Source: Branchiostoma floridae (Eukaryota; Chordata; Leptocardii; Amphioxiformes; Branchiostomatidae). Taken from it: a DNA stretch of 64,000 bases. A program made the translations under genes and the position numbers. The first letter of the stretch is position 1. Each line of letters begins with the position of its first letter. The DNA lies in NCBI RefSeq assembly GCF_000003815.2, contig NC_049997.1, positions 13,394,261 to 13,458,260 of the forward strand, in the 5' to 3' direction. The notes below the pieces were generated by a model. It did not search any database, was not told the origin of the DNA, and saw only the letters and a list, made by a program, of their open reading frames with translations. Positions 1 to 64,000 of this stretch are shown here, piece after piece.

Positions 1-20
1 GAATGAATGAATGAATGAAT
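1..20. repeat. GAAT tetranucleotide microsatellite
   Basis: Five perfect GAAT units at the window edge, inside the intron before the first visible HS1BP3 exon. The array may continue to the left. Confidence 0.8.
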
Positions 21-95
21 CCTAGCAACAGAATTTATGTCTTCAATGCCTCCTGAAAGCAGACACTTAAGACATCAACCTTTTCCTACCGACAG

Positions 96-262
96 CTCTC
101 CACAAGAGTCTAGATGAGAAGTTCTCGGGTACAGCCCTGCCCGCCCTGCCGTCCCGCATGGTACTGAAGTCCTCGGCTGCGGTGATTAAAGAGAGAAGAA
201 ACGCCTGTGACACCTTCCTCAGGTTTGTCGCACGGACTCCCAAACTGGCGACATGTCCAGAG
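96..262 (+). CDS. HS1BP3: HS1BP3 exon: C-terminal half of PX domain
   Basis: The acceptor is a pyrimidine-rich tract ending CGACAG (95) and the donor is GAG|GTGTGA. The exon begins with two bases that complete a codon and then reads LHKSLDEKFSG..LPALPSRM..., matching the end of the HS1BP3 PX domain (FYQKLSSRY...LPPLPRK). The last residues, CPE, join LLEFLG of the next exon exactly as in the human protein. It is an open frame on the plus strand; the longer open frame on the minus strand here is a shadow. Confidence 0.85.
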
Positions 263-2141
263 GTGTGACAATCGTTTTCTTTATATTGAATCATAAATAG
301 ATTAGTTTCTTAGATTTTTAGATACTAGTAACTCATGTAGTGTTCTGTTCTGTATGTGTTGTATGTACAAGTTGCCAAACACTGTATCCTCTACAGTTGT
401 CGTGCCATAAAGTTCTTCTTCTTCTTAAATAGAATGCCAAAGTTTTGCATGGCAAAATGTAAACTCGGATGCATTTCTATTCCATATACTGTAAAATTAA
501 TGTAGAAACTTTCACAGTGGTTTGATGTGAGTTTCCGAGAACATTTTTCCATGGCAGTAAGACTACATGGTGCTATCGCGAACTTAAAACCACCGTGACA
601 AGTCCTTTTTCCCGCTACCGCGAAATTAAATCCTCAGACGCAAACTTAAATGCATTTACAGTAGTAACGTTAGCAAAGAAATTTGAAATAAAAGCACCAC
701 CTAGTGCCTATCAATGGTACCACAGGCTGTGAATGTAGAGGACTATAACGATAGGCAACTTCATGATTTATGATAGATATTAAGCAAAAGTTTAATAAAA
801 AGGCTAGATCTTTTCTTCACAGTACTTTTAAAATTAAAGATTAAAGAATGATTTATTGAATGTGCCTCTCTGTTAGCTATCGATCAATGGAAATAATCAG
901 AAAGCACTTCTCATGTTTCTACTCAACAGCTTTTGGAGTTTCTCGGAGTGAGCAAGTCCAAGGCCACCTACTACTTAAGAAGAGCAGAAGCCAAGATCGC
1001 TCCATCTCAGGCGGAAAATAAAGAAGACATCTTTGAAGAGAAGCCCGCCAATGACGAGCCTACCAAACCCCAAAATGTGCAAGACTTGTCGAAGAAAGTG
1101 GACATATTTGGCGGTGATGTTGTAGACGAAGCGGATGTCGACCTGTTTGGACAGACGTCATCGAGTACGACAGTAGACGATGAACTGTTTGGGGCAGCAC
1201 CGGTCAAGAAGGTTGATGTCACAAGGTCACAAGTGGTCAAGTTGTTCGGAGAAGAAGATGATGAAGACCAAGAGTTGTTCATTCCTGAGGGAGCTCGTGT
1301 GGAAGCCAAGCCAGAACCAACTGTAGAGGTTTGTTTGTTTGTTTTGTTTGTGTTGCTTTTTGTTATTTGATTTCTGGAAAAAGTGCTTAACCATTATCCG
1401 CCTAAATGTTGAAAAGTACATTTCCGTAGCAACTTCCTTCTTCATAACCTTTTCCATATGTCTGTTCTGCCCATTAGGTAATGGAGAGCATTATTGACTT
1501 TTATTGAAGAATAGAGAATTCTCCTTCCTTCATACACCAGAGAAGTGTTGCTCAATTGCAATACTATGCCTACCTGCCTAAGTGCCTAGGCCAGTGACTG
1601 GCCCCTTGCTCCCTCCGTGATATTTCTCCAGACTGCACGATTCGTCGCACTCATCTCCGCCAACTTTATACTCTGTCCAATGTCCGATGCAATACTTTGT
1701 TGCAACCAAATTTGGATCATCAGATATATGGATTGGAAACAAAGAAAAAAATATGTGGCGTAGTAATGCTCCTAGTGATGCACATGAGAACTGCAATATA
1801 CTAGTAGAAATATTGCTCACTGTATGAATCCCTTCCATCAGGTTGAGGATAACACAGATCTTCTCACCATCGAAGACGACTTGGACAAACTTCTCAACGT
1901 CTCAAAAGAGAAACCAAAGCCATCGCCAAAGCCATCGCCAAAGCCACGCCCCATACCTGCCCCGAGACCCGGGAAGAAGCCGCCGACCGCGCCCAAACCG
2001 AGCCTCACCAAAGCGGCCCGCTCGTCTGAAGATCTTTCCGGAGGTCAGGTCAGGACGGTAGAGTCCATGGGAGATGATGACATCATGAAGTACATACAGA
2101 CGGAGTCTAGTCAGCAGGATGATGATCTTAATCTTTTCTAA
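96..2141 (+). CDS. HS1BP3: HS1BP3 homologue (HCLS1-binding protein 3, PX domain), 3' part of gene, three exons
   Basis: Three plus-strand exons (96-262, 930-1328, 1842-2141) join in phase and encode about 287 C-terminal residues. Order: second half of a PX (phosphoinositide-binding) domain; an acidic linker with four IFG/LFG motifs (DIFGG, DLFGQ, ELFGA, KLFGE); a DDLDKLL segment; a Pro-Lys-rich stretch; and a C-terminus with DIMKYIQ and a final LNLF. Compared from memory with human HS1BP3, the same order occurs: ...LLEFLG, then VEEDLDQIL, a PKPKP-rich stretch, DILQYIQ, and terminal SLF. Family members bind HCLS1 and phosphoinositide membranes and have been linked to lipid and autophagosome regulation. 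The 5' exons with the N-terminal half of the PX domain lie left of the window. The gene converges on the patatin gene. The family call is confident; one-to-one orthology is not proven here. Confidence 0.88.
330..426 (+). mobile_element. Probable 3' end of a LINE-type retrotransposon
   Basis: A block ending ATAAAGTTCTTCTTCTTCTT resembles the 3' tail of non-LTR elements that terminate in a TTC microsatellite. A similar end (AATAAAGGTCTTCATTCTTC) occurs at 18593-18621. No coding part remains. Confidence 0.4.
487..663. mobile_element. MITE, TACTGTAAAT family, copy 1
   Basis: The ends are TACTGTAAAA and ATTTACAGTA. The interior has alternating 'reference to CGCGAA' blocks such as CCGCTACCGCGAAATTAAAT and matches, in opposite orientation, the element at 53511-53722. 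It lies in the HS1BP3 intron. No coding capacity. Confidence 0.7.
930..1328 (+). CDS. HS1BP3: HS1BP3 exon: end of PX domain and acidic LFG-repeat linker
   Basis: Acceptor TCAACAG|CTT, donor GAG|GTTTGT, 133 codons, phase 0 at both ends. It starts LLEFLGVSKSK and continues into an acidic region with IFG/LFG motifs about every 20 residues. Reading past the donor gives only a short T-rich tail and a stop, so the splice is preferred. Confidence 0.85.
1842..2141 (+). CDS. HS1BP3: HS1BP3 terminal coding exon
   Basis: Acceptor TTCCATCAG|GTT; the stop TAA is at 2139-2141; 99 residues. It contains a Lys/Pro repeat (three PKPSP-type units) typical of SH3 ligands, then a Ser-rich segment and the conserved DIMKYIQ end motif. 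Confidence 0.88.
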   Translation, partial: VEDNTDLLTIEDDLDKLLNVSKEKPKPSPKPSPKPRPIPAPRPGKKPPTAPKPSLTKAARSSEDLSGGQVRTVESMGDDDIMKYIQTESSQQDDDLNLF

Positions 2142-2935
2142 ATCATTTTACAGGCCACAATGATGCCATAACTTCATATCTCTTTCTTGCATTCTTGCAA
2201 AGCTCAAATAGTTTATAATTATCTGAAAAAAAGTTCTGTATTTTGTTGATAGAGGAAAAGAAGCTGTTAACATGTATTATCTTTTTTAATGCTTTTTTAA
2301 AGAATGAGAGTCTGTTTTTAAACTTTTTTTAAATTGTGCAATTGTTATTTGTAACTGTTATCTGTAACATAGATGGTATAACTTTCTATAGGAATAGTCT
2401 CAGTTAGGCTCCGGCTGTTTTTGTTTTATTTACTTTTTTTTTTAGTTGGTTTAGGAATAATCTTTTCAGAAAGTGTAACGTTACATGTGCATTATATCAA
2501 AATTGAATGTGCAATATTTCATGAACCATGGTCAATATACAAAGTATAATACAGACAAAATGAATTAAATGTATGGAAATGTCTCTAAAATGTTCCTTTA
2601 AATAATGTCAATAGCAAAGTGTCAAATGTTTGCTTTTACATTTAGCCTGATGATATATCAGTATTTGAATATATTTGTACCTCGTATTCAAACTCCAATA
2701 CTACATGTCCCCATGACTTTCATAATTTGTAACGTTACCGCAGTAAATTAGGTATAACAGGTCAACGCCTGTTTTCAGTATTAGATGATGTGCAATGTCT
2801 TTGCATGAAGAAAGCCATGTTTAGACTCCACTAAGGCAACATTTACAGCAAGTAAATTCTATTGATGACATTGGTGTGTGTATATGTTGATTTTTGCTTG
2901 TTTTCAGGAAAATAAACTCCGGCATTGGTCAACAT
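2142..2935 (+). other. Probable HS1BP3 3' UTR with polyadenylation signal
   Basis: AT-rich sequence without credible coding follows the HS1BP3 stop. A canonical AATAAA stands at 2911-2916, about 770 bp after the stop, and is the best candidate for the poly(A) signal. The transcript end is inferred. Confidence 0.45.
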
Positions 2936-3159
2936 ACTGAAAATGGAAATGCATTGAACAAAGCTAATGCCTTGCAGATGCAGACATGAATGGAGATGTG
3001 CCCTGGTATTAACTTACTAGTTTTGTGACCTAAGTTGGTTCTAAAATCTGAGGTGTCTACAAAAATCAGCCTAAGTTGTGCAAGAAAATATGGGGAGGGG
3101 AGCTTCCTAAATTATGTTGTTGTTTCTATATAAAACAGGGACGGGATTGTGTACCTGTG

Positions 3160-3780
3160 TGTGGACGGTGTTCAGCACCAGAGACAGGTTTGTTAACAAA
3201 GCTGTGTGGATGGTGTTCAGCACCAGGGACAGGTTAATTTACCTAGCTGTGTGGATGGTGTTCAGCACCAAGGACAGGTTTGTTCACCTAGCTGTGTGGA
3301 TGGTGTTCAGCACCAAGGACATGTTTGTTTACCTAGCTGTGTGGATGGTGTTCAGCACCAAGGACATGTTTGTTTACCTAGCTGTGTGGACGGCGTTCAG
3401 CACCAAGGACATGTTTGTTTACCTAGCTGTGTGGATGGTGTTCAGCACCAAGGACATGTTTGTTTACCTAGCTGTGTGGACGGCGTTCAGCACCAAGGAC
3501 AGGTTTGTTTACCTAGCTGTGTGGATGGTGTTCAGCACCAAGGACAGGTTTGTTTACCTAGCTGTGTGGATGGTGTTCAGCACCAAGGACAGGTTTGTTT
3601 ACCTAGCTGTGTGGATGGTGTTCAGCACCAAGGACAGGTTTGTTCACCTAGCTGTGTGGATGGTGTTCAGCACCAAGGACATGTTTGTTTACCTAGCTGT
3701 GTGGACGGCGTTCAGCACCAAGGACAGGTTTGTTTACCTAGCTGTGTGGATGGTGTTCAGCACCAAGGACAGGCGCATTT
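3160..3780 (+). repeat. 45-bp minisatellite, about 13.5 copies
   Basis: The unit is GTGTGGATGGTGTTCAGCAC followed by CAAGGACAGGTTTGTTTACCTAGCT, repeated head to tail with few substitutions (GGATGGT/GGACGGC, CAGG/CATG, TTTACC/TTCACC). Because 45 is a multiple of three and the unit lacks stops in two frames, two long overlapping open frames (about 3114-3791 and 3206-3802) run across it. These follow from the repeat and are not evidence of a gene. No splice context or homology supports translation. Confidence 0.92.
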
Positions 3781-3802
3781 TCCTTATGTAGACGATGAAT
3801 AA

Positions 3803-6026
3803 GTGCAGGAATCATTTCATACACCTAGCCGTGGCGACTGTAAGCGAGTAAACAGTAAACAGGGCTATCTAACATGGTTCCAACATTTGATGTGTGTCGT
3901 CCCCCTCCCCAACTATAGCGCAACCCTGATATCGATGCAACAAAGTTATAGCTCCGAATTTGGCAGAGGCGATAAAAAGAGAAACTCTGAGCTAGATTAG
4001 AATGGATATAACGCAATTTACTAACTGTGTCACATACCAACAAACTTCAGTCAAGTACAAATGCCCCATGGACGCGTTTTTACGACACCGTTTTAGTTGG
4101 ATTCCTTACAGTCTCACAGCGACCCCTAGTGATCAGAATGCAAAATGCAGATCTTTCGTTGATATAGGGAAGACAAAACGTGAAGTTGATTGGCTAACGC
4201 GGAGTCTGTTGCTAATTCAATTGGAGAAAGCTAACCAACATCAGATAGGTGTGTTTGATACGCTACGTACCATTTGTTAACGTGAGTAACATCTCTACCA
4301 GTCAGAAAGCTTAGGACGTTACCAAGTTGACCAATCACAGATAAGAAATCAAAAATCTTTCCAGCTGGAATAATTGTAATAATATTGCTGTCCGCAAGCC
4401 GACCCTTCGGTATCATTACACCATTGTGCTTAGATTACAGCTATTGTTGTCATTTTCAGTACATTTGTATTGCCAAAGAATTTATGTAAATTTTGTAGAT
4501 AACATCAGCATTGATTTTTACCTGAATAAATATACGTATCATTCAGATAGCAACATATGTGAAGTGAGATGATGAATTGACGCCTAAATTAGAATGATAA
4601 ATGAGTCCCTCATTTGCATGATTAAGGAGAAAATGTATCTTGTACAACAACGCCTAGTACTTATGTAAGGGTGTGGTTGGTCGTGACCTTGACTCGAAGG
4701 CGTCCCTTACAGAGTTCGTAGGATAGTTGAAGGTCTTATGGTGTGTGCGACAACCAAGGACGACAGAAGCCAGAGCTTACATGGAAGACGTGTCTGTATT
4801 CTCCCTCTCTCCAAAGCAGAACTCTACATCTCTCTTCTCCTCTCCAGACTACACTGAGTACATGGGTTCTATTTCCCTATTTATATGTTTCCTATCCGCC
4901 TACACACATATTTCTCAGAAAAAGGTACATTCTTTCTCTTTACATCATCATGAGTCACTTCCTTAGTAGTTTCTAAGATGCTACTGGATAGTCCCCTGAC
5001 CATGCCCATATATGGTTGTGTCCACCGGAGATGTACAGGGAAAGGCAAGCCCTCCTGGGTAGAAATGTCGTTATGTCTCTTCAAGGGTCATTACTCGTGG
5101 CTGTCATCAGAACGCCTACTCTTGCCCTGAGTCCTTCTCAGAAGAGGTCAGAGTTACCAATGCTTTTCTAGCTAGAGTTAAGATATGTTAAAAGTACCAG
5201 GACCTTAGCTAAGTTACAGTATAGACTATAGTACAGGGGCACCCTGTTACACTTACATGTATGTACAGCACAGTAATACAGTACAATTTCTACACACAAT
5301 CTAATTACACCGGTAACTTGTACTGTCTTACTTCTCTCTAGGACCACTACCAAGTGCTTCTCTTATAGAAAGTTCATGTGCACAGTATAAATAGACCTTG
5401 TTTTGTCTAACAACTCTCCACTGGCGCAACGAATAGTGCACGCAACCGGCTCACGGCCAGGCGTGGCGTACGTACCACATACTTACACCTTGTGTAACCT
5501 TGAGTGACGTGCGTTGACGTACGTTGAGACGTAGACGTATTCCCTCCCTACTCAGAAAAAACGAGGCGGATGTGACCTCCAAAAAGCACGTACGGTCGGT
5601 TGTGCGCTTAGCTTTATACAGAGAGTTCATGCACAAAGTATAAAATGCACCTTGTCTTACTCGTTTCCAGTACCAGTGTCCTGTTTTCCCGTTATACATG
5701 ATACAAATACAACTTAAAACTATCTACAACCACTGTTTTTGCATATACAGTCTTTGCACACACTGAACTTAGTATGTATTTACTATACTTTGTCTTTAAA
5801 CTGTACCATATTCCATCCGCACCTACTTACATGCCAAATCTTATAACAATCTACCAATAGCTCCTTGACTTATGCTGTTAACCCTCAACCACATTACGCT
5901 ACAAAAACAGAACCTTCTTGGCGAACGTAAAAACAAAAACGACCATAATAAGATATCATAGAAAATCAAGCCAGCTTCCATGGCAAAAATCATGACCAAA
6001 AGGTCGTTATTTCAATCCGTTTCGTA
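3803..6026. other. Intergenic, no gene seen
   Basis: This is the space between the minisatellite and the last exon of the patatin gene. I find only short open frames with poor start context and no recognisable domain. The part nearest 6026 must contain the patatin 3' UTR; I saw no TTTATT (minus-strand AATAAA) close to the stop. Confidence 0.5.
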
Positions 6027-6200
6027 TTACTGCGGGAGGCTTCTCCTTGGAGCAAAAAGAACGTAGCTCCGAATCGTCTTCCAGTTGTCTTTTCTCTCCT
6101 TGAGGTTGTTGTCTTTGATGTAGGTTCGGAGAAAGGCCCGAGCTCCAATCGCTCCTTGCTGTTGATGGAGGACAGACATTTTTTTCGTCAGTTGATCAGC
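6027..6200 (-). CDS. Patatin gene terminal coding exon
   Basis: Acceptor TATTGAAG|GCT, 57 codons, stop TAA at 6027-6029. It encodes a basic tail (ADQLTKKMSVL ... RSYVLFAPRRSLPQ). It lies 2.5 kb from the previous exon, so this link is the least certain splice of the gene. Confidence 0.6.
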   Translation of the reverse strand, partial: ADQLTKKMSVLHQQQGAIGARAFLRTYIKDNNLKERKDNWKTIRSYVLFAPRRSLPQ

Positions 6201-9014
6201 CTTCAATAAGATGATGATAATAAATTTCCAACAAACTACAACTGGCAGTTCAAAGTCAATGCTTTTTATCTGTGTACTGCCTGGTCCGTCTATCGATCTT
6301 TCAAGTATACAATACAAATGTGGTCATACTCACTGAGCGACTTTTTACACCAAACTCCTGCACATCTACTTAACTCCTTGCATAGCACAATGCTTAAAGC
6401 TATCTAGCGAGGTGCCCCTACTGTATTTGGTGAAAGCGAGTTCCATGCTACATAATCATAAGGAAAAGTGATTTTGAACAATTCGAGCTTTGCTTGTAAC
6501 TATGGCACGTGTAGCCGTAAACGTCCCTTGTTGTTTCCTGATACGTCAATCAGTTTATAATGTTAGTCGTTTTAAACATCATGTATATTCAAGGCACTGT
6601 GTCATGCTTGACTATAAAATCTAAATGACTCAAACCATCAAAAGCTAGAGTTCCACGAACACATATCTTCGCCAAATAAACAATTTTTTTATGAAGATTG
6701 TTGTTTTTGAAATGTTGTTAATTTTGGGAAATAGATATTTAATGAAATGCTTTTGTAATGTGAGTTTTTGAAATTTATGTGTCTTGTTTTGGAATGCAGT
6801 GAATTTATATTGTTTGTGTATTTTTGCCTGCATTTGAAATGCTGGCACAGCTTTTGGTATGTCTGTGTGTGTCTGTCTGTCTGTCTGTGTTTTTTTTGCA
6901 TTTTTGTGGTCAGCATAACTTAAGTATCTTTGGATGGATTGAAATGATATTTGGTATGTGGTATCTTTTTACTTGGACATGGTATGGTTTTCTTTTTTGT
7001 CGGTAGGTTGCAGGAACGTTGGATTTACATGATATTTTGCATATTGTTACTTTTGGTAGAGATGTACATTTTAAATTGTCAATTATGCAAAGTTGGAGTT
7101 AATTAGCATGCTTATTTAGGATGATCTTATTTTAATACAATTAATCTTATTGTCGGACTTATTTACAGGTAACAAGCTGTAGCTTGTATTTTTCAAGTGC
7201 TAACTTTTTATATTAGTGGTTAGAATAGACGTACATTTTATAAGTCTAAAGATAAGCTTAGATGTGAGTGTAAGTACATTATAGTGTGCAGTACTTTCCT
7301 CACATTTTCCGGGAGGCAGCTAGTGTCACAAATTGAACAGAAGTAAGAAACCACACAGTCTCTGATAAGCTAGCATTTGTGGGTTTTCTTCTATCAGGGA
7401 AGAATAGACACAGTAAGACTGGCTAATCTATCAACCATAATGTAAACAAACCCATGCCAGCTGCAGGCTTGCACTCCATTTCAAACCTGCAGACTCCCTG
7501 GGGTTTCTAAGAGAACCATGGTTGTAAGTTATTTCTAAGACCAAATTTGTCAAGCGTTACCACAAGGAAAACATACATGCAAGCAAGTGTATAATGCAAC
7601 TGCATAGTTACTTATTCCTGCCTCCCAATCCCATTGTCAGATACCCTGTGCCTATGTAGTCACTGTGTTCCGAGTTTCCCAACAGGAAAACAATGCTAAG
7701 GTGGCTGAGGATTAACCTATGTACCAGTTGTTAATGTACGGGTCAACCGTAACTAATAGCTGTGGCAGAGAGCATTAAGGCGAGCTTTTGACCTACATCT
7801 AAAGACACCAGCTGTGGCGCACATGTATGTACCACCCTATATGCTTCTGCAGTATATTGCAGTTTATTAAATTTCCCTAAGTAATTATATTAAATAGATA
7901 CTGATTTACATAATTTGCATCTCATTATGTTCATAATCACCTAACAAAAACAAAGAATCCTACAATCCCCTCTGGAGTTATCCTTCGCAAAAGTTACAAA
8001 CTATAAGACCCACTGCAGTTCCAAATAAGCTGCTAGGTGGCCCAAAATTACACCATTTACTCCTAGTCCCAACAGCTATCCACCACTTAAAAATCATGAG
8101 CCTGGCACTTCTGGAAAATTTAGGCGGAAACTTTGACGCTCACTTGCAGTACCAAAACAAGTCGCCAGGAGGCCCATTATCGATTTTGACCTTCCTTTCT
8201 GTGTCCCCTACCTATCAACCAAATATATTAACCATCCATCAAGAACATCTCGAGTTATCTTGCATACAGACAAACGCACTTACATACAAAGCCAGCTACA
8301 GCACCATAGGTAAAAGCTAGCTAAACCAATATCGCACATGACCACAACCGCTACACACCTGCCGAATATCGTGGAAATCGCCCAGCTGCGTTTTGACTTA
8401 TGCTTCCCGAAAAAAAAACTCGAAAACAATAACAACTTCGCTACTGTACCATAGGAAAACGCCAGGTAAACCATTTTCGAACTAGGCATATCTTTTGACA
8501 ACCTCTACACACCTGCAAAAAATCAAAAACTCCCAACCTCAATTTCTCGAGTTATATGCTGTTGACCTACATACAGACCCAAGTCGACAAAAACATAATC
8601 TTCGCTGGCGAAGATAACAAGTTAAACGTAAGGGATCAGCTAACATCTGTAGCATACATGTACTTGTCACCATATGTAGCTTGTTTAAAACTCTACCTTG
8701 AACAGAAAGAGTTTGTCCTCATCCTCCAAGTCAAAATCTGTTGTATTGACGTAGTCGCTGTCCACGCCGATGCACCTCTTCACATCCTGGTCCTGCAATG
8801 CAATTTTCATTTCAATCAAAAATTTATGCGCCAGAAATTTACTCTTCATAGAATCTATTATGTTACAAAACTGAGAGAAATGCATGGATAGAAATGATAA
8901 TGTTTTACTATTTTATTCAAAAAAAAAAAAAACTTCAAATGATTATGAAATACCCCTCCAAAAATGCTAATAGGTATGCGGTGTTTATTGTTTGTTTGTT
9001 CGTGTTTATTTCTT

Positions 9015-9057
<43 letters not shown>

Positions 9058-12000
9058 ATTCGTGCGTGCGCGCGCGCCTGTGTGTGTGTGTGAGACAGAG
9101 AGAGAGAGAGAGTACGCATGGGTGAGAGTCAGTATGTGTACACGTTGATGTTGCCGGTGACAACTTAGTACAATCATTTGTTGTGATCCCCACAAATTTC
9201 ACCCATGTTCTGAATATCAACAAAAAAAAACAGTACCGACCTTGCTGTAGGCTCTCTTCCCCATGACATCCAGTAGTTTCACGTACTTTAAGGTGTAATC
9301 TCCCAGCCCCACAGTCTCTTCCTCCATACAGCGTGTCAGCCAGCTGTAGCCCTTGTTGGCGAAGAACTCGTGGATCTCCTGGTACGACAACTATTTACCA
9401 GGAGATTTGTATAAAAAGGTAAAATTGCACATCATCGACTTTAATTTCTCAAAACTACAAATAAATGATTTTGTATATCCCTACATGGATGAATAGGCTT
9501 TTTCCAAACCAATCGAAAAATTACGTTTTCAATCTTTGACCATATTGGCCATTGCTGACAGTTCTAGTCGATAAGTTAGCATTCGAGTTACAGATAAATC
9601 AAATACTTGACGATGACAAAGACCAGAATGGTTATAAAAATCCCTTTCTTTTAATGAAATAACGAATGATCTTTACATCAATGTTTACGTCCATGTTTAC
9701 CGTTATGTAACGTTACATCTAAGAATTTTTTTTCTGAAGCAAGACGGGAGAATTTCAGAAAAAAATTCTGCTTACCCAAATTCTCCACTGCCAATCTCGA
9801 GAGCTCCAGTCTTTGTCAGATTACATTTCAACCTTACTTTGCAATCATTTCTATACAATTCAAACTTTGCAGCTAAGGGCGCATTGAACAGAGAAGTCTA
9901 TGCAAAATTCACACTAGAAAAGATCCAAACTGTGACTTGATAGTATGATAAATATTAACCTGTCCATCTTTGTCGGCATCCATTTGGTCGAAGAGTTTGT
10001 CAACTTTGTAGGCCTCACCAAAAAGTTTCTTCTTGTCTTCTTCCTCCATAGAGCTGTCGCCTGCCTATAGGATATTTCATTATCATATTTGTCATTAATT
10101 TTGTTCGTTATTTTCCATACAAGATAACAAAGGATTACAGATTATCATAAGGGATATTCTACCCTGAACTATAGGGCTATAATTTTGTCTTGGCAATTAC
10201 TTCTCACCCAAATCGCTTTTAAGTTTCACATTTGTCACAAATTGTTAATGAGTGCAATATATCATTCTCCTAAGCAGAGGAACCACAGGCGTATCGAAAC
10301 TCATTGTGGTCACCTCTGCTGTCTGGTGCACTCAGATGAATTACTGACCGCCCTGCTTATGAATATTAATAAGCTTAAACTTATATGGGCAGTCAGCCGT
10401 TGGGGATCGGGCATAGGAGGATGGAGCTATGTAAGACGTAACATGGTTGGCCTATAGCTTCCCAGCGGCCTTTGCGAGATGGCTTTCGTAAACAGAAAGC
10501 CCAAGAAAGGCCTATTCTCTGATTGGCTGACAGCTGTTTTGTGGCGGCAATCACAGTAACCGCTGGTAGACATCCAGACAGCAGGGCCCCAATAGGCTAA
10601 TACCGTTGGGGACCGGGCGTAGCAGGATGGCAATATATTTACCTCAGTAAAAGCTCTGTGTAGCTCGTCCCTGCTGATGGTTGAGTTCTGTTCAGTGTTT
10701 TGCTCCTTCAGACTTGTCAGAAACCTGTCGATGAGGCTGCGCATTTTCTTCCTGTTCTCCATGGCTTCTACGGTCTCAAGCCTCATCTTGTCTTTGTACT
10801 TCCTACGATAACAACACAGATGAACAGTTATAAACTTACCTAAATCCGTCCTGCAAGATGCGTTGGCGCTGGCCTGCCTTCACCAACCAATCACGTCGAG
10901 GCCTACGGCCAAAAGGCAACGTGATTGGTCGGTAACGTTCCCTCCAACAACAGAAGGGGGTATCTGATTGGTTGACGGCTGATTAGCGCTTACGCAGCAG
11001 GGAGGAAAGATCGTATACGTAGGCCGGTATGCAGTGGCATATGAGAGATCATTAGGGAATGGCCACTATCATACATGTTTCTCTCACCTTGCAGTCTCTG
11101 TGTCGGGCCTCTTACTCTCGTATTCTCTTTCTTCCTGGCTCCGACGATCATGGAATTTCCGTTGGAACTTCTCCACATCTTCGTCAGAATACTGAAAAGA
11201 AGCAAAATGTAGCACGTCATTCGAAAATAAAACGACATGCATATTTACAGAAATTTGCTTTCCTTTTTTTCTCTGTGAATCAGTTATACAGTGTCATTTA
11301 TGGACATTGCTTCTTAATTGCCGTAAGTTTACTATCTGCGTTATAGCCGTATGTTTATTATCTGCGTTGGGAAGTGCTCTATACTAAACATACATGTACC
11401 ACATCCTCCTACGCAGGGACATCTAACGACGAAACCGTCTGTCTGGATTTACCCTGCTTTCTTAACCGTCACCCTTCGTTCCTGTGGGCGTCGCCCCTAA
11501 CCAGCTGTCAGCCAATCAGAGAATAGGGCTTTCAGTTTTCAAAAGGGATCTCACATCTCTTGGGCGGTTAAGAACTAAGGGTGACGGTTGAGAAAGCAGG
11601 GTACATCCAGACATGTACAGGCGGTTTCGTCGTTAGATGTCCCTGCGTATGAAGATGATGTACCCATCGCCCTTGTCATATTGAAAACTCATAACTAACA
11701 ACATAACGTGTACTTACGAGCATGACTCCGAGGGTCCTATCCGTGTCGTCTTTATCATAGTGGAAGCGGTTGGACGGGTGCATTATGCTGCTGAGGTTGT
11801 CGAGATTATCCAGCCTGTTGAGGAGAGAATCCTCTTCCTTCATAGACAGCCACCATCCTGGTGCGCAATCATTACAGACATTTATTATGAATATTCACAT
11901 CCATAAGGTTATATGTCAGAGTAGAGACTGCAATCCGAGAGAATCACCGACTCTACCGGTACAGATCCCCATCGGAGACATTTTGAAAATCTTAAGATAA

Positions 12001-15000
12001 ACGAACTGTTAACTGAAAAGTTCAATTTGATTACTTACAATCAATAGATTGACTTGAATCTTAGGATTTATAAATGGTAGATCACCCGATAAAAGCGTCA
12101 TGTGTGGAAAAGAAAATGACGCCCAATTGCAAGTTATCTTCAACTGCACCTAAATACAATTTTTGATCTTCCTCGTATCTATCTAGGGTAGTATGCTCAA
12201 TGCATATTGGCAAAGTATGTTTACTTTTGAAGATAATTGCTACTTTATCAATGAAGACATGTCTACATTTACCATCGAAGCAGTGGAGGGGAAAGTTGCA
12301 GATGACGCCGCCGTCAACAAAGAATTCTTTGGAGCCGTGACAGTCATCTAGAACTGGTTCAAACAGGCCTGCATGGAATCACCATGGAAACACATGTCAC
12401 ATGTTTGAAAGTCCTATTATGGGCATCCCATCCTCCTACGTAGGGACATACAACAGCCAAACTGCCTGGCTGGACGTGCTCTGCTCTTTCAACCATCGCC
12501 CTTAGTTCCTGACCGCCCTGCTTATAAATATTAATGAGTTACCCTTATACATGGGAGACAGCTTTTGAAAACGGAAAGCCTATATTCTCTGATTGTTTGA
12601 CAGCTGGTATGAGGTTGACGTCCACAAGAACTAAGGGCGACCGTGAAAAGAGCAGGGTACATCCAGACAGGCAGTGTAGCTGTTGGATGTCCCTGCGTAG
12701 GAGGATGGGGAATCCTAGACGTTTCTATAACCATTTATGCAAATCATGTACTGATTTACATGTTCTTATCATATCAAGCATTACCTAAGCAACTTATACA
12801 AATAAACTTACTGTCAAAAGTCATCATAATCCATTTTAAGTTAGCGTCTTCAAGATTTCACACAAAAAGCCCCTGGCAGATCAGATCAGACCGAATTGAC
12901 TTGAACATACGGTTGTTTAAGTTAAACGGTGCTCTGTCTCAAATAAAAGAATAAAATGAAAGAATAAAAATCATTAGGGTATCAATAGATATCTTGTTAG
13001 TTAGCAATGTCACTATTACCGTCCTTCACAAGTTGGTAACAAGTTAAAGTTGGACATGTTTTTTTTCCTAGGTCACCGGACTATATGTTTTATCTTTTAT
13101 ATGGCTAGCCCCTGAGGCGTCGCCAAAAATATGTTAAAAATGTGCTGACGTTGAGAAAACGTTTTTTTAGCTTACCAGGTATGGACATGGACATCCTGAC
13201 GGCTTTGCGGACAGGAAGGTCTGGCGTGGTCTTGACATGACAGCACTCTTCCGTTAACTGGTCCAGGTTCGTCACCACGATGCAGAGTTCTTTGCACTTG
13301 AAATCCATGTCGTACAGCTGGAAGATGTATATGGAGCGTTTCAGTTCTTTTTCCTTGTACATGAAGCAGAACTATTGAATGATATTTTTCAACTCGCAAG
13401 CGAGGAAGCCAATCTACCATCTATTTGCACTGTATCTCATAGTAAGATGTACCGATGTACCGGTATACAAAACCGAGTTTTCTTGTTGGACTGGTAAGAA
13501 AACGGACCTAAAAAATCAGTAGACCGGATTTTGGTCAAATAGAAAGACCCGATTATGTCGGCAAGGGCATACACGTTTTGGCGCTTACCGGTCCAAGACA
13601 ATAACAAAAGCAAAGTAGAGTATACTAGTAGTTTATAGGCATTTCTACCAAATTTCTACAGTCAAAGGCACAGAGGCAGTTAGCCTTGTTCACACAAAGA
13701 CAGTTTTTTTAGTCAGAAACTCCACCAAACAAATCCTTCATCTTGTCAGCAACAAAAGCAAGATTAAGAACGTACAATACCCTAGTCTGCAACCGCCCGA
13801 TGTCGATGACGACAACGATTATAACGATTTCAACATTAACTGTATTAACCCGCAACCTAGAGGGTTATTTTTTCACTCGATTGAGTAGAAAAATGACACC
13901 AGGCATGCTTTAATGTAAGCTTAAATGTCGTATTATGCGTAGGACGTCATACCTGCTTAAATGTGATGTCAGGGTTTCCGGTGTATTTTTCCAAGATGTC
14001 TCCGAGGAATGTATACAGACCGTCTCCTCTCTCCCAGCCATAGCGCCGGAACAGATTGATAGGCTTGACCAATTTCTGCAGAAACCCCCCTAATTATATA
14101 GAGGATTGTAGTCTGTTAGAAATGCTCTGTTTGAAGCCGGCCTATCATACTGATATAATTTTCAAGCAGATGCTACGGTAGCATAAAGTAGTATCAAAAA
14201 GTGTCAGAGGAGTGAAGTGCCACAGAAGTGTGTAGGATCTGCTTGGAGATTAGCAAGCACACTCCTAGGCCGGCTTCACTCCTCTGCCAGCATTTGCTAC
14301 TATCTTATGCTACCGTAGGACCTTCTAAAAAAGCGACACTTCCATCAAAATCTACAGTTTAGAGAAGGATGACATTCTGAACACGTACCGGAAATAAGAA
14401 TTTCGCCAATTTCTACGCTCGCCTGTTCGGCCACTTCATGGCATTTGAGTCCCAGTGCCACCAGTGTCGCAGTGATAGCGCCAGCACTCACTCCTGCCAC
14501 CCGCTGGATTTTGGGGAGAACTCCAGCCGTCTCCAGAACCTTAGATAGATAAGAAAAGCATGGGTTTAGTCAGCTTCAATGACTCCTGAAAAGCAGACTG
14601 TAGCCTGAGTGATGTAACTCTGGTAAAACGAGATAAAATGAAATGACCACTGTGTAGGACTGGTTTCATCTCCCTGAAGCTGCGGTACCTTTGCGGCCTC
14701 GCTGCGGTATAACGATTTGACAGAGCTTCATCGACAAAGATATTCTCAAGCTTTGTGTGCTGTTTTTAATATTATCTTTTGTATGATACTTCCACTGTAA
14801 AATTAAGAGTAAAACACGAATCCAATTCAGGCCACGTACAGCGACGACATCAATTACGTGCCGCAGTTTCAATGAGATACCTAATCTCCAGGCAGATCTA
14901 TCGGTGACAAAATAAGTTAAGCTGGCAAAGGAGTGTTCTGAACCATCGGGGCCTTAGCACTCCTTGGCCAGCTAACACTGTCTGTTCCTGTACATATACG

Positions 15001-15328
15001 TTATCATATTTGGTATGAATCTGCATAGAAATGATCCCTGGCCCATGAACCAAACGCTCTATAAGAAAGGATAAGGGTATAACCTCCTTGGTGTAATCAA
15101 CTCGTAAGGAAACAAACCAACCCGAAGGGTCCCGACGTACGCGACTCCTCTGGCACCGCCTCCTTCGAACACCAGGTTCTCAAAGGGGAAATCGTACTTT
15201 AAAAATTCGTCGTCTTCCTCCTCATCTATTTCCGTCAAATTCAGGACCCGAACCTCCTGCTGATCAGGCCATATTTTCCTCATCAGCCTCGTCATCATCT
15301 GCTGTCCGGCTGTCCATATGTTATCCAT
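6027..15328 (-). CDS. Patatin-like phospholipase with C-terminal EF-hand pair, 12 coding exons
   Basis: Spliced product of 553 residues (554 codons with stop). Exons, 5' to 3': 15122-15328 (coding part), 14389-14539, 13953-14089, 13176-13317, 12273-12368, 11718-11857, 11088-11191, 10643-10802, 9960-10064, 9241-9390, 8697-8792, 6027-6200. Patatin domain, residues about 50-250: glycine-rich oxyanion loop GGGARG (56-61), nucleophile elbow GVSAG (Ser87), KTTPDLPVRKAVRMSMSIPG, and catalytic Asp231 in VDGGV, followed by FDGWWLSM. Patatins hydrolyse acyl esters of lipids with this Ser/Asp dyad, so activity is expected. Residues about 345-375 form a degenerate EF-hand and 408-419 a canonical one (D-A-D-K-D-G-Q-L-S-Y-Q-E). 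No signal peptide or clear membrane segment, so probably cytosolic. I recall no human PNPLA protein with EF-hands. The start is the first ATG after the 5' UTR exon. Confidence 0.85.
6201..8696 (-). other. Last intron of the patatin gene
   Basis: No coding exon was recognised in this 2.5 kb. It contains a CTGTCTGTCTGT-bearing dispersed repeat at about 6850-6970 and otherwise AT-rich unique-looking sequence. Confidence 0.5.
6850..6970 (+). repeat. Dispersed repeat with CTGTCTGT block, copy 1
   Basis: TATGTCTGTGTGTGTCTGTC leads into a CAGCATAACTTAAG-TGGATGGATTG-ATGATATTTGGTATG block. The same blocks occur on the minus strand at 63480-63585, so it is an interspersed element of unknown class. Confidence 0.55.
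8697..8792 (-). CDS. Patatin gene exon 12
   Basis: Acceptor TTGCAG|GAC, donor AAG|GTAGAG, 32 codons, acidic (DFDLEDEDKLFLFK). Without splicing the frame ends after three more codons at 8685-8687, a possible minor alternative end. The spliced version to 6200 is preferred because the next exon continues in phase. Confidence 0.72.
9017..9112. repeat. GT / CG / GA compound microsatellite
   Basis: About twenty GT units, a GTGCGTGCGCGCG segment, more GT and then a GA run. It lies in the patatin intron beside exon 11. It creates open frames on both strands that are not genes. Confidence 0.9.
9241..9390 (-). CDS. Patatin gene exon 11: second half of EF-hand
   Basis: Acceptor GTAAATAG|TTG, donor AAG|GTCGGT, 50 codons. 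It begins LSYQEIHEFF, completing the loop with Glu419 at position 12, and continues into an uncharacterised helical region. Confidence 0.82.
9960..10064 (-). CDS. Patatin gene exon 10: first half of canonical EF-hand
   Basis: Acceptor CCTATAG|GCA, donor CAG|GTTAAT, 35 codons. It ends with FDQMDADKDGQ, the entering helix and calcium-loop positions 1-7. The intron splits the EF loop. Confidence 0.82.
10250..10635. mobile_element. Degenerate member of the CATCCTCCTACG element family
   Basis: It shares the interior GACCGCCCTGCTTA-GAATATTAAT with the element at 12427-12709 and CTCTGATTGGCTGACAGCTG with the one at 11401-11656. It ends GGGCGTAGCAGGATGG, a diverged terminus. It lies next to patatin exon 9. 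Confidence 0.45.
10643..10802 (-). CDS. Patatin gene exon 9: degenerate EF-hand
   Basis: Acceptor ATCGTAG|GAA, donor GAG|GTAAAT. The helix-loop-helix pattern SLIDRFLTSL ... STISRDELHRAF keeps Ile at loop position 8 and Glu at 12 but lacks acidic residues at 1, 3 and 5. It is read as a non-binding partner of the next EF-hand. Confidence 0.78.
11088..11191 (-). CDS. Patatin gene exon 8: charged linker
   Basis: Acceptor TTTTCAG|TAT, donor AAG|GTGAGA. It encodes a highly charged helical segment (YSDEDVEKFQRKFHDRRSQE...). Phase 0 in, phase 2 out. Confidence 0.8.
11401..11656. mobile_element. MITE, CATCCTCCTACG family, copy 1
   Basis: Inverted arms of about 80 bp: CATCCTCCTACGCAGGGACA... at the left and the complementary GATGTCCCTGCGTATGAAG at the right. 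The arms include AACCGTCACCCTT / AAGGGTGACGGTT. No open frame. It lies in the intron between patatin exons 7 and 8. Confidence 0.85.
11718..11857 (-). CDS. Patatin gene exon 7: end of patatin domain
   Basis: Acceptor GCACCAG|GAT, donor CTC|GTAAGT. With the preceding exon it gives FDGWWLSM, then a Leu/Asn/Asp-rich linker. Phase 1 in, phase 0 out. Confidence 0.82.
12273..12368 (-). CDS. Patatin gene exon 6: catalytic aspartate
   Basis: Acceptor CATGCAG|GCC, donor GATG|GTAAAT. It encodes GLFEPV and FFVDGGVICNFPL; Asp231 of DGG is the second member of the catalytic dyad. Confidence 0.85.
12427..12709. mobile_element. MITE, CATCCTCCTACG family, copy 2
   Basis: Ends CCATCCTCCTACGTAGGGAC and GTCCCTGCGTAGGAGGATGG. 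Arms include GCCCTTAGTTC / GAACTAAGGGC. It is the same family as 11401-11656, but the interiors differ. It lies in the intron between patatin exons 5 and 6. Confidence 0.85.
13176..13317 (-). CDS. Patatin gene exon 5
   Basis: Acceptor ATCTTCCAG|CTG, donor CCTG|GTAAGC. It encodes LYDMDFK..CIVVTNL and KTTPDLPVRKAVRMSMSIP, a well conserved patatin block. The frame stays open for another 54 bp upstream of the acceptor; that extension is rejected because it would insert residues into the core. Confidence 0.82.
13953..14089 (-). CDS. Patatin gene exon 4
   Basis: The acceptor AATTAG|GGGGG is chosen because it is the one that keeps phase; the nearer CTGCAG site would break the frame. Donor CAG|GTATGA. 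It encodes residues 120-165, including YGWERGDGLYTFLGDIL and NPDITFKQ, typical of the patatin core. Confidence 0.8.
14164..14325. mobile_element. MITE, AAGCAGATGCTACGGTAGCA family, copy 1
   Basis: Inverted arms: AAGCAGATGCTACGGTAGCA at the left and TTATGCTACCGTAGGACCTT at the right. The interior carries the palindromic pair GAGGAGTGAAG / CTTCACTCCTC around CACTCCTAGGCCGG. A second copy is at 40441-40621. Confidence 0.8.
14389..14539 (-). CDS. Patatin gene exon 3: catalytic serine
   Basis: Acceptor ATCTAAG|GTT, donor TCCG|GTACGT; enters phase 0, leaves phase 1. It encodes the nucleophile elbow RVAGVSAGAI (Ser87), directly continuing GTLR of exon 2, as in other patatins. Confidence 0.85.
14885..14990. 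repeat. Short inverted repeat related to the AAGCAGATGC family
   Basis: The pair GCTGGCAAAGGAGTG / CACTCCTTGGCCAGC is flanked by CCAGGCAGATC. It is a diverged or internally deleted relative of the preceding MITE family. Confidence 0.4.
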
Positions 15329-15355
15329 AGTGTGGATTGAAGGATTCGCCTTCAA
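15122..15355 (-). CDS. Patatin gene exon 2: start codon and GGGARG loop
   Basis: Acceptor TTTTCTAG|TTG, donor CGG|GTTGGT. Translation starts at ATG 15326-15328 (MDNIWTAG...), after nine sense codons that would be 5' UTR. It includes an acidic stretch (EIDEEEDDEF) and VFEGGGARGVAYVGTLR, the first patatin motif. Confidence 0.8.
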
Positions 15356-15460
15356 CTAGAAAATATATTAATTATGAAGTAGATTTAGGCATCCGAAGGC
15401 TATGAATGGCAGAGGCTTTAGACAAGGTCTTACAAAAAAGGTATGATATAAAAAAAGGCG

Positions 15461-16286
15461 TTATACCCCCCTCACATTAGGCGCGATTTGATCGGAAGAG
15501 TAGTTTACGAGCTCTAAATGACGTTTTCGTGAGTAAGACGTCCGGTGTTCTCACGATCATCTTGCGATTTTTAGGGATCGCCGGCAATTTTCAGGAGTCT
15601 TACGACGGTCGCGGTGCAGCGAAACATGTTCTTAACATAAGCGACAAGTCGCATGAGATCTCTGAGATCGCAGAGCTCGCTACCGAGTCGCAGATCGTGC
15701 GTGCAAATCGTGCGTACCTCGCAAGGGCATCGGTCAATAGTATTGCGTCAATCCAACGATTGAAGACCGATAGGCGAGCACAGACATAGTTATTAATCAT
15801 CGAGCGCAAATCGGATAGCGAACGCCCGTCAGTCGGGCAATGTTCGGGCGACGTCGGCGACTTCCGTTTGTTTACAAATATTGAATTTCTGGGAATGTGA
15901 GGGTAATTCTAACATTGTGGCCCCTGTGGTAGTATGTAGGCTGGCTTTGTGACACAATTTCCTTTCTTGTGTCATTTCCATAATGCCCGCGCATTCCATT
16001 CATTGGTTAAAAAGATTCCGATAGCAAAATAAGCAACATTTATTGATCTCTTGACTTTTTTGAGGAACGTTTTGTGTTACCTTGTTGGCGTGCAAGAGGT
16101 CATGGGAGGTTCATTATCATACTTTTAGACTTATTCACCGTCGATCGCACGAGCCTCGCTTATATGTGAGGGGGACAGTTTTTGGGTGAAAAATACGCAA
16201 GACCATCTTAAGATCTTTAAATCAGCCGACCTTCCTGCGATCGCGAAGTACGTGCGAAGATCGTATATAATGTGAGGGGGGTATTA
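15461..16286. mobile_element. Non-autonomous DNA transposon, TATACCCCCCTCACATTA ends
   Basis: The left end TTATACCCCCCTCACATTA is the complement of the right end TAATGTGAGGGGGGTATTAA, spanning about 826 bp. The interior is GC-richer with many CG dinucleotides (CGATCG-like repeats), unlike the surrounding AT-rich intron. No transposase-like frame. It occupies the first intron of the patatin gene. Confidence 0.75.
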
Positions 16287-16755
16287 ACACACTACGTACC
16301 CACCGATGGCTTGCCCATAAACCAAAGAAAATCGTTCAACTACTGTGGTCTAGTTTACGAGTCATCTTGTGTGGAGCGTCCATGGCCACGTAGGACCTAT
16401 TCTCATTCATCGTACGATTGCCTTACGACTGCAAACTAATTCAATGTTTGGGATACAATCTTTATTAACACGACAAAAGTACAGCGACTTTCGTAAGGTC
16501 TACATGTATAACAACTACTTACAGTACAACTAAACACATATATATGGATATCTATAGGTATGGATACATGTACACGTAGTCGTGCATACACAATATGTCG
16601 TACACAATCCAGCTGTTGTGTATTTACGAAAAGGGTGTCTTGAAAACCGGTCGGTTCTGTCACAGCCTGCTTGAAAATCATACATCAAAATCGTAAAACG
16701 ACTTACCGAGGGCCGTTACTTAAGATACAGGCAAACAAGTTCCAAGGCGACTCAC

Positions 16756-16802
16756 CGAATCTGTCGAAGAAAGCCGTAGCGTATAGCTAAAGTCCACTCG
16801 AG
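16756..16802 (-). other. Probable 5' untranslated exon of the patatin gene
   Basis: A good donor (ATTCG|GTGAGT) at 16755 lies about 70 bp downstream of a TATA box. Spliced to the acceptor at 15356 it gives a leader with no ATG, and the first ATG is then at 15326-15328. The 5' end at about 16802 is inferred from TATA spacing. Confidence 0.45.
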
Positions 16803-16825
16803 GGGCGGTGATGATCTCAAATGAG

Positions 16826-16838
16826 GCTATATATAGAT
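16826..16838 (-). promoter_or_regulatory. TATA box upstream of the patatin gene
   Basis: The minus strand reads TCTATATATAGCC, with the TATATATA core at 16828-16835. It sits about 30 bp upstream of the inferred first exon. No other promoter element is claimed. Confidence 0.45.
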
Positions 16839-18253
16839 CAAAGCAGTTTTACACGATTACTGTGCACGTGATAGAGACCTCAAGCCTTGCGGCCGTAAAC
16901 AGAGTAAATTGACAACAACCAATCTGTTTACAAACGCTCACATATTACACTTTAAACTAGTAACTTTACTCTGTGGCTTTACTTTTGGAAGTTGTCTTAA
17001 TTCAAGAATACAAGTCACCATGTATAGTCACTCGAAAATACAAACAAAAATAAGACGAAAATTCAAAATGTATTTACATTTGTTCGGAGTAGTTGTCCAA
17101 CATTTTGATCGTAAAATTACACATGCAGGCCTCCGGCAAAACAGACATCATGTACATTGTAATGACGACCTGTCAGTCCGTTGATAATTAATAGAGATAT
17201 GATTTGTGTGTGGGTAATCTACTGAGAATAAGCAGACATTGACCTGTTATGACCCTGAAGCACAAAATACAGAAACATTAGAAATACGGATGGTCTAGAG
17301 TCCACAAAAAACGACAACTCGAAAAGTGGAAATGCTATTTCGCATGCTTACAAGCTTATGATAGCTATAGAGTCTATGAGCTGAAAAGCACTGTTTACAT
17401 CATACTTGCAACAGTGATAATTGTGCAATGAGAGGGAATAATTATTCAGCGTTTCAGACATTCACAAATAAATCATATGAAGCAATCTTTGTTGCGAGCC
17501 CGTTGTTGTCAAAGACAGATTGTTTCTATGTGTCCAATAGTATCATTTGTATCATTCATGGCAAGGTTTTTCATGGCGATGACTGCAGCGGATTGGACAG
17601 AGTGAGACATAAGACATTTTCACACAAAAAATACTTTAAAAAATCGCAGTGAGCCAAATCATGCTGTCAAAGGTGCCTTGTAATTCTCCGGGTTGTTCTA
17701 TCACTCACAGTACGCGTGATGATTCAAATATTATTTCAGGATGAGTTTTAAAGAGTTAAGTTGGCCTTCAAACTGGCTCTTTATGCCTCATTTCGGCATC
17801 CAATTCGCACTGCATGGGGTTTTTCGTGGACTGTGTTTTCACCACTTTAAGATTTATTCAGAAGAGTGTAGTCAGAAAAGTGTCAATTAAAAAAAACTAC
17901 CTCATAAAAATGGGTGCATTTGTGTACGATCATCGAACGATGAAAAGGTTTTTCAAACATCACCACACGTTATGGATATGTACATGTAAGCCACAAACTT
18001 GGGACTACACACTAGTCCTATTTATAGAGTTGTTACAGGGAGCCTGGCAGAACAACTCTCCTAAATGATCCCTGGATGAAAAATGGGGTTAATGACCCAC
18101 GAGTTCAACATGGCATCGGGCTAATGACAGAAGGTTCTTTGTTCGCCTCAAACACACAGTAATTTATCAACTTGACAAGGCATGTGAACCTGTAGGTAAT
18201 GTCACGCTGACTTATATATAAGTTATGGTACATCCAACGTATGGAATTAGAAA

Positions 18254-18435
18254 TACAGTCAAACCTGTCTATTGTGGCCACTCCAGGGACCGGACAAATG
18301 TGGCCACTATAGACAGGTGGCCTCTGTATAGAGGTGGCAACTTGTAGATAAAATACCCAAGGGACCGACAAAAAGTGGCCACTATGGACAGGTGGCCCCT
18401 CTGTAGAGGTGGCCCCTAATACAGGTTTGACTGTA
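18254..18435. mobile_element. MITE, TACAGTCAAACCTGT family, copy 1
   Basis: Perfect 15-bp terminal inverted repeats (TACAGTCAAACCTGT / ACAGGTTTGACTGTA). The interior is built of GTGGCCACTATAGACAGGTGG-type blocks in both orientations. The related copy is at 42903-43097. Confidence 0.85.
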
Positions 18436-18499
18436 GGCCAAACATTGACATTTTATCATTAAAATTGTCTCCACTATAACAGAAAAGCGAGAAGTTGAA

Positions 18500-18622
18500 T
18501 TTATCCAGCAATAGTCTCATTTTGTATCTGTGAACTGTATCTTTTCAACATGTCTTGTTGTGACCTGTACATAGCCCGGTGTGGCAAAAATGTGCAATAA
18601 AGGTCTTCATTCTTCTTCTTCT
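18500..18622 (+). mobile_element. Probable LINE 3' end
   Basis: TGTGCAATAAAGGTCTTCAT followed by TTCTTCTTCTT, like the block ending at 426. It is read as a 5'-truncated non-LTR element on the plus strand. Confidence 0.4.
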
Positions 18623-19845
18623 GTAAACATTATTAACTAATTTCCAAGGTGCCTTTAAACAATACTACAACTCACTGTCAAGTAAGTTCTCAATAATCAG
18701 CAATTTATTACTCAATAATCATCATTATGCACAAGTTCCCATAATGACATTAAAAGCTAAAACATTATGATAAAACAACACAAGATTGCAACGAATATCC
18801 TACCAATGATTCAACAGGCCATATACATGTACAGGTACACTTAAATTGCAGCATGATCACCATTTTACACTGTATAGAAGCCACCACAGCGGTATCTTGA
18901 ATTTAACTCTCAAGAATTCAATACTTCTTCTCAGTTTTAAACATTTTCCCATTAAAATGTTAACTTGGCATTAAACTAGCATGTGACAAACTGAGAATGT
19001 AACAGAATTTGCTACTACTTCTTAAGGATTAACTGTGTGCCTATGTTTATATATGGACAGAATTTACAATGTATAGACAAGGCTGTATCTATCTGTGGTA
19101 ATAAATGAAATCAGTGCCCCCCTCCCCCTAAAAATCACTGTCTATCACATTTAACACATGAGCTATCAATGCTTTAGAATATACAGTTTGCTATGCCACA
19201 CATTCCACCTGCATTCACTTTATACACCTTTAGCATGAAATCTCTAAATTCATAGCATGTTGAAAAAATCAGATTTTTTGCAGAAAATTTTTTGCAAGAT
19301 TTACAGGTTGATTTGCTCTTGAGGAAAATAAACAAAAACAGGCCAAGGGTTACTGCAACATACTTCACCCCAATACATCACAATACATAGAATACTCTGA
19401 TACTCTAATATCTCATACATTTTCAGGTCAGTTTTTAGCTACAGTAGTACATGTATTTTAGTACTTGAAATTCCAGTGTGTGACAGCATTATTTTGCAAT
19501 TATAGCAAATGTGTAAATTGCAACAAATCATTAAAGACTAACTTTTCTGGTTTACATTTCTTTCTACCACTTTTTAATTGCGTAGCAGATGCTCCTTTCT
19601 AGTGTAAGCATTAAGATTCTTTACAATCATTTAATCTGTCCATGATAGTCGTTATATAGGAAGCAGCATTATATCATATACCAGCATTCTTTAACCATAA
19701 TTTCCATCAGTTTGGCATTTGAGCTGAATAAAAAAAAACATTATATGGCTGACAATAAAACTAAACTTTCTGGACAAGCATTTGTATTGATATCTACTGG
19801 TAGGTACACTATTTACAATATACATTATTGTTCTGAAAATAACCT

Positions 19846-20069
19846 CATGATTCCACCAGGTACCGTAAACTAAGACTACCACAGTGACTGTGACATTGTA
19901 AAAGTGTCATCCAGGTCTTAAGAGCATCTTAAACATCAGGTGTTGAACACCTGGGCATCTGAAGTTAAGTTTACACACCTTGGGAATTACGGATTCCGCA
20001 TCAGTAGATTTCTCTTAATATACAATCTCTTTTTAATATGTTGGTTTTAGAGTACCTGGTGGAATTATG
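19846..20069. mobile_element. MITE, CATAATTCCACCAGGTGCC family, degenerate copy
   Basis: Ends CATGATTCCACCAGGTACC and GTACCTGGTGGAATTATG with a diverged interior (ATCAGGTGTTGAACACCTG). Better copies are at 36574-36774 and 47394-47598. It lies in the golgb1 3' region. Confidence 0.65.
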
Positions 20070-20172
20070 ATCTCAGAGTAACGTTACCTATTGTCCTTCC
20101 TTACTTTATGGAATACTTTTTTTTCTGTGATATTGATAAGTGGGATACTGTAAAATCTTGCGTAGGTGATAT

Positions 20173-20284
20173 TTAGAAGAAGGCATAAAAGAACATGAAA
20201 GCGATGACATGTAGGACGAACAGATATGCAAATGAGAGGAATCGACAGCAGGGACGTGTTCTCAGCATCCTGGTCAGGTACAGG
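20173..20284 (-). CDS. golgb1: golgb1 terminal exon: tail anchor
   Basis: Acceptor TTCTCTGTAG|CCT, stop TAA at 20173-20175. The in-phase frame reads LYLTRMLRTRPCCRFLSFAY and then a hydrophobic helix ending FMFFYAFF at the very C-terminus, a classic tail anchor. The Arg-x6-Tyr-x3-Leu-His pattern is shared with golgin-84 and giantin anchors. Confidence 0.85.
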
Positions 20285-23200
20285 CTACAGAGAAGAAAGA
20301 AAATGACATTTCAGAAACATCAATTTCATGTGACTTTGACATTCTGAAAAATGAAACAACAACTTAGTAAGTAGCCTGGATTCCAGACCCTTGAAATATA
20401 TCATGTGAGGGATTACAATCACTTCAGCTGGGGGAGAAACTTTTGTCCTGACCCCCAAAGTTGGCGCAGCATTCCTGGAAAATTTTAAAGCCTAGACCCT
20501 CTGAAACGCTATTTCCTGCATTTTGAGGGTTAGATTTTGCTCACAGAGGATGGAATGGGCAAATTTTTGGTCCCCAGCTGCAAAATTCCGTCAAAGGACG
20601 GAGGGACGGAAGGACGGGTGCTGGCCACAACAGTGATTATACCTCAAGAAGCCAATGTGTGCAAGAAAATTTGAGACATGGTTCAAACTCTAGGAGCTGG
20701 CTAACTATCGTCACATGCCTTATCAAACATCCAGATTATCTACTAAGAAATTAACAAGAAAACAGAGAGCTTAAAGAAAAATTTGCATCTTGCTAGATAT
20801 TCATCTGATATGGTGTAAAACAAGGTAGAGAAAAAAAGAGACTCTTTTTACACAACCATTGCTTTATTCTCACCGATGTTTCAGTGACCGAATGTCACCT
20901 TCTTCAGGGCAATTCTGACTGGTTCACATTGTACTGTAGGACAGGTGTCACTGCTCACAGTTCAGATGTGGTCACAAAACATAAAGTATATGTGTAAGTA
21001 TTTTACGTTTTGTGACTGCATCTGAACTGTGAGCAGCGACACCTACCCTGCAGTACAATGTGAACTACTGTAGTCAGAATTGCCCTAGAAGAAGGTGACA
21101 GACAGTCACTGAAACGTCGGTGATAATAAAGCAATGGTTGTGCAAAAAGAGTCTCTTTATTCAGTTACGTACCAACCTGATGAAACTATTCAGGAAACAA
21201 GGTAGAGTTTCCAGCTTAAAGTTTATCTTCCAATCGAACAATTTTATTTATTGGACAACTATCAAATGCCAAAATAAAAATATCAGAATGTAATTGAATG
21301 TGTTATCTCACCTTCGACCCCGTAACCACTTGTCCAAGGTCATACAACATGGTGTCATCTTCCGAGCTGAAACAAACAAAAGACAATGAGTCAAACATAA
21401 ATTGTCTGAGCTATGCTATATAATAGTACATGAGAAACAATTGACTTTAAAAGGTTCAAATTTTAGTCAGCCCAATTAAAACCCCTTCTTGAAACCTAAT
21501 GTGCATATTGTCAATCTTTTCATAGTTACCTGACAAACTACAGTAGTTAGTTTAGTTCAATCCACAAATTATGCAATCAAGCATGGAAGAAACAGTCTTT
21601 TATCCGACACCCCTATGTACCTAATAGATGCTCTGACGACCCAATGTTCTGACACCCACATGTTGTAGCACCCCATAACCCTTATCCTATCATAGGTGTG
21701 TCAGAACATGGGGTAGTAAAAACATAGGGGCATCAGAACATAATACTGTTGGAACATACTGTAAGGCTGTCACAAAGGAATTGCAATACACAAAATAAAA
21801 CTATAATTCACAAACCACCAAAACTGCTATCATTACATGGGGAAGAAACAATGTTGATGTCAGCATTCAAGTATGTTCTAAGGAGTCTAAGACATGCTTT
21901 TATCTTTGTTAAAAAGATCAGAGTACCATTTACAAACTAAAGTGGTGTGGCTTCAGTATTCTAAGCAATGTAAAAATGCACTCACTAATCTTCAAAGCAC
22001 GGTAGTCAAAGGGGTTGAGCTCAACAGCTTCCTCTGCTCCATCAATGTTGATTCGATACTGAATGTGAAATGGGTTTTGAAAAATTATTTTAACATCATG
22101 TAACAATGTAAGTAAAGACTAGCAAAAAACTTTCCATTGCAAGCAAAATTAACAAGACATGCATGTATAATGCTAAATGTTCTGCAATTATTAGCATATG
22201 GTGTAAAATGACAGATGTTTTCTTCTAAATAACAAATTAAACACATTTTGCCTGATGCTGTGGCATACACTGTTAGAATGATTTTACATTGTGCAAATAC
22301 CAATACAGTGGAAAAACTGTCCATGAACTCTCTTATAAGTTATATCAGATTTGTCTATTGAGCATGATTAAAAAATGTGCAAAACTCAATCAAAATTAAT
22401 TTTGAACCAGACAGTTGAATAAAAAATACAACCAAGACAATACAAATATATATATCTATTTTGTTATACAATGTTGATTAAAACAGGATGAAACAAAACA
22501 AAAATATACAAGTTACAGTTACTGCAAAGAGAAACCACAAACAGACAAAAAATACCTCCCGTGAACTAGTAGTCTCTTCCATTGACCCCATGACCCAGAA
22601 TGTCTTTATGTCTGATATATGACTACATACATGTAGTTCTACCACCTCTGAACTCTACTTTCTCTTACTCCTCAAGTCTGAGTGTCTGACCTGTGTGGTG
22701 ACACCATCTTCCCATTCACTTCCTACCACTCTATTGACAGTGCATGTACTAGATAATTACAAAATTAACACACAAGAGCACAAACATCCAGACACACCAA
22801 AAACAAAACTTCCATACACAAACTAAGGCAACATTGCAACAATGTTTCCTGCGACCTTCACCACATACAAACGTCCCATGATGCACCACACCAAGATGGC
22901 CGCCATCATGCACCCCACCCAGATAAGCTGGGTTCTACTTACACTAACCTCCTTGTTTGGTGGAGGCTGGTTCTGATATGCTTTGATTTCAGACTGGGCG
23001 GCTGACAGAGAATCTTCCAAGGAAATCTTCTGGTCACGTTCCTGCTGTAGAAGAGCCTGCGCAGAAAAAAAAAAACAAGTCAAAAGAAATCCAACAAGAC
23101 ATAGACTGACTACAATACTCTGCCGACGGAGGTTTCCCTCCAGTCACAGAGTAGCAATACAGTAGAAGCCGTTAAATTGCACATCCTATTTGTCAGTGTA

Positions 23201-26200
23201 TCTTGTGCAATTATCCGGCTGGTGCAATAATGTAAAGTTAACCAGCTGGACTGCGCCGGTTTGGTATTTGGGGATTCCGTGCAGTTCATTGCAGTGCAAT
23301 TAACTGGCTTCTACTCTATTCATTTTTGTCCATAGCATAATGACAAGTCTCAATTCTTCTACATTTTTTAAATGTATCATTATAATAGCAGGAAAAGTCC
23401 CTTTATTCAAAATAACACTACTAAAAGATTTTTTAGCAATTTAAATCTAAAGATGCAAAAGATACAAATTCTCTTCAACACAGAATGAAGCTGAAATGTC
23501 AGTATAGTTTGTTACTGGTAATTCTGTCAAAAAACGTTAACCAATTTAAGTTCTATCTAGTACGTTATAGCTTATTATAAACCAAAGGACGTTTACCTAG
23601 GTGTTTATAGTCCGTGGCATGCGATGCAAAATAACAATGCACTATATTAAAGAAATGCATGCAGCAAACGTTTAAAACCCCATATACCTTACAGGCAAAG
23701 TTATTGTATGTACTGCTGAAAACCAATTTCTACATATCATTTACACTGTATGTTAAGAGCAGCATATTTCATGCAAACACAAAATATCTAAAAAATCGCA
23801 TTTATCAATAACTTAAGATTTCTTTCTGCCACATAGATCATCTAGGTACTTTAGTTTAAGACGCCCAAATTTATCTATGCTGTATCAGACTGTTCCCTTA
23901 CAAATGCACACTTCAGATACCAAGGTGTTCACAAGACATTCTTGATATTAAGGTCTCAATAACACTGTCTCATTTTCAATTTGGTAGTTTTAGGATAAGG
24001 GGTGGACATATCCAACATGACATTACAATATTTCTCAATACATTTACAATAATTTGTTTATCAATAAGAACATATAACATGGCAAAAAAAACAGACGTAC
24101 CTCCATTGTTGCCATCTCCTGTGCGATCGCTTCTCTAGCCTGTTCAGCCTCTTCTAGTCTGCAATTTTATCACAGAGAAATCATTTTGAGCACAGCAAGA
24201 TTAACACCCAAAACAAAGAAATTGTAAACAGTGTATACTACTGAAAAATATTAAGTCATTGTTATGCTATGAAATACTATGATACTAAGCCGACAAACGT
24301 GTTTTTCGTTGTAACAGGTTCTATGATTAACAAATATGACAAAAATTTACTCTAACTCCACAATTGAGGCAGGGCAAAGTATGATACGTAAATCTTTTTT
24401 TTAATATTCAAATGAAACATCTACAAAATTTGATGGTCTCCACATCCAGTGCTAGTTGGCAGTGGAAACCTGTCCTTGGTGCTGAATGACCAACACAAAG
24501 TTTTCTTAAGTTTGTTAATGAGAATATCCTTGGAAAGGCAATCCAATGATCAGGGTTGGAAAGTCCACGAGCACTAATGTCCAGGGCAAGTGAAAGTGCA
24601 GATTGGGCAAGTAAGATTTCTCTATTGTGTGAGACTTTGATTTACTTGCTGCTTTTTACAGTCATGACACCAAACAATGATCAACATAGAAGAATATAGG
24701 CAATAATTATAATTCTATTGCTGGAAGTAAAAATGCGTTAAATTATAAAGTGACATTCAAATTTGGGCAAGTGAAAAATTGGTTTGGGCAAGTAATTTTC
24801 TATGTGCTTAACTGATAGAATAAGTGAATTTTTGAAAACTTGTCCAACACGATGATAGTTTAGGAAAACACTTACTTTTTACTGAGGTTGTATATCTCTG
24901 GATCATCCTGTGGTATCTGTCTCTGGACTTCTGTGCTCTCTAACTCCATGGTCTGTATTGTTTTCTCTTCAATTGTGTCCTGTAGAAATGAAGTAAGTTA
25001 CTCTTTTAACACTTCCCTGAATAACACAATAAACAAGACTAGACCTGTCCTTGGTGCTGAACTATCTACATGTGTCTGCTATATGCTTAACATGATATAA
25101 GCGCGTCTTGCTAATAGTCAGGGTATGGGGCCTCTTTAAACAATAATGACAATGACAATGACAATGATGTTTATTGCATGTTCATGCCCCAATGGGGCTA
25201 AATGCATTAAGTTTGATATTAATTTTCTAAGTAATGGAAATAAAGACACCATTGAAATGGCAATGATTGTCTCTTACAGCCTTACTACAGGTGAACATAA
25301 GACAAACCAAGCCTGAGAAGAAATGGACTGGATGTTTTGTCCTATGGTTTAGCAGCAATTTTTGTTGTTGAAAGTTTTCTTTTTTTGCCCCTCACGCATT
25401 AGTCTTGGGGTCACCAGAGGATGTCATGTATAAAATTAGGTCAGTTTGGCCCAAACAGAGCATGGATTAAAACTCTAACCTGAGACTGTCCTGCTAAGAC
25501 TAGCTGCTCCCTCTGTGAGAGGTGCTGGTACTGCAGCTGTAGGGCCTGTAGCTGTGCCTCCCTTTCCTGTAACCCCCGAGCTGCATGGGAAAACTGCATC
25601 CTCAGGTGGTTCCGCTCTTCAAGCAGTGATGTCACCTAGAAATAGAGAATAGAAAAATTACAGTCACACTCTTGGAGATGGCCGCCAAAGTTCTTCTCTG
25701 GGAACTTGACGCAAAGAGAAAAAGGGGACGACCGAACCTGACACTTAAGAAAGTTTTGAAGGAGGAGGTCGGTTTAAAGGACTACAACTTGCTAGCCGCC
25801 ATTCTAGATAGAGATGCATGGGCGGACATAGTTAATGGCACCTCATATGAGGATGAATTGAACTAAACTTGGTAGCACTTACAAACTCTTGGTATTTGAC
25901 ACTTTTGTGTTTTACCATCAGACAGCTTATCAGTTAGAAAATAAAAATACATTGTAATAAACAAAGAACAAGCAAGGTAATTGAGTCACACACGTATAAA
26001 TAATATAATCGCAAATCATTTATCTGCGAGAAATGAGGACAAAGGATCCTTGAATGTCCAGACATGTATCTAAACCTCGCCACCGTTATCTACAACTACA
26101 ATTGCTGTCGACACCTATCTGCAAGATCCTGTGTAATAAGATCATGTGTCCGTAACTAGTGCAAGTTTACGTAAAGTGATTGGTCATCAGTATTGATCCT

Positions 26201-29200
26201 GAATAAGGCGACAGTGGTCTTTGAAAATTTGATCCGTGAGTAGTTTTGTGTTGTAAGAAAGTTTAGCATTGTTGTACTATGATTACTACCAACACAGACG
26301 AGCTTCCATGACATACGTATATAGCTCTAGTCTAATGTTGTGCACTGAAAAGCCTCAGAGACTATGTTAAATACATATAACGCTAGTTCACCTTTATCCA
26401 TGGGGTGACCTTTATCCGTTGTCTTTAAAAACAGCACATTTAGGAGTATTAAGCCAGCTGACAGTGTTTTCAAAATTGCAATATTTTCAAAATGTTCCGA
26501 TTTTAAACCACCTTCCGTCGACTTTATATCCCTAAATACGTTTTTTGTACAAACAATAGGTATAGAATATAGGTTACCCTCAGATAAAGGTGAACTAGCG
26601 TTAAACATGTAATGTATCCTCAGCAACTGTCAGAGTGACATTCACATTGAGTTAACTGTAACAATACAACAGTGCCCTCTACCTGTATGGACAGTTCCTG
26701 ACATCTCATGTCCCTCTGATGGACCCCCTCTAATGCCTGTTCCAGGGTTGTCTGTAACTGCTGCATGCTGGTGGTTGTTTCTGCACTCTTAGTAGCTTCA
26801 GCCTGGAAAAAATAGTGCAACAAAATTCAATAAGAAACAAGTTATCAAACATTTCATACCTGTTTTGACATAGTTGGAGATAAATTGAGTCTTTCTGAAT
26901 TAATTGTACTATTTGTTATTGTGGACTCTTTGCTAAGTCTGTGTATGCATTTTGCTACTTTCCTGCAAGACTTTGGACCCAGGCGAAACCAGCTTTCCAA
27001 TCCTGCAAGTCTCCAGTTACATCATTTTTCACCAGACATCCTACGTTACAAAATCAAAATTTGATGTAGATTTGCGCAAGCTGGAACAAAGTTGCACACA
27101 TCAAGGCAACCAAACAGATTGGAAACAATACCTATGTCAAAACACTTTGAAATTTCACTTTTAACAAAACTAAGCCTCAACCAAACATTTGGTACCACTC
27201 AGAAAATAATAGCTAAGACATGTGTGAGAATAAAAGAAGAATGCTGACACACAAAAGAGATTCTATCAAAGAGTTTATACATGTAGATAAAGTTTAGAGT
27301 TTGCCATTCTAGTCTCTACATGGCACAATAACTCACCTCTAGGTCCCTTGTCTGCTTCAGAAGTTCTTTCCTTTCTCTGACAATTTCTTCATACTCCATC
27401 TTGAGAGAAGCTAGCTGCTCATTCCTATCCTCCAATTCTCCCATCTTTGACCACAGCGACTTGACCTCTTCTTCCCTGCTCCTAACTTGCTCCTCAAACC
27501 CAACTTTCTCCACCTGGAATCTTGACAATTCTGCTTCTCTTTCTTGTAGTTGCAGTCTTACTGTGTTAAGATTCCTTTCCAAGTCTTCATACTGTTGTCT
27601 TAGAGATTCCACCTCCTTATCTGCAGTTTCTTTGCTTATTACGGAGTCTTCATATTTTTGCTGGAATGCAGCAACTTCTAGCTTTTCAGTCTGTAGGTCT
27701 CTCACTGCAGCAACGTATTGATCCTTGACAGACTCCAGCTCTTGATTCGCAGCATCACATTCAGCTTGTGCTTGGTCTAACTCTTGTTGCAGTTGGAGGA
27801 ACTGGTCCTGGAGTAAAACTAGCTCCTGTTTTGTCGACTCGTATCTGGCATTCCCATCATCATGCGACTGTCTGAGCATTTCAACCTCTCTCTTTGCTTC
27901 AACTTGCCGACTTTCCCATTCACTCTTTTCCTTTATGATGCTTTCTTGTGCAGAATTTGTTTCTTCCCTCAACCCATCTAATTCCTGTTGTGCTTTTTCC
28001 AACTGGTTTGCTAGGAAATCTTTCTCACTAGCCAAGCTGTGAACGTCACCGTTCAGGTCTTCGCACATCTGCTTTAACCTGTCATTCTCTGCAATGAGGA
28101 TATCTTCCTGTTTTGTCAGCCTCAGATTCAACTCCTCTAGCTCTGGTAACCTTGTCACTTTATTTGCAAGCTGTTCATTCACGGTCTGCAGTTTGTGCAC
28201 TCTCTCTACGAGGATCTCCTTTTCTTCGGTGAATTTTGCGATACTGGAATGTAGATACTCTCTCTCCTCACCGAGATCTCTGTCTCTCAGTTTCATATCA
28301 TCAAGCTCTTCCTTCTGGTTTTTAACACTAGCTTGCAAAGTTTCCACACTTGTCCGCAAGGACTCAACTTCTAGCTGAAGTCGTTGACCCTCTGCTGTTG
28401 CCGCATCCTTTTCCTGTGACAGTGTCGCTCGTTCTGTTCTCAGCTTGTCCAGGACCAGTTCTAGCTCTTCCCTGTCCTTCTCCAAACTGCTCAGTGCATC
28501 CGAATCCACCTTCCCTTCCAACTCTGCCACAAGACTCTTACAGGTGGTGTCCAGCCTTTCCTTATCTTGTACGAGACTTTCGACTTCCTTCTTCAAGTTG
28601 TTGTTCTCTGACTCAGAGGTCTGCTTTGCCCTCTGAAGTTCTAACAGCTGGTCTTTCAGGTCTTCTACCTGGTTCTCTAACTCCCCTTTGTCCCATGATG
28701 CATTCTCTACCTCGTTCCTGAGTATGCTGTTCTCTCTATCCGAAGTGTCCTTGGACTTCTTAAGCTCGTCGAAATCTAGCTGCAAGGACTCCAGCTCACT
28801 CTCAAGACCGTCTTTCTCCATCTCAAGATGCTCCAACTCCTTCTTTAGCTTGCTGCTCTCCATGTCCGATGACTCTTTTATCTTCTCAAGTTCTTCAAGT
28901 TTCTTCTGAAGGGAGTCCAACGTGCTTTGCAGACTCTCTCTTTCTGCTGCAAGATTTTGCATTTCTTTCTTCAACTTTCCACTGTCTTCATCAGCCAAAG
29001 TCTTCTCCTCTTTAAGATCTTCCATCTGGGATTTAAGTGTATCTAACTGATCTTCAAAGTCATCTTTTTCTGTAACCAGCCTTTCCATTCTTGTCTTTAA
29101 CTCTTCGTTTTCCAATGAGAGAGACTCCTTTTCCTTTCCGAGCTTTAGGGTCTCCTCTCCTTTTAACTGGGTATCATGCAGAAGTTTCTTATTCTCATCT

Positions 29201-32200
29201 TCAAGTTTCTTGTTATCACTATTCAGTTTTTCTATGTCACCAACTAAATCCTGATTCTCGGCCTGCAGTTCTTCCATTTTCTGTGAGAGGTCCTCGTTGT
29301 TCTGTGTCAGCTGCTCCATCTCTTTGGCAAGTTCTTCCTTCTCGTTCTCCAGCTTTTCACGATTGTCCTGCAGTTGCCATTTCGTCATCTCCAGGTCTTT
29401 CAGCTGTAGCGCCAGGTTCTCGCGCTCCTGGCGTAACGTCGTGAGCTGGGTCTCCATCGTGTGTCGTAGCTCTTCCATCTGGCTCTTCTCAACCCTATCA
29501 GACTGCTCCTGTGACAGGTTCCTTTCCAGCGTAGCTCGGTCCTGCTCAAGAATGGCCAAACTCTGCTGCAAGCTGTTCCTCTCTTCTTCCACCTGCACCA
29601 TCGCACGTTCCAATTTGTTCTTCTCCTCCTGTTGCTTCTCTAAGCTTTCTTGCAAGGTGTTGCTCTGCTCTTGCAGAAGTCCAAGTTTCCTCTCATACGA
29701 CATTCTGTCTTCTGTTGACTGAGACAACTTGTTCTCGACCTGCTGTTTGTCTTCATTGAGCAGACTGAACCTAGCTTCCAATTCGGATTTTTCCATACGG
29801 AGAGATGAAAGCTGCTCCCTTGTAGCTTCCACTTCCATCTGCAGTGCTTGTATCTTATCTTCCTGGGTGGATTTTTCATCGTGAACTTCTGAGGTTTTTT
29901 CTTCATACTGAACCAGTAAGGTCCTGAATTCCTCTTGCATCGTAGTCATTTGTTCCCCTAATGCTATTTTTTCTTGTTCAAATCTTGACGCTTCTTTAAG
30001 TTTCTGGCCTAGTGTGATATTCAACTTCTGCAGCTCAACATTGCTTTCTTCTATCTTTGCTATATTTTGCTGTAGGATTGTCATTTGTTCCCCTTTCATG
30101 GGTGACTGTTCCCTCTAGCTCATTCTTTTCTTCCATCAATTCTTTGGCATTCCTTTCCAGGTCAGCTCTTTCCTCGGTATCTTCTTCTTTTCTTGCGCAA
30201 TCCTTCGCATTTCTTCTTTAACTCGATCAGTTTTCCTTTAGCCCCCATGACCTTCTTCAAGGAATTTTTTTTTCCTTCCTCAGTTTGCAACTTTCTTCAT
30301 CTGACTGAGTCTTGCCGCTCATTTGGGTTTCTGCTGTCTCCAGCTTGACTGTGATCTGTTCTTTCTCCATCCTCAAGCTGTGCACTTCCTCTGGGGTTTC
30401 TGTGAAGCTTGTTTCCAGCTGTACTCTCTCAGACTTCACAGATTCTAGCTCTTCTGCCAACCTTTCCCTATCTTCTGTTACCTCCTTCAGACTCTGCATG
30501 TTATTGTTGAGCTGCTCCTCTAAGACACTATTAGACTGTCTTATCTCTGCTACTTCCTTCTCGAGTGCATTCTTCTCTGTAGCAATGGTTGATAACTGTT
30601 CAGCAAGTGTGTGTCTCTCGGTCTGTGCTGCTTCCAAGAAATCGCGAGCATGTCTCAATTCTTCTTGGATGCTCGTCATTTCCTGGGACCAGTTCTCTGA
30701 CTTTTCCATTCTCAAGCTTTCTAACTGTGACTGGAGAGCACTTCGCTCACTTTGGGTGGACTCCAGCTCTTGACTGTATCTTGCCAAGTCTTCTTCCAGC
30801 TTCTGCCTGACACCTTCCAGGCTTTCCATGGAGCTCTGCAGTTTTTGAACCTCGTCTAATGCTGCTGTCTTGTCTGTGTTAGCTTTCTCAAGATCTTCTG
30901 CCATTTTCTCCTTTTCAGACTGAAGAGTTTGGACATCATTTGCAGCCTGCATCAACTGCTGTTGTGCATTCTGATACTCTTCGGTAAGATTTCCTATGGA
31001 AATGCTAAGATTTTCACACTCCTTTGCTTCTTTCTCTCGTGCCACATTGCTTTCTTCAAGTTGTATTGAGAGATTTTCTTGTACAAATTTACTTGTGTTA
31101 AGCTGCTCATCCCTTTCTTCTAGTTGTACCATGAGTGTTTTTCTCTGTTCCTCAGTGTTGTTGTACTGTGCTTTCCACTGTTCTAGTTCTTCAGCCATCT
31201 TGGATCTTACTTCAGAGAAGCTAGCATCCATGTTAGCAACGGTCTCTTTTTCTTGCTGCAGTGCCTGAAGATGCTGCCTCATAGTTTCCATGGCTACATT
31301 CTGCTCTGTGATCTGATTGGTCAACACTTCCACTTGCTCTGCTGCTCCACTCAGCTCTTTTATCTGATTGGTCAGCTTCTGCACATGCTCAGTAGCTGCT
31401 TCCAGTTCACTTGCCTGCTCACTGATGGCCCTTTCTTTCTCCTCTACGTTGTTTTGACTTTCCTTGAATTTTTCATTCAGCGCTTTCAGTTGTTGGATTC
31501 GTAACTTCAGCTTCTCTTCCAGCTTACCTGCTCTTTCTTGCACCTTGCTGTGTTCTTCTTGTGCCTTTGTCATCTCTTCTTTAGACATGTTTAACTCCTT
31601 TTCAAGACTGTTACATCTCTCTTCCATATCAGTGAGACTATGACTCTTCTTCTCGAGTTCTTCCTTCAATGCTATCACCTGGTTCTCCTGTTCACCATAC
31701 CCCTGTCTTGTGTTCTTAAAGTCCTCCTTCGTTCTTTCAAGATCCTGTAACGCACTTCCAAGCTCAACTTCCTTTTGCTCCAAGACAACCTTCATTTGTG
31801 AAACTTCAGCATTTCTCTCATTTAGTTCCTGAGTGGCTGTTTTAAGTTGACTTTGTAGCTCGCCAACGTTCATTTGCAAAGCTCCCATCTCCGCATTTTT
31901 GTGTTCCAAGTGTGCCGATAACTCAACAAGCTTGGCGTCTTTGCCTGTTAACTCACTAGAGATGGCATCCATCTTGATCTTGAACTCATCGAACATGAAA
32001 GACTTTTCTTCCAGTTCCCTGGTCTTTACGGAAAGCTCCGAAGTCAACGTGTTGACTTGCGAATGCAACTCCTGGACCAATGTCCCGGTTTCCTGGTCTC
32101 GTGAAGACAGCTGAGCCGTCACTTGACCAATCTGTGCGTTCATCTGTTGGAGAAGAGTTTCCTTTTCTTCGACCAGCTGGTTTCGCGCAGACAGTTCTGA

Positions 32201-35200
32201 TGCAAGATTGTTCAGCTGAGAGTTCAACTCTTGAGCAAGCATCTCTTTCTCTTCAACAGTTTGCCTCATCGTTGAGATTTCAGATGTAACACTGCTGAGT
32301 TGGGACGTCAGTTCTTGTGCCAACGTGTACTTCTCTTCTATAACTTGATCTCTGTTGGCTATGTCTGTACTAAGGGCACTCAACTGAGTATTCAACCCTT
32401 CTAGCACAGTTTCCTTTTCCTCAAGGACTTGATGTTTTGCTGACAACTCTGACGAAAGGTTGTCAAGTTTTGACTGCAACTCCTGTACCAGGTTGTCTTT
32501 CTCTTCCACAATATTCTCCTTTGTTGTCAGCTCTTTTGCAAGGCTGTCGACTTTTTCACTCAGTTCTTGCAACAACTTTTCTTTTTCCTGGACGTCTGTT
32601 TCTCTTTCTGCCAACTGAGTGCTGATATGGATGATCTCTTCCTTAGAACTTTGCAACAAGGATTCAGTTTCTTGCACAAGCTTTGACTTTCCTTCTAATT
32701 CTTCATCCAGTGCTTGTATGCGACTTGTAAGTTCTTGTACCATTCTCTCCTTGTCACTAAGTGCTTGTGTCCTTTCATTCAACTCTGTGTGCGTTCTATT
32801 AAGTTGAGCTTCAAGAATCTCATTTGAAGCTATCCCTTCTTTCAGCATACTTAGCTCTTCTTGCACTTTATGGAGGTTGGATTCTCTTTCTCTTAGTGCG
32901 TTATCCCGTTCTTGTAGCTCTGCACTTAAGCTTTGTATCTGCATTTGCAGTCCCTCTTTAAGCATGTTTGATTCCTCTTGTAGTCTTGCAAGGCTTGAGT
33001 CTTTCTCTTGTAAGATGTTTTGTCTTTCTTGTAGTTCAGTTTCAAGTTTGTGAAGTCTGTTTTGCAGTTCTTCAAGAGTCGATTGCTTCTCTTGAAGTGT
33101 CGCATCTCTGTCTTTGACCATGGCATCACGTTGCTGCAGTTCTGCAGTTAAGTTCTGCACCTGTTGGTGCAATTCTGCAGATGCACCTTGCTGTTGCTGG
33201 AGTCCTGCTGTCATGTTTTCTAGTTGTTGCTGCAATCCTTGTGATTCAGATGTCTGTTTCTGCAATTTGTCAGTCAATTGCTGCACTTCTTGCCTCAATT
33301 CTTCTGCACCAGTTGTTTTTTGCTGCATTTCAACAGTGGTATTCTGCAATAGTTGCTGCAATTCTTGTGCACTTGTCCTTTCTTGCTGCAGTTCAACAGT
33401 GAAGTTTTGCACCTGTTGCTGCAATTCTTGTGCAGAACTTCTTTCTTTCTGCAATTCAGCAGTTGTGTTTTGCACTTGTTGCTGCAATTCTTCTACTGTA
33501 CTTGCCTGCTGCTGCAATTCTGTAGCCATGTTTTGCAACTGTACATGTGCTCCCTCTAGTGAACCAGTCTTTTCCTGCAGCAAATTTTGCACCTCTGCAA
33601 TTGCAGCTTCCTTCTCTTTGACGTTTTGCTCCCAATTCTGCAACTCCGTATTTCGAGACTCTAACTCCTCCTGCAGTGATCCAACTCTGACTTCTAGTTC
33701 CTCGGTAACGGAAGCCTTCTCTTGAATCCTTTGGTCCCTGTCTCTGAGCTCGTCCTTCAAGGATTCTATCTGACCATTCAAGGTGTTGACTTGACTTTCC
33801 ATGTCTTGTATTGCGGATCCCTTTTCTTGCATATTCTGGTCTCTTGCTTGTAGTTCTGTATTCAAAGACTCCATTTGCTGCTGCAGTGAAGTCACTTGAT
33901 TTGATAGATCAGTGATTGTGGAATTCTTTTCTTGAACAGTCTCATCTCTTGCATGTAGTTCTGTCTTAAGGGTGTCTATGCCATCCTGCATTGTGCTTAC
34001 TTTCTTTTCTAAAGCTTCTTCTGCCGTCACCTTCTCTTGGAGGGTTTGTTCTTTAGTTTGAAGTTCTTCTTGTAGAATTTCTGCCTCCTTCTTCCACTTG
34101 CTCACCTGAGTTTCTAGGTCTTCCACATTTGATTTCAGTTCTTGTAGGGTTTGGTTCTCGTTTTTAAGACCCTCGATGAAGCTCTGGAGGGTCCCCACTT
34201 CTTTTCCGAGTTCCTCAACTTCTTGGCTCTTTTCTTCTCCAAACACCTCTTTGTTCCTCAAGTCGCTGGTTAGTTTCTCTACTTGGCTCTGAAGCGAGAT
34301 GATGTGGTTATCCTTCTCACTCATAAGCTCTTGCATGTGTGCAAAGTCGGAAGACATGTCGAATACTCTCTGTTCCTCCCTCGCAACTTTTTCCTGGAGG
34401 TCTTCGACGGAGACGGTCTTTTCTTTGATCTCTTCATCTTTGCTGGCGAGTTGAGTCTTCAGCTTGTTGATGAGGGTGTGGAGAGTGGAGACTTGTTCAC
34501 CTTCCTCTTCCAGCTGTATCTGTAGCCGCTTCAGCTTGGCCGTTCGGTCTTCAATCTCTTCATCTCTTGAAGTGACTTGAGTCCTATATCAAGAAAAATA
34601 TGATTTTTATGTGATAGTCTACCTACATGTACATAAGTCATTGCCTTATTAATACATTTCATACAATTAATACATGCAGTACTGCCCATGCTATTTACAT
34701 CTCAGATCCTTTGAAAATAACTTCAAATCTGCACATAACATTTTCCGAAGAAAATTTGTTGTTGCGAGAACTTAAACAGCTTTAAAAGATTATCTACAGT
34801 ATACAAGATTACTTTTTTAATAGCTTAGTACATTTGTAGAATACCTTATTCATATAAAATCACACCATGTTGTTTTCTTGGTTATGACATTCTATTGGTA
34901 GAAATTTATCAAGAGGACAACATGCTTATAGAGCCCTTAAAGTAAAACTACACAGTGACTCTGACTGTATATTGTACAATGTATGTTCCAAGGTAGACTT
35001 TCCCTTTAGACGTTGTTGATAATATTTGGCATATTATTATCAATAATAATATCCCAATTTAGCACTATCTTTTTTTGGATTCAAGCACCAAGAAATGATT
35101 TGTGTGACCAAGTTTGAAATGACAAACCTCAGTTCATTGGTCTGAACTTCTAGCGCCCTTCCTCGTTCCTCGTGCTCCGTCAACTTTGCCAGCAGCATCT

Positions 35201-38200
35201 CGCTTTCCGTTGTTCGCACTTCCAGCGTGGAGCTGAGCTGGGAAACCTGAGACTCGAGGGCCGCCATTTTGGAGTCTTTCTCCTCTATGATGTCGTTTCT
35301 CTGTGCAAGAGTTTTCTTTGCCTGTAGACAAACAACAGATATTCCAAAATTCACTCGATATTTATATGATAACAGCAACACAATGTACATAAATACTGGT
35401 ACAAAACATTGCATTAAGCTAGCAAGAATAGCTACACATTTATAAACAGCTATCATGGACAGACCTAAGGAAAATGGTTAAAGTAGATGGATGGCCACTA
35501 TTCAAATTGTAGAAATGATTCTTGATGCTCTGAGGTAAATTGGAGAAAACATTTATTTATCTAAGCAAAAAAAAAGGGGCCAAAGAATGGGAGCTACGAA
35601 TGGTGGTATCTGATTAGCCTGACGTGATAGCCAGCCCAGGTAGCCAGGCCTGGTGAACAGCCCAGCCTTTTCAGTAAACCCTTTCTGCTAAGAGGAAGAA
35701 AGAAAAGGAACACACCAGCAAAAACAATATGTTTTCTCCTTTGGGAAAACATAAAAAACGACATACCTCATTGAGAGTAGTGCTACTGGCCTCTAGCTGC
35801 AGACTGATGTCGCTGTACTGTGCCTGGAGAGAGATGGCATCGTTGCCCTTCTGTATGACTTCCTCCTGTAGTCGTGACACCTCCTGGTCACGGTCACGCA
35901 GCTGGGTCAACAGCGAGGTCAACTGGGCCTCCATCTTTTGACCTGTCAGGGGGTGAGAGGTTAAAGGTTGCATCATCATCTTCAACATATGCAAATTCTA
36001 CATTGAGAAGTTGAGCAAAAATTTGGACATTCAAAACTGTATTTGCCAAATGGGGGTTTCCATGATAAATATTTGTTTACAAAGTCCTACATGTTGCATA
36101 ATTTAACTGCTACCGACCTAAAAAAATGAAATATCATTTCCAGGACCTACAAGGTAGAAACTACTTCAACCAACTGGGAAGGTCACAGTCCTTAGGACGA
36201 GATATAAAACTATGTTCCACTATTCATTGTGCTTGTTGAAAAGAGCTAGGTGAAATTCATTGGTACAACGAACCTGCAAATACTGTACATAAGATCTGTC
36301 TTCTCTGTCATGACCAGTAGAAGACTAGCTAGCTCTTCAGTGAGTTAAACCAGTTTGAGATCACGTTGATGTTCACATTTTTTTTATTTTCGTGTTCTTA
36401 CCTTCTGAAGTCTGCCCCTCTCGGAGGACCTGTATCTCCCTCTGAGAGCTGGTCAGGGCGTTCTGTACCTCCGACAGCTCATGCCGCTGCCTCTGCAGGT
36501 CAGCATCCTTCTGACTGATCACCGCTCTGCAAGTACAATGTTGTGTTGTAACAGTAACATCAACAGTTACTATCATAATTCCACCAGGTGCCAAAATACC
36601 GCCATGTGAAAAAAACGTTAGTATAAAAGGTCTCCCCCAAGATTGTCTTGAATACCGAATGTTAAATATCCTAAATGTAATACAATTCAGATATCTAGGT
36701 GTTGAAGACAATCTTGAGAAGGCCTCTATAACGTTTTTTTACATGGCGGTATAATAGCACCTGGTGGAATTATGCGAATGTATGTTACATATGTTAATTT
36801 GCTGCCCCTACGGCCGGTGAGGCTATGGGACCGGTGAGGTGAGGAGGATGTTACATTCATCAATTCAAGAAAGATGATGATAGATGTAACATGCCTTTTC
36901 ATTCTAGCCAATTTTTTGTTACCAGCAGGTCAATTTATTTTCATTTGACCATTATAAAGTATAACCAACTATATGGGTCCTTTACCAATCTTCATTTTTC
37001 AGGTCCCCACCTACCACATACATTTGTACATGTATCATCATGGTCCACCAAGGAGGTTAAATAAGAGCCCTTATTCAATTCTTGGGTCCATCCACAGCTT
37101 CTCGAGATACACTGGTCATAGACACAAACAACTTTATGACCTTTATGAAAAATGCAGTCTATACAGTATACTTGTTGGGTCTGTAGGTCATCTTTAGGTA
37201 GTTTTTCTATATTAAAATATTATGAGAGTAAAATTACATACTGTTCCAATTGGAATGAATAACCTACAATTTTGTATTGATAGCATAAAAACTACAGTAT
37301 GCATAGTGATTGAACGCTAACCTCATTTCCTGAATGGTCTCCTCTCTGAGGTTCAGCTGTTGCTTGAGAATGTTTGCCTCCTGAAAACAAACAAACAGTG
37401 TTACAATTACAAAATGTATACATGTATGTGCCTTCATTCCAACACTCTTAGATTGCCACAATGTAGAAACATAATAAAAATGTACCATTCTGTACGGGAT
37501 AAGAGCAGAGCCTAACCGCCCTCTGTGGTCCCTTCTCTTAGCTTCTGCCATGTTTGCTGTCTTTTTCAAAATGTTTTTTCTCCCAACACAGGTCAAAATG
37601 TCAAGCAATATCCTGATGCAAACATCATAATAATCTTAAAAGACAATAAAAAAGGACACAAGGGACTGATTCCCTACAATATCTGTGCCATCATATGCTG
37701 AGAATTATGAATTAGTTATGATTTATGTTGCCCCTAACACCTGTCTATTGTTAGTTCTTTCGACCTATTTATTCTCATGGGGGTCATCAACCTTTTTATG
37801 ACCTATGACCTGTAATACTGACCTGTTACAGGTCGCATAAAACATTTTTTCATGACTCCAGCGCTTTTATTCACAACCCTATACTTAGAATCTACATGTA
37901 AAATATTTTTGTTGAGAATTGTATTTTCGCATTGGCAGCTTTCATGACACTATTTCTTTCATTATCAAATGTTTTTTAATAGATTTATTAAATGAAATTA
38001 ACATATTATTAGCTTTTGACAATGGATTTTGTAAAGACCACATTGACTCAATTGTGAGGAAAAGCAACACTCAGTTCTTTGAGTCATTTGATAACATACA
38101 TCTGGTTAAAGAACTTTAGAAGCGATGATGTTTTGTGAGTTGCCATGCTGCATGGGGGAGGGGGCATCAATTCTTACCGACGCTTTCTGTCTCAAATCTT

Positions 38201-41200
38201 GCTGAACTATGGACAGTTCGCCCTGCGATCGTTCTAGGTCTACGATAATTTGTTCCTCCATTTGTTTGATCGCGGCCTCTATGTTTTCATCGGTAGCTGA
38301 GATGGTAGCTGCCCTCTGATTGGTCAGCTGCAGGGCCTTTTGAATGCTCTGAACACAGATGGGGACAGACTGTTGTGCAATGGAGATGTCAATCAAAATC
38401 CCAGAGGGCTTCATGTGGGGATATTATGCCAAACCATGTTAAATTTTCCATAGCCATGGCAAGCAGTACTAGTGACCAGGGGATTTTAGCATTAGGATTT
38501 TACCTGTCCATAGTCAATACTAACCAAAAGAGGCCATACCAGTATTAACTAGTGACCATCTAGCTGCATAAATCCCCTTTCACACTTTCTGGACCTTCCC
38601 ATGACTTCATGACTTCACCAAGGTTGGTGCTGCAATGGAAGTACAATGTAGCCTGGAACCCATAATATTCTAGCATCCAAACAATGCAAACTTTCCCAAT
38701 TTTTATTTTTCAAAATTCTTAGTCAGCTGGCAAAGACGACTTTAAAGACTTTTAACGACTTCTAAGGGTTACCTGACCATTGTGGCCACATTTTGGTATC
38801 CTTAAGCTTAGGCCATACCAATTTAATTTGTTGGTTCTCGGATTTTTTCCTAAAAAAATTGAAGCGACAGGGCGAAAAAAAAAAAAAAAAAAACTTGCAA
38901 CAAGTCTGGGTTCAGGTCCAGGCTGGTTAGTCCAGACCTGAACTCATGGTATACGTGTGATAGAAATAGTTAATCAGTTAAAATTACATGCAAAATTGCA
39001 TGTTGGCATAAATTTGTACAATATACATTAAATTATGTACAGTAATTGCTACAGTAAACAGAAATGTTCACAAAACATCTCAAATAGACCAATATAGTAT
39101 TTTTACAGAGATGCAACGACAAACATTATTCAAGTTTGCCTCTAGAAATAAAATACCATCGCTGGAAGACTTATTTGCTCTCTGAGTTGATAAGAATCTG
39201 TCTATCCAAGGCTCTAATTACATTTCATGGTCAACTGGTGCAAATTGGAAAAAAAATTACAAATACTTCCACTCCCCCAAAAATACATGAACAAGCCAAA
39301 GTACTGAACTACATGTTGCATAAAACCATGGGTTTATTCTCTCTTTTTGTTACATGTACAATTATTTGTTGACAAAAAATGAAGATGCAGTTTGATTAAA
39401 CTTCCTTAGAAAAACCTAATGTTACATGCAAATCACTGAAATCAGCACTGAAATGGTATTTTCTAGCCAAATCTGCAGTTCCACTAGAAACAGCGTGGGG
39501 GCGCTTTTTTGACTTACAGGCCAAAACAAAAGAAAGATGGCCGCCCGAGATTTTCCGACTTCATTTTCATCTCCATTTGGAAGACTTTGAGCATTTCAGG
39601 CATATCAAAACATGTTGGTTATGGAGGTACAAGAGTGAAAAAGTATTGTTGATTTATTGAGTTGTTTGCTTGGGTGCCTATTTCTGTGTTTCAATTGAAA
39701 ATTTGCATGTGAAAGTGTGTGTGAGAGAGAGCACATGCTCAGCCGAACTTCTGGTTCTGTTACGTTATGTTATGCCCATGTGTATCTCATTTACGATGAT
39801 TTATTTGTTCCTAAATATACTTTGCAACAAAAAAGATATGAATCAATTGGTAGCAAAGGAAAAAGTAAATGCACTGGTACTTTCCAGACGTTGTGTTTCT
39901 CTAACGGAACCAAAGTTTTGCAGCACGATTACTGAATGGAATTTTTTTTTTTTTTTTTTGAAATTGGGAAAATTAGAAGCGGCGATTCCGAGAACCAACG
40001 AATTAAATTGGTGTGGCCTTAGATTGTTTTTCCCATTGACACAAGTATTAAAGATCCTGTCTACAGTGGTCAACTGTTTCAAACGTCCACCCCAATGTCT
40101 GCTTGGAGATTAATAGAAAGAACAAATTCTTTTTTTCTTTTGATCTCCACATGTGCCTTGGGACTGTGAATGGCTTTGTACAATACAAGATACAAAACAG
40201 ACAAAAACACAGACAGCACAGAACACAACATACAGGAATGAAATGGTTTTCAGCACAATAATGAGAGTCGTTTAACCATCTTCCTCCTGCCTAAACCCTA
40301 AACCAATTCAAATTTGGTGCCAAACAGCTACCTTAGCAGGGTCAGGGTTAAGTATGGTCTTGACAAGAACATGCTGGGGGCCTTCAAATTTGACATATTA
40401 CCCACAATACAGCCTACTGCACATGGGCAGATTTCTCTTATCTCCAAGCAGTCTGACGATGACATAAGATAGTACTAAACTGGCCAAGGAGTGTAGTCAG
40501 CCAAGAGGTGTACATTTGCCAATCATGTACATTTGCCCGGTAGCCAAACACACTCCTAGGCCGGCTTCACTCCTCAGGCAGCTTTTGACACTATTTTATG
40601 CTACCGTAGCATCTGCTTGGATTTCTCTGTGAATAGGCTTATTAACATTTCTTCTCTACAATTTAGTTCATTGTATTCCCTCAAATCAGTAAAACTAGGT
40701 GTAACATATGTTTGATAAACTCGTTAATGGTTTCTAGTGCACAATTTGATGTTTACCTCAATGTCCTGTTGGACCTTGTGCTCCAGTGACTGCACATGCT
40801 CAGTAACAGAGGTGAGTTTTTCTTCCCGATCCCGCAGTTGGACTTGCAGTTCTGCCGTCTCCGTTTCTTTGGAAGCAAACTTGTCGCAGAAAGACTTAAC
40901 CTCCTAAATCAACAAGGGGGAAAACCTGAAGTTAACACCACAATGTAGTTCACCATTAACATATCCGTTGTTTGAAGCACAAGGTTTTGAGGAATATCAA
41001 GACATTCTGTCTTATGTTGCATTATTGTTGTTTCAAAAGCAAACTGAAAATGCTCTCTTTCCCTCCTACCACTAAATTAAATCCCTGGGATTAAATAATA
41101 TACAATATTTTGAGAAATAATATACAGTGTTTTGAGAAATACATTGTAGGAAGGTAAGAATAGTTGGTTCTGAAGCTTGGTTCCGAATTTTGTAAATTGT

Positions 41201-44200
41201 ACATCCTGACCTGTTGTTTCTGGTTGAGTTGCTGTGCCATTTCCTGGAGTTCCCCCTCCTTTACAGTCAATTGCTCCTGCAAGGAACTTGCCTGAGTCAT
41301 AGCAGACTCTAGCTGTTCTGATAGGGTGGTAACCTGTTCCTGGAACAGCCATAATTAAACAATTCAGTAAAGTTTCAAATTTATTGATTGCTAGAAAGCT
41401 ACCTGATAATTCAAGAGGGTTACAAATATTTTCTATCAGAAAATGTATTAAATTTTTATCATTTATCATATCTAAGCTGGGCTCAGTGACCTGTGAACTT
41501 CAACTGATTCCTATACATTGCAGTATGATCACAAGAACAGCAGACATATTACACGTACTGACAAAAATGCTATTTTAAAGTTTGACAACTGGGCAAGCAT
41601 TACAAACCCAGTCTACAATGGCTATATATCATATGGTGACCATTTTCTTCAACTCCCTTCAGTGGTTACAAAAGTCTTAGCACCTGAAGATGATTAGTAC
41701 TTACAAAACTATAGCAACAATTACGGTTTCAATCTCTTGAATCTGAGTGCACAAACCTGATGCTGAGTTTGGTCCTGTTGTTGCTTCTCCTGCAGTTCCT
41801 TAACCTGCTGTTTGAGAGTTGTCAGTTCTTCCTCTAGTTCACTAACAGTCTTCTGTGGAACAAACATGAAAGGAAAATTTGTCGCTTGTGAGAATATATG
41901 ACATTGAGAGCTACCAGTAAGTCACGTGTTTGGGGAGAGCCACACCCCACGCGTGTTAAAAAAACCCACCACAGGCACATGCCCCAGTGTGCGATGGTAC
42001 AGATCCTTCTGTCTGGAGTTGTTGATTTACTACAAACCACCCGAATGGAGGTCTGGAAAACCTCTGTCTCGTATTAGCCACACAGTGACTTACATGTACA
42101 TGTACATCATTCACCCGGAGGCGCATCCCCGTCTTGTATTAGCCAACAAAAGGGTATGTCATCCCGTAAGGGGCGGTATAAACCAACAGTGCGGTATAAC
42201 CCTGTACATCAACTACACACCATTTTGTACTTTGTTCATAGGATAAATACATGTATTGTGTTTAAAGGTAATCGTAAAACTTTGTACCTTCTTATCATTG
42301 GTTTTACAAACACTAATAGCTACAGTGCAAAAGCAAAGTCTCACCCCTTCAGACGCAGGTTTCAAAGCTTCCACCTGTTCTTGTAAGGCTGATGATTTCT
42401 GCTGCAGTTCCTCGTGTTTCTGCAAGAGGTCGTCTCGCTCAGCCTGGATGGTTGTTAGTTGGGTCAGCCTTTCTTCTGCCTCCTGTAGTCTGTGTTCCAG
42501 AGATTCCTTCTCTTCAACAAGCTGTTGCACGGTTTCTTTGAGGTTGCTCCGTTCTGACTGTAGCATCTCTACTTGACTTGTCACATCTAGAAAATAAAAC
42601 ATCACACTCATAAGTGTTATGCTTGCTGCTTGACAAATTTGTCCACTCCTGTAAATTCATTCACTTTTGCAGTCGTTTTATTTCAGGTAGGAGGGAAGGA
42701 GGCGTTTTCACAGTGTTTGAAAAAAAATGCAGTCAAAACAATACTGTAATACAGTTGTCAAAAGGGAGACATACTCGTGGTGTGATGAATTTGTGACTTC
42801 TATGGAGAAGTCACCGCAAAAAACACAAAATAAAACCACTTCAAAAGTTTCAAGATTTACAGTACATGTATTTTATCATCATTACAAGTAAGATATTTCA
42901 GATTAGTCAAACCTGTACTTATTAAGTGACTGCCTCTGAATGAGAACCAACTGGCCACTGTGACCACTTTTTAGATTATTTTTGCCAGTGTCCCAAACAT
43001 TAAAAATTCCGTCTATAGTGGTCACCTGTCTACTGTTACCATTTTCTTTGTCCACCATGTCCCTTGAGTGATCATTATAAAGACAGGTTTTACTGTACTG
43101 TTTGGAACAATTACACGTTTCAATAAGAGAATAAGTTGACCACTGTCTTGTATTATCATTGATATGCCTGAAATGATTAGGGGTTGACAAAGTTAAGATC
43201 CTTGATTCAGAGCCAGAATTCTTTGCAAGAGGTCAGTGAAGGAGGCTGTGTACATCCGTGCCCATCGTCCATCTCTGAACAGAGATGGGGGCAACACAGG
43301 TTATTTGGCACTTACAATCCTCTGCTGCAGTCACTTGTCTCTGATGTCGCGTTCCGAAAGCTATAGCAAACAGGTCCCTTCCAAAAACAAGGCTTATGGA
43401 GACGGCGGAAAATTTTGGGGTAAGTCCCAATCAATTTTAGTGTTGCTTACTATAATTATAGCAAACGGTTAAAGGTTAGTTTATCCATAATGAGGGTTTA
43501 CCTTGTTGAGGGGCCATACTCTCAAACAGACCCCCTGCAGTGCTGGCTAGCAGTCCGTTTCCATTGCCATTCTGAAGTTCGTGTAATCGGTTCTCTGCAA
43601 TATTACAAAACAGTCATGTATATGTAACTTTGTAAGTTGATACTCTGCAAAGTTAGAATACAAGTACATGTATTCAGGGCTGACTTTGACAATCCAGACC
43701 CAGATTCTATTCCAGGGTTCATTGGGGGTGGTTATTTCAGAGTGTCAAATCCATGCAACACAGCTAATAGAATATCAGTACTGGACTGGAGGGCCAAAGG
43801 TATACAGGTCAGTGGTGTCATCTAGCAGAATTTGTACAAACTGCAGGTACCTGCTGCCTGCCAATGTTGTTGTGCATTGGCCAGTGCATCCTCCAGTTCC
43901 CTGATCTGGGCTGCCTGTGCCTCGGCTGCCTCTGTAGCTGACATGGCCTGTAGACTCAACACCTGCTCCCTCAAGTCATGCTGCGATTTCTCCAAAACTG
44001 TGACAGAAAAAAACAAGAAATTCAAATGTAAAAGTCTGCATGAGCGATAATGGCAACGCTTAACGGTAATTCTCAGCAAAGTTCAACTGTGCATTCAAGA
44101 AGATAGCAACACTTGACAGTAATTATCATTTTGGCTGAAAGAACATTTGATCAGCTCTCCAAACAAGTCACTAGTGCCACCTAGCAGGTTTTGTCCAAAC

Positions 44201-47200
44201 TGCAACCTTACCATCCTTTTCCTCCTCCACCTGAACCATCCTCAGCTCCATGGCAACTCGCTCCTCTTCAGCCTTGACCTTGGCATGTTCCGTCTCACTG
44301 AGCATGCTCTGTAATGAGTGGATGGTCTCAGTCATGGCTGCCATGCTCTCATTCAAGGTCACCTGAAAAAAAAGAGCAAACTAATTTTAAACCTTCAATA
44401 GTTTCTTTGTGTCTGTAGCTCCTAACGTCTGGAATCGTCCAAATTTTGGACGAGAATGCTGACGAGCAAATTAAGGAATGGGTTCAGGTGCTCGTTTAAT
44501 CAGGCGTTCCAACACCCGAAACGCCCTCCGTCCGCTTGCGAGAGGGCCTGTTGTCATCGCACGAGCACTCTAGAAGACATTCCTTAATTTGCTCTTTAAC
44601 TGACGTCACCACCAAAAGGTTTGAATGTACATGACTGTGTACAATTCTCCAGACGGGAAGCAGAAGCGAGCATAGGAGGGAACTACTACCCGGATGGTAC
44701 CCAGGCTACAATCTTGTAGTATCAAAAAGAATAAGGCTGACTCTGTGTGTTTGGCTTTAAAAAGGGTGCTGCATAACTCACTGCTACATGAAAAACGCAT
44801 CATGCTTCACCTCAATTGGGTATGACAAATTAAAGAAGAAGAGGCAGATGATGATTACATCCTTACCATGTCTGCCTCAGCCTTCTGTTTAGCTTGTTCC
44901 ATCTCCTGTGTTCTTGCCTCCATGTTTTGGGCTCCCTCTTCAAGTTCTTTTACCTTCACTTCAAGGGAAGCTGAAAAACAGTGGAAACTCTTTGTAGCAA
45001 AATAATACGATAGAAGGGATCAAAAATGCAGTATATAGATGATGGGTCATCCCAAAACATGACAAAAAGGGTCAAAATTCTTACAAAACTAGAAGCAAAC
45101 ATTTTGCAAACATACAATGTATATGTAACACTAATGTTACTAGAAGGACAAAAGAGTAAAGTCCTGGATTCTTCTAAATCTAGTGTGGCAAACGTACATG
45201 TATTAATGTGGTGGGGTCAATACAACATGAATGCCTCACTTTTACCAAAGTACTACTGACCGTAAAAAACTGATTTCATGATTGGAACAATCCATATATA
45301 TGCATTAGTACAGTTAGTTATACATTGGAAATGCATATTTGTGATGTCATAAATACATGATGAAGAGGACACTGAGAAAACTGGTGAGATAAAACCACCT
45401 AAAAGTTTTAAGATTTAGTGTATACTAGATTGGAATGTAGATTTGAAAAGTTTGTTATACAGAATTTACAATGAACCTCTGACTGTTAGACTAACAACTT
45501 GATGCAAGCTGTATGCCACTTTCAGTAATGCAAAGAACTTAACAAATATATATTATCATATACTCTATATATAATCATATACTGTACGCAAACAAATGTT
45601 ATTTACAAAAATTATGTAAAAATCTCAATATCTTTTCCAATTTTTTTTCACTGAATGTTACCTAAAAGGCTCTACAAAGGGAAGCACAGGAACAGGAAGC
45701 AAAGCATAAAATCACTAAAAGGAACAGAGAAAGCAATATTTTAACAGAATATTTTCAGAATGATTAAAAAATCAAACCAAAGATCCTATTCTAAGAAATT
45801 CTGCTACATGTATCTTCCAAAAACAGAGCTTTATGATACACGTCATGTATCTAATATTTACAAGCTTCTGTATAAAGCATGATTTTTCAAACTATACCAA
45901 CAGAGACTACAAAATCTCCACTTCATTCATTTGTAGCCAAGTCAAATACAAACAATCAATACAAAATATTGTGAAGATCACTTCAACATATTTGGGGGGA
46001 ATTTACATGTTAAAGGAAATCTGCTCTTGGTTACATCAAGGACGTTACATGCAAGGTAACATTCAAACGTGTTACAAAACAACATGCAAAAATAGTAAAT
46101 TTCAATATATCATTTTATCTAGCCTGCCTGGCATCCATTCTATTCTAGCTCTGGTTTGCAAATTTTGATTGCCTCTATGCAGAATAGCCTTGCACAATAG
46201 GGATACAAATACCAGGAATATTTGCTTCAAGGTATGGGAGAGGGTTCTAAGTTGCTCTGATTCACACGATACTTGTAAAGGTACATTTGTACCAGGGTTT
46301 CAACAAAAAAGTATGATCCTTGTTAGCATTATACTGTTTGTGAGAAATATTCCAATCCCAAAAGTTCAATTTCAGGATGTACAAAATGTAATGGCCAAAC
46401 GTTTGATTGGGAAAGGGTGCTGGGCTATTCTGTGGAGAAGGATAGAAGCAACTTGGAGCTAGTTGAAAGGATGGTTACCACACTAAGATCATAATCACGT
46501 CTTGCATGAGCCCCTATCATACAGCCAACAAGCTTAGGCCATATTTGTTGACTGTCAGAAGGTCCCATAATTTTAAAATCAACACACGATCATGCATATT
46601 TTTCACCTGAAAATATGATCTAAAGTATTTAACAGGGCTCCTTTACCCTCAGACAATGAACAGTCCCTTGAAATCACAATTGATAAGGGAAAAAACATTA
46701 CTGTTAAAAATGTCAGTTGGAGCTTGCAGACTTTTCGTTCAATCAATTTTTGTGCTGTGTGACAGGCAGGGCTCTAGCCAGCGTCCATTTTTCCGTCAAT
46801 TGACGGAAATTTGCTGTGTGTGACGGACAATTTTTTAAACCAACCGGTCAACCTTGACAGATAAAAATCCTTGGTGGAAGCTACATGCGGCTTGGGGACA
46901 CTGTCCACGGTCGGAAAGCCACATACTGCTTGTTTTGCTATTGTTATGATTGTTGAGTGTGTCGGCGCCCTTTCGCATACGATAATCTCATTAAAAACCC
47001 GTTTTTCAAGGTCTCAGTTCCGTCTTTCTAACTTAATTTTTGCGGTTTTTGCAACAATGGGAATTGGCTGACGGAAAAAATTTCGAGCTGGCTAGAGTCC
47101 TGGTGACAGAGTTTACACATGTAAAAGATGTACAAGTAAAGACCACATAAAGACAGACACACAATAGATTGGAAGGGAAGCGAAAGGTGTGGGTTGTAGA

Positions 47201-50200
47201 CCCAGCGAATCTACCTTGCAGAGTCTTTGCGTCCTCATAATCCACTAACTGCATCTGTAGGTTACCTTTCTCTTCCTCCAACTCTGCCTGCCGGTTACGG
47301 AGAGTCGCCACATCGTCGGCGAGCGAATCAGACTGAAGGAACGAAAGACAGGAAAGAGTTTCCGAACCGACCGATGTAAAAATTTTATTGAATCATAATT
47401 CCACCAGGTGCCATAATACCACCACCCCCAAAAAACGCCAGTATAGAGGTCTTCCCAAGATTGTCTTGAACACCGAATGTTAAACATCCTAAATGTAATA
47501 CAATTCAGATATTTAGGTGTTGAAGAAGACAATCTTGAGAAGGCCTCTAGAACAACGTTTTTTGAGGTGGCGGTATAATGGCACCTGGTGGAATTATGCG
47601 AATGTATGTTAACTGTAAGGTACAAAATTTTATGAAATTGGAAGATTCTAGAAAAAATTGTGACTCTACCAATCTCTGTCAAAGAATGTGCAATCCACTG
47701 CTACTGTGACGTCACAGATAGAACACGTGACTTGGTGAGCCCTTGACAGACACTGGGGGGCGCCATAGACTTTCTGCAACTTATGATCCACTGCTCACCA
47801 AAACGTGCGTACATTGTAGCAGCATAATATAATGCCGCAGAAGCAGTTCATTCCTTAACAAAGACTGGAGTTGGACCTTTCAAAATTTGGGTGCAAATAA
47901 CAGTTCCTTCCTTTTATTGATTCGACATAATAGACATACACATAAAGGTATGCTGAGCTTGAATGGCATTGGACTTTACAACAGACACATAACTGACTTG
48001 GTCTGCAAAAACAATATGTAATGTAAAATAGTGTACAACATCCCTAACATTAAGTACACCAAATCATTAAAAACTATTAGTAAGTGTCTATATTCTTGTT
48101 GTACAGTTCAACTTTAATCCAGAATGAGAAACTCTGTGACATTGTTACCTGTCTAAGTTGTTTGACTTGCTCCTCCAGTGCCGTGATTTTGGACTTAGCC
48201 TGAGCCTTCAGCTTCAGAAACTTGTTCTCAGCCTTGGTGGCCATGTCGTTAATGTGCTGCTGTCTTTCCTGGAGCTCAGCTGAGGACAACAAATCATCAT
48301 CACAGTAAACATCTTTGTTTGTTTGTTCATTCAATGAGGTAACGTTAGTTCACCTTCATCTGTGGGGTAACCTATATCCGTTGTGCTGCTAAACAGGGTA
48401 TCAAGGGATATCAGTTAGACAGTTGTTTCAAATTGTGATATTTTCAAAATATTGCAGTTTAAAAAAACCACCTGTTGACTTAATATCCCTGAATACATTG
48501 TTCTTAAAAAAACGGATAAAGGTTACCCTACGGATAAAGGTGAACTAGCGTTACATTTGTATTGAGCTCGATGAAAATTCTTTTGGTTGTTGCACTACTT
48601 GACATTTTAAAGAATATAGCTATAGAATTTCATAACCAAGTCCTGAAGAGAGGCAGTAAGGTTTGCAATGAACAAAACTATATTTTGCTGACATTCTACT
48701 TTTTGATTATCATGCAATTTTTTTCCTGTGTACGTACATGTACATAGGCTAAGTGCACCAGGGCAACTAGTCCCAAAAAATAACTTTGAGCCCTGCATTC
48801 AACTCCAAACTTCATTGAGTTGTATCAATCAGGTTTCACCATTTAACATAGATAACGTAAGGTTACCAGTTTACGGTCGATTTGTTAATAATGCCGTTTT
48901 ACGGAAAGCGCGCAGGCCGGGAAGTGAAAAGCTGTCCTTAATTGGAAGACATCAAAGTCGGTCTGCGTCAAGCTCTGTGTGGCATCATATTTCTTCTGAG
49001 GATTTCTCGCCGTACGAGCGTCTTTAATAAACAAGTCTGCAGCCAAGAATTCTTCCAGGGTGACCAATTTACGGTCAGTTGGGTGTTTCTCCATGAGGTT
49101 ATTTTTCTAAAGGACATATATCTGATCATTTCCCTTAAAAGTTCCCCACGTAGTTCACTGAGATAACACAATGGATAAATTGTTTACATATGGCCATGCC
49201 GCCACTTTGCATCGATGCTAAACGTTATCGGTAAGTCATCTTTGCCCCAACAGAACGCCACTCAGAGCGCCATGCTGTTCGACAACTTGCACAATGCTAC
49301 TCATAATAATGGCAACGCATTTGGATGTTGTTATCACCTGTATAGATAGGAACTGGCCTTGAAACGCGTTCAGTATACATGTGGCTTGCTCACGCCGTGC
49401 CCTCCCCACATAAATTAGCCACAACAGCGCCCCTTGCGACAATTTCTCGCTCTCCAGTGCACCAACGCGCAAGTCACGTGATGTAACATGGCGTTCGAAA
49501 ACTACCCGCTCGGCGAGGACAGTCACTTGTTTTTATGCAGTTTATAAGAGTTTCCTTGGACAACATACATAAAATCACCATGCATTCTTGAGATAAGAAC
49601 TCCAGGTTTGGTTTGAGGTGATGTTTCAATTCATAAAGAGTTTGTTGGATTTTAAGGAGGGGACGAAAATAGCCGTCTAGAATTACGATCAGAACCGGGT
49701 CATCTGTAATAGTGTTGTGCGCACTCAAGCGTAAATGTAAATTGTTGTCGGATTTTTCAGACGTGATTTGCTGGATGCAAAGTTATATGATAAATAAGGC
49801 AAGACACATAGATGATATAAACGTACTTCTTTCCTACTCAAGAGAATTTTCTTTTTTACAATTGACCTCGAAGTCTGCATCCACCAATAAGTGACCGTAA
49901 ACTGGTCCTGCACGTAAACTGGTAACCTTACGTTACATGTATATACAGGGCTCTTGCCAGCGTCCGTTTTTCCGTCAATTGACGGAAATTTGCTGCGTGT
50001 GACGGAAGAAGTTTAAAACCAATCCATCAACCTTGATGGACAAAAATCCATGTTGGAAGCTACAGGCGGCTTGGGGACAGCCGTAAAAGCTACACACTGT
50101 TTGTTTTGCTATTGTTGATTGTTGACAATGTGTTTCGGCGCCCTTTCGCATACGATAATCTTTTGCGAATTCAGTCCGTCTAACTCCTGGAATAATTCAT

Positions 50201-53200
50201 TTTCGCGGTTTTCGCGACGATGGGAATTGGCTGACGGAACAAAAATTCGAGCTGGCTAAAGCCCTGGATACATAGAAACTAAAATCTTTTTATATGACTG
50301 ATGATCTTGACTCTCTACAATAATTACAAACATACCTTGCAATTTCTCAATGGAATTTTGCTGCTGTTCGTTTTCTGCGATGATGTCCTTCTCGCGCTCT
50401 TCGCGTTCAAACTGAATTCTCGCAACCTCCTCTTGAAGTTTGACGCGTTCGTCTTGCAGCGCCTTATTCTGGTTGATGACTTCCTCGCACGACGATCGCA
50501 GCTCTGCCATCTGTCCGTGTAGTTGTTCAAGAGCTTGCGTCTTCTCGGCTAGCGCTGTCTGCAAAGTCTCTTGGTTCTCTGTCGCTTGAGTGACAACCTA
50601 ACAAAAACGCAATTGTCAAGAAAGTCAAAAATATTTGCATCTAAATTAGCCCAAAAGTTCAGAAAGGGTTATATTCTAATAGATGATAATTTTACTTCAT
50701 AGTATCTAAAAAGTTCTAAAAACATAAAAAATAATGCATTATTATACTCTAATAGCTGCCTAATACGTACTCTCATGACATTTTGTGATCTTAGTCCTTT
50801 TGTTCCCAGATTTTAGGTTTGTTTTGTTGTTACTCATGTGTGTCTTTATTTTGTATGTGTGCCATGATTTTCTTTCTGTAAAATTATGTTTTTCATCATC
50901 CATAAAGGATAATGAGTTTTAAAAAAAAGTAAGTATTACATGTAGCTATATAGTAATCAAAATTAAGAAATTGGCAGATGACTGAATATTGAGTGTCTTT
51001 CAAGGCCTGATAAAAGTAAGGTTAGAAAATTTCAAGAGCCATATGAAAGACTTGTTAATATAATATTCCTTGCTATAGTAACGTCAACAACTGGCATTTT
51101 CAGGCCTGCGTCACATTTAAAAAAGGGCCCCAGACGGTCATTTTTGGGGAATGAAATTATGATATAAAAGACATCAAACTACATGTACAAAAGACATAAA
51201 GAGAATAGTCGTGGGCACTATTTGTGTATATTTATAGGTAAAAAAATAAATTTCTCTTTTTTGTTTCCACAAACAGCCCGGTCAGGCCCCTATTTGGAAA
51301 ATGTGCACTAGCCTAAGTGTGCTCAGAGCCTCTCATTTTTACTCAAAATATTCCTAGACTCAGAAGGAAGTGTCTAATCTATGTCAGGGTTCGAAATACA
51401 CATAGTTAACTTGCAATTTGCATGTGATTTTTGAGATTTGCACATAAAAATATTCTGAACTTGCAATATTGCATGTTGAAAATACCTGGCCTATAGTAAA
51501 AATACTTTGTTTATCTGACGGGGATCGTCACCGGTCATCAGTAGGTGTTATAAATAATCAAATATGGCTGCAAATTTACATGCTGATTATGTGGATATCT
51601 TTCCAAAATTTGAAGTTCTGTCTATATTTTCATGAGCCGATTTCAGTCCGTCAAAAGTGACGCAATGGGCAAAATTCTTATCCGTCATGAGCAGCAAAAT
51701 TCCACCAACGGACGGAATGATGGATGCGGGCTAGAACATTGCAGTATAGACTAGTTGTATTTTGCATGTAAATTTTTCAAATTGCACGTTAAGTTTTTGC
51801 CAACTTGCAAGTTTGCATGAAGCAAAAAAAAAAGTATTTCGACCCCTGTATAGCAAATACATTGGGTAGAGTTACATCTTTACTTTTTCCTTTTCCTTGG
51901 CTGTTGCCGAAAGGAAAAGATCACTAGAATTTGTCTACACTGGGTTAGTCGGTATACTAATGTCTTAGGGACCGTACGGCGTTTAGTGAGGGGGGAGGGC
52001 CGGTCGCCAGAGGGTCGGGTCAAAAAATTTTTGCATGGCCCTCCCCCCAGGTAAAATTTTTTTTGCTAGGCCCTCCCCCCAAGACAAAATATTTTTGCTT
52101 GGCCCTCCCCCCTCCTATCGACTTTGAAAAAAATATTCAAGACGCCAATAAAACACTGCGCTCTCGCATTTGGAAATGTGCTTTGCGTCATACTTTTTCA
52201 TGATTTTCATCGAGAAGCAGATCTCTCACCCCTAGTAAAAAAAGGAAAACAGAATGGCTCAAAATATCTGCTAAATAGAGGGATAAATATCTGCTTCATA
52301 GAGGCATAAATATTTGCTTTATAGAAGCTATTTCATTGTTTTGATATTAAAACAACACCTAAAAAGCATTTGTACCTGGATTTCTAGTAGATTTGCGCCA
52401 CGAAGCGGCGCGCGCCCCGCTCCCTAAATTTAACACGTTACGTATTGCAAGCTCGCGGGCGCGGGCGAGAGCGGCTTGACGGAAACTATTTACATATATT
52501 TTGGACTTTTTCTTCGTTCTGTGGTGGTAATAACTTACGGTAAATCGGGGGGAAAATGAAAACCAAAACGACAGCACGATTCGACTTCCAAAACTGTAGT
52601 GGGGAGGGGGGCGCCGACGCGTGACGCTGATTTTCCCACGGCGGGGTAAGACCGGTCGCCTCTCTCTAGCCGCCGGCGGGCGTGAGACCGCAGACTTGCA
52701 GGAGATCTTTTAGAAATGCCACGCTTTTTTTGCCACGATTTCCTGCATTGCTTTTTTATGGGAAAATTTGCTGGTTAGATGACATTTCTATGAAAAAAAA
52801 ACGAGGGTTTCAAGTTTTTGAGAACGACGTTCCGAACACCATGTTCGGCGCCAAAGGCACGAAGAATCGCAAGGTAGGTCCGGGAGAATTTTGAAATCTT
52901 GACCCTCTTAAAAGCTATTTCCTTCAGTTTGAGGGAAATATTTTGCTGACAAACAAAGCTAACTTTAATAGCATTTCAAATTAGAAATACAAAATTAAAT
53001 CCCCCCCAAACACATTATCACGATGTCGGTCATCAAAGGCGCGAGGCCGGTCACGTCAAAAGGGATCCAGGGAAATTTGCAAATATTTACCCTCGAGCTC
53101 TGAAACGCCATTTCTTACATTTTGAGGGCAATAAGACAGGGGTAAATTTTGGTTGCAGACTAATCTAGAGTTTAATAACATTTCTGTGCGTGAAGAAGGT

Positions 53201-56200
53201 TTTCGAGGGCGTCATGCATAAGCCCCGCCCCCTCCCTTTCGCATTTTCACTGTATCCCGAGCGCCAACCTCGGGCAATCCCTTGCAGAGGTCCAGAAAAA
53301 TTTTGAAATCTTGATCCTCTGAAACGCCGTTTCTTGAATTTTAAGGGACATATTTTGCTGGCAGACCAAGCTATTTTTTTTTGCTTGGCCCTCCCCCCAA
53401 GTAAAAAAAAAATTGCTAGGCCCTCCCCCTGGCAAAATATTTTTTTGCTTGGCCCTCCCCCCCCTGGCGACCGGCCCTCCCCCCTCGCTAAATGCCGTAC
53501 GGTCCCTTAGTACTGTAAATACATTACAGTTCACAGGAATTTAATTTCGCGGTAGCGGGAAAAGGGACTTTTCGTGGTGGTTTTAATTTCGCGGTAGCAC
53601 CATGCACTGTAGTCTCTTACTGCCATGGGAAAATGTTCGCGATGGTTTGAAGTTCGCGGTGAAGCGGCCACAGCGAAAACCGCGAATATTAATCTACCGC
53701 GAAAGTTTCTGCATTTACAGTAATATTGCTTTACGAAACAAACCTGACTACCACATCCAAACTGTGAAATATCACAATACACCAAATTGTCAAAATAATA
53801 TCATCTGGAGATGTTATTCAGATAACCTATCAATTAATCAGTTAACCAATTAATGAGACAAACCTATTAACTTATCAACTAACCTGCTGATGTCGGTCTG
53901 TCCATGTAGACTGTACCTGTTGATATTGCTGCTCCCAGGAGACAATCTGTGTTGAAGATAAATTAAAACTTTATTGTTATTTATTGTTATTGTTATTGGG
54001 TAGGCCAACTACTCACTCTTTGCAGCCAGGGGCTGAATTACGAGGAGCTTACAATAGGCGGGGCTAAATCGCAAGTGTCTGGAGCGAGCTGCCATTCGGC
54101 GTCACTCAGGTGACCTCAATACGACAGTAATTGCCCCAGGTGCGCCAAGGTACTGTAGGTTTTGAACCGCTCACACCGCACCATCGCACATGTGGCGGGT
54201 TCTTTAACGTGCCCATTAACAAGCACACAACATTTTCATTCAAAATTAACAACATTGTCAAGCACACAAAATTTTCATTCAAATAACAATGAGCACACAA
54301 CAACACAAACAGATGAATTAAAGCTCTACACACAGAGGCAATAACAAATTACATGTATTATACATCATACAAATGTAGGCAGTACGAGACAGAAGAAGCA
54401 ATGTCATATTCATCACTGTAACATTGTACATTGATTTCATACATTTGTACAGTACTATTAATACATTGTACTAAGGCCACAGCAAGTAAATTTTATGGAT
54501 AACATCCTCAGCAAACGGCAGAAATAGTGAGATAAAAAGGGCAAAAAAACAAGATAGGTACAAAAAACAAGATGGCTGCTTACATTTTCAAAATAGATGT
54601 TGTAACAAGGAATTAAAGGGACAAAACATGGTATCACAGCCAACAAGGCATTCATTGACCTGTATTCGAGATGTGTACTGCTGTAGTAAAATTGACACTA
54701 GTATGGTAGATTGGTATCACTTACAAAGTTGGCAACTACACTCATGGCTTCCATATTGGTGCCATCTTTAGAATTAGAACTATCCAACAAGTTTCACTTC
54801 TACAACACTGCATTCATGGCTACCACCATGACGGTAGTGTCACTTCTACAAGTACCATTAGGCCGCAAATACAACACAATTGCACCTTTTGGTCATTTTT
54901 CGTCATGTTGACCATCTCCAAAGATGTTTTTCTGAAATCAGGCAAAAATTACGAGCGTGTGGGTATCATCCATTGCTGTGGCCTTAAGGATAGCTCAGTT
55001 AGTATCAAGTTATGTAAAAACCTATGTGGGTTATATGATAAAAAAATTAATAAAAATAAAGTAGAAATCTAGACTTAAATCTTTGCAGTCAATAGTTTCT
55101 TGTCAAGCCTTACACTTGTTGTTAACATAGCTTTTAACTTTTATGATAACCTTGTCTTTATTAATGATATGTAATTGAAGCTCTGAGTAAACAAGATTGT
55201 GAAAACTTTTTCGATCACTTCCTCTCGCATCATTTAGTTTTTGATAGTTACATGTAGAGGTTAATTTTTAGGTACATGTGTAACATGCATTGGCATAATA
55301 CCGGTAGTAAGACTTATACCGGTAGATTAAAAATACTGGAACTTAAAGAGATCTACACATGCAACAATAGTTATTTCTAAGCTGTGCACACTTCAGACAT
55401 CTAGGTGTCCAATACATCATTTACAAAGCATCGATAACAATGCATTCGAAGACAACAAGGCCAAAAGTTTTCAGTATCTTTTTCGGGGTAGGCAGCTCGT
55501 CGTGGGACGAACACACTGTCACATTCATTGCCAGATTTGTATATCATAATTACACACGCTCACGGCACAAGTCGAACATGATTCAACAACAATCTTGAAT
55601 TTCTGTTGGTGACCTACAACTCATGTAAAAGTGTGAAGAACCGTTGCATAATAGCCCGGATCTACGGCTGAATGGGCAAAATTGAACGTACGCAGCCATT
55701 TTCCCGCCATTTTTATATCTACGCTAGCAGTGAAGTGTTACGTCATAGCGGTTGTGACAGACAAAAGTTAAATGAAAATTCTTGACAGTATACGTCCGTT
55801 TTCTCATGACATTTTGTATGCGCAGGTTTATGTTTAAATTTATGCATTTACTGACAGAAAAGGAAGGAACATCAGAGGATGTATAAATGTACATAGCGGC
55901 AGTTAATTGTGCCGTGTTTCTTCCTACCGGTATTTTTTACCCCCTCCCAACCACGCGCCCGTTCGCCGTGTAATTCCGCGGCGTGTTACAATTACAACAT
56001 TACGCTTTTAGCAGGACAAGAGTGGCAGAAAAGTTACACAGAAGAAGTGGCAAGGGTAACCTATAACAGCAACATGTAACTGGAGAAAATGATGCGTTGA
56101 CAATTTGTCAAATCAGTATGGCTCGAGAAATCGTCGTAAACGTACCGGTATTATGATAATAGATGTTACATGTATTAATTTGACAACATCAAGAACTTTT

Positions 56201-59200
56201 ATGATGTTTATTCCTGAAGTTTATTATTGACGGATGATATGTGATCATTGACGCATTTCAGGTAACACTGAGTGTATCTCATGTAACGTTACCTGCTATT
56301 TCTTTGCATATAAAATCTGAATCTGAATCTAGTGGACCGTCTGGTAGTAAAGAAACATCATTGGACCGCTGAGACGTGCATCATCAGTTGTCGTCTAACA
56401 ATTGCAATAATTTTGCAATCAACTGTCGCTGGAAAACCTTTAAAGCAACACCAGTCCAAATATCCTATGCTCATGTTTCCTGAATAACAAATTAAAATAT
56501 TCTAGTAACTGCATCATGCTATACATTTTTATATAAGGCCATGTTGATTTGATTATATAGATGACATCCTCCGGGAACTCCAAAACTGATGCGAGCGAGC
56601 GAATAAAAAAAAAGTTTGGCCAAAAAAAAAAAGTTGCCTTCAGTATGAAATCAAAGTGGCCAGGAAGGTTGAACATAGGACTAAACACACATAGTATGGT
56701 ATACCATGATCCTCTGGACCTGAACTTTCTGTACTGGTACCTCCCCCAACCAACAATAGATTTTTTTTCTTTCCGTCCTTTCACATCTTATTCTTTGACC
56801 TTAGATTCATTTTGGCATTCTATATATGGCATTAGTTATCTGTTTTCTGATACTTTTTTTTCAATCTACGGAATATTTGTGCTCATTTTACAGCTGCTTT
56901 GCACAATTTATTGTGTGGTCGAAAACTTTTTTTTTTGGAAATGGCCGAAAATTGGTGCGAGCGCGGATGTCATCCATATAATCAAATCAACGTGGCCTAA
57001 CCATGAAAAACAGTTTGATGAAAATGTAGGAAATTCCTGTCATGTTACATGTCTGAGACAATTGTGCAGAATCATCTGAAAATGATTGACATGTCCACTG
57101 TTAAAGGCTCGGGTACAGAAGTTGCTAATTACAACAGTTATTAGAAAAATTCACTTGCAGACCAGTTGCTGAATATCTTTGATGAAAAAGAGAAGCTTCA
57201 TTCATATAAGTTATCACAAAGAAATTTTTTTCTCACTAAGGCCGTGTTGATTCAACTACATGACATGTGTACAGAATATTGATGACATCTGCAGGAACAT
57301 CAATTTTTGTCCATTTCCAAATTTAAAAAAACAAGTTTTTGACCATGCTGCAAAATGACACAAAATCAGCTGCAAAATGAATATTAATCAACTAACGCTA
57401 GTTCACCATTATTCGCGAGTTAAACTATATCCGTTTTACTACTACAACATGGAATTTAGGGATAACAAGTCGATGGACAGTGGTTCCAAATTGCATTTCT
57501 GTTACGTATTGCAGTTTGAAACCACTGTCCGTCAACTTGATATCCCGGAATACCCTAGTCTTGAATGCAACAGATAAAGGTTACCCCGCGAATAAAGGTG
57601 AACTAGCGTTACATGTATATAAAAATTATGTACTGTAAATTGCAGAAATATCAGAAAACAGATACTGATGTCCTAGAATGGCAAAGTCAACTCAAAAGAC
57701 AAAGATGTGAAAAAACAAAAATTAAGAAAATTAATGACTGTATTGTCCTGCCTATCACAGTCTATGTGTTAAATCATTTTGTTCAGCCTTCCTGGCCACT
57801 TTGATTGCATAGTGATTTTTGACAGACTTTCAGTGGCAATTGCTCGCATCAGATGATGTCATCCATACAATTGACTCAACATGGCCTAAGATACCACAGT
57901 TCTGCCCAGAATAACTTTTTCCTATCAATTGCCATTGAGTATACTGCTGCGCCCTCACTTGCCAGCTAAACAGAAAGGAGAACACTACATGTACTCCTGA
58001 CTAAGCAAAGGCTATCGATATGGAAGAAGAAACAGCAACCGACGATCCATCCGAAACAGATGGTATCGACCACGTTTTATCTATCGGCTCAACATTTCGT
58101 GATCTCCAGACAGCATACCTCATCATCAGCCTGGTACTGTCGGTAGGATGCGGACTGTTAGTCATTTTCTTGGTTTGGAAAAAAGAGCATCTCAGAAAAC
58201 CGAGTCACTTCCTTCGTTGTAATTTGGCTGTGGACGACATCATCTTCACAAGCTGCATGATTCCCGTCCGAATCTACGCACTTTTCCGTGAAGACGTCAG
58301 CGGGCAATATTTGATGTGCTCGGGCAGAATGCTGGTAGGGGCACCATGTCTGGTATCCACGTATGGTACATACCTCATGATGGCGGTAGATCTGTACTAT
58401 TTTGTGTGCAATCCCCTTCACTACCATGACAAAGTCACCACAAAACGCGTGACTGTGGGCATCGTGACCATCAGAGCCTTCTCCTTTTTCTTTGGACTAG
58501 CGCCCGTGGCTTTCGGTGGACTGCGTTGTGAGGACGCAAACAATGTATCTGTCATTTTCAGAAGAATCAACCTGTTTCTCTTCTCAACTGCCGCTGTCTC
58601 CGTCCCAATGCTCTACTGCCGCATCTTTAAGGAGGCCAGGAGACAACAGGAAAGGGATGAGAACCGCGACCTGTGGGTCTTCCAGACCAAGGCATTCAAA
58701 ATGATGGCGCCACAAGCTACTGTTTGGGCTATTTCCGTAGCCACTGTCATTTTCCAGGTGGCAATAAGAGTTCTGATCAGTGAAGAACAGAGGTCCCAAT
58801 ACGTCCTGACTATCCTTGATCACGTGTCCTCTCTCCTGTACCTGACGGTATCATCCGTGGCCAACCCCATCATCTACAGCTTCCGGCTCCCAGACTTCCG
58901 TCGAGCCATTAAGGAGCTGTGTGGACTGCCAACCAACATCCCACCTGTGGTACTGGCCCCGCGGCATCGGGACATGGAGATAGCCACTATCACCGGTCTC
59001 AGGCATCGGGCTCCGGCCACAGAACTGGCACCAGCTCAAACCTCTGGGGAAGGCCCGAAGACAACAGCAGAGGATGTGTGTATACCTTCTGACCAAGAAG
59101 AAAGCTTTCCAACACAGACAACAAAGGAAGGCATGAGCCCAGGACTAGCACCTTCTACAGAATGCAGTGGCCATAAGACTGCTTCACAGAGACGACCATT

Positions 59201-62200
59201 CCAGATAACAGTAAAGGCAGAGGTACACGCTGAGCCAACAACATGTCCTGGACAGGATGTGGCGGGACTTCCCGGACAACTAAACTTGGATGCCGAACCA
59301 ACGGACGCCCCGACATGTACGTCAACAGTGACCGCCGAGATGGACAAGGCAACAGCAAGACACACTTTAATGGCCCCACCTGCGCGTCCAAAGGTGGCGT
59401 GGCAGTGAAACAAAAGACAACCATGAAAAAAGAGACACCGCAAGAAGGAACTCAAAGAAGAACGAAAAGAGACTGTTGAAAAAATTGGTACAGTTGCAGA
59501 ACTACCCAAAAATAACTGTGTTCATGCAAGTACATTGCAACATACATCAAAAACACATGTGAGAAAACTATGATATTTGGACAAGGAGTATGATCAGTGC
59601 AGGATATCATCACCATCCAAAAGGACAGAGGTAGGCTTGTTTGTATCAATCCTTAAGACGTGTCTATTTACTTAACATCTACAGGGTAAAATGGAAGGTT
59701 GTTTCAGCATCATACCACCTACATGTAGGAAAACAATCTTCTGGCTAAAAGTCTTAACACAATGCTGTGGTACGAGGAATGCTTTTACATGTATTGATGC
59801 AGCCATTATATCGGGGCTCGGAGAGTAATTGTTTTAATTTGTTTCTGACTAAAGCCCTTAAGGTCTAACAAGTACAAAATTTTGGCCAAAATAATCCCAA
59901 AAGACTAAGATCCATTGGGGTACTGTCCCAGGCATTTTCAACTGGTTTTGTCAATATCATATTCAAACAACATTAGTCAGACAGACATGATGTAGCTATA
60001 GTATAGATATCAAAATTAAAAGAGAACCCAGCTATATTCACTTTGTATTGCAACCATTCAAGAATATTGAAAACGACTCTACAATGTTTTCATTAGTCAG
60101 ATGTCAGATTGATTTGAATTCCAATTTCATGTCCTTTGCCAACAGTCCACCATAAAAAAAGCTAGGACTCGCAGGTTTTGCTAGGGTTGGTCAGGCCAAA
60201 TTGATTTCCTTGGTTAACAGATTTTTAAAAATAAAAATGTAGCAAGCGAACATCACAACAGCATAGCAGGGGTCTCCCTACAGAGTGGAACAACGGCGCT
60301 GCGCCACTCCCGAAAATCCTGGCGCCACTCCCCCCAAGTTTCAATTCTATGGGTTTCTCTATGTCTTTTGAGGGCAACTAGGAGGAAAAAACAACTGAAT
60401 TCCCTGAAGTTTGAGTGAGAGAGGTCTCATATTTTGCAGAGAAATGGACACATTCACCCTTCCTTTGTGTCAGTGGGCTTGGGTTGGCAGCAAAAATCAC
60501 ACTCCTTTGTTTTTGTCCTATTGTTATGCGTGTAGACAATAGATGTTGGTGACTTTCGCATATGATAATCTCATTAAAAAACCTGTTTTTCAAGACAAGG
60601 AAGACTGAGAAAAAACAGACAATAGATCTTGTTTATCTTTATGTTAGCACCAGACTGTGCTGCTAGTAGTGGTGCCAAGCTTCTAAAAGGCTCCTATATG
60701 GTGATTTGCCATGATTTCTACCCAAAATGTATCTCTTGCCTTTCTTTCCCATCAAAAATTCTGGTTTTGTGACATTTCTGTATGCAATTTTCACTCAGCA
60801 AGGTGGCCTAGAATGGTGGAAAACTTTACTGTATAAATGCGGGTGATAAGCTTTTATTTTGTTTGTTGTTGAAAAGAGCCTCCTACTAGTCCTAGATTAA
60901 TTAACATGTCAAGTTGCATTTCTTTTTATATTTCAATAGATATAGCTTATAGTTTGCATTGAAAGTGTACTTAACTTGGACATGTATTATAGTACTTAAG
61001 TCAATTGGTCTGAATTTGAAAGAATTTAAAGCTTAAGTGTCAGGGGAAGGCTTCAAATTGTGATTCATTAAGGCAAAATGCAACAGCTTCTCCAGGAATC
61101 CTGCCTCTCCGAACCATTCCCCCCTCATAGCCACGCGTTACGTTGCATCGGCCGCAGCGCGGCCTCCAGCACCACTCCCCTAAAATTTTCTGGGGAGACC
61201 CCTGGCATAGGGCAGGGAGGAAAACTTGAATATGACTGTATTCACTCCATAAACCTGAGTGCACCAAAGGCAAAAACTGATCCTCTGGCTTTGTTTTCAT
61301 AAATGTTGTTACAGTTAAGCATATTTTTTAATTGTTTTTAAAATCCGAGAAGCAACAAATTAAATTGTTATGGCCTCATTAGATATCAGGAAACACAATT
61401 TTTTTAGAGGAAAAAAGAAGTGGTTCGAAAATCTCAAATTACTTGTTTGTACAGAACATTTTATCTTTGTAGAGCACTCAAATAGAAATAGAAATTGTGT
61501 TGTGTTGTCATGCCTTGTACGGAACAATTATATATATGTAGGCTTGTTTACATGTGTTTGAAGTTGGCCATTAATTGACCTTTGACCAGGGCTGTTTCCA
61601 GGACCCATCTCTCTGTCCCAGGATGGAAATTTCCTTTTTGGGATTTTATGAAAGTTCACCAAATTGCATCCCAAAAGTCTGTACTTGTACCTTTAAATTG
61701 ATGAAATGTATTTATGACAGATTTAACAATGATTATTAACCAAAAAAAGGTAAAGCTATCATTCTCAATTGAGGTGAAGCATGATAATATTTCAAGAAGC
61801 TACTTTTGGTCAAGCACAAAATGGGCTCCCAGGTAATGAGCAGATAGAACAGAAAAAACTTAAGGCTGGAGACAGCCCTGTCTTTGATCCTGTACAGAAA
61901 ATGGACAAGCTTAAGATGAGAAATGTGCCAAAAATTATTGTGACGGTAGTTCCTGATATTAAATCTAAAACATTAATGGGAGGGGCCCCGAGTTTGCCAC
62001 TGTACCGGTACCATGAGTTCGCCACTTATCAAACTTTTTTAAATTTTCTACACTGGAAAGGAAAGACTCTGATATTACTTTTGTGGTTAATCTTAACATG
62101 GAACACCAAAGTACAATATGCATACACAAGCTTCTTCATATCTACAAAAGTGACAATCTATGGAGAAGAAAATGGAATGGTTCATTACACTTCCATTTGA

Positions 62201-63957
62201 AAACAATGATTTATCGAAAAATGTGGTGAACACGGGCTCCTCCCTTTAAGTATATTAACAAAGGTCTTTAATAGACTGAGCATTAAGATTCAGTATGTAG
62301 CTCCTCATTATTGTTTTCAATGCACTGTATACGTAACTTATGCATCTTTCACAGATTGTACCTTCAATCTCGAATAGGCCCATCCAGGCTGTCAATCATA
62401 ATTAGTGATTCAACCAATAGTAGCATGGCAATTTGCAGTGAGAGTGGCTGCATGTCCGTGAAATATTTGTATGTTTATGTTTAACTTTTTATCTAGCATT
62501 TCTACACTGTGACAGCTATGGGGTCAGTCTGTTATTATGCACTGTAATATTCCCACTTTGGCCTAGGAAAAAATGTTGTGTATCCTGTTTCAGTCCTGAA
62601 AAAATTAGAGTCAGTAAGTAGGAATGTATCTGTTTGTTTCTGACTTCATCTATCCTTTATCAGATAGAACAAGCAGTTTTGTTTACTTGAACAGGAAGCA
62701 GGCTGAATAAAAATTCTGGAAACTATGATTGTGACTCCACTGCCCACACCAAAAAAATAGCTAGGGTCGGCAGGTTTCTCGAGGGTAGGTCGGGAAACAG
62801 GAACCACAACATTTTTTCCCCTTTTTTTCCTTATATGTTGTTTGCCATGCAGTTCTAGTGCAATAAAGCTGGTGGCTTGTGGAACATGTATTGGCTCCCC
62901 TAAATAAATCTTTGGAAAATGCATGTATTACTCTTTTTTTGTGGGCTGCCTTAGTTGAAAATAATTCCTATGGACTTTATGAAGCCATAGGTGCAGTGTG
63001 TATTGTTATCCACTGTGTCTAGGGTGTGGTATTGGAAGGCGGAGCCCAACCCTCTCCTTGTTCCACCTTTTACCTCCACAACTTAACTCAGGTACCCATT
63101 TTACACCTGGGTGGAGTGAGGAAAGTTGTGTTAAGTCCTTTCCCAAGGATAAAACATCTAGCCATAGGACTGTTTAGCTGTAGTCAATGCTGTAGGGCTG
63201 ATTTTTATCAGGATTTTACCATGGGCAATATAGAAAAATGGAGACCATATATGTTTATGATGTGCATGTAGCCAGGAATACCTGGAATCAAACCCATTGC
63301 TTCTCCACCTCGCTTCAACTAACCTAGCCATTCAGTGCCTTCTAGAGTAATTTTACCAGACTGTTATTTAATACATGATTGTAGTCCGCATTTACATGGA
63401 CTTGAATCACTCCTCAACTCATTGGGCTCTTGAAACTTGAGACAATTTAAGTCCCTCTTTCTTTGAGATGCCAAGAAAAGCCAAAAAAAACACATACCAA
63501 ATATCATCACAATCCAAACAGAGGTTCTTAAGTAGTGCTGAAAAACAGACAGACAAACACACACACATACAGAAATACTGCAAACCATACCTCCATTTTT
63601 CCTGGAGGTAAATTACTCTTCATACAGCTTCTAACCTGTCATAAAGTCACAGTTTGGGATAAGTGAATATTCAACACCAAGATGGAGATATGGGTACAAT
63701 CTATAATGCTGGATCTGCAGGACTGATGTGTTCACAGCGCCTCCTACCTGTTGTTCTAGGGACTGCATCTTGGAGCCCTGCTCCAGAATCCTCCTTTCCT
63801 TCTCCCCCATCTCAGCCTGCAGGACTTCGATCACTTTCGTCTTCCCGGTCAGGATTTCTTCCTTCTCGGCCAACTCTCTAGAAATCTTCTGCAGCACGTC
63901 TGCTTGATCTCCCTTGGCCAGCTCCTGTCTTAACTCCTGCATTTTAGTCTGCATCTC
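20173..63957 (-). CDS. golgb1: Giantin homologue (golgin subfamily B member 1), 27 exons, 5' end outside window
   Basis: Twenty-seven minus-strand exons join with consistent phases and encode about 3,550 residues (human giantin is about 3,260). Nearly all is heptad coiled coil. Identification rests on the C-terminus: ERDQKISLEDSLSAAQSEI resembles human giantin ERDQRLTAENALSVAEEQI, and the tail LYLTRMLRTRPCCRFLSFAY plus a short hydrophobic helix matches its C-terminal anchor in position and pattern (basic residues, then Arg, Tyr and Leu-His within the helix). Giantin is a Golgi-membrane tether with a long cytoplasmic rod. One exon of 7.2 kb holds most of the rod. The frame is broken three times near 30100-30270 in this sequence. 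Other golgins with similar anchors (golgin-84, CASP) are far shorter. The start codon lies beyond the right edge. Confidence 0.87.
20836..21158. mobile_element. Long palindromic element, about 155-bp arms
   Basis: The left arm starts AAGAGACTCTTTTTACACAA and continues CATTGCTTTATT-TCACCGA-GTTTCAGTGAC; the right arm is its complement and ends CAAAAAGAGTCTCTT. The GAAGAAGGTGACA...GAAACGTCGG blocks recall terminal sequences of Penelope-like elements, but that is from memory and unproven. It lies in the last golgb1 intron. Confidence 0.8.
21312..21366 (-). CDS. golgb1: golgb1 exon 26
   Basis: Acceptor TTTCAG|CTCGG, donor CGAAG|GTGAGA, 55 bp. Phase from both neighbours selects the frame RKMTPCCMTLDKWLRGR, a cysteine-containing basic segment just before the anchor. 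Confidence 0.78.
21986..22058 (-). CDS. golgb1: golgb1 exon 25
   Basis: Acceptor CATTCAG|TAT, donor ATTA|GTGAGT, 73 bp. It encodes YRINIDGAEEAVELNPFDYR, a short non-coiled linker before the tail. Confidence 0.78.
22823..22948 (-). CDS. Possible alternative golgb1 3' end encoding a hydrophobic tail
   Basis: If the exon 24 donor is not used, the frame stays open for 41 codons and ends at a TAG. The extension contains LIWVGCMMAAILVWCIMGRL, about 22 hydrophobic residues flanked by basic ones, which could act as a membrane anchor. No poly(A) signal is visible nearby, so this may be chance intronic coding. Confidence 0.3.
   Translation of the reverse strand, partial: VSVSRTQLIWVGCMMAAILVWCIMGRLYVVKVAGNIVAMLP
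22949..23056 (-). CDS. golgb1: golgb1 exon 24, with two possible donors
   Basis: Acceptor CTGCGCAG|GCT. It encodes ALLQQERDQKISLEDSLSAA and continues to PPPNKE, the block most like human giantin. Donors GAG|GTTAGT (end 22949) or AGT|GTAAGT (end 22943) both keep phase; the second is the stronger consensus and adds two residues. Without splicing, the frame continues to a stop at 22823. Confidence 0.82.
23161..23315. mobile_element. MITE with AGTAGAAGCC ends
   Basis: Left AGTAGAAGCCGTTAAATTGC and right GTGCAATTAACTGGCTTCTACT are imperfect inverted repeats around a 110-bp interior. It sits about 100 bp on the acceptor side of golgb1 exon 24. No coding. Confidence 0.75.
24101..24158 (-). CDS. golgb1: golgb1 exon 23
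   Basis: Acceptor AATTGCAG|ACT, donor GAG|GTACGT, 58 bp. It encodes LEEAEQAREAIAQEMATME, leading directly into ALLQQERD of the next exon. Confidence 0.82.
24876..24979 (-). CDS. golgb1: golgb1 exon 22
   Basis: Acceptor TCTACAG|GAC, donor AAAAA|GTAAGT, 104 bp. It encodes DTIEEKTIQTMELES then IPQDDPEIYNLSKK, a break in the coiled coil with Pro-Gln-Asp-Asp-Pro. Confidence 0.8.
25141..25168. repeat. AATGAC microsatellite
   Basis: Four AATGAC-type units in a golgb1 intron. Confidence 0.7.
25480..25635 (-). CDS. golgb1: golgb1 exon 21
   Basis: Acceptor TTTCTAG|GTG, donor CAG|GTTAGA, 52 codons, phase 0 at both ends. It encodes a Gln-rich coiled coil (LLEERNHLRMQFSHAARGLQ...). Confidence 0.82.
25676..25866 (+). 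mobile_element. LINE reverse-transcriptase C-terminal fragment
   Basis: A plus-strand frame in a golgb1 intron reads AKRKRGRPNLTLKKVLKEEV...AAILDRDAWADIV. This RGRP-xx-T...GL...A-x-DR-x-xW-x-x-x-V pattern is typical of the extreme C-terminus of non-LTR retrotransposon polyproteins. The rest of the element is missing, so it is a 5'-truncated relic. Confidence 0.6.
26377..26603. mobile_element. MITE, TAACGCTAGTTCACC family, copy 1
   Basis: The left end TAACGCTAGTTCACCTTTAT and right end ATAAAGGTGAACTAGCGTTA are complementary. The interior has TTTCAAAATTGCAATATTTT and TATATCCCTAAATACG, shared with copies at 48340-48553 and 57393-57612. It lies in a golgb1 intron. Confidence 0.88.
26683..26802 (-). 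CDS. golgb1: golgb1 exon 20
   Basis: Acceptor TTTTTCCAG|GCT, donor CAG|GTAGAG, 40 codons, phase 0. It encodes AEATKSAETTTSMQQLQTTL and more coiled coil. Confidence 0.82.
27337..34583 (-). CDS. golgb1: golgb1 giant exon 19, central rod
   Basis: 7,247 bp between acceptor GATATAG|GAC and donor GAG|GTGAGT. It encodes about 2,400 residues of nearly uninterrupted heptad coiled coil rich in Glu, Gln, Lys, Ser and Leu. Three sets of internal repeats are visible: 21-residue units (ELQQQVQN-type) around 33115-33560, 28-residue units (LxQELNSQL..LASELSARxQ type) around 31990-32660, and 42-residue units (SSKLKKELE type) around 28500-29010. A very large exon in the rod is also a feature of vertebrate giantin. 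The frame is open from 34583 to 30257 and from 30099 to 27337; three shifts separate them. Confidence 0.87.
30097..30273 (-). other. Cluster of three reading-frame breaks inside golgb1 exon 19
   Basis: The upstream frame ends at a TGA (30257-30259) just after a run of nine A on the coding strand (30265-30273). Moved one base, the sequence continues coiled coil (NSLKKVMGAKGKLIELKKKC) to about 30190. A second shift continues EEDTEERADLERNAKELMEE to about 30105. A third enters the frame of MKGEQMTILQQN at 30099. All three stretches look coding, so indels in the sequence or allele are more likely than an intron. I do not give a corrected protein. Confidence 0.75.
35128..35321 (-). CDS. golgb1: golgb1 exon 18
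   Basis: Acceptor GTCTACAG|GCA, donor CTGAG|GTTTGT, 64 codons plus two bases. It encodes AKKTLAQRNDIIEEKDSKMA...ALEVQTNEL, coiled coil. Confidence 0.85.
35767..35942 (-). CDS. golgb1: golgb1 exon 17
   Basis: Acceptor CCTGACAG|GTC, donor GAG|GTATGT. It encodes QKMEAQLTSLLTQLRDRDQE...STTLNE, coiled coil; phase 1 in, 0 out. Confidence 0.84.
36402..36526 (-). CDS. golgb1: golgb1 exon 16
   Basis: Acceptor ACTTGCAG|AGC, donor GAAG|GTAAGA. It encodes AVISQKDADLQRQRHELSEV...GQTSE; phase 2 in, 1 out. A MITE begins 48 bp upstream of the acceptor. Confidence 0.84.
36574..36774. mobile_element. MITE, CATAATTCCACCAGGTGCC family, copy 1
   Basis: The ends CATAATTCCACCAGGTGCC and GCACCTGGTGGAATTATG flank a second inner inverted repeat AAGATTGTCTTGAA / AAGACAATCTTGAG. 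It is highly similar to 47394-47598. It lies just on the acceptor side of golgb1 exon 16. Confidence 0.88.
37322..37380 (-). CDS. golgb1: golgb1 exon 15
   Basis: Acceptor GTTTTCAG|GAG, donor ATGAG|GTTAGC, 59 bp. It encodes EANILKQQLNLREETIQEM; phase 0 in, 2 out. Confidence 0.83.
38178..38348 (-). CDS. golgb1: golgb1 exon 14
   Basis: Acceptor TGTGTTCAG|AGC, donor TCG|GTAAGA, 57 codons. It encodes SIQKALQLTNQRAATISATD...RQKAS, phase 0 at both ends. Confidence 0.82.
38808..40021. mobile_element. Non-autonomous DNA transposon, about 1.2 kb, TTAGGCCATACCAATTTAAT ends
   Basis: The left end TTAGGCCATACCAATTTAAT-TTGTTGGTTCTCGGA matches the complement of the right end (CCGAGAACCAACGAATTAAATTGGTGTGGCCTTA) over about 35 bp. 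Poly(A) and poly(T) tracts follow inside each end. No transposase seen. A third copy of the terminus, alone, is at 61343-61376. It lies in a golgb1 intron. Confidence 0.78.
40441..40621. mobile_element. MITE, AAGCAGATGCTACGGTAGCA family, copy 2
   Basis: The left side is degenerate (CTCCAAGCAGTCTGACGATG) and the right end is TATGCTACCGTAGCATCTGCTTGG. It shares the CACTCCTAGGCCGGCTTCAC core with 14164-14325. It lies 136 bp downstream of the golgb1 exon 13 donor (minus strand). Confidence 0.75.
40757..40903 (-). CDS. golgb1: golgb1 exon 13
   Basis: Acceptor TGATTTAG|GAG, donor GAG|GTAAAC, 49 codons, phase 0. It encodes EVKSFCDKFASKETETAELQ...QQDIE. Confidence 0.83.
41211..41339 (-). CDS. golgb1: golgb1 exon 12
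   Basis: Acceptor GCTGTTCCAG|GAA, donor CAG|GTCAGG, 43 codons, phase 0. It encodes EQVTTLSEQLESAMTQASSL...LNQKQQ. Confidence 0.83.
41757..41852 (-). CDS. golgb1: golgb1 exon 11
   Basis: Acceptor TTCCACAG|AAG, donor CAG|GTTTGT, 32 codons, phase 0. It encodes KTVSELEEELTTLKQQVKEL and a Gln-rich end. Confidence 0.83.
42345..42586 (-). CDS. golgb1: golgb1 exon 10
   Basis: Acceptor ATTTTCTAG|ATG, donor GGG|GTGAGA, 80 codons plus two bases. It encodes VTSQVEMLQSERSNLKETVQ and a long coiled coil ending KPASEG. Confidence 0.84.
42903..43097. mobile_element. MITE, TACAGTCAAACCTGT family, copy 2
   Basis: Ends AGTCAAACCTGT and ACAGGTTTTACTGTA with GTGGTCACCTGTCTACTG inside. It is a diverged relative of 18254-18435. 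It lies in the golgb1 intron between exons 9 and 10. Confidence 0.7.
43502..43594 (-). CDS. golgb1: golgb1 exon 9
   Basis: Acceptor TATTGCAG|AGA, donor CAAG|GTAAAC, 93 bp. It encodes NRLHELQNGNGNGLLASTAG...MAPQQ, a glycine-rich non-helical interruption in the rod. Confidence 0.82.
43851..43997 (-). CDS. golgb1: golgb1 exon 8
   Basis: Acceptor CTGTCACAG|TTT, donor GCAG|GTACCT. It encodes LEKSQHDLREQVLSLQAMSA...AQQHWQAA; phase 1 in, 1 out. Confidence 0.83.
44212..44362 (-). CDS. golgb1: golgb1 exon 7
   Basis: Acceptor TTTTTCAG|GTG, donor GATG|GTAAGG. It encodes VTLNESMAAMTETIHSLQSM...VEEEKD; phase 0 in, 1 out. Confidence 0.83.
44462..44596. repeat. Inverted repeat element with GAGCAAATTAAGGAATG arms
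   Basis: ACGAGCAAATTAAGGAATG at the left pairs with CATTCCTTAATTTGCTCTT at the right, and AGGTGCTCGT with ACGAGCACTC inside. It is a hairpin-forming element of about 135 bp in a golgb1 intron, origin unknown. Confidence 0.7.
44867..44970 (-). CDS. golgb1: golgb1 exon 6
   Basis: Acceptor TTTTTCAG|CTT, donor ATG|GTAAGG, 104 bp. It encodes SLEVKVKELEEGAQNMEART...AEADM; phase 1 in, 0 out. Confidence 0.83.
44971..46766 (-). other. golgb1 intron without recognised features
   Basis: AT-rich intronic sequence. The open frames on the plus strand at 45833-46168 and 46169-46462 have no recognisable domain and lie inside a spliced intron of golgb1; I do not call them genes. Confidence 0.5.
46767..47102. 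mobile_element. Short DNA element, CAGGGCTCTAGCCAGC ends, copy 1
   Basis: The ends CAGGGCTCTAGCCAGC and GCTGGCTAGAGTCCTG are inverted. The interior has TTTCCGTCAATTGACGGAAA and CGCATACGATAATCTCATTA. The second copy, in the same orientation, is at 49946-50266. No coding. Confidence 0.85.
47215..47332 (-). CDS. golgb1: golgb1 exon 5
   Basis: Acceptor TTCCTTCAG|TCT, donor CAAG|GTAGAT, 118 bp. It encodes SDSLADDVATLRNRQAELEE...AKTLQ; phase 0 in, 1 out. A MITE begins 62 bp from the acceptor. Confidence 0.83.
47394..47598. mobile_element. MITE, CATAATTCCACCAGGTGCC family, copy 2
   Basis: The ends CATAATTCCACCAGGTGCC and GCACCTGGTGGAATTATG are the same as at 36574-36774, with the same inner repeat. 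It lies just on the acceptor side of golgb1 exon 5. Confidence 0.88.
48149..48279 (-). CDS. golgb1: golgb1 exon 4
   Basis: Acceptor GTCCTCAG|CTG, donor CAG|GTAACA. It encodes ELQERQQHINDMATKAENKF...VKQLRQ; phase 1 in, 0 out. Confidence 0.82.
48340..48553. mobile_element. MITE, TAACGCTAGTTCACC family, copy 2
   Basis: Left TAACGTTAGTTCACCTTCAT and right ATAAAGGTGAACTAGCGTTA. Interior TTTCAAATTGTGATATTTTC and TTAATATCCCTGAATAC as in the other copies. It lies in a golgb1 intron. Confidence 0.85.
49946..50266. mobile_element. Short DNA element, CAGGGCTCTAGCCAGC ends, copy 2
   Basis: Ends CAGGGCTCTTGCCAGC and GCTGGCTAAAGCCCTG. It is about 85% alike by eye to 46767-47102 throughout. It ends 70 bp from the donor side of golgb1 exon 3. 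Confidence 0.83.
50336..50597 (-). CDS. golgb1: golgb1 exon 3
   Basis: Acceptor TTTTGTTAG|GTT, donor CAAG|GTATGT, 87 codons plus one base. It encodes VVTQATENQETLQTALAEKT...NSIEKLQ, coiled coil. Confidence 0.84.
51385..51848. mobile_element. DNA element, CAGGGTTCGAAATAC ends
   Basis: Left CAGGGTTCGAAATACACATA and right GTATTTCGACCCCTG are inverted, with TGCAATTTGCATGTG and CAAGTTTGCATG subterminal blocks. The interior carries CCGTCAAAAGTGACG and ACGGACGGAA, recalling the CAGGGCTCTAGCC elements. Confidence 0.75.
51968..53506. mobile_element. Non-autonomous DNA transposon, 1.54 kb, with TTA target duplication
   Basis: Terminal inverted repeats of about 45 bp start GGGACCGTACGGCGTTTAGT, continue through GGGGGGAGGGCCGGTCGCCA, and match the far end at about 43 of 45 bases. 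TTA directly flanks both ends. The interior repeats TTGCTTGGCCCTCCCCCC several times and contains a GC-rich CG-dense core (52380-52700). No transposase frame. Confidence 0.85.
53511..53722. mobile_element. MITE, TACTGTAAAT family, copy 2
   Basis: Ends TACTGTAAAT and ATTTACAGTA. The interior has repeated TTTCGCGGTAG and TTCGCGGT blocks. It abuts the right end of the 1.54-kb transposon. It is related to 487-663 in the opposite orientation. Confidence 0.8.
53884..53946 (-). CDS. golgb1: golgb1 exon 2 (window numbering)
   Basis: Acceptor TTCAACACAG|ATT, donor CAG|GTTAGT, 21 codons, phase 0. It encodes IVSWEQQYQQVQSTWTDRHQ plus Gln. The exon is small, but the splice sites and the phase agree with both neighbours. 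Confidence 0.75.
54472..54986. mobile_element. DNA element with TAAGGCCACAGCAA ends
   Basis: Left TAAGGCCACAGCAAGTAAAT and right CATTGCTGTGGCCTTAA are inverted, with GGATAACATCC / GGGTATCATCC inside, over about 515 bp. It shares the TAAGGCCA tip with the elements at 38808, 56534 and 57237. Confidence 0.7.
54987..56533. other. golgb1 intron, nothing recognised
   Basis: AT-rich sequence without a credible exon, RNA gene or clear repeat by eye. Confidence 0.45.
56534..57000. mobile_element. DNA element with TAAGGCCATGTTGATTTGAT ends
   Basis: Left TAAGGCCATGTTGATTTGAT-TATATAGATGACATCC and right GGATGTCATCCATATAATCAAATCAACGTGGCCTAA are inverted over about 36 bp. 467 bp. The T-rich interior makes open frames on both strands that are not genes. 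Confidence 0.82.
57237..57889. mobile_element. Second TAAGGCC element, interrupted by a MITE
   Basis: Left TAAGGCCGTGTTGATTCAAC and right TTGACTCAACATGGCCTAA are inverted and related to 56534-57000. A TAACGCTAG-family MITE (57393-57612) lies inside it, so this element is older. Confidence 0.72.
57393..57612. mobile_element. MITE, TAACGCTAGTTCACC family, copy 3
   Basis: Left TAACGCTAGTTCACCATTAT and right AATAAAGGTGAACTAGCGTTA. Inner pair GGGATAACAAGTCGATGGAC / GTCCGTCAACTTGATATCCC. It is inserted in the element 57237-57889. Confidence 0.87.
58020..59408 (+). CDS. Rhodopsin-like (class A) orphan GPCR, intronless, nested in a golgb1 intron
   Basis: 462 residues from an ATG in a fair context (TATCGATATGG), one exon, stop TGA at 59406-59408. 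Seven hydrophobic segments lie at about 32-53, 66-88, 103-130, 144-166, 182-200, 230-252 and 262-288. Kept class A features: NLAVDD in TM2, Cys100 and Cys170 for the extracellular disulfide, and NPIIYSFRLPDFRRAI ending TM7 and starting helix 8. Changed ones: no Asn in TM1 (SVGCGLLV), DLY (124-126) in place of DRY, no TM4 Trp, and no CWxP in TM6 (WAISVATVIF). The Ser/Thr/Pro-rich C-tail of about 155 residues is long. It is antisense to golgb1 and has its own frame. The ligand is unknown; expanded lineage-specific receptor families are known in lancelets, which would fit. Confidence 0.85.
   Translation: MEEETATDDPSETDGIDHVLSIGSTFRDLQTAYLIISLVLSVGCGLLVIFLVWKKEHLRKPSHFLRCNLAVDDIIFTSCMIPVRIYALFREDVSGQYLMCSGRMLVGAPCLVSTYGTYLMMAVDLYYFVCNPLHYHDKVTTKRVTVGIVTIRAFSFFFGLAPVAFGGLRCEDANNVSVIFRRINLFLFSTAAVSVPMLYCRIFKEARRQQERDENRDLWVFQTKAFKMMAPQATVWAISVATVIFQVAIRVLISEEQRSQYVLTILDHVSSLLYLTVSSVANPIIYSFRLPDFRRAIKELCGLPTNIPPVVLAPRHRDMEIATITGLRHRAPATELAPAQTSGEGPKTTAEDVCIPSDQEESFPTQTTKEGMSPGLAPSTECSGHKTASQRRPFQITVKAEVHAEPTTCPGQDVAGLPGQLNLDAEPTDAPTCTSTVTAEMDKATARHTLMAPPARPKVAWQ
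59409..60266 (+). other. Presumed GPCR 3' UTR and intron sequence
   Basis: No coding and no close AATAAA. A dispersed block AAAAAAAGCTAGGACTCGCA at 60155-60220 recurs, diverged, at 62746-62800. Confidence 0.4.
60267..61204. mobile_element. DNA element, CAGGGGTCTCCC ends, about 938 bp
   Basis: Left CAGGGGTCTCCCTACAGAGT and right TGGGGAGACCCCTG are inverted, with GCGCTGCGCCACTCCC / CGCGGCCTCCAGCACCACTCCCC subterminal. The interior TTCGCATATGATAATCTCAT is shared with the element at 46767-47102. No transposase frame. Confidence 0.78.
61343..61376. repeat. Solo terminus of the TTAGGCCATACCAATTTAAT element
   Basis: TCCGAGAAGCAACAAATTAA-ATTGTTATGGCCT corresponds to the right end of 38808-40021. 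The partner end was not found nearby. Confidence 0.5.
63480..63585 (-). repeat. Dispersed repeat with CTGTCTGT block, copy 2
   Basis: On the minus strand, ATGTGTGTGTGTTTGTCTGT is followed by CAGCACTACTTAAG and GATGATATTTGGTATGTG, matching the blocks and their order at 6850-6970. Confidence 0.55.
63748..63957 (-). CDS. golgb1: golgb1 exon 1 of those visible (not the true first exon)
   Basis: Acceptor CTGTTTTTCAG|GAG, donor CAG|GTAGGA, 70 codons, phase 0. It encodes EMQTKMQELRQELAKGDQAD...SKMQSLEQQ, coiled coil. The acceptor shows that upstream exons exist beyond the window. Confidence 0.84.
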
Positions 63958-64000
63958 CTGAAAAACAGTTATCAAATGTTCAGAAACTATCTCTGTTTCA

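Follow-up and report, generated by a model that had tools for sequence, protein, structure and literature searches.

The window, by which we mean the whole 64-kb stretch of Branchiostoma floridae DNA that was analysed, carries on its minus strand, from 15328 to 6027, a 12-exon gene that we rebuilt from the raw sequence. All 12 exons are open, and the rebuilt gene confirms, at the level of the predicted protein, that a single gene encodes both an intact patatin core and an EF-hand pair in the same frame. The features are given below in window coordinates, with residues in the numbering of the 539-aa protein model and the basis for each in brackets.

15122..15328, minus strand: exon 1, with the start codon, the N-terminal segment and GGGARG (splice model, residue map)
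15146..15163, minus strand: GGGARG oxyanion-hole motif, residues 56-61 (residue map, exon phases)
14389..14539, minus strand: exon 2, with the nucleophile elbow GVSAG (splice model; exon conserved in paralogues)
14480..14494, minus strand: GVSAG, residues 85-89, with catalytic Ser87 (residue map)
13953..14089, minus strand: exon 3 (splice model)
13176..13317, minus strand: exon 4, with the more likely acceptor 13317 (13371 in the first model) (profile gain; paralogue exon starts)
12273..12368, minus strand: exon 5, with VDGG (splice model, residue map)
12307..12318, minus strand: VDGG, residues 230-233, with catalytic Asp231 (residue map)
11718..11857, minus strand: exon 6, with the last core strand TLGVML (286-291) at its end (splice model, profile alignment)
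11088..11191, minus strand: exon 7 (splice model)
9319..11137, minus strand: inserted module, residues 310-438, introns included (profile alignment, shuffles)
10643..10802, minus strand: exon 8, with a helix and EF-hand 1 (splice model, Pfam; conserved in paralogues)
10664..10699, minus strand: EF loop 1, residues 361-372, NTEQNSTISRDE (residue map)
9960..10064, minus strand: exon 9, with the first half of EF-hand 2 (splice model, Pfam)
9960..9980, minus strand: EF loop 2 positions 1-7 (DADKDGQ), residues 408-414 (residue map)
9241..9390, minus strand: exon 10, with EF loop 2 positions 8-12, the exiting helix and the start of the patatin tail (DYTLK...) (uninterrupted frame)
9376..9390, minus strand: EF loop 2 positions 8-12 (LSYQE), residues 415-419 (residue map)
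8697..8792, minus strand: exon 11, with the regulatory strand, the lid loop and the start of the C-terminal helix (splice model, profile)
8721..8777, minus strand: RCIGVD strand and TTDF lid-like loop, residues 470-488 (profile; putative correspondence to VipD 371-386)
6027..6158, minus strand: exon 12, with the more likely acceptor 6158, the C-terminal helix, the tail and the stop codon (profile gain; QG start in 7 of 13 distant models)

Several other features were observed elsewhere in the window. On the plus strand, a 45-bp unit is repeated 14.2 times in tandem at 3139-3773, and seven matches to the mir-2060 precursor, all above the Rfam cut-off and each spanning about two 45-bp units, were found at 3149-3784, which amounts to a microRNA family in a tandem repeat; mir-2060 is an amphioxus microRNA family, in keeping with the host. 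A single-exon open frame at 58005-59408 (plus strand) encodes a rhodopsin-family GPCR domain (PF00001, 89.7 bits), and a 157-aa frame at 897-1370 (plus strand) matches HTH_10 at 22.5 bits, just below the cut-off of 23.1. Very long coiled-coil frames of 932 and 1443 aa, matching several coiled-coil families, occupy 27316-42656 on the minus strand.

All 11 introns of the patatin gene were found to be bounded by GT-AG, and every splice phase agrees, the latter as the preliminary description of this DNA had reported. Its junctions 11718/11191 and 10643/10064 were likewise upheld. Its third junction, 8697/6200, was not: homology, through the profile score and the exon 12 of paralogue models, makes an exon-12 acceptor at 6158 more likely than 6200, and for exon 4 an acceptor at 13317 is more likely than the 13371 implied by the earlier frame. 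Both corrections keep the frame, drop 18 (exon 4) and 14 (exon 12) residues that have no bacterial counterpart, and shorten the protein from 571 to 539 aa. With them the match to the bacterial profile rises from 202.9 + 15.7 to 218.1 + 28.2 bits, a total gain of 27.7 bits. The corrected exon-4 start is matched in nine close paralogue loci and 11 of 13 distant models, and, of the 13 distant models, 7 share the QG with which the corrected exon 12 opens, one has another start and five lack the exon, several of these scores being low; the paralogue exon chains were queried with the corrected peptide, so these counts are biased towards the corrected acceptors. At C5_14.92, in-frame stops fall within the 54 bases upstream of the exon-4 acceptor, and at C3_23.18 those 54 bases are stop-free yet unlike the extra residues. 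The introns of the window gene also carry palindromic, mutually similar repeats at 11396-11663 and 12427-12710, together with a 56-base arm at 10505-10560. The arms 12427-12511 and 12625-12709 are 85% complementary, and 83-base copies are 77% alike; these repeats look like miniature inverted-repeat elements.

The domain content that had been proposed for the spliced protein was borne out by Pfam, in which Patatin (PF01734) covers residues 52-259 of the 571-aa model (E 3.1e-27, 96.4 bits against a cut-off of 27.7) and EF-hand_7 (PF13499) covers residues 380-442 of the same model (31.2 bits against 30). The oxyanion motif, the GxSxG serine and the DG[GA] aspartate are all present. Because the Pfam Patatin model ends at residue 259, anyone judging by the list of domains would take the protein for a simple C-terminal fusion. 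A profile built from 84 bacterial and phage patatins (95 loci, of which 86 had an ORF by motif and nine had none, with 84 passing the length filter) gave a different picture. Profile positions 4-242 correspond to residues 48-309 and positions 243-316 to residues 439-512, so that two blocks adjacent in the profile (242/243) lie 129 residues apart in the window protein, with the EF-hand pair in the gap. The second block scored 37.9 bits, against at most 7.3 in 2000 shuffles (1418 with a reported score). By this sequence profile the patatin domain is complete over positions 4-316, down to its last strand, loop and helix at the C-terminal end, and what follows the EF-hands is a tail with homology to the C-terminal part of that same bacterial enzyme. 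It is thus well supported by sequence comparison that the EF-hand pair forms an insertion of about 129 residues inside the catalytic domain, ahead of a strand, loop and helix resembling the VipD lid. The earlier claim of a patatin joined to an EF-hand pair therefore holds for the single gene, and the join is not an artefact of merging: within exon 10, one open frame runs from the latter half of EF loop 2 into the beginning of the patatin tail. The end-to-end joining was rejected, since the bacterial profile picks up again after the EF-hands.

The insertion was hidden in MAFFT alignment A1, where the bacterial tail was aligned with the EF region, and was resolved by the profile search. No EF-hand was found in any of 68 bacterial relatives scanned (Pfam, E up to 0.01); these were the loci picked for alignment A2, with similar ones left out, and the first relative search kept the best 80 of 385 confirmed relatives. 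A plasmid search with the insert and tail alone returned no match at E up to 1, and no relative was confirmed when viral contigs were scanned with a single-sequence pattern. Scanning viral sequence with alignment A3 gave nine loci, whose matches all fell within query residues 29-301 and none in the insert.

EF loop 2 is canonical (residues 408-419, DADKDGQLSYQE), with D1, D3, D5, G6, a hydrophobic residue at 8 and E12, and it is split by an intron as had been described (DADKDGQ/LSYQE, the slash marking the intron). EF loop 1 had been called degenerate; it is indeed atypical, with Asn at position 1 and Ser rather than Gly at 6, yet it keeps Glu at 12 and possible ligands at positions 1, 3, 5, 9 and 12. 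An EF-loop pattern matched once in the window protein and in 20 of 5000 shuffles; given this frequency and the conservation of both EF exons in paralogues, the EF loop is not a chance match. Asn at 1 and Glu at 12 of loop 1 recur in all eight loci that were read directly (window, C5_14.92, C3_23.18, C3_21.02, C3_29.17b, C10_6.51b, C15_15.1 and C10_13.09). Loop 2 opens with DADKDG, DANKDG or DVDGDG in seven of the eight, C10_13.09 being unreadable there; in four of the seven (window, C5_14.92, C3_23.18 and C15_15.1) the reading extends through the second half to Glu at 12, and in the other three it stops after the first half. PF13499 was matched by the paralogues C5_14.92 (32.0 bits) and C15_15.1 (36.7 bits), and no EF-hand was detected by Pfam at C17_13.63 or C19_8.40. 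Exons 8-9 gave dN/dS values of 0.09-0.23 in seven of nine pairs, and two near-identical pairs gave 0 and 0.63 on few changes, with dS saturated in several of the pairs compared.

By sequence similarity, the window gene is one member of a multigene family within a single genome. A genome-wide protein search, with 80 of 223 candidates scored, found at least 87 exon matches, the window's own included. When the insert and tail were used as the query, all 67 candidates were scored and 57 matched; setting aside the window's four rows, these fall into 22 position clusters, 13 of which contain at least one of exons 8-10. Exons 8-11 are all present in 8 of the 22, which may be an undercount, as the clustering splits one C3 gene. 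Paralogue matches to exons 8-10 are 40-74% identical to the window. Two further loci, L099 (C4:8.73 Mb) and L100 (C6:16.05 Mb), hold open frames of 1016 and 926 aa that belong to a different patatin class, and their N-terminal region, before the patatin, shows by eye a cysteine/histidine-rich RING-like motif.

A tree was built from 19 amphioxus loci and 15 bacteria over 217 columns. Of 25 amphioxus loci, six had too few catalytic exons to be included, among them two fragments of the same gene. The amphioxus loci group together with a support of 94. The family root has EF-bearing loci on either side: the six-locus window clade, which carries no support value as a whole, and the pair C10_13.09 and C15_15.1 (79). 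This pair adjoins a clade of 11 loci (100), and the 13 together have a support of 92. The root is approximate, given that the bacteria are not monophyletic after rooting. In all 11 loci of the sister clade, no EF exon was recognisable between exons 6 and 11 by profile (best score at most 4.9 bits), and none of the 11 has a half loop ending at a GT donor; on these results a decayed EF-hand in this clade is no more than a possibility. In comparison, six loci scored 68-114 bits with the profiles of exons 8-9 (all are in the profiles or identical to a member), and C10_13.09, which lies outside the EF-exon profiles, scored 24.2 and 14.1 bits. Sister-clade models of exons 9 and 10 score 0-23. Among the 11 loci of this clade (L107-L126), four models show a stretch that resembles a loop and is interrupted by an intron in the same phase, such as LDDDGQ/LTTDKL and LDVNGK/LTVDRM. 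Thus 11 of the 19 tree loci keep the catalytic exons with no recognisable EF exon, and so not every member needs the EF-hands. The simplest reading of the tree would be an early gain of the EF insert that was followed by its loss; that two lineages gained it independently would be less simple.

We propose, with a probability of roughly 0.6, that the product of the gene is a phospholipase or lipase of the patatin type, with a Ser-Asp dyad, and that calcium controls access to its active site through the built-in EF-hand pair. Calcium loading would rearrange the EF helices, and the lid would then move, since a single helical stretch connects the exit of the EF-hands with the regulatory strand and the lid loop. 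This movement would open the pocket and so activate the enzyme, much as Rab5 binding moves the equivalent loop of VipD; inhibition by calcium seems less likely than activation. The 11 loci of the sister clade would be calcium-blind. We infer calcium binding, coupling to the lid, the direction of the effect, the substrate and the location, which the preliminary description had suggested to be cytosolic, from the sequence, and the position of the insert relative to the active site is taken from a bacterial relative. Residues 470-488 would correspond to the VipD lid (371-386) by order, length and overall fold rather than residue by residue. A broader and more tentative proposal, which we favour somewhat less than its opposite, is that these genes form an undescribed class of calcium-gated patatins, in which an early EF-hand insertion between core and lid turned an enzyme of the 'calcium-independent' type into one switched directly by calcium, after which the family would have expanded to more than a dozen EF genes in the amphioxus lineage, with recognisable EF-hands lost from an 11-gene sister branch.

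Other readings of the locus were weighed against calcium gating. The insert may be a structural or partner-binding module, serving dimerisation or docking, in which calcium would at most stabilise the fold and would not gate catalysis. The atypical EF loop 1 and the sister clade, whose 11 loci keep the catalytic exons without a recognisable EF exon, speak for such a module, and yet wherever loop 2 could be read, in the window clade as in C15_15.1 across the root, it is canonical, and the exons show purifying constraint for the most part; we consider this reading unlikely, at about one chance in five. Much the same low weight is given to the idea that calcium drives translocation to the membrane, like the C2 domain of group IV cPLA2, rather than opening of the lid. 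Interfacial enzymes are often controlled in this way, and Met-Gly occurs in six of the nine loci with a modelled exon 1 (L147, L144, L114, L122, L123 and L126), at the first residue in three (MGNVHS, MGGCCS, MGVRQA) and at a later Met in three (MGNFYS, MGQTQS, MGGGES). These stretches resemble N-myristoylation signals and would suit membrane attachment; the gene model of the window, however, has no Met-Gly, and the insert sits within the catalytic fold ahead of the lid rather than being an appended membrane-binding domain.

Two further possibilities, that the gene is not functional or not real, are far less probable. The many genomic copies would fit a pseudogene or a recent functionless duplicate, but 12 open exons with canonical splice sites, intact catalytic and EF motifs and low dN/dS in most paralogue comparisons make this very improbable. 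Slighter still is the chance that neighbouring patatin and EF-hand genes have been mis-spliced together: the introns are long, some with repeats, and the gene is known here from genomic DNA alone, but the EF-hands are followed by the patatin C-terminus, exon 10 is common to both, and the order of exons 8-11 recurs in other clusters. Calcium gating of the lid is our preferred reading.

The nearest counterparts of the window protein are patatin-like phospholipases of bacteria and phages (L007 from an Acidobacteria MAG, L014 from a Zetaproteobacteria MAG and viral contigs L084-L090), which have the same catalytic motifs and share its C-terminal RT-IDT...TTDF...helix; it is 34% identical to both L007 and L014 in alignment A3. 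Unlike the window protein, none of the 68 relatives scanned has such an insertion. In group IV cytosolic PLA2 (1CJY), calcium enters through an appended C2 domain, whereas no C2 family was detected in the window protein (Pfam, E up to 1). The CBASS patatins CapV and CapE, which by the titles of their structures are ligand-bound and filament-forming and which have the same fold, are bound by cyclic nucleotides; the NCBIfam CBASS phospholipase model reached 16.9 bits against a cut-off of 200. In PNPLA9/iPLA2 beta (6AUN), which has ankyrin repeats, calcium acts through a separate protein, calmodulin, and a review describes inhibition by calcium-loaded calmodulin (PMC12871566). The same review describes the human PNPLA family as having no calcium dependence for activity or translocation (PMC12871566), and the term EF-hand is absent from it and from a second paper on calmodulin inhibition of PNPLA9. 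Among animal PNPLA proteins, compared as PDB chains only, iPLA2 beta gave no phmmer match at E up to 0.1 and a profile match at E 0.0014. Titles and abstract openings of the open-access literature, a weak form of evidence, yielded no recognised patatin with EF-hands, and one candidate report was rejected, as its EF-hand belongs to a PI-PLC (PMC10470789). The architecture may already be annotated elsewhere, for example in animal proteomes.

Among proteins of solved structure, VipD of Legionella is nearest in sequence and, for the bacterial scaffold, also nearest in fold, and it has the same core; the full-length T4SS_VpdC model for VipD/VpdC-type Dot/Icm effectors reached 58.9 bits against a cut-off of 1000. 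In VipD, regulatory input shifts a lid loop that follows the core, the input being the host Rab5 GTPase bound by a separate C-terminal domain, and the VipD text consulted mentions no EF-hand. A calcium sensor placed beside the lid would, if true, be a new coupling of calcium signals to lipid release, for which the sister clade without recognisable EF-hands offers a natural comparison. It would also extend the switching of patatins through the segment that ends the fold, as by Rab5 in VipD, to an internal second-messenger sensor.
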